The notes beneath the pieces were generated by a model. That model worked only from the letters and a program-made list of their open reading frames with translations. It had not been told where the DNA came from and ran no database searches. A DNA stretch of 64,000 nucleotides from Actinacidiphila cocklensis (lineage in GTDB: Bacteria > Actinomycetota > Actinomycetes > Streptomycetales > Streptomycetaceae): contig NZ_CAJSLV010000081.1 in the NCBI RefSeq assembly GCF_907177275.1, positions 186,001-250,000 on the forward strand, read 5' to 3'. A program made the translations under genes and the position numbers. Positions 1 through 64,000 of this stretch are shown here, piece by piece (the stretch's first letter is position 1; the number at the start of each line of letters is the position of its first letter).

Positions 1-518
1 GCTGTCCGAGTCAGCCCGACGACCCCGTGCTTGGCCGCGGTGTACCCGGCGAAACCCGGCACACCGACGACACTCGCCCCGGAGCCGACATTGACGATGG
101 AGCCGAAGCCCTGGGCCTGCATCTGGCGCAGCTGGTACTTCATCGACAGAAACGTCCCCCGTAGGTCTGTGGCGATCATGCGGTCGAAGGCCTCGACGGA
201 GTAGTCGGCGACTTTGCGAAGATCATCCCCACCGCTGATGCCGGCGCTGTTGACGCCGAAGTCCAACCGCCGCGAGCTACCGATTGCCACATCGACCGCG
301 TGCGCGACCGACTGCTCATCGCTGACGTCGCACTGCACGAGGCGGGCAGCACCTCCAGCCTCGGTGATCATCCCAACGGTCTCTTCCAGACTGGACACCG
401 TGCGCCCGGCGACCGTCACCGCGCAGCCGGCCGCGGCCAGGGCAAGTGCCGAGGCCCGGCCGATACCCGTTCCACCGCCGGTGACCAGCGCCGTGGTGCC
501 TTCGAAAAACTCGTCCAT
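1..518 (-). CDS. SDR family oxidoreductase (3' end outside window)
   Basis: This is the N-terminal 172 residues of a classical short-chain dehydrogenase/reductase; the rest runs off the left edge. It starts at an ATG at 518. The nucleotide-binding motif TGGGTGIG lies near residues 14-21, the NSAG motif near residue 89, and the active-site YTAAK near residue 157, after the IVNVGSGAS strand that carries the catalytic Ser. SDRs use NAD(P)H to oxidise alcohols or reduce carbonyls in the cytoplasm; the substrate cannot be read from sequence. It closely resembles the interrupted SDR at 3866-7371 (similar [10 protein letters not shown] and FLSMKY segments), so the two are probably paralogues from one metabolic module. 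Confidence 0.9.
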   Translation of the reverse strand, partial: MDEFFEGTTALVTGGGTGIGRASALALAAAGCAVTVAGRTVSSLEETVGMITEAGGAARLVQCDVSDEQSVAHAVDVAIGSSRRLDFGVNSAGISGGDDLRKVADYSVEAFDRMIATDLRGTFLSMKYQLRQMQAQGFGSIVNVGSGASVVGVPGFAGYTAAKHGVVGLTRT

Positions 519-849
519 GATCCCTCGCCTGTCTTTCCTGATCATCCCGTTCAAGCGGCACGGCGGCGTGTAGACCCGGCCAAAGGGGAACACCGAGTGT
601 TTGGTCGTCAGCGATGTCGACCAGCCACACCGGAGATCTTCAAGCGGGTCTGCTGGGGCTCGCGCCGCCGCTTGCTTGGTTCCGAAGGCCGTGAGGGGTC
701 GTGCGTGGCTCGCGTTCGCCTACGTTCGAGCCGGTCGCACTGCAGCCGGGAGCCGCAGTACCCTCATATCCGGAATCGGTTCCGCTTGAACGATAACCGG
801 AACTAGTTCCGGTTGCAAACGCAGCATGAGAGGGAACAGAACATGGCGC

Positions 850-1102
850 CGAGACGAGCGTGACGTGGTGGTGCCGGCCTGGCCGGGTACGGCCTTCGAA
901 GTGGGCCAGGCCCAGGGCCTGTTTCATCTCGCGGTGGTCGTTCTCGATGCGCCAGCGGACCTTCGCGGTGCGCACGAGGACAGGCAACGGGGTGGTCTCG
1001 GGCAGGTTGGAGAGCCAGAACTGCACGGGCTCGTCCTGGTCGGCGGGCTATTCGGCCAGCAGCCAGCGGACCACGAAGCGCGAGTACATGCGCTTGTGCC
1101 CG
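850..1102 (-). pseudogene. IS701/IS4-type transposase C-terminal fragment
   Basis: The minus strand reads GHKRMYSRFVVRWLLAE, an in-frame TAG, then QFWLSNLPETTPLPVLVRTA and VRWRIENDHREMKQALGL followed by HFEGR. This is the conserved region around the catalytic Glu of IS701-like DDE transposases, where the YREMK-type helix provides the E. The piece is about 85 codons, has an internal stop and is fused at its upstream end to an ISL3 fragment, so it cannot be functional. It is a scar of past IS activity upstream of the SDR gene. Confidence 0.75.
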
Positions 1103-1119
1103 CTGCGGCCGCTGCCGGG

Positions 1120-1491
1120 CCGTGAGCCCTCCCCTGCTTGCTCAGACGGGTCGTGCGCCGCTGGTAACGCTCCAGCACTCCAGGTATCTGCTCACGAAAG
1201 GTCTGCCGGCACCCGCGCGTGGGAACACACCAGACGCCGCACCCGCACACGGACCGCCACGCGCCGTTCGTCGACCGGCACGTCAGCCACCGTTCGTAGA
1301 TGAAATCCGTGCACCCGGCCCGAAGGCACCCCGCACACCGGACAGACCGCGACGCCCCGCGGGGTCCGCGCCCGTGTCACGATCCGCTCACCCTCGTCGG
1401 CCGCATCCTCCACGACCAACGGGGAAAGGCCCGAAAACACCACCTGCACAAGCTCGTTGACATCCCACACGCCAGCGTCAACGACCCTCAC
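1120..1491 (-). pseudogene. ISL3 family transposase N-terminal fragment
   Basis: From an ATG at 1491 the translation carries VFSGLSPLVVED and then VCPVCGVPSGRVHGFHLRTV. The latter is the Cys-rich zinc-binding N-terminus typical of ISL3 transposases, which runs on to a strand like VAVRVRVRRLVC. A frameshift near 1200 moves the continuation TRGCRQTFREQIPGVLERYQ into the next frame. The catalytic domain is missing because the piece ends at a junction with the IS701 fragment near 1110. It is a dead relic, and no terminal repeats were identified. Confidence 0.75.
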
Positions 1492-1565
1492 GACTCTCCG
1501 TCACCACCGAATATGAGACAGGGCCACTCGTGTGACAGTCCCCTGTGAGCGGCGTGACTGGCTTC

Positions 1566-2525
1566 CTACTCCTGCACTATCGCAGCGGTTTGGAGGCGTT
1601 GTGCGTCCTGGACTGGCGGGGCTCCGAACATACGCCGGTACTCCCGGCTGAACTGCGATGGACTGTTGTACCCCACGGTGGCTCCAATCGCGGCGACGTC
1701 ATGTGGCGCTGCGATGAGGTGCATGCGGGCCTTTTGCAGTCGCAGTTGCTTCTGGTACTGCAACGGACTCATGGCGGTGACCGCGCGGAAGTGTCGGTTG
1801 AGTGAGGACACGCTCGTGCTGACTTCGTCGGCGAGGTCGTCGATCCGGATCACTTCGTCGTAGTGGGTCTTGATCCATGTGATGGCGCGGGCCACGAGGG
1901 ACACACGGCTGTCGGCCAGGCCGATCTGTCTGACCAGGCCTCCTTGGGGTCCGTTCAGCAGGCGCCAGTGAATCTCGCGTTGCACGCCAGGCGCGAGAAT
2001 CGGGATGTCACGTGGCTCGTCCAGCAGGCGCAGCAGCCGGACGACAGCATCCAGCAGTTTGTCGTCGGCGTTGCTGGTCGCGATGCCGACCCCGTCGTGA
2101 GGGCGAATCGCAGTGGGGCCGGCTTCCACCAGCAGTTGGGCGATGGTGGTGGATCGTAGCGGGAGTCCGAACGCGAGAAACGGCTCGTCGAACGTGGCGC
2201 GTGTGATCTGGGAGGTCAGCGGGAGGTCGACGGTCACAACGAGGTACTGGCTCGCGTGGTAGTCGAGGATGCGGTCGTTGAGGATGGAACGTTTCGCTCC
2301 CTGCACGACCAGAGCGAACGTGGGTTCGGCGACCATGCCCAGCGGTTCGGTCACGTGCTGGGCCGAGAACACCGTCATTCCCTCGATCGCCGACGGCCGC
2401 GGGCTGCCTGCGGCAAGTCGTGCGATCCGGTGACGCAGTTCATCAAGGTGATCCACCACGCCAGTAGACCATGACCGTCTGCGCTCGGGCAACACGATTC
2501 GAGCAGATTTGAGCGGATCATGCAA
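1566..2525 (-). CDS. AraC family transcriptional regulator
   Basis: A 319-residue regulator with an N-terminal cupin-type AraC_N domain (about residues 45-200) and a C-terminal pair of helix-turn-helix motifs (about 215-310). In the C-terminal part, DLADEVSTSVSSLNRHFRAV is the first HTH and IGATVGYNSPSQFSREYRRM is the conserved second HTH and signature. It is encoded divergently from the aldo/keto reductase at 2723, with 197 bp between them, so it probably controls that gene and the downstream SDR. The effector is unknown. An ATG at 2525 is used; a later start near MTVFSAQ would remove part of the cupin domain and is less likely. Confidence 0.92.
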   Translation of the reverse strand: MHDPLKSARIVLPERRRSWSTGVVDHLDELRHRIARLAAGSPRPSAIEGMTVFSAQHVTEPLGMVAEPTFALVVQGAKRSILNDRILDYHASQYLVVTVDLPLTSQITRATFDEPFLAFGLPLRSTTIAQLLVEAGPTAIRPHDGVGIATSNADDKLLDAVVRLLRLLDEPRDIPILAPGVQREIHWRLLNGPQGGLVRQIGLADSRVSLVARAITWIKTHYDEVIRIDDLADEVSTSVSSLNRHFRAVTAMSPLQYQKQLRLQKARMHLIAAPHDVAAIGATVGYNSPSQFSREYRRMFGAPPVQDAQRLQTAAIVQE

Positions 2526-2722
2526 AGACTTGCGCGCCTTGTTCTAGGCGGATCGCGTTGCGTCGGCTCCAATGGAGGAACACGGAGAAACGGGCATCCA
2601 ACCCGCCGCCTCATCGCACCGGCCACCGGATCGCGGACGCGGTCGGATGACGGATGCGCCGAGGCCGAGGAGCCTGCCGTTTCCCGTGATGACCTACATC
2701 CCCATCAGCTTGGAGTTTCACA

Positions 2723-3805
2723 ATGACCCTCGATTCCTTCGCCACGCTGGGCCGCTCGGGAGTGCGCATAAGCCCGTTCACGCTGGGCACGATGACGTTC
2801 GGTGAGGATCACGGTTGGGGTTGCAGCCCGGAAGAGGCCAAGAACATCATTGCCGCCTATCTGGACAGGGGCGGTAACTCGATCGACACGGCCAACATCT
2901 ACACCAACGGCCACGCCGAGAAGATCGTCGGCGACTACTTTGCCGATCGGCCCGGTCTTCGTGACCGAGTCGTTCTGGGCACGAAGTTTTTCGGCAACCT
3001 GTACGAAAACGACCCCAACGGCGGCGGAGCCGGCCGTAAGGCAATCGTGCAGCAGCTCGAGAACTCGCTGCGGCGCCTGCAGACCGACTACGTCGACATC
3101 TACTGGCTGCACAACTTCGACCCCTCCACGCCCGTGGAGGAGACCCTTCGCGCCCTGGACGACTTGGTCAGCGACGGCAAGGTCCGCTACGTCGGCTTCT
3201 CCGACGTGCCCGCGTGGGCGACGGCCGAAGCAGCCACCATCGCGCGCTTCCGGGGCTGGGCTCCCATCACGGCATTGCAGCTGGAGTACTCCCTGCTCGA
3301 GCGGACCTCGGAGGGGGAGCTGATCCCCATGGCCCAGGCCCTGGGCATGGGTGTCATGGCCTGGGGGCCGCTGAAGAGCGGGTTCCTGTCCGGTAAGTAC
3401 TCCAGCGCCAGCACCGGCCCCGTGGACACTGCTCGCGCACAGTTGGTCGGCACCCCCAGCGAGACCGAATACGTCATCATCGACGCCCTCAACGCCGTCG
3501 CCGGCGAGGTGGGCGCGAGCCCCGCCCAAGCAGCTCTGGCCTGGATCCAGGCGCGCTCCGGAATCACCTCCACTCTGATCGGCGCGCGTCGCCTGGACCA
3601 GTTCGAGGCCAATCTGCGTGCCCTAGATGTCGCCCTCACCGAAACTCAGAGCGCCACCCTCGACGAGGTGTCTGCCCCCGCGCTGAACTTCCCGGCCGAC
3701 AACAACAGGATGCTGGCCCGCATGCTGCAGTTCGCGGGAGCCACAGTGGACGGAGCCTCGTCGATCGTGTCGCCGCTGCTGCAGGTCAACGATGCCCGCT
3801 ACTGA
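2723..3805 (+). CDS. Aldo/keto reductase
   Basis: A 360-residue TIM-barrel oxidoreductase that reduces aldehydes or ketones with NADPH in the cytoplasm. The catalytic tetrad is visible as Asp55 and Tyr60 (IDTANIY), Lys88 (LGTKFF) and His130 (YWLHNF). The C-terminal cofactor-binding part includes SGITSTLIGARRLDQ. The ATG at 2723 follows a GGAG ribosome site about 8 nt upstream. The gene lies divergent to an AraC regulator and 60 bp ahead of an SDR in the same direction, suggesting a two-reductase operon under that regulator. Length and motifs are normal for the family, so the gene looks intact. The substrate cannot be assigned. Confidence 0.93.
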   Translation: MTLDSFATLGRSGVRISPFTLGTMTFGEDHGWGCSPEEAKNIIAAYLDRGGNSIDTANIYTNGHAEKIVGDYFADRPGLRDRVVLGTKFFGNLYENDPNGGGAGRKAIVQQLENSLRRLQTDYVDIYWLHNFDPSTPVEETLRALDDLVSDGKVRYVGFSDVPAWATAEAATIARFRGWAPITALQLEYSLLERTSEGELIPMAQALGMGVMAWGPLKSGFLSGKYSSASTGPVDTARAQLVGTPSETEYVIIDALNAVAGEVGASPAQAALAWIQARSGITSTLIGARRLDQFEANLRALDVALTETQSATLDEVSAPALNFPADNNRMLARMLQFAGATVDGASSIVSPLLQVNDARY

Positions 3806-4041
3806 CGCCTGCTACTGACCCCGCTCCAGAGTTCCACAGACGCAATGTGACAAAGAAGGACAGACATGACCAAGCAGTTTACTGGCAGGTCGGTGCTCAT
3901 CACCGGCGGTGGGAGCGGCATCGGGCGGGCTTCAGCCCTGGCGCTGGCCGCCGAGGGGGCGCTGGTGACGGTCGCGGGACGTACGACGGAGACCCTGCAG
4001 GAGACCGTCCGCCAGATTGAGGCCCACGGTGGCTCGGCTCG

Positions 4042-4092
4042 CTACGTGGTGCAGGGCCCCGGGGAGAGTCCTGTTCGCCCCGCTTGATCACG
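4042..4092 (+). repeat. Left target duplication and left inverted repeat
   Basis: The 10-bp target copy CTACGTGGTG occupies 4042-4051. The left terminal repeat follows at 4052-4092, beginning CAGGGCCCCGGGGAGAGTC. Its first 19 bases match the right end exactly, and 35 of 41 match overall. Confidence 0.95.
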
Positions 4093-4114
4093 TGTAGTCC
4101 GGCCCGGTTCAGGA

Positions 4115-4837
4115 TCAGAGTTCAGTCGGCGGCAGGCCGAGGAGGTCGTGCCATGCCTCGCGTCCTGCGGGTGTCACGAGGAGAGCGCGGGTGGTGCCGA
4201 TGCGCGTCATCCATCCAGAGGTGAGTGCGTGGGTGCACAGCGCGGCGCCCACGGCGCCAGCCAGATGGGGACGGCGCTCGGTCCAGTCGAGGCATGCGCG
4301 TACCGGTGGTCGGCGTGAGCCGGTGGGCACCGTGATGCCGGTCTCGGACAGCCAGAGGGCGCCGTTGCCGGTCAGGGCCGGCTCGGGTCCCCACTCCAGC
4401 AGTCCGCGCTCGACCATCGCGTCGGTGATGGCCAGTGCGACGGTTCCGGCGAGGTGGTCGTAGCACAGCCGGGCGCGGGCCAGTGCCTGCTGTCGGCCGG
4501 AGGCCGACAGGGAAAGTGGCCGGGCGTTGCGCTGTGGAGCCAGCGCAGCGAGGCTCTCGATGAGTTCGACCACTCTGCGGTCGGCTACCCGTACGTAGCG
4601 GTGGCGTCCGTGTCGCTCCTCGACGAGGAGTCCGCCGTTCACGAGCAGGTTCAGGTGTGACGTCGCGGTGGACGCTGCGATGCCGGCGTAACGCGCGAGC
4701 TCGTTCGCCGTCCACGCCCGGCCGTCGAGCAGCGCCAGGCAGAAGGCAGCCCGGGTGCCGTCGGCCAGCAGCTTGGCCACCCCTGCCAGGTTCACCCCCA
4801 CGTCCTGACCTGCGCGCTGAATGTCCACGGTGTCCAT
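4115..4837 (-). CDS. ArsR-like winged-helix regulator (IS cargo)
   Basis: A 240-residue protein with an N-terminal winged HTH of ArsR type. LLADGTRAAFCLALLDGRAW is followed by the recognition helix region AASTATSHLNLLVNGGLLVE and the wing HGRHRYVRVAD (about residues 20-95). The C-terminal 140 residues resemble a ligand-sensing extension found in larger ArsR-like repressors. It lacks an obvious Cys metal site, so metal sensing is not implied. It is divergent from the GNAT gene across a 126-bp gap containing a perfect palindrome, so repression of the GNAT gene and itself is likely. It lies wholly inside the ISAs1-type element. Confidence 0.85.
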   Translation of the reverse strand: MDTVDIQRAGQDVGVNLAGVAKLLADGTRAAFCLALLDGRAWTANELARYAGIAASTATSHLNLLVNGGLLVEERHGRHRYVRVADRRVVELIESLAALAPQRNARPLSLSASGRQQALARARLCYDHLAGTVALAITDAMVERGLLEWGPEPALTGNGALWLSETGITVPTGSRRPPVRACLDWTERRPHLAGAVGAALCTHALTSGWMTRIGTTRALLVTPAGREAWHDLLGLPPTEL

Positions 4838-4851
4838 TGTCTCCGACGTCC

Positions 4852-4869
4852 CTTCGACGTCCGTCGAAG
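4852..4869. promoter_or_regulatory. Candidate operator palindrome
   Basis: CTTCGACG, two bases, then CGTCGAAG form a perfect 8-bp inverted repeat in the gap between the divergent ArsR-like and GNAT genes. Its position 15 bp upstream of the regulator start suggests the autoregulatory operator. This is inferred from position and symmetry only. Confidence 0.55.
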
Positions 4870-4963
4870 CGTCCCCGTCCTAGCGTCAGCACGTGCGCCG
4901 GGCTCGCCCTCACCGCACCCGCGCGCAGGGCCGAACCGCCTCCGCCCACACATTGGAGCAATC

Positions 4964-5464
4964 ATGACTTCGTCCGACACTGCCGTCACCGGCTCCCACC
5001 AGTCCGAACCCCGCACGGGCTTCGTGCTCACCGACGCCCCCACCCCACAGGACGTCGCAGCGATCTCCGACGCGCTGGACCGCTTCAACATCGAGCACAC
5101 AGGAATCGAGGACCGCAGATCTCTGGGCGTCCTGGTCCGTGATCCCGCAACGCGCCAGGTGGTCGGCGGGCTGACCGGGCGGACCTCGCTCGGGCTGTTC
5201 TTCCTCGACCTCTTTTACCTGCCGCCCCGGCTGCGTGGCGGCGGGCTGGGAACACGGATCCTCCGGCAGGCCGAGGACGAGGCCCGCGCCCGTGGCTGCC
5301 GCACAGCCGTGCTCTACACGATCACCTTCCAGGCCCCCGGCTTTTACCAGAAGCACGGGTGGAAGCGTCTGGGCGAGGTGCCCTGTGATCCGCTGGGTAC
5401 CAGCCGCGTCTTCATGACCAAAGAACTCACCGCACCGAGCGGCGCATCAGTTCGGGCCCGGTAA
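4964..5464 (+). CDS. GNAT family N-acetyltransferase (IS cargo)
   Basis: A 166-residue acetyl-CoA-dependent acyltransferase. The acetyl-CoA pyrophosphate loop is LRGGGLGTRILRQAEDEA (about residues 91-108). The preceding strand is FFLDLFYLPP and the C-terminal fold ends with GFYQKHGWKRLGEV. The family acetylates small amines, antibiotics or protein N-termini; the substrate cannot be told here. The gene is divergent from the ArsR-like regulator and ends only 7 bp before the transposase start, so it may be co-transcribed with the transposase. As cargo in an IS it may confer a selectable trait such as drug or toxin modification, which is inference. Confidence 0.88.
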   Translation: MTSSDTAVTGSHQSEPRTGFVLTDAPTPQDVAAISDALDRFNIEHTGIEDRRSLGVLVRDPATRQVVGGLTGRTSLGLFFLDLFYLPPRLRGGGLGTRILRQAEDEARARGCRTAVLYTITFQAPGFYQKHGWKRLGEVPCDPLGTSRVFMTKELTAPSGASVRAR

Positions 5465-5471
5465 GGTCGCC

Positions 5472-6758
5472 GTGCTCGTTGCGCCGTCATCCTTCCCGTC
5501 CGCTCCGCTCCTGCCGCAGGCCGCGTCCGGGGTCTCACGGGCTGAGGCGTTGGTGCCGTCCGGGCTGCTCGACGCGCTGGCCCGGGTGCCCGATCCGCGT
5601 AATCCGCGCGGGGTGCGGTTCCGGCTGGCAACGTTGCTCGCGGTCGGGGTGTGTGCGCTCACCAGCGCCGGACACAACTCCCTGACCGCCATCGCCGAGT
5701 GGGTACGCCACTGCGACCAGGATGTCCTGGCCCGCCTGGGCTGCCCCTTCGATCCCTTCACCGGACGGTTCAAGGCGCCGGGCGAGCGCACGCTGCGCGA
5801 CGTGTTCGCCCGCCTCGACCCCGGGCTACTCACCGCCGCCGGTTTCACCAGGCTCACCGCACCCCAGCCCTGCCCGGTCAGCCCGACCGGCCCGGACGGG
5901 ACCGTCGAGCGCGAGCAGCGCCGCGCCCACCACACCGCCCGACGCGAGACGGATCGGCCGCGACCGCGTCGGGCGGCCTTCGCCGTGGACGGCAAATGCC
6001 TGCGCGGAGCGGTCCGCGCGGACGGCAGCCGCGTCTTCGTCTTGACCGCCGTGCGCCACCACGATGCGCTGACTGCCGCTCTGCGCGAGATCGGCGCGAA
6101 GTCGAACGAGATACCCGAGTTCGCTCCGCTGCTGGACACCCTCGATGATCAGGAGCTGGCCGGCTCCGTCGTCACCGTCGACGCACTGCACGCCCAGACG
6201 AGCCACGCCCGTTACCTCGTCGAGGACCGACAGGCTCACTACTTGCTGTCGGTGAAGAACAACCAGCCCACCCTGGCTCGCCAGTTGACGAATCTGCCCT
6301 GGAAGCAGGCACCGGTCCTCAACCGCTCCCGCGACCGCGGACACGGCCGTGACGAGGTCCGCGAGGTGAAGGTGGTGAGCGTGGACGGCCTGCAGTTTCC
6401 TCATGCCCGCCAGGTTGTTCGCATCCACCGAAAACGCCGCCGAACCGGCACATCGAAGTGGCAGACCGAGACGGTCTACGCCGTCACCGATCTCGCGGCC
6501 CACCAGGCGTCTCCTGCTGAGATCGCCGCCTGGGTACGCGGCCACTCGATCATTGAGAACACCGTCCACTGGACCAAAGACGTGACCTTCGCCGAAGACG
6601 ACAGCCAGATCCGCCGCCACCACACCCCCGCGGTCATGAGTGCCCTGCGCGATCTCGCCCGCGCCACCCTCCACCGCGCCGGATGGGCCAACATCGCCAG
6701 CGGCCGACGAGCCCACACCCATCCCGCAGCCACCCTCACCCTCCACGGAATTCCATGA
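5472..6758 (+). CDS. ISAs1 family transposase
   Basis: A 428-residue DDE transposase read from a GTG at 5472. The N-terminal domain has DALARVPDPRNPRGVRF and LLAVGVCALTSAGHNSL. The catalytic core begins with AFAVDGKCLRGAVRADGS (first Asp), then VVTVDALHAQ (second Asp) and HYLLSVKNNQPTL. The C-terminal part contains HSIIENTVHWTKDVTFAEDD with the third acidic residue. Length, motifs and order fit the ISAs1 family. The gene fills the right half of the element and ends inside the right terminal repeat. No frameshift or stop was seen, so activity is plausible. Confidence 0.93.
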   Translation: MLVAPSSFPSAPLLPQAASGVSRAEALVPSGLLDALARVPDPRNPRGVRFRLATLLAVGVCALTSAGHNSLTAIAEWVRHCDQDVLARLGCPFDPFTGRFKAPGERTLRDVFARLDPGLLTAAGFTRLTAPQPCPVSPTGPDGTVEREQRRAHHTARRETDRPRPRRAAFAVDGKCLRGAVRADGSRVFVLTAVRHHDALTAALREIGAKSNEIPEFAPLLDTLDDQELAGSVVTVDALHAQTSHARYLVEDRQAHYLLSVKNNQPTLARQLTNLPWKQAPVLNRSRDRGHGRDEVREVKVVSVDGLQFPHARQVVRIHRKRRRTGTSKWQTETVYAVTDLAAHQASPAEIAAWVRGHSIIENTVHWTKDVTFAEDDSQIRRHHTPAVMSALRDLARATLHRAGWANIASGRRAHTHPAATLTLHGIP

Positions 6759-6804
6759 TCAAACCGGGCGATCGCGACTCTCCCCGGGGCCCTGCTACGT
6801 GGTG
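6754..6804 (-). repeat. Right inverted repeat and right target duplication
   Basis: The right terminal repeat is 6754-6794 (reverse complement begins CAGGGCCCCGGGGAGAGTC). The second target copy CTACGTGGTG lies at 6795-6804. The stop codon of the transposase (6758) lies within this terminal repeat. Confidence 0.95.
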
Positions 6805-7371
6805 GCGGACATCACCGAGGAGTCCCAAGTGGAAATGGCCGTCCGGGCCGCGGCCGACGGCATAGGCCGCCTGGACCTCGCCGTGAACAACGCGGGCTAC
6901 GACGGCGAGTACCAGCTCACCACGGAATACTCGACCGAGATGCTCGACCACATGATCGCCCTCAACCTGCGCGGCGTCTTCCTGTCGATGAAGTACGAGC
7001 TGCAGCACATGGTCGCCCAAGGGGCCGGCGTGATCGTGAACATGTCCTCAGGCGCAGGGCTGGTGGGCGTCCCGGGGTTCTCCGGCTATACGGCCACCAA
7101 GGCCGCGGAGATCGCGATGACCAAGAGTTCTGCGCTCGAGGCCGCACCGCACGGCATCCGCATCAACGCCGTATGCCCCGGCCTCGTGGACACTCCGATG
7201 ATCGCAACCCTGGACGACCAGGCCCGGAAGTCACTCGCCGACGCTCACCCCCTCGGCAGGATCGCCCGTGCCGACGAGATCGCCGACGCTGTCGTCTGGC
7301 TCTGCTCCGACAAGTCGAGCTTTGTTACCGGCATCGCACTGCCCGTCGACGGCGGCTACTCCGTTCCCTAA

Positions 7372-7746
7372 CGGTGGGCCCGGAATCTCCGGCCGTCCTG
7401 TGGCCATCCGCCGTGGTGGATGGCCACAGGCTCCGTTGCCGGAATCGGTGATGCCCCGGGCGGGCGGGGCCGAAGTCGCCCGGCGGTATGAGGACCTGCG
7501 GGCCGCGGTCCTCGGCGTGCCCGATGGGGATCGCGGCATGGCTGGGCGGTGCTGGCCTGTTCCGGCATGGCCGCCTGGATCAAGGCAGTCGTCAAAATCC
7601 CCGTTCCAGTACCAGCCGTTCGGCGCGAACCGTCGGCGCCGGTCGCGGTGGCGGGCGAGTTGCTGGAGGTGCTGGCGCGCATGGCATGGACGGCGGACGG
7701 GGGCTGCCGCAGCGGATAACCGCAGCGACGCGGCGAGGAGGGCGCG
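7372..7746. other. Gene-free stretch with a degraded reading frame
   Basis: A plus-strand frame from about 7452 contains ARRYEDLRAAVLGVPDGD and then loses resemblance to a protein. It sits directly upstream of the decayed recombinase and may be a relic of a partner gene. Nothing else is recognisable here. Confidence 0.3.
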
Positions 7747-8137
7747 GTGAGTATCGAGCAGAGTGGGAAGGTCACGGCGGAGCATCTGCGGCGGGATGCG
7801 TATCCGTATGTGTGCCAGTCCTCGCTCAGGCAGGTCGTCAACAACAGCGAGTCGGCCCAGCGGCAGTACGCCCTTCGCGGCCGGACCGACTCCCAGATCA
7901 TCGTGATCGACTCCGATCAGGGCCGCACGGGGGCATCGACGGCGGGCCGGGGTGGTTTCCAGCACCTGGTCGCCGAGGTCTCCATGGGAGATGCCGGGAT
8001 CGTCCTCGGGCTCGAGTGTCCCGCCTGGCCAGGAACAACACCGACTGGCACCGGCTGCTGGAGATCTGTGCGCGGCCCGGGACCTGATCCCGGACAGCGA
8101 CGGATTCTACGACCTGCGGACTTTCAACGGCCGCCTC
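7747..8137 (+). pseudogene. Serine recombinase (resolvase type) remnant
   Basis: From a GTG at 7747 the translation gives DAYPYVCQSSLRQVVNNSES, then IIVIDSDQG, GRGGFQHLVAEVSMG and AGIVLGLE. These are the N-terminal catalytic segments of the large serine recombinase or resolvase family; the first would normally read YVRQS, with the nucleophile Ser. A frameshift near 8020 moves the continuation VSRLARNNTDWHRLLEICA into another frame, and a third frame carries the DSDGFYDLRTFNGRL tail. The C-terminal DNA-binding part is absent. The gene is dead but may mark a former integrated element next to the ISAs1 insertion. Confidence 0.8.
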
Positions 8138-8307
8138 GTCGTCCCCGCGCGAGGGGGGTTTGTAGGCACTCTTTGGGCACCAGCGCACCAGCGTTTCGGG
8201 GCTCACTGACGTACCAAGTTGATCTGGCTCCACCGGTATGACAACACAGTTCAGGCCCGGGTCAAGAGGGCCTGTGCATCGCATCTTGCGGCGTAATCAG
8301 ATAGGCG

Positions 8308-8400
8308 ATGACGTCGTTCCGGACCGGTAAGCGGGTACGTTTGCGCGGTATCGAGACCGAGGACTGGTCGGCCGTTCGGTCGCCGGGCACTCAACATCGC
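8308..8400 (+). pseudogene. GNAT acetyltransferase N-terminal scrap
   Basis: An ATG at 8308 opens FRTGKRVRLRGIETEDWSAV, which matches the beginning of many GNAT acetyltransferases (RVRLRGIEPEDW type). After about 30 codons the similarity stops, and the sequence runs into the 3' end of the HAD gene on the other strand. It is only a remnant. Confidence 0.45.
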
Positions 8401-8426
8401 GCCGAAAGTCGCCCCGGTCGGGCACG

Positions 8427-9116
8427 TCAGAGAAGCTGGAGCACCTCGGCCAGCGCACCGGGACGCTGGTCAACGGGCAAGGGATCGACTAGGTGGACCC
8501 GGCACCCCAGCGTGGCAGCGCCGACGTCCGCAACACGCTCGTCTCCCACCATGAGTGCATCGCCGGGCGCCACTCCGAGCTTGTCGCACGCCATCTGGAA
8601 GATCCGGGGATCGGGCTTCTTCACTCCGCACTCGAAGGAGAGGAAGTAGGCGTCCACGAGATCATCGACACCGTGGTCGCGGAAGACACCGCGCATGTCC
8701 CAGCCGATGTTGCTGACGACAGCGACCGGGATGCCTCGCCCGCGCAGGGCGCGGAGGGTTTCCTCGGTGTCGGGATAAGGCAGCCATGCCCCGGATACTT
8801 GGGAACGTTCATACAGGGCCTCGGCCAGGTCAGCCGCAGGCAGCTGCGCTTCCCGGGTAAGGGCTGTGAAGGCAGCCCGGTGTCGTTCGGCGGTCAGATC
8901 GCGCTCCCGCCACAGTGCCTCAAGATGGGGCGGCACCGTGCGCGGAGGAACCCCTCCAGGCTGAGCTCCGAACTCTTCCAGCCGGCTGACGCACGCGTCG
9001 AGTTCACCCTCGGGCACGTCCAGACCGGCCTTCGTTGCCACCGCGCGCAGCCACTGCGCGGCCGATTCGATCCGGAAGAGGGTCCCGGAGAAGTCGAACA
9101 TCACACCCTTGATCAT
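8427..9116 (-). CDS. HAD superfamily hydrolase
   Basis: A 229-residue haloacid-dehalogenase-like hydrolase. Motif I is FDFSGTLF with nucleophile Asp8; the second acidic position of DxD is Ser here, a variation seen in parts of the family. Motif II is VAVVSNIG (about residue 134), motif III the Lys in CGVKKPDPRIF (about 165) and motif IV MVGDERVADVGAA (about 190). A helical cap domain spans about residues 17-100. HAD enzymes usually remove phosphate from small metabolites; the target is unknown. The gene stands alone between a recombinase relic and IS debris, with no co-directional partner. Confidence 0.9.
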   Translation of the reverse strand: MIKGVMFDFSGTLFRIESAAQWLRAVATKAGLDVPEGELDACVSRLEEFGAQPGGVPPRTVPPHLEALWRERDLTAERHRAAFTALTREAQLPAADLAEALYERSQVSGAWLPYPDTEETLRALRGRGIPVAVVSNIGWDMRGVFRDHGVDDLVDAYFLSFECGVKKPDPRIFQMACDKLGVAPGDALMVGDERVADVGAATLGCRVHLVDPLPVDQRPGALAEVLQLL

Positions 9117-9345
9117 GCAGCCGATCCTGGCGGCGTCGACGAGCCGGCCGCAAGCCCAAGACGATCAAGATCTGCAACCCGAGCAATCCACCAACGTCCT
9201 CAGGCCCTCGATGTCCGAAGTGGGGCCGAATCACCTTGCTACAGGGGCGTGAATCACACCGCCACACGCCCCTGCGACCCGCCAGCGGGGCCAAAACAAC
9301 TTCCTGCACTGGAGCCAAAACAAGTGCTTACAGACAAGGGGTTCT
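9117..9345. other. Probable decayed IS terminus
   Basis: The minus strand contains spaced motifs reading TTTTGGCTCCAGTGCAGGAA, TTGTTTTGGCCCC and GTGATTCGGCCCC within about 100 bp. These short repeats resemble the multiple transposase-binding sites at ends of IS21-type elements, but no transposase follows. No gene is seen here. Confidence 0.3.
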
Positions 9346-9380
9346 CCGCAGTCAGGGCAGCGGTTGCGGGCGGGCTGGCC

Positions 9381-9531
9381 GTCGTCCCCGCGCGAGCGGG
9401 GGTCCTCCGGGCTGCGCTGTGTCCGTCGGGAGCTGCCGGAAGGTCGTCCCCGCGTGAGCGGGGTTCTACCCAGGTGGCTTGTCTCCGGCCCCTGCGGGTG
9501 CGGTCGTCCCCGTGCGATCGACTCCGCAGGA
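9381..9531 (+). CRISPR. Degenerate type I-E-like mini CRISPR array
   Basis: Two repeats (9381 and 9443) share GTCGTCCCCGCG and the AGCGGGG stem-loop, matching 24 of 28 positions. They have the size and hairpin of actinobacterial type I-E repeats. A third, degraded copy starts at 9503 (GTCGTCCCCGTGCGAT). Starts are 62 and 60 bases apart, close to the 61-base period of type I-E. A half repeat (GGGGTTCTCC) ends at 9347, one period before the first copy. There are no cas genes in the window, so this is an orphan or relic array. Confidence 0.65.
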
Positions 9532-9611
9532 GCTGCGCCTCCGGTAGAGCAGCGGGACCGTTGCGACGACCCGCCGCGACGACTGACGTTCCCCGCTTAC
9601 CGACACCGCTT

Positions 9612-9758
9612 TCCGCCGAACCTCGCAGGCGCGAGATTGTCCGTGCCCGCCGCCGACGTCGTGGACACCCAGGCGATCGGCCGCGGCACGACCGTCGCGG
9701 TGAGCAGCCGGTAGAAGGTGGTGCGGTCCAGCTGGGCAGGATCGAAGTCGATTCACAT
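9612..9758 (-). pseudogene. Flavin reductase domain N-terminal remnant
   Basis: The minus strand reads M, stop, then IDFDPAQLDRTTFYRLLTA followed by TVVPRPIAWVSTTSAAGTDN and LAPARFGGK. This is the start of a flavin reductase-like (FMN-binding split barrel) protein, including the VPRPIAWVST strand. Codon 2 is TGA where CGA (Arg) is expected, and only about 49 codons survive before the frame is lost near the CRISPR-like region. Nonsense mutation plus truncation make it a clear pseudogene. Confidence 0.75.
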
Positions 9759-10115
9759 GCCAGCCAGTATCCATGCGGGGCCGTCGGATCCCGACGGCGC
9801 ATCGCGACGCCACCACACCCCGCGTTCCGCGGCACCCGCCACCGGAAGCCACGAGCACCCGGAGCTGGGCGCACGGACACGGGGTGGGGGTAGGGGCGTC
9901 CGCTGCCGGGGTCGGGGGCGGGGGCGCCGGTGTGGTGGTCGGACTCGGGGCGGTCCCGGTGGGCTGCACCATCGTGCGCACGCATCAGCACGCGGCATCG
10001 GCCTGTAGAAAAGGGCCCCGGCCGGCGAGCCCCACGACCATGCCACCGGCCGCTCCCGCACAGGACTGAGCACCAGGGTCTGCCGCACCGCAGACGGCAA
10101 CCGCCGGCTCCAGGG
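9759..10115. other. Gene-free stretch
   Basis: No recognisable gene. The minus strand has a short Pro/Thr/Ala-rich frame near 9850-9980 that could be the remains of a lipoprotein linker or chance low complexity. Confidence 0.4.
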
Positions 10116-10700
10116 TCAGGAAACCGGCAGTGCGATGCTGTCGATCGCGGCGTCGGCGATTCGGTTCCTGGTCTTCGCGTCGACCCCTGCCTTGGCAAGC
10201 GCTTCGAGCCCGCGATGCGTGGTGAGGATCAGTCCGCCGAGCGCCTCAGCGTCGGCGGCCGGATCCAGGTGCCCGGCACGCTGCGCCTGCTCGACAAGCT
10301 GGCGGCAGCTGTCGAGCAGTATTTCGTACGCCGCGAGTGACCTGGTCGCGACGGCGTGGTTCTCCGACGCCAGTTCGGCCGTGGCCTTGGCCAGCAGACA
10401 GCCAGGCTGACCGGTGTGGCCGTCCGGCGACGTGAGCCATGCGCGGAGACGGTCGAGGGCCTGGTCCTCCGGGCCTTCAAGCCGGGCGGCGGCGCCCTCG
10501 TCGGAGCTTGCGCAGTACTCCTCGAATATTCGCAGGAACAGGGCCTCCTTGTCGCCGAACGCGCCGTAGAGGCTTCCCTTGCTGAGTCCTGTCGCGCGGG
10601 AGAGATCGTCGACCGAGGTGCCGTGGTAGCCGGTTTCATTGAACTGCTGGCGCGCAGTGGCCAGGACGTCTTGCTCGCTGAATTTCCGTGGTCGCCCCAT
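10116..10700 (-). CDS. TetR family repressor
   Basis: A 194-residue regulator beginning MGRPRKFSEQ at 10700. The N-terminal HTH (about residues 10-55) contains ARQQFNETGYHGTSVDDLSR and the recognition helix SKGSLYGAFGDKEALF. The C-terminal ligand domain includes GCLLAKATAEL and RAGHLDPAADAEALGG, as in TetR_C proteins near SDR genes. An upstream in-frame ATG at 10736 would start inside the operator palindrome, so 10700 is preferred. The gene is divergent from the SDR at 10782 and almost certainly represses both promoters. Its own -10 (TATCAT) ends only 6 nt before the ATG, suggesting a leaderless transcript. Confidence 0.92.
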   Translation of the reverse strand: MGRPRKFSEQDVLATARQQFNETGYHGTSVDDLSRATGLSKGSLYGAFGDKEALFLRIFEEYCASSDEGAAARLEGPEDQALDRLRAWLTSPDGHTGQPGCLLAKATAELASENHAVATRSLAAYEILLDSCRQLVEQAQRAGHLDPAADAEALGGLILTTHRGLEALAKAGVDAKTRNRIADAAIDSIALPVS

Positions 10701-10716
10701 GCCTCCATGATACGCC

Positions 10717-10764
10717 GTTCTGAACCATCGGTCCAAAAGCTATTTTGGACCGATGGTTCAGAAC
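10717..10764. promoter_or_regulatory. 48-bp perfect palindromic operator
   Basis: Two 22-bp arms (10717-10738 and 10743-10764) are exact reverse complements separated by GCTA, with core half-site GAACCATCG. They lie between the divergent TetR and SDR genes and cover the -35 elements in both directions. A partial third half-site (TGGACCGTATGTTCAGAAC) overlaps the SDR start. This is the expected TetR binding site. Confidence 0.88.
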
Positions 10765-10774
10765 CTGTTATAGT
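10745..10774 (+). promoter_or_regulatory. Promoter of the SDR gene
   Basis: TTGGAC (10745-10750) and TATAGT (10769-10774) are separated by 18 bp. The predicted start of transcription falls on or next to the ATG at 10782, so the mRNA is probably leaderless. The -35 lies inside the right arm of the operator, consistent with repression by TetR. Confidence 0.75.
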
Positions 10775-10781
10775 GGACCGT

Positions 10782-11561
10782 ATGTTCAGAACTAGCGTTT
10801 CACCCGACCCCACCGAGTTCGCAGGAAAGCGCGCGATCGTCACGGGAGGCAGCCGCGGAATCGGCGCAGCCATCGTGCAACGACTGCTCGACGGCGGCGC
10901 CACCGTCGTCACCACGGCGCGTAACGCCTCCGACGAGACGCCGAAGGCCGCCACCTTCATCCGGGGCGACATCGGCACGCTCGCGGGCGTGCAGGCATTC
11001 ACTGCGGCAGCGCTCGACGAACTCGGCGGCGTCGACATCGTGGTCAACAACGCGGCGGCGGCACGCGCCCACATCGGAGGCGTCGCGTCCATCCCCGATG
11101 AGGAATGGATCGACGCACTCGACCTCAACTACCTCTCCGCCGTGAGGGTCAACAACGCGCTGCTGCCGGCGCTGCGCGAGGCCGGGTCGGGCGGCGCGAT
11201 CGTCAACATCTCATCGGGAGCGGCCCTCACGCCGCCGCCACCACTGGCTCACTACGGTGCCGCCAAGGCCGCCCTCAACGCCTACGGCAAGGCGCTCGCT
11301 TCCGAGCTCGCGCCCGCCGGAATCCGCGTCACCACGATCATCCCCGGCAACGTGCTCACCCCGGGCGCCGACGCGATCCGCCAGAACTTCGCCGACGCGA
11401 TGGACGTCCCCCTTGAAGCCACCACAGCGAGCATCCCTATGGGTCGCCCCGGGGACCCGCGCGACATCGCCGAGGCCGTCGCCTTCCTCACATCGGACCG
11501 GGCTCAGTGGATCACCGGAGTAACCCTGACAGTCGACGGCGGTGAACTCCCCGTCATCTAG
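10782..11561 (+). CDS. SDR family oxidoreductase
   Basis: A 259-residue classical SDR. The cofactor motif is VTGGSRGIGAA (about residues 20-30), the stabilising motif VNNAAAA (about 90), the catalytic Ser strand IVNISSGAAL (about 143) and the active-site HYGAAKAALNAYGKAL (about 157, YxxxK). It ends with the C-terminal ITGVTLTVDGGEL. It uses NAD(P)(H) on an unknown alcohol or carbonyl substrate. The ATG at 10782 lies 8 nt after a TATAGT -10, and no ribosome site is present, so leaderless translation is likely. It is divergent from, and probably repressed by, the TetR protein at 10116-10700. Confidence 0.94.
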   Translation: MFRTSVSPDPTEFAGKRAIVTGGSRGIGAAIVQRLLDGGATVVTTARNASDETPKAATFIRGDIGTLAGVQAFTAAALDELGGVDIVVNNAAAARAHIGGVASIPDEEWIDALDLNYLSAVRVNNALLPALREAGSGGAIVNISSGAALTPPPPLAHYGAAKAALNAYGKALASELAPAGIRVTTIIPGNVLTPGADAIRQNFADAMDVPLEATTASIPMGRPGDPRDIAEAVAFLTSDRAQWITGVTLTVDGGELPVI

Positions 11562-11643
11562 GTGCTCTGACCACATGGGTTCGCCGGGTCGGCAATCGCA
11601 GCGGTTGGATGTTGCGTGACGTCCGATCCGACGGCTGGGGGGT

Positions 11644-12123
11644 GTGGTGGCTGAACCTGTCCGCGTGCGCAAGTTGACCGATCAGGAGGGGCAGAAGCTG
11701 CAGCAGATCGTGCGCCGCGGCAGCACCAGTTCGGTGCGCTACCGGCGCGCGATGATGCTGCTGGCCTCATCCGGCGGGAACCGCGTCCCGGTGATCGCGA
11801 AGCTGGTCCAGGCGGACGAGGACACCGTCCGCGACGCCATCCACCGGTTCAACGAGATCGGTCCGGCCTGCCTGGACCCTCGGCGGGCGGGAGGCCGTCC
11901 CCGCCTGCTCAGCTCTGACGACGAGGACTTCGTCATCCAGACGGCCACCACCCGCCCGACCGAACCCGGCCAGCCTTTCACCCGCTGGTCGATCCGCAAA
12001 CTCGCCGCCTACCTGCGGAAAGTGCACGGCCGCGCGATCCCAGACCCGGGCACTGCACGCCTATCTGCGCTGGCGCAACGAAGGCATCCGCTGGGGCGGC
12101 AGACCCATCACCGCCGCGGCCTG
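11644..12123 (+). pseudogene. IS630 family transposase remnant (internal deletion)
   Basis: The first 125 codons give RVRKLTDQEGQKLQQIVRRG, RRAMMLLASSGGN, then EDTVRDAIHRFNEIG and RWSIRKLAAYL. This is the paired HTH N-terminus of IS630 transposases. It then jumps, in other frames, to LHAYLRWRNEG and RWGGRPI, which belong near the C-terminus. The DDE core is missing, so the element is dead. Its 3' end lies directly against the DinB-like gene, and the deletion may have brought that gene to this spot. Confidence 0.8.
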
Positions 12124-12170
12124 AACAAACAGCACAGCCGCACCACAACGTGCCTTGCGAGGAGAACCGC

Positions 12171-12740
12171 ATGGACCACCAAGACGTGCAGGCCGCCATG
12201 GCGGAGATGCTGGAGATACTGGGGCCTCGCACGGGCGAGGACTGGACGGTGCCGGCCGGCCCGCTGGAGTGGAGCTGCCGGCAGACGGCCGCGCACATCG
12301 GCCACGACCTGCTGGCCTACGCGGGCCAGCTCGCCGCGCGCCCGGCCGACGCCTACCTCCCCTTCGATCTGCACGTGCGCTCCACCGCCTCGCCTGCCGA
12401 GGTGCTGCAGGTGGCCGCCGCCTGCGGCGGACTGCTCGGCAGCGCGCTGGCCACCGCTGACCCGTCCCTACGGGCCTGGCACTGGGGCCCGTGCGACCCG
12501 ACGGGGTTCGCGGCGATGGGCGTCGGCGAGATCCTGCTGCACACCAACGACATCACCCGCGGATTGGGCGTGGACTGGCTGCCGCCGGCACCACTCTGCG
12601 CAGCCGTGCTCGACCGGCTGTTCCCCGACGCCCCGCCCGGCGAGCCCGCCCGCGTGCTGCTGTGGTGCACCGGACGCGGGGACCTCGGCGGTCTGCCCCG
12701 CCGGACGTCGTGGACATGGAAGGCGGCACGGCCCGGCTGA
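12171..12740 (+). CDS. DinB/maleylpyruvate isomerase-like (mycothiol-dependent) protein
   Basis: A 189-residue protein of the DinB-like four-helix fold. The N-terminal DWTVPAGPLEWSCRQTAAHI and GHDLLAYAGQL match the first helix of mycothiol-dependent maleylpyruvate isomerases. The later GVGEILLHTNDITRGLGVDW carries the family's third His-containing helix. The metal-binding His set (HIGHD, then LLHTND) is visible. Such proteins transfer or isomerise using mycothiol, or act in stress detoxification; which one applies here is unknown. The ATG at 12171 has a strong GAGGAG site 9 nt upstream. The gene stands alone between IS630 and IS21 remains. Confidence 0.8.
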   Translation: MDHQDVQAAMAEMLEILGPRTGEDWTVPAGPLEWSCRQTAAHIGHDLLAYAGQLAARPADAYLPFDLHVRSTASPAEVLQVAAACGGLLGSALATADPSLRAWHWGPCDPTGFAAMGVGEILLHTNDITRGLGVDWLPPAPLCAAVLDRLFPDAPPGEPARVLLWCTGRGDLGGLPRRTSWTWKAARPG

Positions 12741-12919
12741 ACGCACTTAGCACGGTGAACCTGTGCGGTCAGAGCTCTAGCTCCCGGTTCGGTCAGTGTC
12801 GGCGTACACGTGAACGTCCCCCGTCTCGTACGGATGAATAGGGACAGATGCTGATGCGGTGAGACCTGCTGCTCGGCACTCTGCTGCTGGGTCGATTCCG
12901 GTGGCGGAGGGGGCTGGCA

Positions 12920-14380
12920 GTGGTCTTGGATCCGCAGCGTTGGCTGGAGCTTCGGCGCTTTCGTGGCTTGCTGGAGTCCGGTGCGATGAGCCTGTCGGAG
13001 ATCGCCAGGGAGACCGGGCTGGACCGGAAGACGGTCCGCAAGTACCTGTCGGCGCCGGGGCCGGCGACCCCTCCGCGACGGTCGCCGAGCGGGCGGTCGC
13101 GCGCAAGGGTGATCGACGAGTTTGGGCCGCTGATCGACTCAATGCTCCGGGCCGAGGTCCTGATGAAGGCCGCGGTCATTCACGAGCGGCTGGCCCAGGA
13201 GTACGGCTTCACCGGCAACTATCAGCGGGTCAAGCTCTACGTTCAGACGGCCCGGCCCAGGATCGCCGAGGAACTCGGGATCACCCCCAAAGAACTGGCG
13301 GGGATGCACCGCCGGTTCGAGGTGATCCCAGGTGCCCAGGCCCAAGTGGACTGGGGGGACGAGGGCAAGATCCTCGCCCACATGGGCATCGCGAAGGTCT
13401 ACTCCTTCCACATGACGCTGTCGTACTCGCGCGACCCGTTCTGCTGCTTCGCCACCAGCCAGGACCTGCAGACCTTCTTCGACTGCCACCGCCGGGCGTT
13501 CGCGCACTTCGGCGGGACCCCAATGACGATCGTCTACGACCGGACCAAGACCGTCGTCCGCCGGCACGTCGCTCCTGGCGAGACGGTCCCGCTGCATCCG
13601 GAAGCGGTCGGATTCGCCGGCCACTACGACTTCGATATCGACGTCCTGGCCGCCTACCGGCCGCAGGGCAAGGGCCGGGTCGAGCGGCAGGTCCTGATCG
13701 TCCACGACCACGTCCTGCCCGGCCGGTCGTTCTCCTCCGTCGAGGAGATGGACGCCGCATTCACCGCGTGGGTGCCGCAGAGGCGGGCCCAGATCCACAA
13801 AACCCACCGGGAGGTCATCGCAGAACGGGCGGCGAGGGATCACGCCGCCCTCAAGCCGCTTCCCGCGACTCCGTATCTGGTGGCCGAACGGCAGCTGCGG
13901 CACGTCGGCAAGGACTGCCTGGTCGCCTTCGACGGAAACCTCTACTCCGTGCCAGCCCGCCGAGTCCGTGCTCGCCAGGTGGTCGAGATCCGGGCGACGA
14001 AATCCCAGGTCACGATGCATGCCACCCTCGCCGACGCCCACGGCAGCACGTTACTGGCCTCCCATCCCCGGGCCATTGGACGCGGTGCCCGTGTCATCGA
14101 CGAGTCGCACTGGGACGGCCTGCCCACCGGCGGACGCCGAACCACCACCGGCGACGTCCCGGTCCAGCCTCGTCCGGAGCGGCCGCAGGGCGAGGAGGTC
14201 GGCCCCTTGCAGGCCCTGCTGAACAGAGCCGCGGCCACCCGGATCGAGGTCGGCCGACGGCCTCTGTCGGTCTATGACGAGCTGACCGGCAACCGCATCC
14301 GCACCACGGCCGGCAAGCTCGGCCTGCCCCACCTCGCGGAAACCATCAACGAGTTCACCCGCCGGGCGGACGAGGCATGA
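12920..14380 (+). CDS. istA: IS21 family transposase IstA
   Basis: A 486-residue IS21-type transposase. The N-terminal HTH is MSLSEIARETGLDRKTVRKY (about residues 23-42). The DDE core begins at QAQVDWGDEG (first Asp, about 137), continues with PMTIVYDRTKTVV (second Asp, about 206) and ends with RPQGKGRVERQV (the Glu). A C-terminal beta domain with NLYSVPARRVRARQVVEIRA and a basic tail follow. It overlaps the istB start by 4 bp, as usual for IS21 operons. The gene itself looks complete, but its helper ATPase gene is broken, so the copy is probably not autonomous. The left end may lie near TGTCGGCGTACACG at 12797; the right end was not found. Confidence 0.92.
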   Translation: MVLDPQRWLELRRFRGLLESGAMSLSEIARETGLDRKTVRKYLSAPGPATPPRRSPSGRSRARVIDEFGPLIDSMLRAEVLMKAAVIHERLAQEYGFTGNYQRVKLYVQTARPRIAEELGITPKELAGMHRRFEVIPGAQAQVDWGDEGKILAHMGIAKVYSFHMTLSYSRDPFCCFATSQDLQTFFDCHRRAFAHFGGTPMTIVYDRTKTVVRRHVAPGETVPLHPEAVGFAGHYDFDIDVLAAYRPQGKGRVERQVLIVHDHVLPGRSFSSVEEMDAAFTAWVPQRRAQIHKTHREVIAERAARDHAALKPLPATPYLVAERQLRHVGKDCLVAFDGNLYSVPARRVRARQVVEIRATKSQVTMHATLADAHGSTLLASHPRAIGRGARVIDESHWDGLPTGGRRTTTGDVPVQPRPERPQGEEVGPLQALLNRAAATRIEVGRRPLSVYDELTGNRIRTTAGKLGLPHLAETINEFTRRADEA

Positions 14381-14856
14381 TGGGTTACCTCGACCTCCTC
14401 GACCTGGTCCTCTCCGAGGAACTGGCCGTCCGCGACGACCGCCGCTTCCGCCAGGGCCTGCGACTTTCCCGGCTGCCGCACCAGACGCTCGATAAGCATG
14501 ACTTCCCCTTCCAGCCCGACCTCGAGCCGCGCAAGGTCAAAGACCTGGCCACCCTCTCGTTCCCTACCTGCGGCCGGGCGTCCTCGTGGTCGACGACGTG
14601 GGCTACGAGATCCTCGAACGCGGAGAAGCGAACCTGGACCTCCAAGTCCATCTCAAAGCGGTACGAAAAGGGCTCGATCATCCCGACCTCAAACAAGACC
14701 TTCGGCGAATGGGGACAGATGTTCGGCGATGAAGTCCTCGCCGCAGCCATCCTCGACCGCCTCCTGCACCACTGCGACGTGATCTCCATCAACGGCCCCA
14801 GCTACCGGCTCAAGAACCGACTCAAGGCCATCGAGCGAGACACCGACGTGGCCTGA
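14377..14856 (+). pseudogene. istB: Broken IS21 helper ATPase istB
   Basis: The 5' part (RLSRLPHQTLDKHDFPFQPD, then LEPRKVKDLATLSF) and 3' part (TFGEWGQMFGDEVLAAAILD, then RLLHHCDVISING) are clear IstB. Normal IstB is about 250 residues; only 159 codons remain. The Walker A segment and most of the AAA core between them are missing, and the Walker B piece (VLVVDDVGYE) is readable only in a shifted frame. Internal deletion plus frameshift rule out ATPase function. Confidence 0.85.
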
Positions 14857-14949
14857 TCCGGGCCGGATATCCGACGAGGAACATGTTCCTTGCCGATTCG
14901 GAAGGTATGCCACACCTCGCGATCGGTGACACTTGGTGATCGCACGGAT

Positions 14950-15495
14950 TCAATCGAGCGCTCGCAGGACGAGGACCGTCTGCCGCGCAAGGGCCTGCTG
15001 GCACATTGGGTCCCGCTTCTCGTCTTCAGCTGTGACTCGCCCAGTCAACTGGGATACCAGGATTGCCTCGTAGCAGCTGGACAGGCACTCCAACGCTTCG
15101 TCGGCCGGCAGGAAGCCGCCATGCGCTTCGAAGAGTCGAACCAGCGCCATCAGGAAGGGGCCGACCGCTGGCCTGGTGGGGACATCCGGCAGAAGGTCGT
15201 ATTGGGTCAGGAAGTCTCGTGCGAAAGCCGTGTCGTCCCACCAGCTCGCTGGAGCTTGTGTGCGCAGGGTCAGTACGGACTTGACCAGCTCGCGGTGCGG
15301 TTCTGGGAAGAAGTCGTCGAACGGCGGCTCGAAAAGCGGCATCGTCGATGCCACCACGTCCAGAACGAGGTCGGCCCGCGTGCTGTTGTCCAACGCCTCC
15401 AGCTTCTCTCCGTACGGCGCGACGTTTTGGTCCCACAGCTCCAACCCAGTCCTCCAACGCTCTGCTACCCCTGAACCGTAGACGGGGACGTTCAT
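14950..15495 (-). CDS. Hypothetical protein
   Basis: A probable 181-residue soluble protein starting MNVPVYGSGVAERW at 15495; a longer frame upstream to 15618 is arginine-rich and looks non-coding. No transmembrane segment or signal peptide is seen. It is rich in Asp, Glu, Leu and aromatic residues (PLFEPPFDDFFPEPHRELVK, ASWWDDTAFARDFL). I do not recognise the family. Isolated small acidic proteins of this kind in Streptomyces arms are sometimes immunity or anti-toxin proteins, but nothing here proves that. It lies between IS21 and IS630 remains, and no ribosome site is obvious. Confidence 0.55.
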   Translation of the reverse strand: MNVPVYGSGVAERWRTGLELWDQNVAPYGEKLEALDNSTRADLVLDVVASTMPLFEPPFDDFFPEPHRELVKSVLTLRTQAPASWWDDTAFARDFLTQYDLLPDVPTRPAVGPFLMALVRLFEAHGGFLPADEALECLSSCYEAILVSQLTGRVTAEDEKRDPMCQQALARQTVLVLRALD

Positions 15496-15890
15496 CCGTA
15501 CACAACTGGGGAGCCCAGGTTGTACGCCGACAGTCAGCCTCTTGTACGGCCCACGACGACCCCGGCGGCGCGGTCGAGCAGCTGACCGACCAGGGTCGGG
15601 CCCGTGAGTACTCCGCATCCAGCAGTCTTTTCAGGGGGTAGCACGGTGGTGGTTTTTCTTGTCCGCGTGATCCACGGTGGATTTATGGACCGCACGGTCA
15701 AAAATTGGTCGCGCGAGCGTCGGCAGCACCGTCAACGAGCGTCGTCCCACGGTATCGCCTTGTTGTGGCGGGGGTCAGCTGGTGGAGGACGCGCCGGTTC
15801 CCGACAGCGGCAGCATCGTGGATGCGCGCCCCCCTCCGTGCACTAGCTGGTGGGGGCTCCGCGGTACTACGGGCTCGGGCAGTGCCCACT
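15496..15890. other. Gene-free stretch
   Basis: No gene is recognised. A short AT-richer segment (15650-15705, with GATCCACGGTGGATTTATGG) may be the promoter of the decayed SDR that follows. Confidence 0.4.
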
Positions 15891-16057
15891 CGCTCTGACG
15901 GCAAGACGGCGGTTGTAACCGGCGGCTCTGGATGCAGCCGTAGCCGAGATCGCGACATCGCCGACTTGGCGACCTCGACCGGCTCTGCGCAGCCGTCGCT
16001 GAGCGGGCGTCACCGGCACCGAACTGTTCGTCGACGGCGGCCTCAACCAGATCTGAG
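15891..16057 (+). pseudogene. SDR relic reduced to three scraps
   Basis: GKTAVVTGGSG (Rossmann start) is followed, in another frame, by DLDRLCAAVAE (middle helix). The C-terminal VTGTELFVDGGLNQI with its stop codon at 16055-16057 closes the relic. About 250 codons have collapsed to roughly 165 bp by deletions. It lies just upstream of an IS630 copy. Confidence 0.7.
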
Positions 16058-16085
16058 CCGCAGTAGGCGAGTTGTTGCCGGTGCG

Positions 16086-17033
16086 GTGAGATACGCGCAA
16101 GGCCGCACGTTGACTGACGTCGAGAGGGCCAGGCGGGAGCGGATCCGGCTGGAGGCCGTGGAACGCTTTGAGGGCGGGGAGAAGAGCCGGGAGATCGCCG
16201 CCGTCCTGCGGGTGTCGGAGCGGTCGGTGGAGCGATGGCACCAGGCCTGGCCCGAATGCGGCAAGACGGGGGTCGCGTGCAAGGGTTCGCCGGGCCGACC
16301 CAGGCTCAGTGACGTGCAGATCGTCCGGCTGGAGCGGGAGTTGGAGCGTGGTCCGCTGGTCCACGGATGGGCCGATCAGCGGTGGACGCTGGCACGGGTG
16401 AAGACGTTGATCGGCCGGCTGGTCCTGGCAGCAGCCGGCCCGGCGGTCCATCGAGCGGGACGACGAGGCGGTCGAGGCATGGAAGAAGGAGACCTGGCCG
16501 CGGGTAAAAGCTGTGCGGTGGAGCACGGGGCCTGGATCGTCTTCGAGGACGAGGCCGGGCAGTCGATGACTCCGCCGCGCGCCAGATCCTGGGGCCGCAT
16601 CGGTCAGACTCCGGTCGTGCGCGGGCGAGGCTCCGGGCGGGTGTCGATGGCGGGAATGACCTGCTTCAAACTCGGTGAGCGATCTCGACTGATCTACGCG
16701 ATTCGGGAGTACCGGGGCCACAAGGACGAGCCGAAGTGTTTCGGCTGGCGGGACTTCCGCGACCTGGTCGTCCGCGCCCGTGCCCAACTCGGAGGCCCGA
16801 TCGTGCTGGTCTGGGACAACGCCCGGATCCACCTGACCGCGGCCAAAAGGGAGTTCATTCACGCGAACGCCGGATGGCTCACCATGTTCCAGCTACCGGC
16901 CTACGCACCTGACCTCAACCCCACCGAGGGCATCTGGTCGCTGGTCAAACGCGACATCGGCAACCTCACGGCCGCCGACCTCGGTCAGGTCACCCGAGTT
17001 GTGAAGCACCGGCTCAAGAAGATCCACTACTGA
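16086..17033 (+). pseudogene. IS630 family transposase with internal deletion
   Basis: From a GTG at 16086 the frame gives the HTH region RIRLEAVERFEGGEKSREIA and RVSERSVERWHQAWPECG. Later come the DDE core motifs WIVFEDEAGQSMTPPRAR, IVLVWDNARIHLTA and YAPDLNPTEGIWSLVKRDIG. Between about 16415 and 16520 the family segment with VSYTVEGVWKLLKRHGW is missing. The following stretch (ARRSIERDDEAVEAWKKE) is readable only one frame over. Compensating shifts keep a single open frame of 315 codons, but the protein lacks a conserved linker and is probably inactive. Confidence 0.75.
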
Positions 17034-17200
17034 CCGCACCTCGTTGATGGTTGCCTCACCGGCACTGGCCTGATCATGGACTGCTGACCGACGTCACGAG
17101 CTCAAGCCCACGATCGGCGCTACAAGGCGGTTGTCCGCTCTGCTTCCGCGAGGTCCGGAATGTGAGTCAGGCGGTGAGCGTCGCGGGACCACATCGACGG

Positions 17201-17635
17201 CTACTGGTACCAGGCGTCGCCGCCCTCGGCGAGTGAACGGCCCAGGTAGTCCCTCAGGTCTCCTGCGACCCAGCGGCGGCTGTCGGTCTCGTGCTCCCAG
17301 ACGAAGATGTCCGGGCGCTGGGGTGTCTGCACGAAGGCGAACTGATCCCCGCCTCCGTTGTCCCCGAAGAAGAGAAGAGCGTCGAAAGACATGTACAGCT
17401 GGGCGAAGGAGCTGTCGGTGCGGAAGAGAAGGTTCTGGGCAACGATCTGCTCGACGGACCAGACGGTGTCCACCGCGGTGTGCCCGATGATGCCGTCGCA
17501 CTCCAGGAGCAGCTGCCTCAGATCGTCCGGCAGCCCGCGTCCGAGACGATGCTCCGCGTCAGCGAGGGCTGCCACCTCCGCGGGACTCCGGAACCCCGCC
17601 TCATGAAAGACCTCAAGAGCCGCTTCTATCCACAT
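17201..17635 (-). CDS. SMI1/KNR4 family protein
   Basis: A 144-residue protein starting MWIEAALEVFHEAGF at 17635. The SMI1/KNR4 core is seen in AEHRLGRGLPDDLRQLLLEC then DGIIG (the LP.DY/LR..L..NG type motif), LLFFGDNGGGDQFAF and a C-terminal VWEHETDSRRWVAGDLRDYL. In bacteria these domains are common immunity proteins in polymorphic toxin systems and sometimes standalone regulators. No toxin gene is adjacent, so this may be an orphan immunity gene. The longer frame upstream to 17767 overlaps the 132-bp repeat and looks non-coding. Confidence 0.85.
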   Translation of the reverse strand: MWIEAALEVFHEAGFRSPAEVAALADAEHRLGRGLPDDLRQLLLECDGIIGHTAVDTVWSVEQIVAQNLLFRTDSSFAQLYMSFDALLFFGDNGGGDQFAFVQTPQRPDIFVWEHETDSRRWVAGDLRDYLGRSLAEGGDAWYQ

Positions 17636-17698
17636 GTCCCGGAGACTACCCAGCGCCCCGCAGAATCTCGAACGGAGAGGTGGTACCCGGCACGCTAA

Positions 17699-17830
17699 CC
17701 TCGGGCTTTCACGAGCAGGCTTGTGCGGGTCTTGATCAGACAAGCGGAGAGTGTTTCTGACCTGCAACGATGAGACGTTTCGAGGGTCCGGTCAGCTGCA
17801 AGGAGCAACACCTTCCAGGTGAACAAGCGC
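17699..17830 (+). repeat. Direct repeat copy A (132 bp)
   Basis: This copy is roughly three-quarters identical by eye to copy B at 19707-19840 in the same orientation. Shared blocks include CTGACCTGCAACGATG, TCGAGGGTC and TTTCCAGGTGAACAAGCGC (CTTCCAGG here). It probably represents the end of an IS or another mobile element whose transposase is gone. Confidence 0.7.
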
Positions 17831-17835
17831 ATCGG

Positions 17836-18329
17836 GCCGAATCCACCTGTCCGCGCCCCTGTCAGCGGGGCGGGGAGTCTTGCAGGCCGGCGCTGTTCAT
17901 GGCCGGGTTGGACGCGGTGATATCGGCGGCGCTGATGCCGCGGAGCAAGCCGCGTGCTGCGGACGATCCGGGCAAGGTGCCGCCGCACCGACGGAATGTC
18001 ATGAAAGGTCGAGGTTAGACGGCAGCAGCGTTCTGCACGCCGCCCATGAGCGCGAGCTGTCTGTGGGTGACTTCGGCCACCACCGGATACGGGCCGCCAC
18101 CACGCATCGCGGTCTCAGTTCCACGGCCGTCTCCGACACGGTGGCGGTCGTGGCGGACGTCGTCGGAAAGGCGCGTTGTGCATGACCGCGGACCATGCGC
18201 AACTTCCCCACTGCGCGGAATTCGAGCAGGTCTTCATCCCTCTCCCACGCTCGGCAAGCCACTCACGCGGCAACGTCGTGAGCCAGCGGGACCGCTTGGA
18301 GTGCCCATCCTGACAGGTTCCAGGGACGG
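17836..18329. other. Gene-free stretch
   Basis: Nothing recognisable lies between repeat A and the MFS gene. The last part presumably holds the MFS promoter, but no clear -10/-35 pair was found. Confidence 0.4.
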
Positions 18330-19694
18330 GTGGACGCTGCCGCCGCACCTACGGCACAGTTTCGGTCTGTGACCAACGAAGCCGTGGAATCCGAGCCCGC
18401 CACCACGAGCCATAGGTTCTCGTTGTGGCGCAACCGGGACTTCATGCTCCTGTGGAGTGGTCAGACGATCAGCGATGTCGGTTCGGCGGTCACGCAGTTG
18501 GCGATCCCGTTGGCCGCTGTCGTGCTGCTGAAGGCCACCACGCTGCAGATCGGCATTCTGAGCGCCATGGCGACGCTCCCGTTCCTGCTCGTCTCGCTGC
18601 CTGCGGGCGCGATCGTCGACCGCAGGGCAAAGCACAGGCTGATGATGTGGTGCGACATCGGCCGCATGCTGCTGGTCGGCTCTGTCCCGCTCGTCACGAT
18701 CCCCGGCCTCGGCCTGCATCTGACGTACGTCCACCTGCTGGTCGTGGCACTGCTCAACGGCATCCTCACGGTTTTCTTCGACGTCTCTTACCACAGCTAC
18801 CTTCCCGTCCTGCTGGAGCGGGAGGAGCTGATCGACGGCAACAGCAAGCTGGGGACGACGGGATCGTTCGCGCAGTTCGCCGGGCCTTCCATCGGCGGCG
18901 CCCTGATCGCCCTGCTGGGTACGGCCCGCGCCATTGCCACCGACGCCTTCTCGTACGGCCTTTCGGCCCTGTCGCTGTCCCTGATCCGCAGGCCGGAACC
19001 CGCGCCGGAACCGCGCGCCGAGGGACGGAAGCTGCGGCACGAGATAGCCGAGGGCCTGAGTTTCGTCCTCAGGCACCCGATCCTCCGCAAGGTCATCGCG
19101 GCCACCGCGACCTCGAACTTCTCCTCCTCGATCTCCATGGCGATGTCCATGGTCTTCCTGGTCCGCGTCCTGCAGGTGAAACCCGGCTACGTGGGCCTGA
19201 TCTGGTCCCTGACCGCCATCGGCGGCATGGTCGGCGGGATGACGGCCGGGAAGTTGTCCAAGCGTTTCGGCAGCGCACGGCTCATCTGGATCGCACCGCT
19301 GTTCCTGGGACTGCCGGTGCTGCTGCAGCCGCTGGCGCAGCCCGGTTGGGGCGTCATCCTCTATGCGGTCAGCTACTTCTTCTTCAGCTTCTACGCCATC
19401 GTCTACAACATCGCTGCGATCTCCTACCGCCAGGCGATCACCCCGCCGGAACTGCTCGGCCGGATGACCGCCAGCTTCCGCTTCATCGTGTGGGGAACGC
19501 TTCCCATCGGCGCGGCGCTCGGAGGCGTGCTGGGTTCGCAACTCGGCGTCCGCCAGACGATCTGGATCGGCGTCAGCGGGATCTGGCTCTCCGGGTTCTG
19601 GGTCCTTTTCTCGCCGCTGCGCAGGATGCGGGACATCCCCTCCTCGTCTGAAGAGGCGGACAGCGAGTCGATGGAAGCCGAGTTGGTGCAGTAG
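18330..19694 (+). CDS. MFS transporter (EntS-like exporter)
   Basis: A 454-residue integral membrane protein with about 12 hydrophobic segments from residue 30 on. The loop motif PAGAIVDRRAKHRLMMWCDI after the second membrane helix pair is typical of MFS_3/EntS-type drug or siderophore exporters. An acidic Ser/Glu tail (SSSEEADSESMEAE) follows the last helix. It probably exports a small toxic compound or siderophore by proton antiport. Alternative GTG starts (for example at 18369) would shorten only the cytosolic tail. The gene is flanked on both sides by the 132-bp direct repeats, which suggests it moved or was captured as a unit. Confidence 0.92.
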   Translation: MDAAAAPTAQFRSVTNEAVESEPATTSHRFSLWRNRDFMLLWSGQTISDVGSAVTQLAIPLAAVVLLKATTLQIGILSAMATLPFLLVSLPAGAIVDRRAKHRLMMWCDIGRMLLVGSVPLVTIPGLGLHLTYVHLLVVALLNGILTVFFDVSYHSYLPVLLEREELIDGNSKLGTTGSFAQFAGPSIGGALIALLGTARAIATDAFSYGLSALSLSLIRRPEPAPEPRAEGRKLRHEIAEGLSFVLRHPILRKVIAATATSNFSSSISMAMSMVFLVRVLQVKPGYVGLIWSLTAIGGMVGGMTAGKLSKRFGSARLIWIAPLFLGLPVLLQPLAQPGWGVILYAVSYFFFSFYAIVYNIAAISYRQAITPPELLGRMTASFRFIVWGTLPIGAALGGVLGSQLGVRQTIWIGVSGIWLSGFWVLFSPLRRMRDIPSSSEEADSESMEAELVQ

Positions 19695-19706
19695 CTTCCG
19701 GGATAG

Positions 19707-19840
19707 CCTCGGGGCTTCACGAGCGGTGACTGTTCGAGACTTGATCAAATGAATGAGAGTGCTGCTGACCTGCAACGATGGGACTTGTCGAGGGTCGTGT
19801 CATGCGCAAGGAAAGAAGCACTTTCCAGGTGAACAAGCGC
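19707..19840 (+). repeat. Direct repeat copy B (134 bp)
   Basis: Second copy of the repeat at 17699-17830, starting 13 bp after the MFS stop codon. It has the same orientation and shares CTGACCTGCAACGATG and CCAGGTGAACAAGCGC. The remaining 160 bp up to the aquaporin gene contains nothing recognisable. Confidence 0.7.
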
Positions 19841-20003
19841 TCCTCCGCGAGTCTTTGGACCTTGTGCGGGCCGCACGCGCGATGCTGCCGAACGGGGTGG
19901 CGGATATCCCCGCATGAGCCCGCCCGTCGCTCGCTTACGAAGATCTGCGGCAGGCGCGCGTCTTTCGCAGCAGACGACTGGCTTCCCATCGGTGATCGAG
20001 CGT

Positions 20004-20822
20004 TCACTGCGCCCCCCGCCGCGGCCGGCCATCACGCCCGGAGGGTCGACTGGCTTCTCTGCTTGCCACATTTGCCACATAAAGGCAGTTCTCGAAGTTG
20101 CACGTATAGGACGAATCGTGAAAAAGCTTACCGCAGGGGATGATCCGATTTCGGAAGAGTGTCGCGGCAGCCACCGCCCCTATGGAGGGTCCGACAAAGT
20201 AGATCCAGAGAGTTGCCCACAATTCCTCGAGTAGCGCAGGACCAAAACTGCGAGCCGGGTTTAGGCTGGCTCCGGAGTAGGGGAATGAGAAAAACGCGAG
20301 GAAGATGCCGAAAAGGCCACCTGCCGCAGCGGTAAAGTGCGCGATCCTGGGTCTTATGATAAATGTCAGGATGAGCGACATGAAGAGGAAGGTTGCCAGC
20401 GTCTCGATTCCAAGGGCTACCCATATGCCGGCGTGCCCCGGAAGCGTGGCTCCGAGGCGGACGTTGGAAGCTCGCGCGCCCCAGACGAACCTCACCGCTG
20501 CCGTGCCCGCGACGGCCCCGGCGAACTGCGCGACGATGTACGCAACGGCGGCTTTCGTCGTGAGTTTGCCCAGTCTGAAGAATGCCAGGGTAACGGCAGG
20601 ATTTATGTGACCGCCGCTGATGCGGCCGAGTGGCGAATAAATGATCACAGTTGCCGATGCAGAGAAAAGAAGAACGCTCAAGAATCTCCTGATGTAGTCG
20701 TTCGGAACCAGCGTGAGCAGGGGTGACCCGGAAGAGAAATTGAAAATAGCAGCGCTGAGGCCGCATGCGAGCAGTAGGGCGGTGCCCAGGAATTCCGCGA
20801 TAATTTCGCGCCGCCCGATCAC
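20004..20822 (-). CDS. MIP family aquaporin
   Basis: A channel of about 272 residues with six membrane segments. Both pore motifs are present: GGHINPAVT (about residue 70) and GASLNPARSFGPAL (about 190). It conducts water or small neutral solutes such as glycerol or arsenite. The chosen GTG at 20822 (VIGRREIIAEFLG) follows a GGGGAG site about 10 nt upstream; the longer frame to 20972 adds a low-quality 50-residue leader. After the last helix comes a tail with C-x5-H-x6-C-x4-C (PCGKLFHDSSYTCNFENC), possibly metal- or thiol-binding. The last 30 residues look like run-on past the original end. It lies downstream of thioredoxin reductase on the same strand. Confidence 0.9.
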   Translation of the reverse strand: MIGRREIIAEFLGTALLLACGLSAAIFNFSSGSPLLTLVPNDYIRRFLSVLLFSASATVIIYSPLGRISGGHINPAVTLAFFRLGKLTTKAAVAYIVAQFAGAVAGTAAVRFVWGARASNVRLGATLPGHAGIWVALGIETLATFLFMSLILTFIIRPRIAHFTAAAGGLFGIFLAFFSFPYSGASLNPARSFGPALLEELWATLWIYFVGPSIGAVAAATLFRNRIIPCGKLFHDSSYTCNFENCLYVANVASREASRPSGRDGRPRRGAQ

Positions 20823-20999
20823 TGCACTGCCACTCCCCACTGATTTCTGCCGGGCGCCAGTTGTCGAGTCCCGGAATGCGGCCCGGTGCGGATGGTCAAT
20901 TCGGGTACTCGGACCCTCCAAGCGGCTCCTCGCTCCGGACACCGGCGCGGCAGGGCTGGTGCAGAACCGCATGTCGTGAAAACCGACCCGGGTCGACGG

Positions 21000-21995
21000 T
21001 CAGTGCACGAGTTCAGCAACGGCGACTGCCTCGAGACGCGCTTCCTCGGGGCTGGCGCAGTCATCCAATGCCGCTAGATACCGCTCAGCGTCCAGGGCGG
21101 CGGCGCATCCGATTCCCGATGCGAGGATCGCCTGCCGGTACTCGTGGTCGACGACATCGCCGCACGCGAACACGCCGTCCAGGTTGGTCAGCGTGGAGCG
21201 GCCGTGTACCGCGATGTAGCCGGCGTGGTCCAGAGCGACGCTTCCCTTGACGAGGCCGACCTGGGGGTCGTGTCCGATGGCGACAAAAAGACCAGTGACC
21301 GGCAGTTCGGTCTCCTCCCCGCTCCGAACGTCCCGCAGGCGCACGCCGGTGACCTTGTCCTGCCCCAGGATGTCGACGACCTCGCTGTTCCATTCGAAGA
21401 CGATCTTGTCGTTGCGGCGTGCCCGCTGCCGCATGATCTTGGAGGCCCGCAGGCTGTCGCGGCGGTGCACTACGGTGACCTTGCGTGCGAATTTCGTGAG
21501 AAATGTCGCCTCCTCCATAGCGGAGTCCCCGCCGCCGACGACTGCGATGTCCTGGTCGCGGAAGAAGAAGCCGTCGCAGGTGGCACACCAGCTCACGCCG
21601 CGCCCGGTCAGCCGCTTCTCGTTCTCCAGCCCCAACTCGCGATAGTGGGATCCCATCGCCAGGATCACGGTTCTTGCCCGATGGATCGTCCCGGTGCTGT
21701 CGACCAGCTTCTTGACCTCGTCCTCAAGCGCGGCCTCGACAACATCATCGACCACGAAGTCCGTGCCGAACCGCTCGGCCTGCGCCCGCATCTTCTCCAT
21801 GAGGTCCGGCCCTAGCACACCGTCAGGGAAACCCGGGAAGTTCTCCACTTCGGTGGTGTTCATGAGCGCGCCTCCGGCGGCGATGGCCCCTTCGAACACC
21901 AGGGGATTCAGGCCGGCGCGCGCTGCATACAGGGCTGCGGTATAGCCGGCGGGACCGGAACCGATGATGATGACCTCGCGGACGGCGTCAGTCAC
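21000..21995 (-). CDS. trxB: Thioredoxin reductase
   Basis: A 331-residue flavoprotein that passes electrons from NADPH to thioredoxin. The FAD motif [17 protein letters not shown] lies at residues 12-28, the redox-active CATC at 137-140, the NADPH motif [15 protein letters not shown] at about 152-166 and the second FAD motif [10 protein letters not shown] near 285. Length and motif order are normal. It starts at a GTG at 21995. It lies 178 bp ahead of an aquaporin on the same strand. A thioredoxin reductase with an aquaporin is reminiscent of arsenic-response loci, but no arsR, arsC or arsB is seen, so the role stays open. This is probably an accessory copy, as no trxA is nearby. Confidence 0.92.
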
Positions 21996-22004
21996 GTTGA
22001 TCGC

Positions 22005-22369
22005 CTACTTGATGAATCGAGAGGGGATCAGCCGGTTCCTCATGGGGGCGAGGACCCACCGTCCCTGGCGTGGCGTCCGCGGGAGGTTCAGCCTGGCGTA
22101 CGCCTGTTCGATCACCACGGGGTAGCGGGCCTCGGGTGAGCGGTCGTACTCGACGAAAGCCGCCGCGGCATCGGCGCCGACTGCCAGTTCTCGCACCAGC
22201 CTGTCATGGGTGCCCGCGTTGCCGAGGATCCAGCCTCCGCCGTGCACGTACAGGATGATCGGGCAGCCCGGAGGCGGCACCGACCGGCTTGACTACGCGC
22301 ACCCGCACGTCGCCTACGTGTCGCGCCAGCGATTCCTTGGGCTGCCGACTCGAGAACGGGCTTGCCCAT
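22005..22369 (-). pseudogene. HSL-type alpha/beta hydrolase remnant
   Basis: A good ribosome site (GGAGAGAC) and ATG at 22369 open MGKPVLESAAQGIAGA. A deletion and frameshift follow. The frame from 22280 then reads IILYVHGGGWILGNAGTHDR and LVRELAVGADAAAAFVEYD, the oxyanion-hole HGGGW block of hormone-sensitive-lipase-like esterases. The nucleophile GDSAG and His regions are absent. It aligns block by block with the intact gene at 52093-53064 (RELAVGA, SPE.RYPV.IEQ.YA), so it is a decayed paralogue. Its stop lies just upstream of trxB. Confidence 0.8.
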
Positions 22370-22736
22370 CGTCTCTCCTTGCTGCTGGGCCCGCAGTTCC
22401 GTGCCCGCGCTCAGAGGACGGACGACCTTGCCGGAGCGCAGGATCCCCCTTGGCCAGTCTGACGCCCGCGATGATGAAGCGCATCCGGGGCGACGTGAAC
22501 AGGCGCTCACACTCCCGGGACAGCTTTTCCAGTCACCCAACGGCCGCGTCGTACGGACAGTCGCAGACCTCGAATCAGGGCCAGGGCAGCGGACTCATGC
22601 CTGGGCAGCTGACTCAGCGCGGCACGTCCTATTCGTTCAGCGCGCCTTCCTGCTGTGCATCCTTCACACAAGAGCCGGACCAGGACCGGTCAGCGCCTGT
22701 TCGACTTCCCCGGTATGGAGAGTGCAGGCTGACCGC
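22370..22736. other. Gene-free stretch
   Basis: No gene is recognised. One minus-strand frame contains SPRMRFIIAGVRLAKG, perhaps the C-terminal end of a lost enzyme, directly upstream of the hydrolase remnant. Confidence 0.35.
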
Positions 22737-23180
22737 TCAGCCGACCGGGCTGACGCCCTCCTGGAAGACGTTGATGAAATTTCCGTCGTTGTCCCTTATC
22801 GCGGTGGAGATGCTTCCGTCGCCGAGGTCCATCTGCTCCCACACGATCGTGACGCCCAGCTCGCGGAAGGTCTGCGTGACGCTGCCCAGGTCGTCCACGC
22901 GGAAGACGAGGGCCTTGTTGCCGATCGGCCGGATGTGGGCGGGCGGCTCCGCGGTCAGCTCAGGGATCCGGAAGCCGTCGGCGGGCTGGAGCAGCTCGAG
23001 CCGGAAGCCGGGGCCCTGCAGGAAGGCCACGTCAGCGCCGATGGCGTCGAAGCGGGACCTCGCCAGCAGCGTGAGGCCGAACACCCGGTTCCACCAGCTG
23101 ATGGAAGCGTCGAGGTCGCTGACGGTCGTCGTGACGTTGTGCAGGCTGTAGGAGAAGCGCGGCTGGTCGCTGGTGGTCAT
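22737..23180 (-). CDS. VOC family (glyoxalase-like) protein
   Basis: A 147-residue protein with the paired beta-alpha-beta-beta-beta vicinal-oxygen-chelate fold. The first module is YSLHNVTTTVSDLDASISWW through FRLELLQP; the second is NKALVFRVDDLGSVTQTFRE to AIRDNDGNFINVFQEG. The metal-ligand positions (His near residue 12, Glu in RLELLQ, last-strand region) are partly conserved. Functions range from glyoxalase and dioxygenase activity to antibiotic binding. The ATG at 23180 has an AAGGA site 8 nt upstream; the longer frame is not needed. It is transcribed in the same direction as the MOSC-reductase gene upstream. Confidence 0.88.
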   Translation of the reverse strand: MTTSDQPRFSYSLHNVTTTVSDLDASISWWNRVFGLTLLARSRFDAIGADVAFLQGPGFRLELLQPADGFRIPELTAEPPAHIRPIGNKALVFRVDDLGSVTQTFRELGVTIVWEQMDLGDGSISTAIRDNDGNFINVFQEGVSPVG

Positions 23181-23364
23181 GGTGATCCTTCGTTGAACTG
23201 CGGTGGGGCCCCGGCTGTGAGCGCACGTGAGGTGCAAATCGCGATGCCGGCACACCGGAGTGCGCGGGCGCCGAGGAATGCGAATTGGCGTCACTGAGCG
23301 TGACCACGCAATGGAGCGATGATCGGTGCCGGCAGCGGGTGCAGCGGGCGGGCGTACCGCACAC

Positions 23365-25143
23365 TCACAGGTCCAGAACGACCTCTCCGGCGGGTTTGGA
23401 GCAACAGATCAGGATGTTGCCATCGCCCGGGGGCTCCACGGGATCGGGAGAGTAGTCGACGGACCCGGACATCAGGGCGAGTTCACAGGTGTGGCAGACG
23501 CCGGTGCGGCACGACCACTGGACCGGTACGTCGCAGGCCTCGGCGAGTTCGAGCAACGACTCCTGGGCGTCGTTCCAGGGGACGTTCAGGCCGCTGCGAG
23601 CGAACGACACCTGTGGGCCGGCGCCTGCCGGACCCGCGGGTTGGTGGGGCGCGGCTGCCGCAGCGGCGCCTTTGATCCCGGGGGTGATGGCAGCGCCTGA
23701 GCCGAAGATCTCGGTGTGGACGCGGGAGGCGTCAAGGCCGTAGTCCACGAGCGCGGCGGTGAGGCTGTCCATGAAGGCGGTCGGCCCGCACAGGTACGCG
23801 TCGGCGTCGGTCGGCAAGCCGAGCCGGCGGACCGGCTCGGGCGCCAGTCGGCCGGTTGCGGCGTAGTCGACACCCTGCCGGTCGGCGCTGTTGGGTTTGC
23901 TGTAGTAGACGGTCGACCGTGCGTCGGGGAGTGCCGAGACCAGGTCGTGGCTTTCCTGTGCGAAGGGGTGCTCGGTGCCGTCGCGGGCTCCGTGCAGCCA
24001 CCACACCGGGCGGGTGGAGCGGTCGCGTGCGAGGGCGTGCAGCATGGCCAGGACCGGGGTTGCGCCGACACCTGCGGACAGCAGGAGCACGGGGTTGTCA
24101 CCGTCGGCCAGGCAGAACGTGCCGCGGGGCGCTGCGGCTTCCAGCCGGTCGCCGACGCGGATATGGGCGCGCAGCTCGTTGCTGGCGGCGCCGTGCGGTT
24201 CGACCTTCACGCTGATCCGGTACGTGCCGGTGCCCGGCTCGCCGGAAAGCGAGTAGCTGCGGATGAGGGGCGGAGCGCCGCCTTCGGGCTGGACCTTGAC
24301 GGTGATGAACTGGCCCGGAAGGGCGGCCGGGAGCTCCGAGCCGTCGGCGGCAGCCAGACGCAGGGAGAACACGCTCCGGCTCTCGGGCTGGATGTGGGTG
24401 ACGGTCAGCGGGCGGAAGCCGGGCCAGGCGGGCGGTGGCGCGGTGGCTGCGGCGTTGAGCCCGGCGCTTCCGGAAGAACCCCCGGCTTCCTGGCTGTCGT
24501 CCTGGTCCAGGAGGGTCTTCATGGATTCTTGCCAGCCGGGGCTGAGGGCGGGGATCCGCAGTGCCCTCTCGACCTGTTCGCGGGTGTGGCCCGGCAGGTA
24601 GAGCACCCGGTCGAGCTCTTCGACGCTCATGGCCTCCGGGCCGGTGGACTCCTTGACGATGTCCTGCCCGGCCTCGACCTCGCCTTCCTCGATGACGCGC
24701 AGGTAGAAGCCGGGGCGGTGGTGGGCGACGAGCAGTGCCGCCATCTGGGGCTCGCCCATGCGCAGACCCACCCGATAGCAGGTGACTCGCGGCTGGGTGA
24801 CCTCGAACAGGGCTCCGCCGATGCGGTAACGGTCGCCGATGCAGACTTCGTCGTCGGGCAGGCCGTCGACGGTGAAGTTCTCGCCGAACGCGCCGGGGGC
24901 AAGCTCGTCGCGCCCCAGCTTCTTCTCCCAGAAGCGATAGGAGTCGAGCTGGTAGACCAGCACCGCACGCTGCTCACCGCCGTGCCCGCCGAGATCTCCC
25001 TGGCCGTCGCCGTCGATGTTCAGCCGCCGCACCATCCGCGGCCCGGCCACGGTCTGCTTGTAGACGCCGGTGTGCACGGTCTTACCGTGCCAGGGAACGT
25101 CTTTCGGCATCCCGACATTGACTGCTGTCAGTGTGGCCACCAC
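23365..25143 (-). CDS. MOSC domain - ferredoxin-NADPH reductase fusion
   Basis: A 592-residue three-part redox protein. Residues 1-170 form a MOSC domain (YiiM-like, with DGDGQGDLGGHGGEQRAVLV, FGENFTVDG and the conserved Cys in QPRVTCYRVGLRMG). Residues about 240-470 form a flavodoxin-reductase-like FAD/NAD(P)H module (RSYSLSGEP for flavin, GVGATPVLAMLHAL for nucleotide, YLCGPTAFMD). Residues about 500-592 form a plant-type [2Fe-2S] ferredoxin (CRTGVCHTCEL and a final Cys in LICCSKP). MOSC proteins can bind molybdenum cofactor and reduce N-hydroxylated compounds; the fused reductase supplies electrons. It may detoxify hydroxylamino compounds. It shares direction with the VOC and hydrolase genes. 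Confidence 0.92.
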   Translation of the reverse strand: MVATLTAVNVGMPKDVPWHGKTVHTGVYKQTVAGPRMVRRLNIDGDGQGDLGGHGGEQRAVLVYQLDSYRFWEKKLGRDELAPGAFGENFTVDGLPDDEVCIGDRYRIGGALFEVTQPRVTCYRVGLRMGEPQMAALLVAHHRPGFYLRVIEEGEVEAGQDIVKESTGPEAMSVEELDRVLYLPGHTREQVERALRIPALSPGWQESMKTLLDQDDSQEAGGSSGSAGLNAAATAPPPAWPGFRPLTVTHIQPESRSVFSLRLAAADGSELPAALPGQFITVKVQPEGGAPPLIRSYSLSGEPGTGTYRISVKVEPHGAASNELRAHIRVGDRLEAAAPRGTFCLADGDNPVLLLSAGVGATPVLAMLHALARDRSTRPVWWLHGARDGTEHPFAQESHDLVSALPDARSTVYYSKPNSADRQGVDYAATGRLAPEPVRRLGLPTDADAYLCGPTAFMDSLTAALVDYGLDASRVHTEIFGSGAAITPGIKGAAAAAAPHQPAGPAGAGPQVSFARSGLNVPWNDAQESLLELAEACDVPVQWSCRTGVCHTCELALMSGSVDYSPDPVEPPGDGNILICCSKPAGEVVLDL

Positions 25144-25251
25144 GCCGCCTTCCCTGGGACGCGCTCACCGTGCCGCTGCGGCCGGGAGGCGCACCTTCTC
25201 AACCGCCGCGTCCGCTGACGGACTGCCGGCGCGGATGTGTCTGGCTGCGGC

Positions 25252-26118
25252 CTACGTGAGGACGCGTCCGAGGAATCCGTGGATGTATCCGCTGATCGCG
25301 TCCAAGTGCGTCTCGAGGGCGAAGTGACCGGCGGGCAGCAGGTGGACTTCGGCGTCGGGCAGGTCACGGGAGAAAGCCCGCGCGCCGTCCGGCCCGAATA
25401 TCTCGTCACGCTCGCCCCAGACCGCGAGCAGCGGCACCTGGCTCGTGCGGAAGTACTCCTGCAGTTTCGGATAGCCGTCGATGTTCGTGGGGTAGTCACG
25501 GAACAGCGCCAGCTGGATCTCGTCGTTGCCGGGCCGTTCCAGCAGGAGCTGGTCGAGGGTCCAGGTGTCGGGGCTGACGAGGCTGGTGTCGGACGCGCCG
25601 TTCTCGTACTGCCAACGTGTCGTGCTGGGGCTGAACTTGGCCCGCGCGCCCGGCTCCGTCTCACGGCTGGGATCGGTGGCGTAGGCGAACAGGTCGTCCC
25701 AGAAGGGCTTGGCGAAGCCCTCCATGTAGGCGTTGCCGCTCTGCGAGATGATCGCGCTGACGTCGAAGGAAGGGTCGAGCGCCAGGCGCCAGCCGATCGG
25801 CGCTCCGTAGTCGTGCACGTAGATGGCGAAGCGTTTGATGCCCAACTGGTTGAGAAGTCCCGCAGTGATGCTTGCCAGATTGTCGAAGGTGTAGTCGAAC
25901 GCGTCCACCTTGGGCATGGCCGAGTGGCCGTATCCGATGTGGTCGGTGGCGATCACGTGATAGTCATCGGCCAGCGCGGGGACGAGGTGGCGGAACATGT
26001 GCGAGCTGCTCGGGAATCCGTGGAGCAACAGCACGACCGGTGCGTCGCTGGGACCCGCTTCTCGGTAGAAGACCTTCTGGCCGTTGACGGTTGCCGACTT
26101 GTGTCGCGTGGGGAGCAC
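25252..26118 (-). CDS. Alpha/beta hydrolase with Asp nucleophile
   Basis: A 288-residue alpha/beta hydrolase of the haloalkane dehalogenase/epoxide hydrolase branch. The oxyanion segment is LLHGFPSSSHMFRHL (about residues 31-45). The nucleophile elbow is VHDYGAPIGW with Asp103 in place of Ser. The acid and His regions are AVWGERDEIFG (about 238) and LPAGHFALETH (about 265). Asp nucleophiles form alkyl-enzyme esters and open halides or epoxides with water. The physiological substrate is unknown. A start at ATG 26118 gives full length. It lies 108 bp upstream of the MOSC-reductase gene, in the same direction, so the genes may share a transcript. Confidence 0.9.
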   Translation of the reverse strand: MLPTRHKSATVNGQKVFYREAGPSDAPVVLLLHGFPSSSHMFRHLVPALADDYHVIATDHIGYGHSAMPKVDAFDYTFDNLASITAGLLNQLGIKRFAIYVHDYGAPIGWRLALDPSFDVSAIISQSGNAYMEGFAKPFWDDLFAYATDPSRETEPGARAKFSPSTTRWQYENGASDTSLVSPDTWTLDQLLLERPGNDEIQLALFRDYPTNIDGYPKLQEYFRTSQVPLLAVWGERDEIFGPDGARAFSRDLPDAEVHLLPAGHFALETHLDAISGYIHGFLGRVLT

Positions 26119-26598
26119 ATCAACCTCCTGCGCCGTCCGGCGCGGAAATGCGTCAAATCCACCCGCTTGCGGCTCACTCGATGCATGCAGCGAAGGGGCG
26201 GTCGTCGCGGAGCCCCGGGGGCGATTCTCCCCCTAGGCGATGTTATGGCCCCGCGGCAGATGACGCCGACTGCCACCTCCCACGCTAACCCTGACCTTCG
26301 GGAGGGACAACGCGACACAACAACATCAGGGATCTCCCGGCCCGCGAGCGGTGCGCGAAATGACAGAAGCCGACACCTTGTGGAATGAGAAGATTCCATA
26401 GCGTCACGACAGGCCGTCGCAGGCCGCCCCGATCTACGCCTCTCCCGTGGAGTGATTCTGATCGTTTCAGGCAGTGTCATCACCTTCACGGCGCTGTTCT
26501 GCGGCGGCTGTGCGGCTACGCTGGGGAGCGAAGGTTTCTGAGAACCAGCGCGCGACAACGCGATGTCCGTGGCCTGCTTCGGCGCGGTATGGGCATCA
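26119..26598. other. Gene-free intergenic region
   Basis: A 480-bp stretch between the divergent hydrolase and FMN-protein genes. No gene, RNA or clear terminator is seen, though it must contain both promoters. The tandem 12-bp repeats described separately lie immediately to its right. Confidence 0.4.
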
Positions 26599-26622
26599 CT
26601 TCGACCGTATATTCGACCGTAT
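26599..26622 (+). repeat. Tandem 12-bp repeat, possible operator
   Basis: TTCGACCGTATA occurs twice with no spacing, about 45 bp upstream of the ATG at 26667. Adjacent direct copies at this distance suit an activator or repressor binding site for the FMN-protein gene. The regulator is unknown. Confidence 0.5.
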
Positions 26623-26666
26623 AGCGGCGGTGCTCGATTTAACTGACAGTAGTGAGGAATAGCTCA

Positions 26667-27602
26667 ATGCGCCATTCTCGTCAGGCTTCCTATCATGAGG
26701 GTGAGTTGGCCGCCCAAGAGCGCGCTGGATTCCGTGAGAGCGCTGAACATCTGCGCGCGATCATCGATGACCGTCTTCCACGCGGTGCGGCGGGCTTTCT
26801 GGCTGAGCTGCGATTCCTTGTTGTGGGTGCGGCCGCGCCCGATGGTCAGGTCTGGGCGTCGATTCTGTACGGACGTCCGGGATTCCTTCGGGTGCTCGGC
26901 CCTCGTGAGGTCCTTGTCGCAGCGCGCCTGCTGGACACGGATCCGTTGGCGGCGGCATTGGCCGACGCCGCGCAGGTGGGGACCCTGGCCATCGATCTTC
27001 CTCACCGGCGGCGTCTGCGAATCAACGGTCGCATGGAGGCCGCGCAGGATGGGTTCAGGCTTACCGTGGATCAGGCATACGGCAACTGCCCCAAGTACAT
27101 TCAGAGCCGGGAGCCGCAGAAGGCCGCACCCGCCCACGCGGTGCCCCATGTGACGCAGGGAAGCGAACTGCGTCCAGAGCAGCGGCATATGATCGACACG
27201 GCGGACACGTTCTTCGTTGCCTCTACCTCCACAACGGGTGATGCGGATGCCTCCCACCGCGGGGGGAACCAGGGGTTCGCCAACACTCCCACTCCGCAGC
27301 GGGTGCAATGGCCCGAGTATGAAGGCAACACGATGCTGATGACTCTGGGTAATCTCACGGTCAATCCGGCCGCGGGCCTGTTGTTCGTCGATTGGCGGTC
27401 CGGCACGACGCTGCAGTTGACAGGCACGGCCGAGATCGACTGGAGTATGGGCACCGCCGCCGATATCCCCGGGGCGGAGAGAGCAGTGGACTTCCACGTA
27501 AATCAGGTGGTCCAGACCGACCTGCCCGACGGCTCACTGATCTGGTCCGCGCCGCAGTTTTCGCGCTTCAACCCGCCGGCGCCGCGCGGGGCAGCAGGGT
27601 GA
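26667..27602 (+). CDS. Pyridoxamine 5'-phosphate oxidase-like FMN-binding protein
   Basis: A protein of about 311 residues starting MRHSRQASYHEGELA at 26667 after a GAGGA site. The split-barrel FMN-binding fold is seen twice. The first is RFLVVGAAAPDGQVWASILY followed by GRPGFLRVL; the second is TFFVASTST, GGNQGFANT and MLMTLGNLTVNPAAGLLFVD. The family includes flavin- or F420-dependent reductases and heme-related proteins. The last residues (PPAPRGAAG) run across a recombination junction into a broken tryptophan dioxygenase on the opposite strand, so the natural C-terminus was probably replaced by a few residues. Function is probably retained because the fold ends earlier (IWSAPQFSRFNP). Confidence 0.88.
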   Translation: MRHSRQASYHEGELAAQERAGFRESAEHLRAIIDDRLPRGAAGFLAELRFLVVGAAAPDGQVWASILYGRPGFLRVLGPREVLVAARLLDTDPLAAALADAAQVGTLAIDLPHRRRLRINGRMEAAQDGFRLTVDQAYGNCPKYIQSREPQKAAPAHAVPHVTQGSELRPEQRHMIDTADTFFVASTSTTGDADASHRGGNQGFANTPTPQRVQWPEYEGNTMLMTLGNLTVNPAAGLLFVDWRSGTTLQLTGTAEIDWSMGTAADIPGAERAVDFHVNQVVQTDLPDGSLIWSAPQFSRFNPPAPRGAAG

Positions 27603-27808
27603 CGGCCGCGTCCAGCTCGGCGCCGGCCGGCTTCAGCGACAGCCCGGTCGGCTGGTGCACCACGTGGAACAGCAGTTCGTCGTGGTGCACCCACTCCTCA
27701 GGAGCCCGCTACAGGGAGAGCAGCGTGCCGGTACGCATGTAGCGGGCGTAGTCGTCCTCGCCCTCGCCGCTCAGGATCGGTTTGGAGTAGTCACGAGCCG
27801 TTGTCCAT
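27577..27808 (-). pseudogene. Tryptophan 2,3-dioxygenase N-terminal remnant
   Basis: Downstream of the LanB-like gene and on the same strand, a frame reads DYSKPILSGEGEDDYARYMR, TGTLLSL, a TAG, then EEWVHHDELLFHVVHQPTG. The HDELLF-x-x-x-HQ block is the active-site helix of tryptophan 2,3-dioxygenase. Three lesions are visible: a frameshift just after the ATG at 27808, TAG where CAG is expected, and loss of everything after about 75 codons. The break coincides with the 3' end of the FMN-protein gene. The gene was probably the last member of the biosynthetic operon before a deletion or insertion junction removed it. Confidence 0.8.
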
Positions 27809-27822
27809 CTCCTTTCCCCTGG

Positions 27823-30123
27823 TTACCGGTGACCGTCGAAGGCCGCGAATCGAAGTTCGCTGGTGTAGGACGAGCCACCGACCCGTAGCCACAAGTCGTG
27901 CGGGGCAGGCAGCATTTCGGAGAACTGGACCTCGCCGGCCCGCCGCGCGAACCGGATCAGCTCGCGCACCAGCAGCGGGCTGTCGAGGTCGACGTAGACC
28001 GGCTTGCCCTCAGCGTCGGTGCGGGCGAAGACGTGCTGCGGCAGGCCGATCCGGTCGCGCAGCCGGCGCAGCGCCAGGAACGCGTCCCGCCCGTCCTTGG
28101 CAACCACCTGCGCGGCCGGAACCGACCAGGCCCGTCGGGACAGCACCAGGTCGCCGTACTCGACCCGGCGCAATGTACCGCCGGTGGGCACCTCGAACAG
28201 CGAGCCGGTGCGGCGCTTGGGGAAGCCGAAGACCTGCATCGGGTTGTATTGCAGCCGGAGCCAGTGCAGCGGCACGGTGATCAGCCGTACCGTCCGGCTG
28301 GTGGCCCGCTCCACCAGGCGCAGACCGTCCGGGTCCAGCCGCACCAGCAGGTCGGCGTAGTGCCGGCGCAGCTCGGCGGGCAGCGGCGAGCGGTCGGCGG
28401 CCTCGATCTCCGGGCACTGCGGGGGGTACCGGACGAAGGTCTTGTCCAAGTGGCGGACGGTGGCGTTCCAGATTGTCTCGCCTTCGCCGATGAGGTCCTG
28501 ATAGGACGCCAGCACCTGTTCGGCGATGTCAGGGTGCTTGGCAGCGACGTAGGGCGAGAACATGCCGTGGGTCAGCAGTTCCTCGTCGGCGTGCACCTCA
28601 CCGACCACCAGCCGGCCCGGTTCGGCCAGTCCGGCGGCAGTGGGGGCAGCAGCCAGCATGAGGTCGATGTTGCAGACGGCGGGTATCCGGGGGGCATGGG
28701 TGGCAAGGAACTTCTCCAGGCGGGCCTTCCGTTCGTCACCGTCACCGGGCCCCCCTTCAGCGGAACCGAACGCGCCGGCCGCCTCGGCCAGCCGGTCGTG
28801 CCAGGACGCCAGGGTGTCGGTGACCTGGGCGAAGGCCGGCGCCAGGCTGGCTTCGTCGTCGGCGTAGCCGCGCAGGTAGTCGTTGACGGAGGCGGTGCCG
28901 GACGGGAAGCGCTTGGCGAACCAGTCGGCCAGCACATCGTGTTCGAGCCGCTGGCTGAGCCGTGGCAGGAACAGGAAGGCGTCGGTGATCAGCGGCAGTG
29001 CCCGCTCCACCCGCTCGGTGACGGGCCGGCCGAGCACCACCGGATCCAAGCGGCCCACACTCTCCTGGTAGACCGGGGAGCGGTCCTGGTAGAAGCCGCC
29101 ATGGCCGCGCTCGGCCGAGACGCCGACAGTCCGCTCCAACAGCCGGCCGAGCCGTTCCAGCGCCGCTGCGCGCGCGGTGCGGTCGCCGTCGGCGTGCAGC
29201 CGAATCGCCTCGGCGCAGCAGGACACCAATTCCCGGAGTTCCGGGGAGTCCTGGGTTGCGGCCAGGTCGGTCAGCAGCGGCATCACGTCGGCCAGCCCGT
29301 AGGGCAGTTCCGGGCCCGGGATGACCAGGCCGCGGTCCGCCAGCCTCCGCAGGCCCGGCCCGGCGTCCCGACCGAGAGTCGCGCCGATCTGCGCGACGGT
29401 CCGGGTGCCGTCGCAGTACACCAGGATCTCCCGGTCCTCCGCCGTCAGCTGGACATCGGGATCGCGCGGGCCGACGATGCCGGCGACCCGGCCACGCTGG
29501 TCGAAGTCGAACCGCAGGTGGTCGACGACAGGCCCGTCGAACGCCACTCCGGGAGCCCGGCGCGGAACCATACCGGCGCCGCCGTCCGCCGCGTACCAGG
29601 CCGTGATCGCCTCGGCGGCCCAGCGGGACAGAAACGCCAGGTGCCGCAGAGGGACTTCGGCCCACTGCGATTCACCCTCCGGATCGAAGGTGCCGACGGT
29701 GAACGGACCGGCGTGGCCCGTCGAGTCGTTCTTGGCGCAGACCCGCTGCAGGTAGAGGGTGAGCGGGTCCACCCGGTTGCGGTCCTTGGACTTCCAGGCG
29801 GCCGGATCGGTCCGGTCCAGCCAGTGCTCGATGAGGGCGCAGGCACCGGGGTTGAGGGCGAACACCGCCTCGCGCAGCGACTCGTTCCGGGCGAAGCGCT
29901 CGAACACGGTCAGCCGTTCAGCGGCGAGCGCGGTGTCATAGCGGACCCGGTACTCCGCCGTCGCCCGGTCCACCACGGCAGCGGCGGCCGCCCGGTCGGC
30001 GGTCGACCCGCGCTCGGCCGCCAGCACCTCGTCCGCCGCGACGGCGGTCTCGGCGTCGGCCAGCTCGGTCAGCCACTCAAAGGGAAATCCGGCCATCCGC
30101 AGGACGAACGGCTGTGCACGCAT
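27823..30123 (-). CDS. LanB-type dehydratase / PEARL-like aminoacyl transferase
   Basis: A 766-residue protein of the class I lantibiotic dehydratase family. The N-terminus FVLRMAGFPFEWLTEL and the block LTLYLQRVCAKNDSTG then PFTVGTF match the LanB glutamylation domain. The C-terminal PVYVDLDSPLLVRELIRFA and EMLPAPHDLWLRVGGSSYTS are the family's last conserved strands. The separate elimination domain (SpaB_C) is absent. LanB proteins use Glu-tRNA to activate Ser/Thr; domain-lacking relatives called PEARLs attach amino acids from aminoacyl-tRNA to a carrier peptide C-terminus. Either chemistry is possible. It starts at an ATG with a GAGGAG site and lies 15 bp downstream of the LLM oxidoreductase. 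No substrate peptide gene is adjacent. Confidence 0.87.
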   Translation of the reverse strand: MRAQPFVLRMAGFPFEWLTELADAETAVAADEVLAAERGSTADRAAAAAVVDRATAEYRVRYDTALAAERLTVFERFARNESLREAVFALNPGACALIEHWLDRTDPAAWKSKDRNRVDPLTLYLQRVCAKNDSTGHAGPFTVGTFDPEGESQWAEVPLRHLAFLSRWAAEAITAWYAADGGAGMVPRRAPGVAFDGPVVDHLRFDFDQRGRVAGIVGPRDPDVQLTAEDREILVYCDGTRTVAQIGATLGRDAGPGLRRLADRGLVIPGPELPYGLADVMPLLTDLAATQDSPELRELVSCCAEAIRLHADGDRTARAAALERLGRLLERTVGVSAERGHGGFYQDRSPVYQESVGRLDPVVLGRPVTERVERALPLITDAFLFLPRLSQRLEHDVLADWFAKRFPSGTASVNDYLRGYADDEASLAPAFAQVTDTLASWHDRLAEAAGAFGSAEGGPGDGDERKARLEKFLATHAPRIPAVCNIDLMLAAAPTAAGLAEPGRLVVGEVHADEELLTHGMFSPYVAAKHPDIAEQVLASYQDLIGEGETIWNATVRHLDKTFVRYPPQCPEIEAADRSPLPAELRRHYADLLVRLDPDGLRLVERATSRTVRLITVPLHWLRLQYNPMQVFGFPKRRTGSLFEVPTGGTLRRVEYGDLVLSRRAWSVPAAQVVAKDGRDAFLALRRLRDRIGLPQHVFARTDAEGKPVYVDLDSPLLVRELIRFARRAGEVQFSEMLPAPHDLWLRVGGSSYTSELRFAAFDGHR

Positions 30124-30138
30124 ACCAGCGGTCTCCTC

Positions 30139-31041
30139 TCAACTCGCCTGGGTGTGAATCGTTTGGGCGCAGACGGCTCCGACCGCGCGCTGGAACCGGT
30201 CCATCGCGTCCGGCCGCTGCTCGTGCGGCCGCGGGTGGTCCACCACAACGTCGGTGAACCCCAACTCCGCGCAGGCTCCGGTGAGATCGGCCAGCCGGTC
30301 CGGACTCTCCCAGGGGTCGGCGGAGATCCGGCCCAGGTGCACCAGCCGGCGCAGGCTGCCCGGGTCCCGGCCGACCTGGGCGCAGGCCCGCTCCAGCCGG
30401 TCCAGTTGGGTTCGCAGCGTGCTGAGCGCCTGCTGCCCGGTCTCGGCGCCAGGCCGGCGCGGGTCGCCGATCGTCACCCAGGTGTCTGCGTGTGCCGCGG
30501 TCAGCCGCAGCCCGCGCGGGCCGGTGGCGGCGACGGCGAACGGCACCCGGGGCGTCTGCACGCAGCCCGGGACCATCGGCACGTCCACCGCCTGGAAGTA
30601 GCGGCCGTGCCGGGTGGTGACCGGCTGGCGCAGCAGTGTGTCCAGCATCGTCACGAACTCCTCGAACCGGTCCGCGCGTTCGGCCGCCGAGAGCTCCTTG
30701 GCGCCCAGCGCGTCCGCGTCCGGGCCGGCCACCCCCGCGCCGAGCCCGAGCACGAACCGGCCGCCGGACAGGTGGTCGACGCCCATCGCCTGGGTCGCGG
30801 TGGTCACCGGGTGCCGGAAGTTCGGGCTGGCCACCAGCGTGCCCAGGGTCATCCGCTCGGTCCCGGCCGCGGCTGCGGCCAGTAGCGTGAAGGAGTCGAA
30901 CCAGGGCCGCCCCCGCGCGCCCCGCCATGACAGGTGGTCCAGTGTCCAGGCATGGGCGACCCCGAGCTCTTCGACCCGGCGCCACATCCGGATGCCCTGC
31001 GGGCCGCTGAACTCGGGCAGCACCACCACGCCGACCCTCAC
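30139..31041 (-). CDS. LLM class flavin-dependent oxidoreductase
   Basis: A 300-residue luciferase-like monooxygenase with the TIM-barrel sequence VGVVVLPEFSGPQ, TLDHLSWRG, MTLGTLVASPNFRHPVTTA and GGRFVLGLGAGVAGPDAD. These proteins use FMNH2 or F420H2 to hydroxylate or reduce small molecules. The GTG start at 31041 overlaps the stop codon of the ATP-grasp gene by 4 bp (GTGA), so translational coupling is likely. Within this cluster it is the only obvious oxygenation enzyme left now that the dioxygenase is broken, and it may hydroxylate a nitrogen or carbon of the product, which is inference. The family's common HPVTTA loop supports F420 or FMN binding. Confidence 0.9.
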   Translation of the reverse strand: MRVGVVVLPEFSGPQGIRMWRRVEELGVAHAWTLDHLSWRGARGRPWFDSFTLLAAAAAGTERMTLGTLVASPNFRHPVTTATQAMGVDHLSGGRFVLGLGAGVAGPDADALGAKELSAAERADRFEEFVTMLDTLLRQPVTTRHGRYFQAVDVPMVPGCVQTPRVPFAVAATGPRGLRLTAAHADTWVTIGDPRRPGAETGQQALSTLRTQLDRLERACAQVGRDPGSLRRLVHLGRISADPWESPDRLADLTGACAELGFTDVVVDHPRPHEQRPDAMDRFQRAVGAVCAQTIHTQAS

Positions 31042-32411
31042 GGCTCGGCCACCAGGCTGCTCAGGCCGGCCCGGGACAGCGCGCTGACGATCCCCGGCTG
31101 GTGATCGGCCACATACCGCCCGAAGCAGCCCGCTCCTCCCCCGTCGATGACGAACGGGCTCATCACCGGGTTGGCCGAGACCCGGACGATCTCGCCGGAC
31201 TCCTCCAGCACGTCGACCGGCATCGGCACGGACGGCACGACCTCCTGCACGATGTGGCTGTCGCCGGCCACCGCCCGCTCCACCAGCGCGGCCCACTCGG
31301 CTGGCTCGGTGCGGCCGCCGAAGTGCACCTGCGCGCCGGACATACCGGTGAAGCCCTTGATGACGAACTGCTCCGGGCGCTCCACCAGCAGCTTCGGCAG
31401 ATCGTAAGAGGCGCCGCGCCACACCGTTTCGCGGTCGCCGAGGATCCGGGTCCACGGCAGGTAGCGGGCGGCCAACTCCCGTTCCCGGTCAGTCATCCAG
31501 GGCTGGCCCTCGGACAGCAGGCCCAACTGTCGCTTGGTGTGCAGGAGCCAGGAGCTCGCTGACGGGAGCAGCCGGAAGCCGCGGGCCTGGGCCGCCCGCA
31601 CCGGGCTGATGTCGTAGCCGAGTTGCTCGGCGTCGTGCACGTCGAACTGCGCCAGGCCCAGCGGGTGGCGCAGTGGGCCGCCGTCGGCCGGGCCGATGCC
31701 GTCGACCAGGTCCTCGAAGTCCAGGTGTACGGCGTTGATGCCGTGTTGGCGCAACAGGTCGGCCTGCTGCCGGAAGTGCCGCAGCGGGGTGTTCGGGCCC
31801 CACTCGCGCGGCGTGCCGACCAGCACCACCGACGGCGGCACGCCCAGCTCCCGGCAGGTGTCCTCGATCAGCCGGGCCAGCCGCGGGTAGGCGCCGACCG
31901 AGACGAAGGCCGGCAGTCCGGCCTCCTCCCGGATCCGCTGCCAGCCGCGCTGGTAGAGCTGGAAGTGCAGCAGGCCGCCGAAAGCCCCGCTTACGTTGAA
32001 CTCGACGAACTTCGGCCCGTCCGGGCCGAGCACCACGTCCGGCCGGGCCAGGTCGGCGCAGTGCCGCAGCTCCCAGGCCTCGTCGTCGGTCCAGTAGGGA
32101 CAGTCGGCCCGGTCCAGCCGCAGCGCGGCGATCCGGCCGGCGGTGTCGGGCCCGGCCAGCTCGGCGGAGCGGCGGATCAGCGCCAGCAGGGCGGCGGCGG
32201 CGTCGATCAGCTCGCGGTAGGCCGGCTGGGGCAGTACGAACGGCTGCAGCGCCATCGGGTACGGCGGGAACGGCAGTTCCCGGAATTCCTCGCGCATGAT
32301 CTCGGCGATCCGCGCGACCGGCAGCCCGATCTCGGGGGGCTCCGACCGGGCCGACAGCCAGGGCGCCGCGACAGGCGCGTTCACGCCGGTGCGGGGGGCG
32401 GCGGTACTCAT
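31038..32411 (-). CDS. ATP-grasp ligase, glutathionylspermidine-synthase-like
   Basis: A 457-residue protein starting at ATG 32411 after an AAGGAG site. Key segments are GPKFVEFNVSGAFGG (E137, N139, Mg/ATP-type acidic motif), the KLLVERPEQFVIKGFTGMSG lysine strand (about residue 360) and ASANPVMSPFVIDGGGAG-like phosphate or acceptor loop sequence (VSANPVMSPFVIDGGGAGCF). The order suggests a permuted ATP-grasp fold as in glutathionylspermidine synthases. Such enzymes activate a carboxylate as acyl phosphate and join it to an amine, so it is a candidate for forming an amide bond with beta-alanine. It overlaps its upstream and downstream neighbours by 4 bp, which implies coupled translation. Confidence 0.82.
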   Translation of the reverse strand: MSTAAPRTGVNAPVAAPWLSARSEPPEIGLPVARIAEIMREEFRELPFPPYPMALQPFVLPQPAYRELIDAAAALLALIRRSAELAGPDTAGRIAALRLDRADCPYWTDDEAWELRHCADLARPDVVLGPDGPKFVEFNVSGAFGGLLHFQLYQRGWQRIREEAGLPAFVSVGAYPRLARLIEDTCRELGVPPSVVLVGTPREWGPNTPLRHFRQQADLLRQHGINAVHLDFEDLVDGIGPADGGPLRHPLGLAQFDVHDAEQLGYDISPVRAAQARGFRLLPSASSWLLHTKRQLGLLSEGQPWMTDRERELAARYLPWTRILGDRETVWRGASYDLPKLLVERPEQFVIKGFTGMSGAQVHFGGRTEPAEWAALVERAVAGDSHIVQEVVPSVPMPVDVLEESGEIVRVSANPVMSPFVIDGGGAGCFGRYVADHQPGIVSALSRAGLSSLVAEP

Positions 32412-33568
32412 GGCTTGCTCCTTGCTGGCAGGAAGTCGTCGAGGTGGACGGTGCGGTAGCCGGGGCTGTTCGGGCAGGCGTGGGCCAGGTCGAGTCGGGC
32501 CGGCCGCTGGTCGTCGTGGAAGTAGACGGCGCCGAACTCCTGGTCGCCGACCAGCTCCAGCACCGGGTTGGCGACCAGGAAATCGCGCACGGCCGGGGTG
32601 TCGCGGCGGGCGTGGAACCAGACCCGCAGCCCGCCGAGGTGGTTGGGGGCCAGCTGCAAGCGCGGCGCGAACCGGCGTTTCCACTGGAACAGCCCGCGGC
32701 TCAGCCACGCCTCCATGCCGCCCAAGTCGACGTTCCTGTAACCGTGTTCGTCGGCCCATTCGAGAAGCAGGTGGTAAAGGGCCTTCATAGCGCCCAGCTG
32801 GTACATCTCCTCGGTGCCGTCGAGGACGCCGAGCAGCCGGACGGTGATGGTCGCTCCGTCCGCGGAGCGGCGGCACAGCACGCCGGCCACCCGTTCGCCG
32901 TCGACGGTGACAAAGGCCAGCACCCCGGATCGGAACAGGTTTTCCAGCGCGCTGGCCTCCGGCTCGCTGCGGGTCCGCGCGCCGTGCCGGGAACGCATGG
33001 TGGGCACGTGCATCCGACGGTAGAAGAACCGGAAGGACTCCTCGTCGGTGGCCACGTCGAACGCCCAGACACGCTCCTTGCGGCGCGCGGAGAACCACTG
33101 CCGCTCCCGCTTGGACACCGCGCGCTGCCACTGCTCCCGGCCGCCTGACAGGCCGACCACCAGGTGCAGGCGGAAAGGCAGCACCAACGCGTGCTCGGTC
33201 GGCAGCTCCGCCGCCTGCTCGGCGTGGCAGCCCACCGCGACCAGATCGGCGTCCGGCAGCACGCCGCCGAACAGGTCGGCACGCCGCACCCGGCCCCGCC
33301 GGACGGCGGTCGTCGGCGCGCCGCCGGCCTCCCGGCATGCTTCCAGGGTCTGCCGGACCCGTCCGATGCCGACCGGAACGCCGGCGTAACCCAGACTGGG
33401 CCCGTTCGGATCGGCCGAGGACACCGTCGAGACCAACGGCACCAGGTGCCGCTGCAACGCGCCGCGCACGCCGAGCAGCGCCGGATGGTCACTCTGCTCC
33501 CAGGCGTACCGTGCCCGCAGGGGCACGCCCCAGGCCGTCGACGCACCCGAACCGCCCGCACCAGTCAT
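32408..33568 (-). CDS. FemAB/GNAT-fold (Acetyltransf_6) transferase
   Basis: A protein of about 386 residues. The C-terminal half shows the GNAT-like FemAB module: LAFVTVDGERVAGVLCRR, the long helix MKALYHLLLEWADEHGYRNV and the closing DLGGMEAWLSRGLFQWKRRF. The N-terminal half is a related degenerate module with ERQWFSARRKERVWAFDV. FemAB relatives transfer amino acids from aminoacyl-tRNA, and some use acyl-CoA, to amines. I start at ATG 33568 with AAGGGG 8 nt upstream; a GTG at 33586 is the alternative. The stop overlaps the ATP-grasp start. A second possible aminoacyl-tRNA-using enzyme beside a LanB-like protein is notable. Confidence 0.8.
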   Translation of the reverse strand: MTGAGGSGASTAWGVPLRARYAWEQSDHPALLGVRGALQRHLVPLVSTVSSADPNGPSLGYAGVPVGIGRVRQTLEACREAGGAPTTAVRRGRVRRADLFGGVLPDADLVAVGCHAEQAAELPTEHALVLPFRLHLVVGLSGGREQWQRAVSKRERQWFSARRKERVWAFDVATDEESFRFFYRRMHVPTMRSRHGARTRSEPEASALENLFRSGVLAFVTVDGERVAGVLCRRSADGATITVRLLGVLDGTEEMYQLGAMKALYHLLLEWADEHGYRNVDLGGMEAWLSRGLFQWKRRFAPRLQLAPNHLGGLRVWFHARRDTPAVRDFLVANPVLELVGDQEFGAVYFHDDQRPARLDLAHACPNSPGYRTVHLDDFLPARSKP

Positions 33569-33617
33569 ATCGATCAGCCCCTTCACCCCGGTCCCCCGCT
33601 CCTGCCGTTCACTCCGG

Positions 33618-34883
33618 TCATCCCGGTGCCTCCAGCTGCCGGCGGGTGCGCAGCGCCCACCGGCTGGCCGGCACCGTCGGCAGCGCGCCGGCCAGGAACA
33701 CCCCGGCCAGCGTCAGCCAGCCCGCCACGCCCCAGCCGACCAGCAGCGTGGTCATCACCATCGGGGCGAAGCTGAGCGCGGTGGCCGAGCCGGCGGCGAA
33801 CGTGCTCTGGTACTCCCCGTGCGCCTCGTCGGGGGTCAGCCCGACCGACAGACCCCAGCCGCTGGCCGAGAACAGCAGCTCGCCGAAGGTGTGCACGGCT
33901 GCCGCCAGCAGCAGCACCGCGACCACCACCATGCCGCCGCGCTGGTAGCTCAGAGCGAACAGCAGGCAGGCGACGGCCAGTGCCACACCGCTGAAGGTGC
34001 CCAGTCGGGCAGCCCCGGCGACCTTGTCGGCCGCCCGGCTGACCCGGTTCTGGAACGCGACGATCGCCACCGTGTTGCCCGTGACCAGTACCCCGATGGT
34101 CCACAGCGGCGCCTCGGTATGGGTGGTGACCCACAGCGGCAGGCCGGTGTCCAGCACCCCCCAGTTCAGCGCCAGCACCCCGCTGAGCGAGGTGATCAGC
34201 AGGAACGGCCGATCGCGCAGCACCCGCATCCCGGGCCCGCCGGGGGTCCGGGGCACCGGGGGCACCCGTTCCACCCGCAGGGTCAGCATGGCGGCTGCCA
34301 GGTTCAACACGGCGTACAGCACCACCAACGCCAGGTAGGCCGCCCGCCGGTCCAGAACCAGCACCAGCGCGCCGAGCGCCGATCCCACCGTCAGCCCGAC
34401 ATGCTGGATCACCCGGTTGGTGGAGATCGCCTGCAGCCGGTCGCCGCCGGTGGTCAGTCCGGCCACCAGAGCGACCCGGATGCCCGGGGCGATGCGCTGC
34501 GCGGTCACCGCGACGAGCGACACCGCCATGAAGCCCCAGAACTCCGAGACCAGCAGGTAGCCGAGGGTCGCCAGGCCCTGCACCATGCCCAGGCAGACCA
34601 GCACCTCCCGGGTGCCCAGCCGGTCGGCCAGGTAGCCCAACGGGCTGCCGAGCACCAGCGAGACAACCCCGGCCGCGGTGACCCCAGCCCCGAACGAGGT
34701 CGCGGACAGCCCGACCGAGCGGGTGAAGAAGACCGCCCAGCAGGTGAACCAGGCCCCGGTGCCGAGGGTCAGCACCAGGGTGGCGAGCTGCACCTCGGCC
34801 AGCGGGCCGGACACCAGCCCGGCCAACCGGCCGGGCTGGCCGGGGGATGACGCGCGGGCCGACCGCCGCAGGATCCGGCTCAC
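33618..34883 (-). CDS. MFS transporter of the biosynthetic cluster
   Basis: A 421-residue membrane protein with about 11-12 hydrophobic helices. The A-type loop is GSPLGYLADRLGTREVLVCL after the second helix. It starts at a GTG (34883) overlapping the stop of the PLP-like gene by 4 bp. Given its place in the middle of the operon, it most likely exports the cluster product and may provide self-resistance. There is no signal peptide, and the cytosolic C-terminal tail is short and basic (RWALRTRRQLEAPG). The FemAB-like gene follows after about 50 bp. Confidence 0.9.
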   Translation of the reverse strand: MSRILRRSARASSPGQPGRLAGLVSGPLAEVQLATLVLTLGTGAWFTCWAVFFTRSVGLSATSFGAGVTAAGVVSLVLGSPLGYLADRLGTREVLVCLGMVQGLATLGYLLVSEFWGFMAVSLVAVTAQRIAPGIRVALVAGLTTGGDRLQAISTNRVIQHVGLTVGSALGALVLVLDRRAAYLALVVLYAVLNLAAAMLTLRVERVPPVPRTPGGPGMRVLRDRPFLLITSLSGVLALNWGVLDTGLPLWVTTHTEAPLWTIGVLVTGNTVAIVAFQNRVSRAADKVAGAARLGTFSGVALAVACLLFALSYQRGGMVVVAVLLLAAAVHTFGELLFSASGWGLSVGLTPDEAHGEYQSTFAAGSATALSFAPMVMTTLLVGWGVAGWLTLAGVFLAGALPTVPASRWALRTRRQLEAPG

Positions 34884-36283
34884 GGCGTGCCGATGGCGGC
34901 TTCGGCCCCGGCGGCGACCGCCCGGCGGGTCACCTCCAGCAGGCCCGCGACGTCGGTGACCGCGGTGCGCCGGTCGGGCGGCAGCGCCACGAAGTCCCTG
35001 GTGCTGTAGGTGCCCGAGCCGTGCACCAGGATGTCGGTCTCCTCCACCAGGCCCCGGTCGATCGCGTTCAGGATGCCGGTGAGCGCCATCACCAGCGACC
35101 ATTCCCGCAGGTCACGGGGGTCGACCGGGATCTTGACGCCGACCCGCCCGAGCATCCCGCGCAGCACCGGGTAACGCTGCAGCACCTCGTGGAGCGAGAC
35201 CACGATCCCGCCGCCGCCCTGCCGCTGGATGATCGCGTTCATCTCGGTCGAGGTCACCGGGCGGCGGGTGTAGAAGGTCGGGTCGAGGATCTCGGCCGGG
35301 TCGAAGGTGGCGGCCGGAAACCGCGGGTCCTGGTCCTGCCGGTACAGCATGCTGGCCTCGTCCAGCGTGTACGTCGGCCGGCCGGCCGGGTCGGCGGAGC
35401 CGTGGTACAGGTTGAGCACCATGTCGGCGGTGTCCAGGTGCTGCACCAGCAGGTAGTGCGCGGTCGGCTTGCCGCCGGCCGCCGCGGCCCGGCGGCGGGC
35501 CCCCAAGTCGTGGCCGAGCAGTCCGTAGGCGCTGGAGACGGAGTGCACGTGCAGCCGGCCCACGGCGGCGGGCAGGAACTCCTCCTCGGCCGCGGCCCGG
35601 ATCACGTCGGCCACCAGGTAGTTGCCGATCTCCAGCGTGTACCAGAGGTGCACGCCGAACTCCGCCAGGATCTCGTCGGCGTGCTGCTCCACCAGGGCTT
35701 GGGCCAGCGCCTTGACGTCGGCCCGGTCCTCCCCGTCGAACGTGACCACCGGGTTGCGGGTGCGCAGCACCGGGTCTGTGGCCAGCGGCGAGTCCCAGAG
35801 CTTGTGCGCCGACGAGCCCGGCACCACCACCACGATGCCCAGCTGCTCGGGCGTGGCCAACCCGGTCTCGTAGGCGCGCAACACGGCGTCGCGCAACGCG
35901 GTGACCTTGTTGCCGGAGGAGGGCGAGACCAGCAGGACCGGCTCGCCGGTGCGCTGGATGAACTCCACGGCACGCGCCACGATCATCAGCGAGGGGCCGG
36001 TCTTGGTGGTCCGTGCCCGCGGGTTGCGTGACAGGTCCAGCAGCCGCAGCCGCCGCCCCTGGTACTGACCGAGGTCGGCAACCGCCAGCTCGCAGGCGGA
36101 CAGGTAGCTCCGCAGCCGGTCGTCGACCGGTGGCAGGGCGAACCCCGGGTTGAAGGCGGTGGCCTGCGGGTCGCGGTCCGCGCCGAGGGCTTCGAGCGCG
36201 CCGGTGACGTCGTCGGCGTAGCGCAGCAGGGCGTTCTCGATGACGACGGTCTCCGCCGGGGCGACGGTCGCGGCGCCGGTCAT
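34880..36283 (-). CDS. Protein with fold-type II PLP enzyme-like motifs
   Basis: A 467-residue protein that I cannot place in a characterised enzyme family. RNPRARTTKTGPSLMI places Lys94 where threonine or cysteine synthases have the PLP lysine (NPTGSFKDR type). LLVSPSSGNKVTALRDAVLR (SSGNK, 122-126) resembles their SSGNT phosphate/substrate loop, followed by a strand LGIVVVVPGSS. The C-terminal GSGTYSTRDF could be the PLP ring-binding Ser loop. I therefore infer a distant tryptophan-synthase-beta-fold enzyme, possibly working on an aspartate- or serine-derived amino acid. It has a strong GAGAGGAA site, follows panD by 47 bp and overlaps the exporter gene. Confidence 0.65.
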   Translation of the reverse strand: MTGAATVAPAETVVIENALLRYADDVTGALEALGADRDPQATAFNPGFALPPVDDRLRSYLSACELAVADLGQYQGRRLRLLDLSRNPRARTTKTGPSLMIVARAVEFIQRTGEPVLLVSPSSGNKVTALRDAVLRAYETGLATPEQLGIVVVVPGSSAHKLWDSPLATDPVLRTRNPVVTFDGEDRADVKALAQALVEQHADEILAEFGVHLWYTLEIGNYLVADVIRAAAEEEFLPAAVGRLHVHSVSSAYGLLGHDLGARRRAAAAGGKPTAHYLLVQHLDTADMVLNLYHGSADPAGRPTYTLDEASMLYRQDQDPRFPAATFDPAEILDPTFYTRRPVTSTEMNAIIQRQGGGGIVVSLHEVLQRYPVLRGMLGRVGVKIPVDPRDLREWSLVMALTGILNAIDRGLVEETDILVHGSGTYSTRDFVALPPDRRTAVTDVAGLLEVTRRAVAAGAEAAIGTP

Positions 36284-36330
36284 GGCAGTTCCTCTCGGTT
36301 CGGGGGTCTGGTCGCGGGTGGTCGGGGCGG

Positions 36331-36786
36331 TCAGCCGGCGACCACGCGGTCACCGCGCAGCAGGCCGGCTTCGGGCGCCTGAGCGGCGGGTCCGGTGCCC
36401 TTCGCGGTCACGGGCACGGCGGCCGGGTCATCGCCCTCGTGCAGCGCCCGGTTCTCCCCGTCCACGAAGACCACCTTCGGCGCCAGTTCGCGCGCTTGGT
36501 CGTCGCGGACCGAGGCGTAGCTGATGATGATCACCAGATCACCGGGCGAGATCAGCCGGGCGGCGGCGCCGTTGATCCCGATCACGCCGCTGCCGGCCGG
36601 CCCGGGGATGACGTAGGTGGTGAGCCGGTTGCCGTTGTCGATGTCCACCACGTCGACCTGCTCGCCGGGCAGCAGGTCGGCGCGCTCCATCAGGTCCGTG
36701 TCGATGGTCAGGGAGCCCACGTAGTGCAGGTCGGCCTGAGTCACGGTGGCACGGTGGATCTTGGATTTCAGCATGGTGCGGTACAC
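36331..36786 (-). CDS. panD: Aspartate 1-decarboxylase
   Basis: A 151-residue pyruvoyl enzyme proenzyme that turns L-aspartate into beta-alanine and CO2. The self-cleavage site HYVGSLTID is Gly24-Ser25; the new Ser25 becomes the pyruvoyl group. Other key residues are in place: Lys9 (KSKIHRA), Arg54 (NGNR) and Tyr58 (TTYVI). The C-terminal extension (about residues 120-151) is slightly longer than usual. The pantothenate copy of panD is normally with panB/panC, absent here, so this is likely a pathway-dedicated gene. It sits 41 bp downstream of the asparagine-synthetase gene in the same operon and strongly suggests beta-alanine is a building block. Confidence 0.93.
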
Positions 36787-36827
36787 GGGACCCCCAGTCG
36801 GACGGGTGCTTGTGGTGGTCGAGGTGG

Positions 36828-38657
36828 TCAGGCCAGCCGGACGTTGTAGGTCCGCATCCAGATGTCGGCCTCGAGCAGCGGCAGCAGCAGGTGTGCCGCG
36901 TTGAGCCAGGTCATGGTCTTCTCGGCGCGGGTCCGCAGCTCCTCGACGCGCTGCCGGTCCAGCGCGCCGAACAGCGGTGAGGACCGGTCGGCGAGCAGCT
37001 TGTCGATGCCGCGGATGACGTCGACCTCGTAGGACGGGTCATGGGTGCCGGGGTAGGCGCTTTTGGGCCGGGTCAGGGTCTGCTCCGGGACGAGGCCCCG
37101 CGCGGCCAGCCGCAGCGGCGACTTCTCCCGGCCGTCGGCGATCTTCATCTGCCACGGGATGTTCCAGGCGTACTCGACCAGCCGATGGTCGCAGTAGGGC
37201 ACCCGGACCTCCAGGCCGTTCGCCATGCTCATCCGGTCCTTGCGGTCCAGCAGGTAGAGCAGCGGCCGTTGCATGCTCAGGAAGAGCACCTCGCGCATCC
37301 GTGCGCTGTGCGGATCCTCTCCGGGCAGTCGCGGCACCCGGGCCAACAGGGTGCGGTAGCGGTCCTGTTCGGCCTCGTCCGGCCGGATCCTGGCAGCCAC
37401 GTCGGGTGCCAGGCAGTCGGTGAGCCGGGGTGCGTCGCCCAGCCATGGGAAGCCGTCCCAGGAAGTGGTGCGCGGGTCGTGGTACCAGGGGTATCCGCCG
37501 AACAGCTCGTCGGCGGCCTCGGCGGACAGCCCCACCGTGGAGCGCTTGCGCATCTCGGCGAAGAGCAGGTACATCGAGGTGTCGAACTGCCCCAGGCTCG
37601 GCAGGTCGCGCGAGGCGCGGGCACCAGGCAGCACCTCGACCAGGTCCCGGGTTTGCAGCGTCACCGGCACGTGGTCGGTGCCGAACTGCTCTGCGGCCAG
37701 GCGGGCGTAGGGGGCGTCGATCTCCGGGCGCAGCACGGTCGGGCTGAAGTGCTCCTCGTCGCCCTCGAACTGGACGCAGTAGGTAGTCAGCGGGTCGTGG
37801 CCGGTGCGAGAGTACTCGCGGGCGGCCAGGGCGCTCACATAGGTGGAGTCCAGGCCGCCGGAGAGCATCGACGACACCGGGACGTCGGCTACCAGCTGAC
37901 GCCGCACGATGTCCTCCAGCAGGTCGCGGACATGGCCGACGGTGGCGTCCAGGTCGTGCGGGTGCGGGGCGCTCTCCAGCGCCCAGTAGCGGTGTTCCCG
38001 GGCGCCGCTGCGGTCGATCCGGACGATGTGCCCGGGTTGCACCTCCTTCAGGCCGCGCAGCGGCGTCTCATGGGGCAGCCCGAGGCGGGCGTTGAGCAGG
38101 ATCGGGAGGTCCTGCTCGTCCAACAGCGGGGTGAAGCGCGGGTTCGCCATGATGCCCTTGGGCTCGGAGGCGAACAGCACTCCGTTCGTCATCTCGTAGT
38201 AGTAGAGCGGCTTGACGCCCATCCGATCCCGGATCAGCACCAGCGCCTCGTGCTCGGCGTCCCAGACCGCGAAGGCGAACATCCCGTTCAGGTGCTCGGC
38301 GCAGGCCGCCCCCCACTGCCGGTAGGCGTGCAGCACCACCTCGGTGTCCGAGCGGGTCTGGAAAACGTGGCCCAGGTCGGCCAACTCCGAACGCAATTCG
38401 GGAAAGTTGTAGACCTCGCCGCTGTAGACCAGCACGGTCGGGCCGCTGGGCCGATCCCGGTCGGCCAACATCGGCTGCCGGCCGCCCTCGATGTCGATGA
38501 CGGCGAGCCGGCGGTGGCCGAGGGCGGCGTGAGCGGATACCCAAAGTCCGCTGTCGTCAGGACCGCGCAGCCGCATTGTCTCGACCATTCGGTCCAGAAT
38601 CGGCCGATGCGTTCTGAGGTCCTCGCCGAAGTCGACCCAGCCGACGATTCCGCACAT
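36828..38657 (-). CDS. asnB: Asparagine synthetase-type glutamine amidotransferase
   Basis: A 609-residue two-domain enzyme. The N-terminal glutaminase has Cys2 (MCGIVGWVD), [10 protein letters not shown] and YSGEVYNF (where FNGEIYNY is usual). The C-terminal synthetase domain has the ATP pyrophosphatase loop SGGLDS at 266-271 and [15 protein letters not shown]. It forms an AMP-activated carboxylate and transfers ammonia from glutamine. In antibiotic clusters such proteins amidate or condense intermediates rather than make asparagine. It is the first gene of the minus-strand operon and is divergent from the SARP gene. All catalytic residues I can check are present. Confidence 0.93.
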
Positions 38658-38805
38658 TGGTCCGCCCCTGACTGAGGATCACCTATGTTCCTCAATTCGC
38701 CTGGCCGTTAGTATCAGCGCGATCGGCGACAGTTCGACGACACTGCGTCGACAGCAACGATGGAAGAAGTTCCCGGACCACAAGTCCGAAAGGGAGGCCT
38801 TTCCC
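38658..38805. promoter_or_regulatory. Divergent promoter region of the cluster
   Basis: This is the 148-bp gap between asnB and the SARP gene, the only place for the operon's main promoter. It is somewhat AT-richer than its neighbours (GGATCACCTATGTTCCTCAA). GGGAGG, about 10 nt before the SARP ATG, is its ribosome site. SARP heptad repeats were looked for but are not convincing. Confidence 0.55.
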
Positions 38806-41433
38806 ATGCTCTTATGCCTTTTGGGGCCATTAGCGATCGTCGATGACTCTCATGCCGAGATCGTCCTGCCGCACGGCCGGCTCAGGACCTTACTGGCCGC
38901 GTTACTGACCCGGGCGAACCAGACCGTCCCGGTGGACGAGCTGGTGGATATCGTCTGGGACAGCCAGCCGACCGCGGACGCCGAACGCACGGTGCGCAGC
39001 TACATGGCCCGGCTGCGCCGGGCGCTGGGCCCGGCTGTCAGCGCCCGGATCCATACCGGTTCCCCCGGCTACCAGTGCGAACTGGACGTCCACGAGCTTG
39101 ACCTGTCGCGCTTCGAGCAGCTCTGCGGGCAGGCCCGGGCGGCTGCGGCCGAGCAGGCCTGGCCGCTGGCCACCCGACTGTTCGCCGAGGCCCTGGGGCT
39201 GTGGCGCGGCACTCCGCTGAGTGACATCACCTCAGATCTTCTCCAGGCGAGGGAAGTCCCGCGCCTTGAGCAACTGCGATTACAGGCCGTCGAGGACCAC
39301 ATCGAGGCGCAGGTGCACCTCGGCCGGCACCAGCACCTGATCCCCGAACTGCAGGACTTGACCACGCGTTTCCCGCTGCGCGAGCGTCTGCACGTTCAGT
39401 TGATGCGCTCGCTGGCCGGTGCCGGCCGCCGGGCCGAGGCGCTTGACGCCTACCACAGCGCCCGCCGGACGCTGGTCGACCAACTCGGCATCGAGCCGGG
39501 CCCGGAGCTGCGCCGGCTGCAAGAACGGATCTTGGACGGCGACACTTCGCTGCTGGCCCCGCGTCGGCCCGGCGCGATCCGGGAGTTGGACGCGGTGGTA
39601 GCCCCCCGTCAATTACCGTCTTCAATTCGGCACTTCGTTGGCCGTGAATATGAACTATTGCTGCTGAACCAATTGTTGACCGAGCAGACTGATGTCGGCG
39701 GCGGGGCCGTGATCGCAGCGATCGACGGCACGGTCGGCACCGGCAAGACCGCGCTGGCCGTGCACTGGGGCCACCGGCACGGCGACCGTTTCCCCGACGG
39801 GCAGTTGTACGTCGACCTGCGCGGTGCCGACCCGTTCGACGTGCCGGTCACGCCGGCGGCCGCGGTGCACGGGTTCCTGGTCGCGCTGGGCGTGCCGGCC
39901 CGGCAGATCCCGCTGGACGTCGGCGAGCAGCTCGCGCTGTACCGCTCGCACCTAGCCGCCCGCCGGATGCTGGTGCTGCTGGACGACGCCCGGGACGCCG
40001 ACCAGGTCCGGCCGCTGCTGCCCGGCTCGCCCGGCAGCGTCGTGCTGATGACCAGTCGTACCCGGCTGACCGACCTGGTGGCCCTGGACGGCGCGGTGCC
40101 GATCACCCTCGACCCACTGGCTGATTCCGAGGCGCACGACTTGCTGGGCCATCGGCTGGGCACCGAGCGGGTGGAACGCCAGGGACCGGCCGTCGCCGGG
40201 CTGACCGAGCTGTGCGCCGGCCTGCCGCTGGCGCTCAACATCGCCGCGGCGAAGGCCATCGCGGAACCGGACCGGCCGCTGGCCGAGCTCGTCGGGGAGC
40301 TGCGGGCCGCGCGCCGGCGGGTGGGCCGTCTCCGCCCGGACGGCGACGGAGACGGCAGGGACACCGGGGATCCGGATCCGCTCCCGGACCACGGCGCGAC
40401 CGACGAGCGCAACGCGGCCCTATGGGCCGTCCGGACCTTCGCCCCCGAGGTGAACCGGGCGTTCCGAATGCTGGCCGTCCAACCGGGGCGGGAAGGCAGC
40501 GTGCCGGCGCCGGCCGTGCCCGACACTCCCGCGCCGGGCGTCGCCGGCCTCGGCACCGTGCCGGCCCCCGTCCCGGGCGTCGCCGCGTGCCTGCCATGCC
40601 ACTGCGCGGCCGAGCACCCGGGCCTGCCGCACTGCTCCCTGACCCGCCTGGCGGCACCGGCTCCGCACACCCAGCCGCACCTGCCCCCCGCCGTCCTGAA
40701 CACCGCCTGGTCGGAGGCCGAGTACGCCAACCTGGTGGCCGCCTGGCTGGCCGCCCTGGCCGCCGCCGATCGACTGTCCGACCCGGTGACTTGGATCCGG
40801 GCCCGCCGAATGATCGGCCACGCCTACGGCGAGTTGGGCCAGTACGATCAGGCGCTGAACTACCTGAGCCAGGCACTCGCGCGGATCGCCGAGCATCCCG
40901 ATCCGCTGGAGCAGGCGCACACCCACCGGCAGCTGGCCCGGACCTGGGACGGCCGCCGGGATGACCGCCAGGCACTGCACCACGCGGCCTGTGCGCTGCG
41001 CCTGTACCGCAGACTCAACCAGCCGATCTGGGAGGCGTACGCGCTCAACCAGGTCGGCTGGTACGCGGCCCACCTCGGCCATCCCGACGCGGCGCGCGGG
41101 CACTGTTCGGAGGCGCTGACCCTGCACCGCCGGCACGGCAACTTGGACGGGGAGGCGAACACCCTCGACAGCCTCGGCTTCATCGAACACCTCACCGGTG
41201 GCCACGAGCGAGCAGTTGAGCACTACCGGTCTGCCCTGAACCTCTACCAGGTGCTCGGCAACGTGCCGCAAGCCGCTACCATCCTGGGCAATCTCGGCCA
41301 TGTGTACGCCGACTCCGGGGACCCCTCGCAGGCCCGGCAGGCCTGGACCGAGGCGGCGGCTCACTACCGGGAGGTGGGGCGCACCCGGGACGCCGAGCAG
41401 GTCGAACTCCGGTTGGCCGCAGAGCCCGGGTGA
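38806..41433 (+). CDS. SARP-type activator with NB-ARC and TPR domains
   Basis: An 875-residue large SARP. Residues 1-95 form the OmpR-like winged helix (LRTLLAALLTRANQTVPVDE, ERTVRSYMARLRRAL). Residues about 97-240 form the bacterial transcriptional activation domain (YQCELDVHELDLSRFEQLC, LHVQLMRSLAGAGRRAEALD). Residues about 285-520 form the NB-ARC ATPase with Walker A GTVGTGKT and Walker B RMLVLLDDA. TPR repeats fill about 640-870. It is divergent from the operon and presumably activates it. Six TTA leucine codons (38812, 38830, 38890, 38902, 39280, 39613) make its translation depend on the bldA tRNA, tying the pathway to development. Confidence 0.93.
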   Translation: MLLCLLGPLAIVDDSHAEIVLPHGRLRTLLAALLTRANQTVPVDELVDIVWDSQPTADAERTVRSYMARLRRALGPAVSARIHTGSPGYQCELDVHELDLSRFEQLCGQARAAAAEQAWPLATRLFAEALGLWRGTPLSDITSDLLQAREVPRLEQLRLQAVEDHIEAQVHLGRHQHLIPELQDLTTRFPLRERLHVQLMRSLAGAGRRAEALDAYHSARRTLVDQLGIEPGPELRRLQERILDGDTSLLAPRRPGAIRELDAVVAPRQLPSSIRHFVGREYELLLLNQLLTEQTDVGGGAVIAAIDGTVGTGKTALAVHWGHRHGDRFPDGQLYVDLRGADPFDVPVTPAAAVHGFLVALGVPARQIPLDVGEQLALYRSHLAARRMLVLLDDARDADQVRPLLPGSPGSVVLMTSRTRLTDLVALDGAVPITLDPLADSEAHDLLGHRLGTERVERQGPAVAGLTELCAGLPLALNIAAAKAIAEPDRPLAELVGELRAARRRVGRLRPDGDGDGRDTGDPDPLPDHGATDERNAALWAVRTFAPEVNRAFRMLAVQPGREGSVPAPAVPDTPAPGVAGLGTVPAPVPGVAACLPCHCAAEHPGLPHCSLTRLAAPAPHTQPHLPPAVLNTAWSEAEYANLVAAWLAALAAADRLSDPVTWIRARRMIGHAYGELGQYDQALNYLSQALARIAEHPDPLEQAHTHRQLARTWDGRRDDRQALHHAACALRLYRRLNQPIWEAYALNQVGWYAAHLGHPDAARGHCSEALTLHRRHGNLDGEANTLDSLGFIEHLTGGHERAVEHYRSALNLYQVLGNVPQAATILGNLGHVYADSGDPSQARQAWTEAAAHYREVGRTRDAEQVELRLAAEPG

Positions 41434-41690
41434 ACAACCGACGGCGGGGACTCCAGCGCGAACCACGGACACCGGCAGCTGGTCGACTTCGCCCGCGACA
41501 TGCTGCGGATCACGCACACTCCCCGGTCCCGGACCAGTGTCCCAGGGAAGGCACGTGTGGCTGGCGTGAAGCAGTCGCGTGCAACGTGTTCAGTTACGGA
41601 CCCACGCCTGGGTGCCGCTCGGTGCGTCCGCAGAGGGACATCTCGACGTGGGTATCATGCCGACGTCATCTATCGAGGGAGTGAACGGTT

Positions 41691-42233
41691 CTGTCCAGCC
41701 GATCAGCTGCCGCGCTCCGGTCGCGGTACGTGGAACAAGCCGCTTCGGATCTGGAGGAGAACCGTCGGCGGCAGCAGGAGCTGGCGGAGAGGCTCGCAGT
41801 GCTGAGGCAGGAGGAGGCCCTCCTGGGAGAGATCCTCAACCTCGCCGAGCGCTACAAGGGCTTCGCGGACAGGTCACGGCTGCCGGAGCAGTTGCAGGAC
41901 GAGGTCGTCGTCGCGAGGGCGAAGCAGGCCCCTGCCGCGGCCGGTTCACGGCGCGAGGCTCCGGCCAGGACCGCCCCGGCGAAGACGGGCACGAAGGGGA
42001 AGTCGCACCAGCCTCTGCTCGGTGACCTCCTGCAGGACCTGCTCGGCAACCACGACGAGCCGCGCTCGGCGAAGGAGCTGCGGGACGAGCTTCTGAAGCA
42101 GAACCCGGACCGCAACCCCACGCCGCAGGTCGTGCGGAACACCCTGGAATCCCTTGTCGCCAAGGGAAGTGCGCAGCGGCACAAGCAGCAGCACTCCGTC
42201 ATGTACACCCTCGTTGCGTCGGCTCGTCGCTAG
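41691..42233 (+). CDS. Coiled-coil / winged-helix protein of unknown function
   Basis: A protein of about 180 residues. Residues 14-60 form a charged coiled coil (SDLEENRRRQQELAERLAVL). An Ala/Lys linker follows, and the C-terminal 70 residues (LLGDLLQDLLGNHDEPRSAK, then a helix-rich VVRNTLESLVAKGSAQRHKQ) look like a winged helix. Streptomyces has many such small putative regulators. The natural start appears to be a CTG at 41691: GAGGGAG lies about 9 nt upstream, and the reading LSSRSAAALRSRYVEQ matches the expected N-terminus. The alternative is GTG at 41730. It follows the SARP gene in the same direction after 257 bp that contain no recognisable gene. Confidence 0.7.
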   Translation: MSSRSAAALRSRYVEQAASDLEENRRRQQELAERLAVLRQEEALLGEILNLAERYKGFADRSRLPEQLQDEVVVARAKQAPAAAGSRREAPARTAPAKTGTKGKSHQPLLGDLLQDLLGNHDEPRSAKELRDELLKQNPDRNPTPQVVRNTLESLVAKGSAQRHKQQHSVMYTLVASARR

Positions 42234-42486
42234 AGCCGCGCAGTCCGCCGGGGAGCCTTGAAGAGTGCGGAATCCTGTTCATGCCGCACACCGGAGTCCA
42301 GCACTCGCCGCCGACGGGGCCGGCGCCGACCACGATGACGTCACAGTGGGGGTGTTCTCGGGGCAATGTGACCTCAGGTGGACGGGCGGATGCCGAAATA
42401 CGTCGGCGCCGTAGGCGAGGTCCTGCATACGGCGCGGGGGGCCGGTTGCCGAATCGGTGATCCGTCCCATTTGGTACCGTCGGATC

Positions 42487-43275
42487 ATGGCTGATGAGTC
42501 GGATGCGGGCCAGGTGCCCGCGACGTTGCGGCAGAGGATCGTTCAGGCCGCCGCCGGACTACTGGAGGAAGGCGGGCTGGAGGCGGTCTCGACCCGCGCG
42601 GTGGCAACAGCCGCGGGAGTTCCGCCGCCCACCATCTTCCGGACCTTCGGAGACAAGGACGGGCTGCTGGAGGCCGTGGGCGAACACGGTTTCCAGATGT
42701 ACCTGGACTCCAAGCTGCGGCTCACATCCATCGCGGACCCGGTGGAGCAGTTGCGCGCGGCTTGGGATCTGCAGGTCCAGTTCGGACTGGCACATCCGGT
42801 GTACTACACGCTGGTCTACGGCCAGGCGCGCTCCGGCCACCTCCCGCGAGCCGGCCGGCAGGCCGTCGAGGAACTGCGGCGTATGGTGACGCGAGTGGCC
42901 GCCGCGGGGCGGCTGCGGATGAGTGTCGAGCGAGCCGCCGATGTCATGCACGCCGTAGGCGTTGGCACGATCATCACGATGATCAGCGTCCCCGAGGAGT
43001 CGCGTGATCTCGTGGTGTTCGACGTGGCACGCGAGCTTGTGCTCGGCGCCCTTGTCACCCCGCCCCGTGCAGCTGACGAGGGGAAGTACGAGGGCGACAG
43101 CCTCGTAGCGAGCAGCGCGATGGAGCTGCGCGCGGCACTGGGCCCCGGTGCCGTCCACGCCCTCAGCAGGGCGGAGCAGCCCCTGCTCGTCGAGTGGCTC
43201 AACCGCCTCGCGGACACCGTGCGGGAGCAGCCGGCCCGGCCGCGTACCTCCCTGGGCCCCGGCGACGGCGGGTGA
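42487..43275 (+). CDS. TetR family regulator
   Basis: A 262-residue regulator starting MADESDAGQVPATLRQRIVQ. The HTH spans about residues 15-60 (AAGLLEEGGLEAVSTRAVAT, then PPPTIFRTFGDKDGLLEAVG). The C-terminal ligand domain is unusually long, ending in a Pro/Arg-rich tail (EQPARPRTSLGPGDGG). A spaced inverted repeat, GATCCG (42459) and CGGATC (42481), brackets the region just before the start and may be its operator. No divergent partner gene is present, so the targets are unclear. The following 120 bp up to the next TetR gene hold no gene. Confidence 0.88.
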   Translation: MADESDAGQVPATLRQRIVQAAAGLLEEGGLEAVSTRAVATAAGVPPPTIFRTFGDKDGLLEAVGEHGFQMYLDSKLRLTSIADPVEQLRAAWDLQVQFGLAHPVYYTLVYGQARSGHLPRAGRQAVEELRRMVTRVAAAGRLRMSVERAADVMHAVGVGTIITMISVPEESRDLVVFDVARELVLGALVTPPRAADEGKYEGDSLVASSAMELRAALGPGAVHALSRAEQPLLVEWLNRLADTVREQPARPRTSLGPGDGG

Positions 43276-43395
43276 GACCACCCGCGTCCGGTGTCCGGTT
43301 CCGGGCAGTACCCGGTCGGTCCGGGATGACGTCGAGGGTGTAGGGGCGCGGGCCGGTAGGGCCGGGCCGGCTCCGCGGCGGGCGCCCGCCGGTTG

Positions 43396-44022
43396 TCAGG
43401 GGCCGTCGCCCGTGGGCGTGTGCAGCAGAGCGTCAGCCGCCTGTGCGGCCAGCCAGGCCGCGCCGTCCTCCCAGCTCCAGCCGAACCCGCGGACGGTCCG
43501 CCATGCCCCCTGACCGAAGTAGAACCAGAGGATCTGCTCGGTCCGGACCGCGTCCGGGCGGACCGCCCGCACAGCCACCAGGTGGTCGGCGACGAGTGCC
43601 AGCCGTTCGCGGTAGCGCTCGACGGAATGTTCGGCCGCGGCGGCCACCGCTGGGTCGGTGGTCGCGTTGTCGCGCAGGAAGTTCAGCACACGTTCATGGC
43701 GGCGGGTGACCTCGCCGGTTCTCTCGGACGTCAGGCGCAGGATCTCCCGGCCGTCGGTCACGGCCCGCAGAGCGGTGAGGGCGGTCTCGATCTCCTCGTC
43801 CTCCGTGCCCTCCCGGGCCAGCGCCTCCACCAGCGCCGGCTTGCCGCCCACACTCGTGTACACGGTGTTCAGCGCGACCCCCGCCCGCTCCGCGATGGCG
43901 GAGACCGTGGCCCTCGCGTATCCCCGCTCCACGAACAGCTCCTCCGCGGCCACGAGGACGGCGGAACGTGTCTGACCGGCGGCGATGGTCCGGACCGTGG
44001 AACTGTACGTGCGCTTCGTCAT
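43396..44022 (-). CDS. TetR family repressor next to the hemerythrin gene
   Basis: A 208-residue regulator. The N-terminal HTH is AAEELFVERGYARATVSAIA followed by the recognition helix ALNTVYTSVGGKPALVEAL (about residues 25-70). The C-terminal domain has VERYRERLALVADHLVAVRA and ILWFYFGQGAWRTVRGFGWS. It is divergent from the hemerythrin-domain gene with a 51-bp gap that contains an inverted repeat. This arrangement argues that the protein represses that gene and itself. A -10-like GATAGT ends 6 nt before its ATG, so its transcript may also be leaderless. Confidence 0.9.
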   Translation of the reverse strand: MTKRTYSSTVRTIAAGQTRSAVLVAAEELFVERGYARATVSAIAERAGVALNTVYTSVGGKPALVEALAREGTEDEEIETALTALRAVTDGREILRLTSERTGEVTRRHERVLNFLRDNATTDPAVAAAAEHSVERYRERLALVADHLVAVRAVRPDAVRTEQILWFYFGQGAWRTVRGFGWSWEDGAAWLAAQAADALLHTPTGDGP

Positions 44023-44044
44023 CTCACTACTATCACAGGCATCG

Positions 44045-44071
44045 ATTGATATTAATCAGAGTACTATCAAT
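44045..44071. promoter_or_regulatory. Operator between TetR and hemerythrin genes
   Basis: ATTGATATTA, seven bases, then TACTATCAAT form an inverted repeat matching at 9 of 10 positions. TACTAT (44062-44067) could also serve as the -10 of the hemerythrin gene, whose ATG follows 6 nt later. Confidence 0.65.
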
Positions 44072-44073
44072 AG

Positions 44074-44757
44074 ATGCTCATTAACCCTGACTCCCCTGTC
44101 GACAAGCCCGAGATCCAGCAGATGAAGGTCATCCATCAGGCCATGCGACGGGAGTTCGACCGACTCCCGGGTCTCGTTGCCGGGGTGCCCGCCGCCGACA
44201 CCGCCCGTGCGCGCCTGCTCGGTGAGCACCTCTCCCTGGTTCTGGGCTTGCTGCACGAGCACCACGAGGCCGAAGACGAACTGCTCTGGCCGATCCTCGT
44301 CGAACGTGTCCCGTACGAACGCGACCTGATCGCCACCATGGAGAAGCAGCACACGGCGATCGCCGACGCCGTCGCCGCCGTAGCCGCCCAGTTGCCCGCC
44401 TGGACCGCCGAGGCCGACCCCGCGGCCCGGGACCGGCTTGCCGGCGCCCTCCGGGATCTCGGCCCGGCCCTGGCCGAGCACCTGGACCTGGAAGAGGCGG
44501 ATGTGCTTCCGCTCATCCACGAGCACATCACCGTGGCGGAATGGCTGGCGCCGCAGAAGCACGCCATGAAGAACGGCCCCAGGACGCTGTCCGGCAAGCT
44601 GACCCTGGCCGGCATGATCCTGGAGGACGCCACGCCGGGCGAACGCAGCTGGTTCCTCTCGGAGATGCCCGCCCCGGCCCGGCTGCTGTGGCGGACAACG
44701 GGTGCCCGCCGGTACGACGACCACGTGCGGCGGGTACGAGCCGGCGCGTCGCGCTGA
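44074..44757 (+). CDS. Hemerythrin HHE domain protein
   Basis: A 227-residue protein of mostly helical structure with the diiron ligand pattern spread over four helices: VIHQAMRREFDRLPG, LLHEHHEAEDELLWPIL, MEKQHTAIADAV and LAEHLDLEEADVLPLIHEHI. Bacterial hemerythrin-like proteins bind O2, NO or handle iron and oxidative stress. The C-terminal 70 residues extend past the HHE bundle with a tail containing FLSEMPAPARLLWR. It is controlled by the divergent TetR gene and is probably translated from a leaderless mRNA because no ribosome site precedes the ATG. Confidence 0.88.
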   Translation: MLINPDSPVDKPEIQQMKVIHQAMRREFDRLPGLVAGVPAADTARARLLGEHLSLVLGLLHEHHEAEDELLWPILVERVPYERDLIATMEKQHTAIADAVAAVAAQLPAWTAEADPAARDRLAGALRDLGPALAEHLDLEEADVLPLIHEHITVAEWLAPQKHAMKNGPRTLSGKLTLAGMILEDATPGERSWFLSEMPAPARLLWRTTGARRYDDHVRRVRAGASR

Positions 44758-44768
44758 AGCCCGTGCCG

Positions 44769-45110
44769 TCATGTCACCGAGCGGGGCCCCAGCATCAGCC
44801 GGGAGTGCTCGGTGGCACCGATGCCGTGCTGCGGGGTGTCCTCCACCTGCAGGGCGGTGATCTCGGCCTTCGCCTCACCGGCGACGCGGACGGCGCTGTA
44901 GGCGGTCCTCCGCACGGTTCCACCGGTGACGCGGACCTCGGCCCGGTCGCCGACCAGGATGCCGTTGCCCTCCGCGCCCCACACCACGGTGCCGGCGACG
45001 ACCGCCCGGGGGGAGCCTCGCACCGGCGGCTCCGGCACCGGTCACCTCGTCACCGGTGATGCGCACACCGCCGGTCCTGTCGTCCGCGGCGCGCGGTGCT
45101 GCCACGGGCG
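44769..45110 (-). pseudogene. Beta-helix repeat protein fragment
   Basis: The minus-strand frame from 45038 reads AVVAGTVVWGAEGNGILVGD, EVRVTGGTVRRTAYSAVRVA and VEDTPQHGIGATEHSRLML. These are successive coils of a right-handed parallel beta helix with G-I/V repeats. A matching upstream piece (GGVRITGDEVTG) lies in another frame near 45050-45080. The family's proteins usually have several hundred residues, so only a short broken C-terminal part remains. Confidence 0.55.
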
Positions 45111-45235
45111 CCCCAACGGGACCGTCAGCGTCAGCCGGTGGCCCGCTCCGCGGGCCCAGGCAGGCCGCAGCGGCTCGGGAGGAGGGCCGGGCCACCACCC
45201 GGGTCACCCGCCTAATTCACCGATATCAGAAATAA

Positions 45236-45286
45236 CGAACCATCGATTCGACTCACTGGTATAGTGAACTGCGGATCGATGGTTCG
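45236..45286. promoter_or_regulatory. TetR-type operator pair and promoter
   Basis: CGAACCATCGAT (45236-45247) and its reverse complement (45275-45286) flank 27 bp that include TATAGT (45260-45265), a good -10. The half-site core GAACCATCG is the same as in the operator at 10717-10764. It precedes the broken GMC gene. Confidence 0.65.
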
Positions 45287-45303
45287 CGAAGGATTGGATG
45301 ATC

Positions 45304-45425
45304 ATGTCTGCGCGGAAACCTGCCGGCGATGTCCTCGCCGGCGGCGGCGGAACGGCCGCGTGGCGTGCCCGCCGCGCGTCTGACCGGGAACGCCGAGGTC
45401 CGTGTGCTGCTACTGGAGGCCGGTT
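45304..45425 (+). pseudogene. GMC-type FAD oxidoreductase N-terminal remnant
   Basis: An ATG at 45304 with an AAGGA site opens MSARKPAGDVLAGGGGTA, the FAD-binding start of glucose-methanol-choline oxidoreductases. One frame over, RLTGNAEVRVLLLEAG continues the same fold. A frameshift separates the two, and everything after the first 45 residues is lost. The intact promoter and operator upstream suggest the gene was functional not long ago. Confidence 0.7.
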
Positions 45426-45682
45426 GGTGGCAGGCCCAGGTCGAGGTCTTCCGGTTCGCGGGCGTCACACCCGACCCCCGCACCCAGCCTTCCCCGGCCG
45501 CGGGCACAAGGCCTGGCGACCATGACGTCGGGGCGCTCCCTGATCGCCGGGAGACTCGCGCCTGCAGCGACCACCGTCGGAACCGCCGAAACAGCACGGT
45601 CAAGTTACCTATGTGCGACGGCCGCACAGCGACAAAAGTAGGTCGGGCCAGCCCCAGGCCCCAGAAAAAGGATCCGCCCGAC

Positions 45683-46150
45683 ATGAGCGCTCACCAATCA
45701 CGGGTCCACACCCAACGAATGGCATCGCAAAATCATCCCGAGCTGATCTTGGACATCGAGCGCCTGCTGGGCATATCCACCCGGCAGGCGGTCAGGGCCA
45801 CCTTCCGGTTCGATCCGACGTGCCCCTCGACCGTGTCCGTGGAGTTTCTCGTCGAGGGCGGGCCACGGGTCCGGTGGCGTATCGGGCGCGACCTCATCAC
45901 GCAGGGGCTGTACTCGGTGAGCGGACTCGGTGACGTCCAGATCTGGCCGACAAGCCTGGGAGAGGGCGCGACCGCATGGCTCCGGCTGGCTTCGGGTGAC
46001 ATGGCAGCCCTGTTCGAGCTGCCCGTGCCACCACTGGAAGAGTGGCTGGAGCACACCTACGAGGTCGTCAACGCGGATCGTGAGCTGGCCGGGATCGACT
46101 GGGACCTCGCCGCGAACCTGCTCCGGAGCCCCGGGGTTGACTCCGGCTGA
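45683..46150 (+). CDS. SsgA-like (SALP) family protein
   Basis: A 155-residue protein resembling SsgA/SsgB-like proteins, which guide septum placement and cell division in sporulating actinomycetes. Family features are a strand like STVSVEFLVEGGPRVRWRIG, then RDLITQGLYSVSGLGDVQIW followed by P, LRLASGDMAALFELPVPPLE and EWLEHTYEVVNADRE near the C-terminus. The N-terminal 30 residues are extra and polar. The ATG at 45683 follows an AAGGA site. It is isolated from other division genes, so it is an accessory paralogue; its exact role in development is unknown. Confidence 0.8.
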   Translation: MSAHQSRVHTQRMASQNHPELILDIERLLGISTRQAVRATFRFDPTCPSTVSVEFLVEGGPRVRWRIGRDLITQGLYSVSGLGDVQIWPTSLGEGATAWLRLASGDMAALFELPVPPLEEWLEHTYEVVNADRELAGIDWDLAANLLRSPGVDSG

Positions 46151-46198
46151 CGCGGGACCCGGCCGGGGAGGGCGAGCCCGCCCGACCCAGGCCGACGG

Positions 46199-48988
46199 TC
46201 AGTCCGGGGGCGTCCGGCGCAGCACGTCCCGCAGCGCCACCCGGGAAGCGATGCCGAGCTTCGGGTAGATCTGGTACAGGTGGGCGCCGACGGTGCGGTG
46301 CGAGATGAACAGGCGCTCCGCGATCTGCCTGTTCGTCAGACCGGTGGCGGCCAGCTCCGCGATCTCGCGCTCCTGTGCGGTGAGGGCAGCCGTTCCCCCG
46401 CCATCGGCGTACGGTACGACCCGGCCCGCCGCCCGCAGTTCCTTGCGTGCGCGCTCGGCCCAGGAGGAGGAGCCCAACTGCTGGAAAGTCTTCAACGCGG
46501 CCGTCAGAGGGCCTTCGGATTCGGACAACGCCCTTGCCCTGCGCAGCCGTTCGCCCTGGGCCAGGCGCACCCGCGCCTGGGCGAACGGCCACCGGTCCGT
46601 GTCCGGTGCGGCCAGCGCTTCGGTGAACAGGCGGGCCGCCTCGGCGTCGTCCTCCGTCACGAGGGCCTCGGAGCCGGCGGCCAGCAGCCCGAGGCGGGGA
46701 GAGAGCCCGGCGACGTTCGTCTCGCGCAGGGCGCGCACGTGTGCGGCCGCCTGCGGGCGCCTGTTGGTGCGCACCGCGGACTCCACCAGGTCGAAGAACA
46801 CCCAAGTCGCGTGCGCGACGTACGGCGGGAAGCTGCCGGCGGGGCTGACGGCGTTGACGTGGCCGAACGCCGCGTCGAAGTTGCCGCCGGCGATGTCCGC
46901 GAGGGCGTGCACCTCCCGGGCGCCGTAGACGGCCTCCCGTAAGCCGCGGGGCACCGCCCAGTTCGTCATCGCGTCCGCGAGTGCGTGTGCGGTCTCGGTG
47001 TCGCCCTGGGACGCGGTCACCAGGCCCTTGGAGTACTGGAAGAGCCAGGTGCAGACGGTGTACCCGGACTTCGAGCACAACGTCAGCCCCTCCTCCGACA
47101 GTTCCAGGGCCTCGGCCCACCTGCCCCGGTGGTAGTCGTCCAGGCACAGGTGCAGGAGGGCGCCGATGTGCCGGCGGACCGGGCCACCCTCGCGCCCCTG
47201 CCGGACCAGCCTCCAGGACGCCTCACGGACCGCCGCCAGCCGGTCCGGGTACAGCGCGGCGGTACCCACCCGGACGACCCGGGCCGGGTCCGTCTCCTTC
47301 GTCGCGCCGTCGATGATCTCGTCCAGCTCACGCAGCGTCGCCGCGTCGGCACGGGCAGGGTCACCCCAGGTACGCGCGGCCACCAGCAGCAGCGGCGGCG
47401 GGGCGGGGCGCAGCCGGGAGACGGCTGCGTAGTAGGGCGCCCACAGCTCCTCGCGCGCACCGTAGTTGCACAGCAGCAGCAGGAAGTGCAGCGCGTCGTT
47501 GAGTGCCGGGTCCTCGGCGTCGTAGCCGTGGTCGCCCTGCTCGATGGCGCCGACCAGCAGGCGGTGCGCCGTCGCGAGGTCCCCGTCGCTGTTCAACACG
47601 AGCTGTACCGCGGCGGTCGCGGAGCGAAGGGACGCACCGTGTCCGGGATCCGCGCGCCAGGCGTCCTCCAGCAGCACGGACGCGCCGCGCAGCGCGCCGA
47701 TCGCCTCGGCGCCGACGTAGGCGGCCTCGGCCAGCCGGCGCGCGCGGTCGGTGTCCAGCGGGCTGAGGTCCGCGGCCCGGGTCAGCGCCGCGATCGCTGC
47801 CACGGCGTCGCCGCGGTTGAGAATGCGGTGCGCCGTCCGCTCCAGCAGGAGGGCCACCTCCTCGTCGGGCTGCAGCGTCGCCTCTCCCAGGTGCCAGGCC
47901 CGCTGCTCCGGCTTGTCGCCCAGAACCTGTGCCAGGGCGCGGTGGGCCGCGCGCCGGCTACTGCTGGTGGCCGTCTCGACGACGGCCGACATGATCAGCG
48001 GGTGCCGGAACACCAGGCGGCGCGAGGACTCGTCCACCCGCACGAGCCCGTCATGCTCCGCGGCGTCGAGATCCCGCAGGTCCGTCTCGCCGTCCATCTC
48101 CCGCGCGGCCTTGGACAGCACACCGAGGTCGCCGGTGCCGTCCAGGGTGGCGAGCAGGAGAAGGGTGCGGGTCGCGGCAGGCAGGGACCGGACGCGGGAG
48201 CCGAACAGCGACTGCAGGTGTTCACCCAGCGGCAGGACCGCCGGCAGGACCTCCTGGGCGGCGCGCTGTTCCGTGCGCAGCGCGCCGGGCAGTTCGAGCA
48301 GTGCCAGCGGATTACCCCGCGCGGCATCCAGCAGGCGCTGGCGCACCGGGTGCGCCAGGTCGGGAAAGCGCAGGTCGACGAGGTGGGCGGCGGCCTGTGC
48401 GTCCAGGGCGGGCAGCACGTAGGACGGCACTCCGCTGCCGTCGAAGAAGCTGCCGACACCCGTGCGGGAGGCCGCGAGGAACCGGACGCGGTCACCGGTC
48501 GACCGCCGGGCGACGAAGGCGAAGACGGCGGCGCTCGCCCGGTCCACCCACGGCAGGTCGTCCACGACGAGCAGTACCGGGCCGTCCTCGGCTGCTGACC
48601 GGAGCAGAGCCAGCGCGGCGTTGCAGACGACCAGACGCTTCGGCGGCGGACCGGATCCGAACCCGAGCGCGACGCTCATGGCCTCTCTGCTGGGGGCGCT
48701 GAGCCGGTCGAGGACGCTGTGCAGCGGCAGCAGAATCTGGTTCAGCACCGAGTAACTGACGTCCGCCTCGAACTCGGCACCGGCGGCGCGCAGCACGCGG
48801 GTTCCACTCCTTGCGGCCGCCGCGGCCACGGCGTCCAGCAGCGCGGACTTGCCGACGCCGGGATCCCCGGACAGCAGAAGGGCGCCGCCCTCGCGCTGCC
48901 CGAGCAGTTCCCGGACGCGGTCGAGGTCGACGTCCCGCCCCACCAAGGAGTCGGCGGAGCCGACGCGCAGCGAGTCACTGGACTCCAC
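46199..48988 (-). CDS. LuxR family LAL regulator
   Basis: A protein of about 929 residues starting VESSDSLRVGSADSLVGRD at a GTG (48988). The AAA-type ATPase has Walker A SGDPGVGKSALL (about residue 42) and Walker B PVLLVVDDLPWVDRAS (about 130). TPR-like helices fill the middle. The C-terminal LuxR HTH is LTAQEREIAELAATGLTNRQ, then IAERLFISHRTVGAHLYQIY. LAL proteins are ATP-responsive activators, often of antibiotic or catabolic genes. The start is uncertain because the open frame extends far upstream through low-quality sequence. It is convergent with the SsgA-like gene. It is one of three LALs in the window. Confidence 0.9.
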   Translation of the reverse strand: MESSDSLRVGSADSLVGRDVDLDRVRELLGQREGGALLLSGDPGVGKSALLDAVAAAAARSGTRVLRAAGAEFEADVSYSVLNQILLPLHSVLDRLSAPSREAMSVALGFGSGPPPKRLVVCNAALALLRSAAEDGPVLLVVDDLPWVDRASAAVFAFVARRSTGDRVRFLAASRTGVGSFFDGSGVPSYVLPALDAQAAAHLVDLRFPDLAHPVRQRLLDAARGNPLALLELPGALRTEQRAAQEVLPAVLPLGEHLQSLFGSRVRSLPAATRTLLLLATLDGTGDLGVLSKAAREMDGETDLRDLDAAEHDGLVRVDESSRRLVFRHPLIMSAVVETATSSSRRAAHRALAQVLGDKPEQRAWHLGEATLQPDEEVALLLERTAHRILNRGDAVAAIAALTRAADLSPLDTDRARRLAEAAYVGAEAIGALRGASVLLEDAWRADPGHGASLRSATAAVQLVLNSDGDLATAHRLLVGAIEQGDHGYDAEDPALNDALHFLLLLCNYGAREELWAPYYAAVSRLRPAPPPLLLVAARTWGDPARADAATLRELDEIIDGATKETDPARVVRVGTAALYPDRLAAVREASWRLVRQGREGGPVRRHIGALLHLCLDDYHRGRWAEALELSEEGLTLCSKSGYTVCTWLFQYSKGLVTASQGDTETAHALADAMTNWAVPRGLREAVYGAREVHALADIAGGNFDAAFGHVNAVSPAGSFPPYVAHATWVFFDLVESAVRTNRRPQAAAHVRALRETNVAGLSPRLGLLAAGSEALVTEDDAEAARLFTEALAAPDTDRWPFAQARVRLAQGERLRRARALSESEGPLTAALKTFQQLGSSSWAERARKELRAAGRVVPYADGGGTAALTAQEREIAELAATGLTNRQIAERLFISHRTVGAHLYQIYPKLGIASRVALRDVLRRTPPD

Positions 48989-49875
48989 GGGCCACCGCCC
49001 TCGCCGTACGGCCCGGGGCACGGCGTACAGCGTCGCCCGCCGAGCGCGTGTCCGACGCCATCGAGGCGGCCCTGGGCGGCGACGCGTACGTCGTTCGCGT
49101 CCTCGCAAACCGTGCCATCTGCGTTCCTCCATGGGTGCCCGGCCATTGTAGGAGCGCAGTGCCCGTTCCGTGCCGCCGTCAATGCGCGGGAGTCGATCCA
49201 GGTGCGACCGGGGACGTCGTGGAGACCGCCGGTGATCGGTGGCCGCAGGGCCGGACCACCCGGGCGTCCGAGGGACCCGGGACGTGTGAGGCGTCCGGAA
49301 ACCTGCCGACCCGCGGCCCGTGGTCATCAGGGCGCCGACGAGGACGGGGAACGCGGCGGACTCCTCCGCGTCGTCCTGCGTCGCGTCCTGGCCGTCCGGC
49401 GACTGTTCGTGGATCGCTCCGATCCGGCACCGTGGGACGGGGATCCCCGATCGCGGATCCCTGACCGTCGTCCTGTGGCCACCCCACCTGGTGAACTGCG
49501 GCTGGGAAAGTACCGGGTTCCTGCTCTCCAGTGAACGCCGCTCGACCGGTACTGATGATGGCTCCGAATGGCTCGGAGCACGTCGAGTAGGGCAAGGGCT
49601 CTGGTGTGTCTGCTGTCTGACCTGCAATAAAAGGCGGTCGCCGCCAATCTGTGGGCTGCCGCCCGATCGGCAGAGACGTCCGAGGAACGGACGATCCGCG
49701 GACGAGATCGTACTCATCCACAGGTGACTCACACGTGTGTCATCGATCACAGAGGTGCCACGGGGTCTCCGTGTGCCGCGGGCAGGGACTCCCCGGCAAC
49801 ACTCGCGACCCTTGACATCGCGTCGCCACAGACATGTTTCCTCCATCGTCTCCGGAGCGACCAGGCTGACGCACC
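48989..49875. other. Gene-free stretch upstream of the LAL gene
   Basis: Several open frames cover this region on both strands, but none shows family motifs or normal amino-acid composition. The LAL promoter should lie near its right part. Nothing else is recognised. Confidence 0.4.
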
Positions 49876-49879
49876 GGCC

Positions 49880-50105
49880 CGGGTTTCGGCCCGCAGATTC
49901 CCGGACGGCGGGTCGCCGAGCGCGACAAGCAGGCCGCCACCGTCCGGAAGGCGGCGACCTGGACCGAGATGGAAGAGCCCGGGCGGCCGTGGGCGAGGGT
50001 TGCATCTGTTTCGAGGACGAGGCAGGCTTGACCCGCCGACCGCCCCGAGGACGTACCCGGGGCCGGCGCGGAGTGACCACTCATCCCTCAGGCAAGGCAA
50101 GCGCC
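49880..50105 (+). pseudogene. IS630 transposase fragment
   Basis: ERDKQAATVRKAATWTEMEE followed, one frame over, by CICFEDEAGLTRRPPRGRT and RGRRG. This is the region around the first catalytic Asp of IS630 transposases (FEDEAG, GRRG.TP). Both ends are missing and frames change, so it is a relic. Confidence 0.65.
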
Positions 50106-50332
50106 GGCTTCCGTCGCATACGGGAGTAAGGCTCGGGTGTGTCGGCGAAAGGGCATGGAATAGGTGTCGCGAAGAGCACTCTCGGCGCCGAGAGCCGACG
50201 CCGGCGACTGAACCTGTTACGAGGCACGGCACGTGTGATGAGCGGAGTCGGCGCACCGCACTTCGCGACGTGCCGCGCAGCTGACAGCGGACCGCTGGTT
50301 CCGTCCGGCCCCCGACAGAGGAGGAAGCAGCC

Positions 50333-50509
50333 ATGAGCCATACGCACCGGACGGTGCTCGTCACGGGCGCGACCGACGGACTCGGCCGGGTCCTCGCCCA
50401 CGCGCTCGCCGTACACGGCGACACGCTGATCCTGCACGGCCGTAGTGCGCGAAAAGACGCCCGCCACGCACAGTTCGTTCCCCGTGGCGTTACGCCTCCT
50501 GTCACGTAA
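50333..50509 (+). pseudogene. SDR N-terminal fragment
   Basis: A strong ribosome site (GAGGAGG) and ATG at 50333 open MSHTHRTVLVTGATDGLGRV followed by LAHALAVHGDTLILHGRS, the Rossmann start of an SDR of the retinol-dehydrogenase-like type. After about 40 codons the sequence leaves the family and stops at 50507-50509. The following hydrolase gene starts 29 bp later. A deletion therefore fused SDR control signals upstream of the hydrolase. Confidence 0.8.
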
Positions 50510-50537
50510 GCACGCATCCCGGGGAAGGAACACCTAC

Positions 50538-51326
50538 GTGAACACCAGCGGACAGCCCCTGACATACGCCGGCTTGAGGGCGGAGCGCCACGGCGAGCCG
50601 GACGGCCGCCCGCCGTTCGTCCTGCTGCACGGACTGGGCGGGGACCGAAGCCAGTGGGGCCCGCTGCTGCGGGCACTGGAGGTCTGCGATCCCGGCCGCA
50701 GCGTCCTCGCCGTCGACCTGCCCGGCCATGGGCAGTCGCCGCTGCTCGGCCGGCAGGGGCTGGACGACGTCGCGGCGGTCGTGCACCAGGCGGTCGGTGA
50801 GGCCGGGTTGGCCGCACCGGTCGTCGTCGGGCATTCCCTCGGCGGTGCGATCGCCACCGCGTATGCAGCGGTGTACCCGGTGCTCGGCGCGGTCAACATC
50901 GATCAGCCGCTCTGGGTGGCCGGCTTCGCCGCCATGCTGCGGGACAACGAGCAGCTGCTGCGCGGGCCCGGCTACGGCACCCTCTGGAACCGGCTGGCCG
51001 GCGGCATGGGCATCGACGAACTGCCGCCGGACGTCCGCGGCCTGGCCGGGCAGAGCACGGTGCCGGCACAGGAGCTCCTGCTCGGATACTGGGACGAGCT
51101 GCTGTCCACCCCGGCGCCCGAACTGCAGGAACGGCACGCCGAGCGCCTCGCGCGGATCGCCGCCGACGGCACCGCCTACCACTACGTCGCCGGTGCGGAG
51201 CCCGACCCGGAGTACCGGCGCTGGCTGTGCGCCGCTCTGCCCGAGGCGATCGTCACCGTCCTGCCCAAGGGCGGCCACTTCCCCCACCTCGCCCACCCGG
51301 AGCGGCTCGCGCGCCTGCTGGCGTGA
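50538..51326 (+). CDS. Alpha/beta hydrolase
   Basis: A 262-residue serine hydrolase. The oxyanion segment is VLLHGLGGDRSQW (about residues 27-39). The nucleophile elbow is VVGHSLGGAIATAYAAVYPV (about 92). The catalytic His region is LPKGGHFPHLAHPERLARLL near the C-terminus. The family includes esterases, lactonases and peptidases; the substrate is not evident. The GTG at 50538 follows a GGAAGGAA site. The gene is now placed behind the promoter and ribosome site of a truncated SDR and ahead of a truncated AraC gene in the same direction. Confidence 0.9.
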   Translation: MNTSGQPLTYAGLRAERHGEPDGRPPFVLLHGLGGDRSQWGPLLRALEVCDPGRSVLAVDLPGHGQSPLLGRQGLDDVAAVVHQAVGEAGLAAPVVVGHSLGGAIATAYAAVYPVLGAVNIDQPLWVAGFAAMLRDNEQLLRGPGYGTLWNRLAGGMGIDELPPDVRGLAGQSTVPAQELLLGYWDELLSTPAPELQERHAERLARIAADGTAYHYVAGAEPDPEYRRWLCAALPEAIVTVLPKGGHFPHLAHPERLARLLA

Positions 51327-51402
51327 GCGCACCGGCCGAGGCCGACCCGGCGCCGCTCGCACGGGTCCGCCCGGCAGCCGGGCGGACGGTGCGTCAGCGG
51401 AG

Positions 51403-51951
51403 ATGTGTCACGGGGCGGTGCAGCATGTCCGTTCGTCCGCTCGGCGATGGCTGGGGCGCCTGCCGCTGGCGGGCCGCGGCGCCCACCTGGCCATGTCCGC
51501 CGCCGACCTGCTGACGCTCCTGGTCCAGCAGCGAAGCGGCGGTCCGGACCCGCGCGCCCCTGAAGCGGCCCGCGGCATGCTGACGCGGGTCAAGGAGTAC
51601 GTCCTGCGTCACCTGGCCGACCCCGGCCTCTCCCCTGACGGGATCGCGGCGGCTCACCACGTGTCGGTCCGGTATCTGCACAAGCTCTTCCAGTTCGAGG
51701 GCGTCACCCTCACCCGCTGGATCCAGCGCGAACGGCTGCGCATGTGCCGACGCGACCTGTCCCGCGCATCCGGCGCCGCCCCCACGGTCGCGGCAGTCGC
51801 GCAGCGCTGGGGGTTCGTCAGTCCTGCCCATTTCAGCCGGGTCTTCCGGGCCGCTTACGGGCTCTCACCGCGCGAATGGCAGGTCGTCGCGCGTACCGGA
51901 TCCTCTGAACCGCCTGCCGTGGTGGACATGGATGTACGGACCTCGGTCTGA
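51403..51951 (+). pseudogene. AraC family regulator, N-terminally truncated
   Basis: Only the C-terminal half of an AraC regulator remains: about 182 codons with ADPGLSPDGIAAAHHVSVRY then LHKLFQFEG (first HTH) and VAAVAQRWGFVSPAHFSRVF then RAAYGLSPREW (second HTH and signature). Related AraC proteins in this window are about 350-360 residues with an N-terminal AraC-binding-like domain, which is almost completely missing here. The possible starts at 51403 and 51493 would yield a DNA-binding domain only. It might still act as a constitutive or dominant-negative regulator, but decay is the simpler reading. Confidence 0.7.
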
Positions 51952-52092
51952 GGGTCCCGCGATGTCCGGCCGGCCGGGCCACGACGTGCACGGGCAGGGT
52001 GAAGGCAGTGCACACAGCGTCAAACACGCAGGTCATCGACCCCTAGCGTGAACGTCAGCAATGACGTAACCCCTACTTCCGAGGAACTGCAC

Positions 52093-53064
52093 ATGTCCGA
52101 CGTGACGACACCTGTCCAGCCCGTTCTCGAACCGGAGGCCCTGGCCTTCGCCGAGGCGACCGCCAACCCGCCGTACCTGTTCGACCTGCCTCCTGCCGAC
52201 GGCCGCAAGGCCGTGGACGAGGTGCAGTCCGGTGAAATCGACAAGCCTGCGGTCGACGAGGAGTGGATCACCGTCACCGGGGGAGCCACCGGCAGCGTCC
52301 GTGCCCGGATCGTGCGGCCGGCCGGGGCCACCGGTGTCCTGCCGGTGATCCTCTACATCCACGGCGCGGGCTGGGTGTTCGGCAACTCCCACACCCACGA
52401 CCGGCTGATTCGCGAACTGGCCGTCGGCGCCCGAGCCGCGGTTGTCTTCCCCGAATACGACCTGTCGCCCGAGGTCCGCTACCCGGTGGCCATCGAGCAG
52501 AACTACGCCGTCGCCCGGTGGGTCGTCACCGAGGGGGCCGCCAAGGACCTGGACGGCACTCGGCTGGCGGTGGCCGGCGACTCGGTCGGCGGCAACATGA
52601 GCGCCGCGCTGACGCTGATGGCCAAGGAGCGCGGGGATGTACCCCTGGTGCAGCAGGTGCTGTTCTACCCGGTCACCGACGCGAGCTTCGACACCGGTTC
52701 GTACCACCAGTTCGCGACCGGCTACTTCCTGCGCCGTGACGGCATGCAGTGGTTCTGGGACCAGTACACGACCGACGAGGGCGAGCGCGCGCAGATCACC
52801 GCGTCCCCGCTGCGGGCCACCACCGAGCAGCTCACCGGACTGCCCCCCGCCCTTGTCATCACCGCCGAGGCCGACGTGCTGCGCGACGAGGGCGAGGCCT
52901 ACGCCGCCAAGCTCCGCGCCGCGGGCGTCGCCGTGACCGCCGTCCGCGTCCAGGGCGTCATCCATGACTTCGTGATGCTCAACGCGCTGCGTTCCACCCA
53001 CGGCGCCGAGGCCGCCATCACCCTGGCAACGGCCACCTTGCGCACCGCTCTCCACCCGGCCTGA
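52093..53064 (+). CDS. HSL-type alpha/beta hydrolase (esterase)
   Basis: A 323-residue hormone-sensitive-lipase-like esterase. The oxyanion motif is HGAGW (residues 90-94), the nucleophile motif GDSVGG with Ser164, the acid region VITAEADVLRDEGEAYAAKL (about 260) and His in GVIHDFVMLNAL (about 295). The start at 52093 (MSDVTTP) has a GAGGA site 7 nt upstream, so the longer frame from 52048 is unnecessary. It is the intact relative of the remnant at 22005-22369 and is more distantly related to 57006-58004. A second alpha/beta hydrolase follows after 36 bp, suggesting a small operon. Confidence 0.93.
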   Translation: MSDVTTPVQPVLEPEALAFAEATANPPYLFDLPPADGRKAVDEVQSGEIDKPAVDEEWITVTGGATGSVRARIVRPAGATGVLPVILYIHGAGWVFGNSHTHDRLIRELAVGARAAVVFPEYDLSPEVRYPVAIEQNYAVARWVVTEGAAKDLDGTRLAVAGDSVGGNMSAALTLMAKERGDVPLVQQVLFYPVTDASFDTGSYHQFATGYFLRRDGMQWFWDQYTTDEGERAQITASPLRATTEQLTGLPPALVITAEADVLRDEGEAYAAKLRAAGVAVTAVRVQGVIHDFVMLNALRSTHGAEAAITLATATLRTALHPA

Positions 53065-53100
53065 CCCCGGCCTGCAGCCCCGATACGTGAGGAACCCCTC

Positions 53101-53829
53101 GTGACCCAGCCATCCACCACCCCCACCATCGTCCTGGTACACGGCGCGTTCGCCGACGCCTCCAGCTACGCGGCCGTCATCCCGGAGCTGCTGGCCGACG
53201 GCTTCGACGTGGTGGCGCCGGCGGTGCCCAACCGCAGCCTCATCGGTGACGCCGCCTATATCGCCTCCGTCGTACGGAACATCCCCGGACCGGTCGTCCT
53301 GGTCGGCCACTCCTACGGTGGCGCGGTCATCACCGTGGCCGGTGTCGAGGACAACGTGAAAGCCCTGGTCTACCTCGCCGGCTACGCCCTTGAGCAGGGC
53401 GAGAGCCTGGGCGAGCTCCAGGGCCGCTTCCCCGACTCCGACCTGGCCGCCGCACTCGTGTACACCCCCTTCCCGATCGAGGGCTCCGCCGAGGGCGGCA
53501 CCGACGTGACGGTGGACGCCGGGAAGTTCCCCGCGATCTTCGCCGCCGACGTCGACCCGGAGCTCGCCGCGGTGCTGGCCGTCTCCCAGCGCCCGCTGGC
53601 CGCCCAGGCGTTCGCCGACCGGGCACCGGCCGCGGCCTGGGAGACCAAGCCCTCCTGGGGTCTGGTGTCCGCCGCCGACCACACCATCAATCCCGACGTG
53701 GAGCGCTACGGCTACCAGCGCGCCGGGATGACCACCGTCGAGGTCGACTCCTCGCACCTGGTCATGCTCGCCCACCCCAAGCGGGTCGCCGACCTGATCC
53801 GCGAAGCCGCTCGCACCTCGGCTCACTGA
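53101..53829 (+). CDS. Alpha/beta hydrolase
   Basis: A 242-residue small alpha/beta hydrolase. The start region is IVLVHGAFADASSYAAVIPE, the nucleophile elbow VVLVGHSYGGAVITVAG (Ser about residue 68), the acid region SWGLVSAADHTINPDVERYG and the catalytic His VEVDSSHLVMLAHPKRVADL near the C-terminus. This type is often annotated as an ester or aryl-ketone hydrolase. It starts at a GTG with GAGGAA upstream. It is 36 bp downstream of the HSL esterase gene and probably co-transcribed with it. Confidence 0.92.
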   Translation: MTQPSTTPTIVLVHGAFADASSYAAVIPELLADGFDVVAPAVPNRSLIGDAAYIASVVRNIPGPVVLVGHSYGGAVITVAGVEDNVKALVYLAGYALEQGESLGELQGRFPDSDLAAALVYTPFPIEGSAEGGTDVTVDAGKFPAIFAADVDPELAAVLAVSQRPLAAQAFADRAPAAAWETKPSWGLVSAADHTINPDVERYGYQRAGMTTVEVDSSHLVMLAHPKRVADLIREAARTSAH

Positions 53830-53894
53830 CCACAGCGCCCGCCGAAGGCTGCTGCCGCACGGACGGACGGCAGCAGCCGGCAGCGCGTACCCCC

Positions 53895-54190
53895 GTCCAG
53901 GAGATCACATCAGCGGTCAGCCGCTACTGGAGCTGCCAGGTGCCCGCCCGCCGGGCGATGGAGCGCGACGACGCCGGGGTGGCCGGCTGGGTGAAGGAGA
54001 CCCGGCCGGACGGGGAAGGACCGTGGCGGCGCTCGACGGCCGGCTCGTCTTCGAGGACGAGGCCGGCTTCTCGATGACCCCGCCGACCACCCGCACGTCA
54101 TCGCGCCGCGGTCACACGCCGGTCCTCCGCGTGAGAGGACGCTCCCGCCGCCGCTTGCCGTTGGCCTCACCACCGGGATGCGCCGCAACA
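53895..54190 (+). pseudogene. IS630 transposase fragment
   Basis: WSCQVPARRAMERDDAGVAG then WVKETRP, followed one frame over by LDGRLVFEDEAGFSMTPP and RGHTPVLRVRGRSRRR. This is the linker and first catalytic Asp region of an IS630 transposase. Both ends are missing and there is a frameshift. It occupies most of the gap between the hydrolase operon and the NTF2-like gene. Confidence 0.7.
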
Positions 54191-54244
54191 TCGCCGAACA
54201 ACCCTCAGGGCCGGGATGTCAGTGGCCCGTGCAAGGGTGCCCCC

Positions 54245-54622
54245 ATGGACTCTTCAGGAGTGGTCGAGGCATTGTGGGATCGGATCCAGGCGCGCGACTG
54301 GTCAGCTGTCGCCGACCTGGTCGCGGAGGACGTCGTGGTCGAGTGGCCGATCAGCGCGGAGCGCATCGTCGGCAACAAGAACTTCGTCGCGGTGAACAGC
54401 GAATACCCGGAGGGCTGGTCGATTCGGGTACTGCGGATCGTGGCTGACGGCAACGAGGTGGTCTCCGAGGTCGAGGTCCCGCACGACGAGTTCGGCGTGT
54501 TCCGCGCGGCCTCGTTCTGGACCGTCCAGCAGGGACGGATCGTGCGTGGCCGGGAGTATTGGACGAGTGTTGGGGCTGATCCGCGCCCGGAGTGGCGGGC
54601 GGCTCTGGTTGAACCCATGTGA
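54245..54622 (+). CDS. NTF2-like (SnoaL-type) protein
   Basis: A 125-residue protein of the cone-shaped NTF2-like fold. It has the N-terminal helix VVEALWDRIQARDWSAVADL, then EDVVVEWPISAERIVGNKNF and the long strands SIRVLRIVADGNEVVSEVEV and FRAASFWTVQQGRIVRGREYW. The family includes SnoaL-like cyclases, isomerases and many uncharacterised small-molecule binding proteins. The start at 54245 lies directly behind an IS630 relic with only a weak ribosome site. No partner gene is adjacent in the same direction, so the substrate is unknown. Confidence 0.83.
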   Translation: MDSSGVVEALWDRIQARDWSAVADLVAEDVVVEWPISAERIVGNKNFVAVNSEYPEGWSIRVLRIVADGNEVVSEVEVPHDEFGVFRAASFWTVQQGRIVRGREYWTSVGADPRPEWRAALVEPM

Positions 54623-54798
54623 AGCGGCTGGGAGCAGGCCGCGCGGACCCAGCTCAGCTTCACAACTCACTCAACCTGCGCGGCCCTTCTCATGTCACGG
54701 CCAAATCAGCCGGAACGTCGCCGCGAGCAGCACCAGCCGAAGCGCCGGGCCAGCACGTCCCGACCTCAATTTTCCCCGAGGTCGTAATTCACGGCTCC

Positions 54799-55890
54799 TC
54801 ACCGTGTCGTCCCTTGGAACACTTCCCCAGGATGGCTTCGGCGGTCCGCCGGTCCCACAAGGCGCGGATCCGGCGGAGGAGTTCCTCCATGAGTCGGCAG
54901 TGTGGAGGCGCCGGCGTACGGCTTCCAGGCCGCCAGCGCGTCGCGCCGCCACTGGACCGGCGACATTCCGTAGGCCTCCCGGAAGACCCGGCTGAAATGG
55001 GCGGAACTGGTGAACCCCCAGCGGGCCGCGACGGCGCCGACCGCGCGCCGGGCTGCCTCGGGCCGGGCCAGTTCCTCCCCGGCGGCCGCCAGTCTGCGGG
55101 CGCGCACACGGGAGTTGACCGTCATGCCCTGCCGCTGGAAGAGCAGGTGCAGATAGCGCAGGGAGATACCGTGCTGGTCCGCGATGTACTGCGGAGTCAG
55201 GTCCGGATCGCCCAGCCGGGACTCGATGAACGCCTCGATCCGGGAGAGCAGGGCCGCCGTCGGTGCCGGCTGCTCCGCCACCCGGTGCAGGGCGAGGACC
55301 GCGATCACGTCCGCGGCCGCGCGGGCGAGTTGCTCGCGACGGTCATCGGGAGCGGCCACGGCCTCTTCCGCCAGGCCGGACAGCAGTGGCAGCAACAGCG
55401 CTTCCGGGCCGTCCTCGGTATCGTCCAGCGTCGTCGCGGTGAGACGACGCAGTTGCGTCTCCCGCAGACGCAGCAGGGCACGTGGGAGCGTCAGCACCCG
55501 GGCGCGCTGGTCGCCGCCGAGCACGAGCCTGAACGGCCGGCTCGCGTCGTAGAAGGCCAGACCGCCGGGGACCAGCCGGGCCGAGCGCCCGTCCTGCAAC
55601 AGCAATGCGCTGCCGTCGAGCTGATGACGCAGCATCAGCTGGTCACGCCCGTCCGCGGCACCGCTGCGGACCACTTCGGCGGGTCCGGACTCCTCGGTGA
55701 CGATCCGCAGGGACTCGAAGTGCTCAGCACGCAACGTACCGCTCCACGTCCCCGCGGATTTCACGGTCACGCGGAGGTGGCCGAACGCCCGGGAGAGTGC
55801 CGCCTGCCAGGCGGCACTTCGTGCGTGCGGGGGGACGGCCAGGGTGGAGAACGCGAATGCTCCGCTGCCGGTCAGGCGGTCGCCGGCCAC
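54799..55890 (-). CDS. AraC family regulator
   Basis: A 363-residue regulator. An N-terminal AraC-binding-like (NitR/FeaR type) domain spans about residues 15-190 (RLVPGGLAFYDASRPFRLVL, ALLRLRETQLRRLTATTLDD). The C-terminal HTH domain spans about 225-325 (PDLTPQYIADQHGISLRYLH and AVAARWGFTSSAHFSRVFRE). A Pro-rich tail follows. It overlaps the end of the second AraC gene by 19 bp, so the two are translated from one transcript. The two proteins share architecture and probably arose by duplication. Confidence 0.9.
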   Translation of the reverse strand: MAGDRLTGSGAFAFSTLAVPPHARSAAWQAALSRAFGHLRVTVKSAGTWSGTLRAEHFESLRIVTEESGPAEVVRSGAADGRDQLMLRHQLDGSALLLQDGRSARLVPGGLAFYDASRPFRLVLGGDQRARVLTLPRALLRLRETQLRRLTATTLDDTEDGPEALLLPLLSGLAEEAVAAPDDRREQLARAAADVIAVLALHRVAEQPAPTAALLSRIEAFIESRLGDPDLTPQYIADQHGISLRYLHLLFQRQGMTVNSRVRARRLAAAGEELARPEAARRAVGAVAARWGFTSSAHFSRVFREAYGMSPVQWRRDALAAWKPYAGASTLPTHGGTPPPDPRLVGPADRRSHPGEVFQGTTR

Positions 55891-56924
55891 GGCTGCTCCC
55901 CACCGTCACGCCGGATCCGCTCCTGCCGCAGCCAGTCCGTCGGGGACAGGCCGACGGAGGCACGGAAGACCTTCCCCAACTGGGACGGCCCGCTGAAGCC
56001 CCATCGGTGGGCGATCTGCCCGAGGTCGGCGCCGACGTCAACCGTCGTGGCCAGCTCCCGGCGGCACTCCTGGAGCCGCAGGTCGCGGATCCAGCGGCTC
56101 ACCGTGGTGCCCTCGCCCTCGAAGAGCCGGTGCAGGTACCGGACCGAGATACCGTGGGCCCGGGCGATGGCCTGCGGGCCGAGAGCCGGGTCGGCGAGGT
56201 GCCAGCGGATGTGACCCTGCACGCGCAGCAGCAGCACCCGCTCGGCGCCGGGAAGGTCATCGGACGGCTCGTCCAGATCCTCGGCGACGGTGGCTGCCAG
56301 CAGGTCGGCGACGGTCGCCCCGAGCCGTTCACCGACCGCGGCGGAGTAGGACTCGGAGGCGTCGGCCAGCCGGGACAGGTACGGGGACAGCAGCGCGGGC
56401 AGTCCGCCGCTCGGCCGCAGTGCCCGCCCGGTGAGAGCACACAGGTCCGCCTCACCCCGGCCGAGCATTTCGCGGGGCACGGCGAATATCTTCTGCTGGA
56501 AGCGTCCCGGGTAGGTCGTGCGGAACGGCCGGACCGTCTCGAAGAAGCAGATGTCGCCCACCCGCAGTTCGGTCATACGTCCGTCCTGTTCGGCCTGCGT
56601 CAGGCCGCTGCCCTGCACCGCGACGAAGACCTGGCTCCCATCGCCGCCGGCAACGTAACGGGGGGATCGGTCGACCCGGCCCGGGTCGCAGTCGACCGTG
56701 ATGATCTGCAGACCGCCGAGGCGGTCGGTGCGCATCGTGGCGTCGTACGTACCGCCGGGGGCGCTGATGTCCATACCGACCAGAGCGGTGAACACCGCGT
56801 CGTGCCAGAACTCCATGCTCTCGTGCAGCGGAACCGAACGGGTGGACAGCACACGTGCCCGCGGCCCTGCACCAGGGCGGTCCCGCCCACTGTTCCCCCC
56901 ACCAGGGCTGTTCTCTTCTGCCAT
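55872..56924 (-). CDS. AraC family regulator, tandem partner
   Basis: A 350-residue regulator of the same type (start MAEENSPGGG at 56924; a longer frame begins at 56960). The N-terminal AraC-binding-like domain has LRVGDICFFETVRPFRTTYP and QKIFAVPREMLGRG. The HTH part has LGPQAIARAHGISVRYLHRL and IAHRWGFSGPSQLGKVFRAS. It is 81 bp downstream of the HSL-type hydrolase gene on the same strand and overlaps the following AraC gene. A hydrolase with two co-transcribed AraC regulators suggests control by the hydrolase substrate or product, which is inference. Confidence 0.9.
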   Translation of the reverse strand: MAEENSPGGGNSGRDRPGAGPRARVLSTRSVPLHESMEFWHDAVFTALVGMDISAPGGTYDATMRTDRLGGLQIITVDCDPGRVDRSPRYVAGGDGSQVFVAVQGSGLTQAEQDGRMTELRVGDICFFETVRPFRTTYPGRFQQKIFAVPREMLGRGEADLCALTGRALRPSGGLPALLSPYLSRLADASESYSAAVGERLGATVADLLAATVAEDLDEPSDDLPGAERVLLLRVQGHIRWHLADPALGPQAIARAHGISVRYLHRLFEGEGTTVSRWIRDLRLQECRRELATTVDVGADLGQIAHRWGFSGPSQLGKVFRASVGLSPTDWLRQERIRRDGGEQPWPATA

Positions 56925-57005
56925 GGGATCAGCCTGCGCGAACAGCACAACCCGGCTCAATACGTCGGCCGACTGGTCCCCCGCCCAGCAACTGACCCGT
57001 ACACA

Positions 57006-58004
57006 TCAACTTGGTTCGTTCAGCAGCTTCGCACACAGGAAATCACAGCCCTGACGCACCGCTGCCCGGGTGGGCGGGCTGTCCCGCAGAGCCGCGAGGG
57101 AGACGAAGTCATGGATGGTGCCCAGGAAGCGCATCGCGCTCGCCTCGACCCCCGCAGCACGCAGCCGCCGCGCATACTCCTCCCCCTCGTCTCTGGCGAC
57201 GTCGGCCTCGGCCGTCACCACCAGCGCGGGCGGCAGCCCGGCCAGCTCCGCGCGGGTCGCCCGGAGCGGGGAGGCCGTGGGTAGGCGCATCTGCCGCGGC
57301 TTGGCCGCATACTGCTCCCAGTACCCCCGCAGGGCCTCGCGAGTGAGCAGGTAACCGGTGGCGAAGCGCCGTTGGGACTCGCTGTCGCAGCGGGAGTCGG
57401 TGAGCGGGTAGTAGAGCACTTGGGCGCGGATCGACGGTCCGCCGCGCCTACGCGCCAGCATCGTCAACGCGGTGGCCAGTGTCGCCCCGGCGCAGTCGCC
57501 GGCCACAGCGAGCCGTTCGGGGTCCAGCTGCAGTTCGTCGGCGTGCGCGGCGGTCCAGGCCAGCAGGGCATAGCACTCCTCGAGCGCCACTGGGTAACGG
57601 GCCTCCGGGGTGCGGCTGTACTCGGGGACGATCGCCATGGTGCCCAGCTCCCGGACGAACTCGCTGATCAGCCGGACGTGCGTCTGGGCGTCGCCGAGCA
57701 TCCAGCGGCCGCCGTGGACGTAGAACAGCGCGGGCAGCGGCCCGGTGGTGCCCCGGGGGCGGAAGATCCAGAAGCCGACGAGTCCCGAGGGGCCGACCGG
57801 CGCCACGCGGAAGGCGGCGTCCATATCGAAGTCGTCGATCCGGTCGGCCTGGGACTCGCGCAGCGCTTGCCGGCCGAGGACCGGGCCGAGTTCGTCGAGG
57901 AACGGCGGCGCGGCCAGGGCGGTCACCAGCCGTTCCACCGCCGGGTCGAGCACGATCCCGCACGGCGAGGGTTCGCCTGCGCCGTCGCAGGAGTCCGACT
58001 GCAT
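57006..58004 (-). CDS. HSL-type alpha/beta hydrolase with Cys in place of Ser nucleophile
   Basis: A 332-residue protein of the hormone-sensitive-lipase family. The oxyanion motif is HGGRW (residues 97-101) rather than HGGGW. The nucleophile elbow is GDCAGA with Cys171 (codon TGC) where relatives have GDSAGG. The Asp and His regions remain (VVTAEADVARDEGEEYARRL; GTIHDFVSLAAL). Overall length and blocks match the esterase at 52093-53064. A Ser-to-Cys change usually weakens ester hydrolysis and may favour acyl transfer or thioester chemistry, or the gene may be drifting. It is first in a group with two AraC genes. Confidence 0.9.
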   Translation of the reverse strand: MQSDSCDGAGEPSPCGIVLDPAVERLVTALAAPPFLDELGPVLGRQALRESQADRIDDFDMDAAFRVAPVGPSGLVGFWIFRPRGTTGPLPALFYVHGGRWMLGDAQTHVRLISEFVRELGTMAIVPEYSRTPEARYPVALEECYALLAWTAAHADELQLDPERLAVAGDCAGATLATALTMLARRRGGPSIRAQVLYYPLTDSRCDSESQRRFATGYLLTREALRGYWEQYAAKPRQMRLPTASPLRATRAELAGLPPALVVTAEADVARDEGEEYARRLRAAGVEASAMRFLGTIHDFVSLAALRDSPPTRAAVRQGCDFLCAKLLNEPS

Positions 58005-58111
58005 GGGTGGCCCTCATCTCTCGCTCAGCCCTCGGGCATCTCTTCGTCGCCCCAGCTGCCAGGAGATGACGAATCACCGGCACCTGCGCGTGCCGCACGC
58101 TGGCACATCCC

Positions 58112-60964
58112 TCAGCCGGCGCCGAGTTCGACCTCGGTCAGCAGGCTCCGGAGCTGGTGGCGGCGGCTCACTCCGAGCTTGGGATAGATGTTGTACAGGT
58201 GCGTTCCCACAGTACGCGGCGACAGATAGAGCCTCTCCCCGATCTCCCGGTTCGACAGACCGCCGGCTGCCAGTGTGACGATCTGCCGCTGCTGTGCGGT
58301 CAGTTCCGCCAGCGCGCCTTCGGGTTCCGCGGCGGCACCGACTCCACTCGCCCGTAGCTCCGCACGGACGGCCGCGGCCAGGGGTACGGCACCGAGTCCT
58401 TCTGCCAGCTGCAGAGCCGCGGTGAACTGCTCCCGCGCCTCCAGCGGGCGGCGGGCGCGGCGCAGCCAGATCCCGTAGCCGAGGCGTGCCCTGGAGCGTT
58501 CCCACGGCCAGCGCTCGCCCTCGGGGTTAACCACGGCGAGCTGGAAATGCTCCTCAGGGTCGCCGTCCGGCTCCAGCAACGCGGCGGCATGGTGCAGCAG
58601 CCGCGTCATCCGGGCCGTCGGCCGCTCGCCCTGCTGGTCGCGGACCTGGACGAGCACCCGCGCCGCGTCCGCCAGCCGACCCGTGCGCAGAGCCACGGAG
58701 GCGAGGTCGGCCACCGAGATCGGCGACAGGAACGGATGCAGCGGCGAGCCGTCCGCGTCGAAGAGCATCCGGAATTCGCGGTAGGCACTGGACCAGTCGC
58801 CGTGGACCACCGCCGCCAGTGCCCGGGCACGGAGGATGCGGGCGTGCGTAGCCCGGTTCTCCGCCAGGTCGAGAGCACGCCAGTTCGCCTCCGTTCCGGA
58901 CGACGGCAGGATGGCCTGACCGCGCAATGCGGACAAGGTCAGCGTCAGCGCGTCGAGGTCGGCCCGGACCCGGGACTGGCCGAGTACGGCGGCATCGCCG
59001 CTTCCCTCCCTGAGCAGCGTCTCGGCTTCCGCCCACAAGCCCGTCGCCAGCAGCGTGTCCGCCATCGGCGCCAGGGACCATGCGCGCAGGCCGAGGGCCT
59101 GACGGGCGCGCAACTGGGCGTCGGCCTTGCGGTACTGCCGCAAGCAGGTGTCCGGCTCGTCCGCCCGATAGGCCACCCACGCCACGGCGAGCCGTCTGAC
59201 CAACTGGTCAGGAGTATCCGGGAGCGGCCCGAGGCGAGGAGGATCGAGCCTGCGCAGCAGCCGGGTGGCCGAGCTGTCGGGCGTCGCCACCACGGACACG
59301 CAAGCGTGCAGGGCCGACGCCGCCTCAGACGTGCCGAGCCGGGACAGCGGCCCGGCGCCGCGGACCGGGGGCCGGGCTTCGTGGTCGGTTCGCGCGAACA
59401 GCGCCCTCATGTGGCCGCGGTGCTCCGGCCGCGCGGACTGATCGGTGACCGCCGCGCCCACCAGGGCCAGCGCGAGCGCTTCGGAGCCGCCATCGGGGCA
59501 TGCCCGCTCACTGACGTCGAGCAGCAGGTCGAGGGCCTCCTGCTGGAGTGAGGACAGCGAAAGTGCGGTGCTCATGACGGCGGCGGCCACGCAGGCCTGC
59601 CCGGCGTCGCCACCGGACCGGGTGAAGTCACGGTAGAGGTCGGTCACCCAGTCGGCGTCCCCGACCAGGTGGGCGGCGGACAGCGCCTCGGCCAGCCGGC
59701 GCGCGCGGTCGCGGGCGTCGGGGCTGAGTCGGGCGGCCTCTTCCAGGGCGGCCGCCGCGGTGAACGCGTTCTGCGAGTCCCGGGCAGCCGCTTCGAGCGC
59801 GCCGGCGATCGACTCGTCGGGGCCTAGTGCGGCAGCTGCCAGGTAGCGGGCACGGGACGCCGGTGCGACGGCCGCCTCCGCCAGGTTCAGATAGGCCGCG
59901 CGACGCGACTGAGCCGGCTGGCGCGCGCCGACGGCGCGGCGCATCAACGGGTGCCGGAACCAGACTCTCCGGTCTGTCACGGTGACGATGCCCGCGGCCT
60001 CGGCGGGAGCCCACACGCCCAGGTCCTGGGCGCCCGCCGCGGTCGTGACAGTGGCCACGTCCTCCCCCAGGTCCGCGATCGCCGCGTGCAGCAGCGCGCC
60101 TTGCGTACCGGCGGGCAGGGCGGCGAGCACGTCCTCGACCCCGTGCCGGGGCAGCGGATGCCGGGGCCGCCGGTTCCCCGGCAGCATCCGTTCGACGTCC
60201 GGCTGCGCGAGTCGGCACAATTCCAGCAGGGCAAGCGGATTCCCCTGCGCCTCCCCCAGCAGTTCCAGCCTGCGCCGGCCCCTGGGCGCACCGGGCTGCG
60301 CGTCCAGGAGCGCGGCAGCCGCCCCCGGGCTGAGCGGCGGGAGGTGCATCACGCCGACTTCCGTCGGCAGCCCGGTCGGAGCGGCCTCACCGCGAGCGGC
60401 AAGAAGCACCGACACCCCGTCGCCCAGATGGCGCAGGACCGTACCGATCAGGTCCACGGAGGCGCGGTCACAGTCCTGCACATCGTCCACCGTCACCAGA
60501 ACGGGCCTGTCGGCGGCAAGGTGCCGGAGCAGGAGCAGCACCGCCCCCTGCACGGCCGGCGGGTCGGGCAGTGACGGCCCCGGCGTCCCGGTGACCACCG
60601 CGCCCAGCACCTGCTGGTGCAGCTCCGGCAGGACGCCGATCTCCTCGGCGATGGAGGCGAGCAACTGGCACACGCCGGCGTAGGGCCGTTCCCGGTCCCC
60701 GGCCCACCCGTGCGCGGACAGCACCAGCGCGCCCCGGCGGCCTGCCTGCTCCCGGGCGGCACGCAGCAGCCGCGTCCTGCCGATCCCCTCTTCGCCGAGC
60801 AGCAGCAGACCCCGGGGCGACGCGCCCTGCACCGGCCCGGAGCCGCGAAGAATCCGTTCGAGTTCGGTGTCCCGGCCGACCAGCCCGTGGCCCGCCTCCT
60901 CGTCCCACTCACAGGGTCCGACTGCCACGCCCCCGCCCGCCCTGCCTGCTGCCTCGATCATCAT
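58112..60964 (-). CDS. LuxR family LAL regulator with altered P-loop
   Basis: A protein of about 950 residues starting MMIEAAGRAGGGVAVG. The ATPase has GEEGIGRTRLL (about residue 58), where Arg replaces the usual P-loop Lys of GKS/T, and Walker B PVLVTVDDVQDCDRAS (about 150). A long helical TPR-like middle follows. The C-terminal HTH is LTAQQRQIVTLAAGGLSNRE then IGERLYLSPRTVGTHLYNIY. The P-loop change may reduce ATP hydrolysis. It is divergent from the third LAL gene, with 134 bp between the starts. Confidence 0.9.
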   Translation of the reverse strand: MMIEAAGRAGGGVAVGPCEWDEEAGHGLVGRDTELERILRGSGPVQGASPRGLLLLGEEGIGRTRLLRAAREQAGRRGALVLSAHGWAGDRERPYAGVCQLLASIAEEIGVLPELHQQVLGAVVTGTPGPSLPDPPAVQGAVLLLLRHLAADRPVLVTVDDVQDCDRASVDLIGTVLRHLGDGVSVLLAARGEAAPTGLPTEVGVMHLPPLSPGAAAALLDAQPGAPRGRRRLELLGEAQGNPLALLELCRLAQPDVERMLPGNRRPRHPLPRHGVEDVLAALPAGTQGALLHAAIADLGEDVATVTTAAGAQDLGVWAPAEAAGIVTVTDRRVWFRHPLMRRAVGARQPAQSRRAAYLNLAEAAVAPASRARYLAAAALGPDESIAGALEAAARDSQNAFTAAAALEEAARLSPDARDRARRLAEALSAAHLVGDADWVTDLYRDFTRSGGDAGQACVAAAVMSTALSLSSLQQEALDLLLDVSERACPDGGSEALALALVGAAVTDQSARPEHRGHMRALFARTDHEARPPVRGAGPLSRLGTSEAASALHACVSVVATPDSSATRLLRRLDPPRLGPLPDTPDQLVRRLAVAWVAYRADEPDTCLRQYRKADAQLRARQALGLRAWSLAPMADTLLATGLWAEAETLLREGSGDAAVLGQSRVRADLDALTLTLSALRGQAILPSSGTEANWRALDLAENRATHARILRARALAAVVHGDWSSAYREFRMLFDADGSPLHPFLSPISVADLASVALRTGRLADAARVLVQVRDQQGERPTARMTRLLHHAAALLEPDGDPEEHFQLAVVNPEGERWPWERSRARLGYGIWLRRARRPLEAREQFTAALQLAEGLGAVPLAAAVRAELRASGVGAAAEPEGALAELTAQQRQIVTLAAGGLSNREIGERLYLSPRTVGTHLYNIYPKLGVSRRHQLRSLLTEVELGAG

Positions 60965-61098
60965 TCGCGCACCCCCGGACACTGCACTCGTACGTCCCGG
61001 CGGACACCGGCACACTGCACAACGATCTTCACGGCGCCCGGGGTGTAGTGCATCTGTCGAATGACCAGTCGTCCGCGACGACTCGCTGACCTGGCAGA

Positions 61099-63912
61099 AT
61101 GACCACATCGGATCAGGCGCCAGAGATGAGGAAGCCCGTGCATCCCCCTGCCGCACCCCCGCCTCCACCGCAGATCGTGGGGAGGGACCGGGAAATGGCC
61201 GCTATGCGCCGGCTCCTGGAGGCCGCGGACGGCGAGGGCCAGAAGGTCCTGGTGCTCACCGGTGAGCCGGGCGCCGGAAAGAGCACCCTGGTCGACTGGG
61301 CGGCCACCGAGGCCGGGGGCCGGGACCTGCGGACGCTGCGGGTCCGCGGCAGTGAGGGCGAGTCCGGCCTGTGTCTGGCGGGGGCGCACCAGCTGCTGCG
61401 CCCGCTGCTGAGCGGCGTGGACGAACTGCCGGAGCGGCAGCGTGCCGCGCTACGGAGCGCATTCGGCCTGGGGAAGGCCTTCGACGCGGAGGCGGCCGAC
61501 CCGTTCCTGCTCCACCTCGGGGTGCTCACGCTGCTCTCCGACGCCGCTACCCGGCAGCCGCTGCTGCTCCTGGTGGACGACGCCCAGTGGCTGGACCTCG
61601 CGACCCTCGACCTCCTTGCCTTCGTCGCCCGCCGTCTTGACAGTGAGCGGGCGGCACTGCTGCTGGCGGCCCGCGAGGAGTCGGTCCCGTCGCGCTTCGA
61701 CCGCGACTTCCCGCACCTGTCCGCCGGAGCGCTGGGGCGGACGCCGGCGGTGCAGCTGCTCGACGCCCAGCCCGAACCGCCCCGGGGTCGTGCCCGCGTA
61801 CACATCCTGGAGCAGGCCGCAGGGAACCCGCTGGCCCTGATCGAACTGAGCCGTGCACACGCGCAGGGCAGAACCGCGCCCGCCGGTCCGGCCACCCTGC
61901 CGCTCACCAGCCGCCTGGAACGCCTCTTCGCCGCCGACCTGCCCGGGCTTCCCCCCGACACCCGGCAGGCGCTACTGCTGGTGGCCGCCTCGGGTACCAC
62001 CCGGCTGTCGGACGTCCTGCGGGCCGCGCCGGATCTCGACGGGGTACGGGTCCTGCTGCCGGCCGAACAGGCGGGTCTGGTCCGGGTCGCGGACGGCCAG
62101 GTCGCAGCGCGCCATCCACTCGTACTCTCCGCCGTCTACCAGGCGGCCACCTTCGCCGAGCGCCACGCCGCGCACCTCGCCCTGGCAAACGTGCTGGTCC
62201 AAGAGCCGGACCGCCGCGCCTGGCAGCTGTCCGCCGCCACGATGGAACCGAATCAGGAGGTCGCCGACGCGCTCGCCGAGAGCGCCGGGCGGTCCCGCGA
62301 CCGTGGCGGCCACGCCGCCGCGGCCACGGCCCTGGAACGCGCGGCAGAGCTCAGCCCCGACCCCGACCAGCACGCCGGGAGGCTGCTCGCGGCGGCACGG
62401 TCCGCCATGTACGCAGGCCACCCGCAGTGGGTCAGCGACCTCACAGGCCGGGTCGCCGACCTCACCGAGGACCCCCGGCTCCGGGCCGAGGCGTCGCTGT
62501 GGCGCGGCTGGGCGCTGGGGGTCACCCTCGCGCACGATGAGGCGATATCGGTCCTGCTCCCCGTCGCCGAGACCATGGCCGGCCCGGCACCGGCCCTGGC
62601 CCTCGGCGCTCTCAGTACGGCGGCCACCTCCGCCTACAACTCGGGAGACCCCTACTACCACGGCGAGTTCGACCGCATCGCCGGGCGAATCGACCAAGAG
62701 CAGGCCGCCATCGACGCGGCCTGGAGCCATGCCGCACTCCATCCGCACACCCAGCACGCCGACGCGCTCTCCCGACTGCGCCGCGCGCAGGGGGCCATGG
62801 CGAAGGACTCCCTCAGCGAACTCGCCCAACTGGGCGCCACCGCGTGGGTCCTGGACGAGACGGAACTGGCCGTACGCCTGCTCGGTCAGGCGATGGACCA
62901 CCTGCGCCGCACCGGAACCGCCGGCACCAATGCGACCGTGGCCCAGGCCGTGGCCTTCACCCAGTTCGAGACCGGCGCGTGGAGTGCCGCGCAGGCCACC
63001 GCCGAGGACGCCTTCTGGATGGCCGCGGAAGCGGGAGCCGACAATGTCACCGTCGGCGCGTTGCTGTTGCAGGCCACCCTGCGCGCCCTACGCGGAGACC
63101 ACGAGGACGCACGCGCGCTGGCGCAACAAGCCGTCCACGGCATCGACCTGCGCAAGTCCCGCAGCCTCAACGTGCGCTACCGGCACGCGCTCGGCCTGGC
63201 AGCCGCCGTCGCAGGCGACAACGACACCGCCTACGACCTGCTGCGCCAGACGTTCACTCACGACTTCCGCCCGCTTCCCGTGCACTACCACGCATCCCTG
63301 TACTACCTCGGCGACCTCGCCGCGGCCGGCGTCCGGGCCGGCCGGGCGGACGACGCCCGGGCCGTACTGGAATCAGCCCGGGAAGGGCTCGGCGCCGCAG
63401 TGTCCCCCCGCCTGCACGCCGTCGTCCAGCGGGCCGCCGCGCTGCTCAGTGGCTCGGACGACGCGGAGCGGCACTTCCTTGCCGCCGTGACCGATCCGGC
63501 CTGCGCACGCTGGCCGTTCGAACTCGCCCTCACCCGTCTCGACTACGGCGAGTGGCTGCGCCGCCGGCGCCGGGCCGCGGAAGCCCGCCCGTTGCTGGGC
63601 GGTGCCCTGGAGATCTTCCAGCGACTCGGTGCCCAGCCGTGGACCGCACGTGCCTCAGCCGAGCTCCGCGCCGCGGGCGCGCCCATGCCGGCGCCGGCCG
63701 CGAGCCCCACCGCCGACCTCACACCCCAGGAACAGCAGATCGCGGAACTGGCCGCGCAGGGCATGACCAACCGGGACATCGCCGCGCAGCTCTACCTCTC
63801 GCCTCGGACCGTCGGCTACCACCTGCACAAGATCTTCCCCAAACTCGGCATCAGGTCCAGGACCCAGCTGCGGGACGCCCTCTCCCCCGACGCCCGGCAA
63901 CCGCCGCGGTGA
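61099..63912 (+). CDS. LuxR family LAL regulator
   Basis: A 937-residue regulator. The N-terminus is Pro-rich (HPPAAPPPPPQIVGRDREMA). Walker A is TGEPGAGKSTLVDW (about residues 54-67) and Walker B QPLLLLVDDAQWLDLATLDL (about 160). The middle consists of TPR-like helices. The C-terminal HTH is LTPQEQQIAELAAQGMTNRD then IAAQLYLSPRTVGYHLHKIF. All ATPase residues are normal here, unlike the divergent neighbour. The target genes are unknown; the nearby hydrolases are candidates. The start could also be the second ATG at 61126. Beyond 63912 the last 88 bp of the window contain no gene. Confidence 0.92.
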   Translation: MTTSDQAPEMRKPVHPPAAPPPPPQIVGRDREMAAMRRLLEAADGEGQKVLVLTGEPGAGKSTLVDWAATEAGGRDLRTLRVRGSEGESGLCLAGAHQLLRPLLSGVDELPERQRAALRSAFGLGKAFDAEAADPFLLHLGVLTLLSDAATRQPLLLLVDDAQWLDLATLDLLAFVARRLDSERAALLLAAREESVPSRFDRDFPHLSAGALGRTPAVQLLDAQPEPPRGRARVHILEQAAGNPLALIELSRAHAQGRTAPAGPATLPLTSRLERLFAADLPGLPPDTRQALLLVAASGTTRLSDVLRAAPDLDGVRVLLPAEQAGLVRVADGQVAARHPLVLSAVYQAATFAERHAAHLALANVLVQEPDRRAWQLSAATMEPNQEVADALAESAGRSRDRGGHAAAATALERAAELSPDPDQHAGRLLAAARSAMYAGHPQWVSDLTGRVADLTEDPRLRAEASLWRGWALGVTLAHDEAISVLLPVAETMAGPAPALALGALSTAATSAYNSGDPYYHGEFDRIAGRIDQEQAAIDAAWSHAALHPHTQHADALSRLRRAQGAMAKDSLSELAQLGATAWVLDETELAVRLLGQAMDHLRRTGTAGTNATVAQAVAFTQFETGAWSAAQATAEDAFWMAAEAGADNVTVGALLLQATLRALRGDHEDARALAQQAVHGIDLRKSRSLNVRYRHALGLAAAVAGDNDTAYDLLRQTFTHDFRPLPVHYHASLYYLGDLAAAGVRAGRADDARAVLESAREGLGAAVSPRLHAVVQRAAALLSGSDDAERHFLAAVTDPACARWPFELALTRLDYGEWLRRRRRAAEARPLLGGALEIFQRLGAQPWTARASAELRAAGAPMPAPAASPTADLTPQEQQIAELAAQGMTNRDIAAQLYLSPRTVGYHLHKIFPKLGIRSRTQLRDALSPDARQPPR

Positions 63913-64000
63913 ACGCCGCACTGTGAGCGTGTCGGGCGTCCGGTTCGTCCGGGCGGAATAGCGGCGGGGGCCTCCCGGTTACACCGCCGCCGGGGAGAGG

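Follow-up and report, generated by a model that had tools for sequence, protein, structure and literature searches.

How would a product be assembled by a gene cluster in which a LanB/PEARL-like protein and a FemAB-like protein occur side by side, and in which no NRPS/PKS or carrier gene was found? The question is raised by an eight-gene unit of the soil actinomycete Actinacidiphila cocklensis, located at 27823-38657 on the minus strand of the window, by which we mean the whole stretch of 64,000 nucleotides that was analysed. The unit begins with AsnB and continues with PanD, DUF6002, MFS, FemAB-like, ATP-grasp, LLM flavoenzyme and LanB N-domain (LanB-N) genes; a SARP regulator is divergent from it (Table 1). 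Genes were called with a custom gene caller and their starts are approximate. All the genes named in the preliminary description are present in 27823-41433, the assignment of the ATP-grasp and LanB proteins requiring a model and relatives, respectively.

Table 1. Features of the locus and the evidence for their assignment
Feature	Coordinates	Strand	Evidence
AsnB-type glutamine-dependent amidotransferase, 609 aa	36828..38657	-	Pfam PF00733/PF13537; Asn_synthase 2.5e-87; N-terminal MCG
PanD, aspartate 1-decarboxylase	36331..36786	-	TIGR00223 1.9e-47, above cut-off
DUF6002 protein, PLP fold-type II	34880..36283	-	PF19465 4.6e-190
MFS exporter (predicted)	33618..34883	-	PF07690 1.1e-20 (scanned with a longer start than this call)
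FemAB-like (GNAT-fold) aminoacyl transferase	32408..33586	-	PF13480 Acetyltransf_6 1.2e-7
ATP-grasp ligase, glutathione-synthetase type	31038..32411	-	AlphaFold model and Foldseek
LLM-class (luciferase-like) oxidoreductase, probably F420-dependent	30139..31041	-	PF00296 Bac_luciferase 7.2e-42
LanB N-domain protein without elimination domain, PEARL-like	27823..30123	-	Pfam match of homologue; family profile
Broken tryptophan-2,3-dioxygenase-like remnant	27571..27822	-	Internal stop, remainder absent
SARP-type regulator with NB-ARC and TPR parts, divergent from AsnB	38806..41433	+	PF03704 BTAD 1.2e-44; NB-ARC/TPR matches

Conservation of the locus

Seven of the eight genes are collinear in Kibdelosporangium banguiense, with identities of 54-79% (60% for the MFS protein); AsnB is absent beside the K. 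banguiense cluster. Because of this collinearity the gene set is not a chance assembly. The region had been described as a biosynthetic locus, a view that independent occurrence of its genes, with no linkage preserved among them, would have refuted; the K. banguiense locus shows that the linkage is preserved. A further weak match to the LanB stretch of L112 (6e-4), at 39447-39644, falls within the SARP gene and was put down to chance.

The DUF6002 enzyme

The "PLP-like enzyme" of the preliminary description does have a PLP fold, and is more precisely a member of DUF6002, the recurring core of these loci. Its AlphaFold (AF2) model, with a pLDDT of 95.5, has the threonine-synthase/cysteate-synthase fold and makes the assignment to PLP fold-type II a firm one. 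The top Foldseek match is 9k3c, CapA2 of Alistipes (Z 27.6, rmsd 2.9, 345 aligned residues), and the model was also matched to threonine synthase 1v7c (Z 29.4, rmsd 2.8, 310 aligned). Since VIA-align also gives Z scores of 23.8-26.1 for other PLP enzymes of fold-type II, the fold alone does not give the reaction. DUF6002 differs from CapA2 and the threonine synthases in sequence, with 13-20% identity in the nine best structural rows, and a sequence search of solved chains returned a single chance-level match (E 0.96) and nothing convincing. In an alignment of 73 rows, one of them a duplicate, K94 is kept in 69 and S123 and N125 in all 73. From the fold-type II motif, and not from superposition, we take K94 to be the putative Schiff-base lysine and the Ser-Ser-x-Asn loop to be that of a fold-type II PLP enzyme; both the use of PLP and the reaction are our inference. 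DUF6002 is not named in the literature searched, and plasmids of PLSDB contain no match to it.

DUF6002 loci in other bacteria

Scanning the genome contigs with the LanB protein as a single sequence gave no relative; the DUF6002 alignment then worked, and one scan of named genomes yielded 92 loci encoding a DUF6002 relative. Eighty of the 92 relatives were kept, and L109 was left out, the gene caller giving no DUF6002 ORF there. The 82 loci compared consist of 79 of these, G587, G597 and the window. G031 was omitted because it and L124 are one contig; the flank of L124 is shorter and does not reach the LanB gene. The DUF6002 alignment of 73 rows consists of the window sequence, 69 DUF6002 genes out of the 79 called, and three further sequences; L034 duplicates L124 and was dropped from the tree, which has 72 rows. 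The LanB (32 rows), FemAB (28) and ATP-grasp (15) alignments likewise drew on a subset of the available sequences. Flanks extended up to 10 kb, less at contig ends, so that absences may be cut-off effects. Labels such as NRPS, PKS, OpDH and MFS denote single-linkage groups made for this comparison; the scans covered one member or a few of each group.

Loci with DUF6002 recur in actinomycetes and in Pseudomonas, the partner genes being FemAB, ATP-grasp, AsnB, LanB or NRPS/PKS. FemAB occurs in 31 of the 82 loci, and FemAB together with LanB in three, or four if the longer stretch of G031 stands in for L124. The form with two tRNA-type enzymes being so rare counts against the pathway proposed below. 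The reported lack of NRPS, PKS or precursor genes holds for the A. cocklensis unit and does not extend to DUF6002 loci at large, about half of which (42/82) hold NRPS-grouped genes. In the NRPS-type loci, custom regular expressions for known motifs yielded adenylation codes from which no specificity could be read, and returned no EHHxxHDG ureido motif in the genes scanned.

PanD and a possible sulfonate pathway

PanD scores 160.3 bits against TIGR00223 (cut-off 106). There is a second panD elsewhere in the genome, to which the locus PanD is 71% identical over 122 aa, and therefore the locus copy is an extra one. No loss is visible in the alignment, either near the N-terminal lysine or at the HYVGS stretch. 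Beta-alanine is a likely unit of the product.

The match to CapA2, presumably a cysteate synthase, consistent with the capnine/sulfonolipid literature, opens another route, which we consider unlikely. DUF6002 would convert phosphoserine and sulfite to cysteate; PanD, or in other clusters (following transamination) a split sulfopyruvate-decarboxylase-like TPP pair, would lead to taurine or sulfoacetaldehyde, and the FemAB-like enzyme would aminoacylate the resulting compound, yielding a peptide capped with taurine or cysteate. In G587 the two TPP subunits resemble the alpha (1.3e-30) and beta (2.6e-32) subunits of sulfopyruvate decarboxylase, each scoring under the curated cut-off, but the beta subunit is closer to phosphonopyruvate decarboxylase (6e-35). 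In none of the 82 loci do panD and the TPP genes occur together; this exclusion is nevertheless missing from the pairs at p < 0.02, and Fisher p values overstate independence among related loci. A phosphonate reading of the TPP pair was rejected: in G587 and G597 the PEP-mutase family matches are more than 100 kb from the clusters, and the family also matches in 11 of 14 control genomes. Against the sulfonate route itself, threonine synthases match DUF6002 equally well as CapA2 or better (Z 29.4 vs 27.6), and the likeness of the locus PanD to the other genome copy, with no active-site change to be seen, favours aspartate as substrate.

The FemAB-like transferase and the ATP-grasp ligase

A search of solved chains with the FemAB-like protein as a single sequence found no match. 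The family profile matches 9wqy, an "aminoacyl-tRNA-dependent peptide synthase" (2e-4), 9wqw (8e-4) and FemX (0.07). K303 is invariant in the 28 rows of the alignment; it falls outside the aligned stretch and was set beside the catalytic lysines FemX K305 and DhpH-C K329 by position only.

The sole Pfam match of the ATP-grasp protein is under the cut-off (E 0.006). PPR-type matches of its profile, built from 15 rows, were taken as compositional chance, and a structure search was used instead. The AF2 model (pLDDT 85.2) has homoglutathione synthetase 3kal as its top Foldseek match (1.6e-14), which identifies the predicted fold of the 31038-32411 product as ATP-grasp of the glutathione-synthetase type.

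The LanB/PEARL-like protein

The LanB protein of 766 aa has no Pfam match of its own at E<=10. A homologue with 37-39% identity matches Lant_dehydr_N (PF04738) at 6.5e-22, and the family profile scores 4.5e-18 with PDB entry 6ec7, a "Lantibiotic dehydratase domain protein"; we take this entry to be TbtB. These profile matches bear out the earlier statement that LanB/PEARL-like and FemAB-like proteins occur together in one unit. The sequence stops shortly past the GluLeuArg motif, and the Pfam scan gave no match to the elimination domain PF14028.

In the PEARL BhaB7 the ATP-grasp-like ATP-binding and catalytic residues are R34, D558, E575, H577, R715, F755, K763, E813 and R815 (PMC12945691, PMC11962472). 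Mapped by order and similar spacing, without the BhaB7 sequence, the proposed ATP-site counterparts are R9, D487, E509, H511, R663, F699, K707, E756 and R758, found in 28-32 of 32 rows, seven of which come from loci without DUF6002; R9, D487, H511, R663, E756 and R758 are kept in all 32. At least three of them, R663, F699 and K707, have aligned equivalents in 6ec7; that alignment does not span D487, E756 or R758. TbtB uses no ATP (PMC11962472). As a candidate PEARL, the LanB protein may form amides in an ATP- and aminoacyl-tRNA-dependent manner. LanB homologues are common beyond such loci, 100 of 391 genomes of the order having a match at E<=1e-5; their presence outside this context, and that of some PEARL residues in 6ec7, count against the proposed pathway.

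If the protein were a classic PEARL, its substrate would be a ribosomal carrier peptide whose gene lies elsewhere in the genome, and proteolysis would free the product, the mode described for carrier-type PEARLs (PMC12945691). A weak PqqD-like match (E 0.0027, as family) is retained in LanB and could bind such a peptide. The pathways of TglB, AmmB and BhaB (PMC12945691, PMC11962472) share with this locus a LanB-N protein without elimination domain, and the proposed ATP-site counterparts stand in matching order. They differ in extending a ribosomal peptide that is later cut, and none was found here: among ORFs of 25-120 aa in 20000-46000 no carrier peptide with a PLALA-like end was detected (one motif tried), and apart from the dioxygenase remnant no separate small ORF is common to the K. 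banguiense locus. The Pfam scans revealed no protease family in the eight genes, and the LanB-N protein of an NRPS-PKS cluster, SnaE of threopeptin biosynthesis, has a small molecule as its substrate and needs no carrier peptide (PMC11212132). We regard a carrier-dependent LanB as quite improbable. A lanthipeptide- or pearlin-type RiPP cluster was rejected, as the ORF tests and Pfam scans found no precursor, LanC or protease family in the unit; the class I lanthipeptide marks PF14028 and LanC have no match in the eight genes or the six flanking window genes scanned.

AsnB and the LLM enzyme

The AsnB protein shares 57-64% identity with the AsnBs from 11 further DUF6002 loci (one partial) and 46-48% with the four AsnB relatives from K. 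banguiense included in the comparison. That the AsnBs of the loci are closer to each other than to these relatives lends support to the pathway proposed below. The nearest NCBIfam model of the LLM enzyme, TIGR03560 of an F420 family, is under its cut-off.

The closest solved relative of AsnB is the hydroxyamidotransferase 7ylz, presumably TsnB9, at 1.5e-152, far ahead of E. coli AsnB at 1.6e-41. Instead of an amide, AsnB might accordingly form a hydroxamate, like TsnB9 of the trichostatin pathway, with the LLM enzyme or another oxygenase supplying the hydroxylamine unit. We think this quite unlikely. With a single close relative solved, the ranking may reflect coverage alone; the LLM enzyme is missing from three of 12 loci with AsnB; and the eight genes are assigned to families other than the AurF-like oxygenases, to which TsnB7 is said to belong (PMC5719088).

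The dioxygenase remnant

Directly after LanB lies a tryptophan-dioxygenase remnant that matches the N-terminus of an open gene in L112, with identities of 63% over 35 aa and 59% over 41 aa. In K. banguiense this position is occupied by an open gene, followed by further kynurenine-type genes. The broken remnant gives the locus a trimmed look and suggests that steps have been lost in A. cocklensis. There is little probability that the cluster is decaying and that this strain makes no finished product: none of the eight genes is interrupted, DUF6002, FemAB, LanB and AsnB retain the residues that were checked, and in all seven shared genes third codon positions differ from those of K. banguiense by 40.8-50.8% and second positions by 14.5-29.9%, a pattern which is that of purifying selection, although it averages the whole split and a recent decay could escape it.

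Proposed pathway

We consider it fairly probable that the locus directs a carrier-free, aminoacyl-tRNA-dependent assembly of a small peptide around a residue made by DUF6002. The collinear genes of K. banguiense, the DUF6002 fold, the loci shared by FemAB and DUF6002, the FemAB profile match, the counterparts of PEARL residues and the SnaE precedent speak for this reading; the empty single-sequence FemAB search, the PqqD-like match, the remnant after LanB and the lack of AsnB beside the K. banguiense cluster speak against it. On the strength of its fold and lysine, the DUF6002 enzyme would make a non-proteinogenic amine or amino acid, presumably with PLP, and PanD would supply extra beta-alanine as a building block. 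Judged by its family, the FemAB-like enzyme may transfer a tRNA-borne amino acid to the amine of the DUF6002 unit, extending it on the N-terminal side, and the ATP-grasp enzyme may form a further amide bond. The PEARL-like LanB, as its family and residues suggest, would use ATP to phosphorylate the free carboxylate and then add a tRNA-borne amino acid, extending the C-terminal side. AsnB probably converts a carboxylate to an amide and the LLM enzyme may carry out a redox step; the predicted MFS protein would export the product and the SARP would control expression.

A bolder proposal, offered tentatively and with less than even confidence, is that this is a new natural-product class, built in both directions on the DUF6002 residue, by FemAB at the amine and by the PEARL at the carboxylate, with no ribosome, NRPS or carrier, and that DUF6002 is an undescribed PLP enzyme family whose minimal form with FemAB and MFS exists in Pseudomonas as well.

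Relation to known systems

Dapdiamide-type pathways resemble the locus in combining a PLP fold-II enzyme, an amidotransferase, an ATP-grasp ligase and an MFS protein in one small cluster, but differ by having ATP-grasp in place of tRNA-dependent transferases and are not known to include PanD. Enteromycin-, tabtoxin- and dapdiamide-like products were considered, and the evidence singles out none of them. The threopeptin system (sna) of Stackebrandtia nassauensis is also actinobacterial and has a LanB-N-type amide ligase and no carrier peptide; its backbone comes from NRPS and PKS, and the portion of its gene list considered here names no FemAB, ATP-grasp, PanD or PLP enzyme (PMC11212132). A PEARL acting without a carrier peptide is therefore already published, and this feature by itself is not novel. 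In the GNAT-fold transferase system of PMC12945691, too, a small biosynthetic cluster includes a member of this family whose C-terminal part has an invariant lysine, but the part of that report considered describes no PEARL or DUF6002-like enzyme alongside. The literature searched holds no match to the gene combination as a whole, in agreement with the earlier remark that it was not recognised from any known pathway.

In scattered pathways, single enzymes are known that form peptide bonds in a tRNA-dependent way outside the ribosome. The present operon has two opposite kinds of predicted tRNA-fed ligase together with a PLP-fold family, and with 92 loci encoding a DUF6002 relative, one solved product would make many orphan clusters readable. 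Five Pseudomonas loci (L126, L128, L131, L132 and L133) have adjacent DUF6002, FemAB and MFS genes, the other window genes being absent within the stretch examined. This trio fits a sequence of making the residue, aminoacylating it and exporting it, and its three genes make the core chemistry easy to test.

Gene organization

The eight tightly packed genes constitute a real, conserved and uncharacterised locus, which probably represents a variant of already known tRNA-dependent peptide chemistry. Gene calls and family searches bear out the gene list of the preliminary description in full, including the SARP regulator, which starts 148 bp beyond the AsnB-side end of the unit. The window has a GC content of 69.7% and derives from a 9.1 Mb genome. 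It also carries a Mu/IS-type transposase (rve and Mu-transpos_C_2) and three large regulators of the AAA_16/LuxR (LAL) type that follow downstream on the SARP side of the locus; the last two of these are divergent and adjoining.

Features of the window and of compared loci, with identity to the Kibdelosporangium banguiense (K.b.) homologue
Feature	Source	Position	Strand	Identity to K.b. (%)
Transposase	window	12920-14380	+	
Dioxygenase-like remnant	window	27571-27822	-	
Eight-gene unit	window	38657 to 27823	-	
LanB-like	window	27823-30123	-	54
LLM	window	30139-31041	-	62
ATP-grasp	window	31038-32411	-	67
FemAB-like	window	32408-33586	-	61
MFS	window	33618-34883	-	60
DUF6002	window	34880-36283	-	64
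PanD	window	36331-36786	-	79
AsnB	window	36828-38657	-	
SARP	window	38806-41433	+	
LAL-type regulator	window	46199-50080	-	
LAL-type regulator	window	58112-61168	-	
LAL-type regulator	window	61099-63912	+	
Kynurenine-type continuation	K.b. (L112)	18402-21344		
Kynurenine-type continuation	K.b. (L146)	1904-8950		
DUF6002-dioxygenase fusion	L054 (G597)	13992-16298		

Literature searches on PEARL (peptide aminoacyl-tRNA ligase)/LanB, FemAB, AsnB/PanD and sulfopyruvate decarboxylase, covering few subscription papers, yielded, among the matches listed, no description of the eight-gene set, and the term DUF6002 occurs in none of 5.39 million papers searched. Among 20 listed of 38 matches, Fem and PEARL terms occur together only in one review, whose sections on them treat the two systems separately (PMC12945691).

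Conservation of the locus

One scan of named genomes gave 92 loci encoding a DUF6002 relative, 80 of which were retained. Such relatives are present in 4 of 396 genomes of a phylum-wide sample and in 2 of 35 genomes of the genus, the strain's own genome being counted in both. In K. banguiense the genes from panD to LanB occur in the same order as in the window. In each of the seven shared genes, divergence is highest at codon position 3 (40.8-50.8%) and lower at position 2 (14.5-29.9%), a pattern of purifying selection as judged from position counts. AsnB was not found beside the K. banguiense cluster; the window protein is 57-64% identical to the AsnBs of 11 other DUF6002 loci, versus 46-48% to four K. 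banguiense relatives.

Directly after LanB are two adjoining pieces, separated by a stop, with homology to the first part of a tryptophan-dioxygenase-like gene, the remainder of which is missing. K. banguiense has an open copy (234 aa) at this place, followed by an aminotransferase-V (weak kynureninase match), a second dioxygenase-like protein, an FAD hydroxylase, a class IV aminotransferase, a cyclase-type hydrolase and a methyltransferase; the window version has therefore probably lost its tail. Among the loci compared, homologues of the gene that is broken in the window occur only in these two clusters.

The DUF6002 protein

The gene initially described as PLP-like encodes a DUF6002 protein (PF19465, E = 4.6e-190). 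Its AlphaFold model (pLDDT 95.5; 73-row alignment) ranks CapA2 of Alistipes first in Foldseek, followed by threonine synthases; VIA-align gives Z 29.4 (rmsd 2.8, 310 aligned) for threonine synthase 1v7c and Z 27.6 (rmsd 2.9, 345 aligned) for CapA2. We read a Thr-Thr-Lys-Thr motif and a Ser-Ser-x-Asn loop as fitting the lysine and asparagine loops of fold type II. K94, the putative PLP lysine, is present in 69 of the 73 rows, one row being a duplicate. The four exceptions (L130, L134, L137 and L056) have Gln, form a single clade, and all come from loci in which the stretch covered includes an ATP-grasp gene but none for FemAB; this clade is possibly a non-PLP or accessory form. In L054, DUF6002 and a TauD-type dioxygenase are fused in one 768 aa frame.

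The putative ligases

The LanB-like protein itself has no Pfam match at E ≤ 10; a homologue (37-39%) on the Streptomyces griseoaurantiacus contig that carries L124 matches Lant_dehydr_N (6.5e-22). A 32-row profile finds 6ec7, presumably TbtB, at 4.5e-18, together with a weak PqqD-like match (0.0027). Proposed counterparts of the residues named for the PEARL BhaB7 (PMC12945691, PMC11962472) occur in the same order with similar spacing and are kept in 28-32 of the 32 rows. In an alignment with 6ec7 at least three of these recur, and TbtB works without ATP (PMC11962472), so that the residue correspondence is support rather than proof. LanB homologues are common generally, with matches in 100 of 391 genomes from this order. 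The nearest ones outside DUF6002 loci are paired in each of four genomes (G206, G265, G275 and G328; L035-L042), with no DUF6002 within the 34-38 kb examined around them.

The FemAB-like protein matches Acetyltransf_6. As a single sequence it has no match at E ≤ 1 among solved chains; a 28-row profile finds 9wqy (2e-4) and 9wqw (8e-4), each an "aminoacyl-tRNA-dependent peptide synthase", and FemX (0.07). For the ATP-grasp protein, family searching gave one match only, below cut-off; its predicted structure (pLDDT 85.2) resembles those of homoglutathione and glutathione synthetases (3kal, 1.6e-14).

Proposed pathway

PEARLs use ATP to activate a carboxylate, to which the amine of an aminoacyl-tRNA is then joined, and in FemAB-type enzymes the acceptor attacks the aminoacyl-tRNA (PMC12945691, PMC11962472). 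Together, the LanB-like and FemAB-like proteins could lengthen a unit made by DUF6002 on both sides, and the ATP-grasp protein and AsnB would form further amides. The most likely role of PanD is the supply of beta-alanine, given its close resemblance to the genome's other copy. A carrier is not proven by the RRE-like match of the LanB-like protein, since the presumed RRE-binding segment of the peptide could be dispensed with in BhaB7 and TglB (PMC11962472); a LanB-N-type protein active without a carrier has been published for threopeptin (PMC11212132).

A cysteate or taurine product is a serious alternative. It is favoured by the CapA2 match and by sulfopyruvate-decarboxylase-like subunits in sister clusters, which score below curated cut-offs. 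RhiEF of rhizocticin has the same split architecture for phosphonopyruvate (PMC12141560), but in G587 and G597, two genomes compared, no PEP-mutase match lies close to the cluster. As a further alternative, AsnB may be a hydroxyamidotransferase, an activity treated in trichostatin and benzohydroxamate work (PMC13418202, PMC5719088).

Variation among DUF6002 loci

In 82 loci, DUF6002 is accompanied by OpDH (45), NRPS (42), LanB (34), PKS (33), FemAB (31), panD (17), ATP-grasp (15), MFS (15), LLM (14), a split TPP decarboxylase (13) and AsnB (12). OpDH is our own label for a protein that appears Rossmann-like by eye; the one member scanned has no Pfam or NCBIfam match. LLM and OpDH never co-occur (0/82; Fisher p = 2.8e-6, which overstates independence because the loci are related) despite at least five label changes on the DUF6002 tree, which suggests that they substitute for one another; their differing partner sets may explain part of this exclusion. 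The panD gene and the TPP pair are also never found together (0/82, at least four changes), and are not among the pairs with p < 0.02. FemAB and LanB are rarely combined (3/82). The impression is of a common core capped by variable genes.

By eye, six loci (L034, L052, L064, L116, L121 and L124) contain type III PKS (DpgA-like), crotonase-like and amidinotransferase genes, with a PGM1-like ATP-grasp besides in L116, L121 and L124/L033 (family scanned in L033 only); we assume these to be resorcinomycin/pheganomycin-like parts. DUF6002, FemAB and MFS are kept together in five Pseudomonas loci (L126, L128, L131, L132 and L133), directly downstream of a GTPase gene, by eye prfC, in L131-L133; peptide-transport (dpp-like) genes are found nearby in all five, the families having been scanned in L128. 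A small, acidic, secreted-looking protein of 83-86 aa is encoded near the trio in each.
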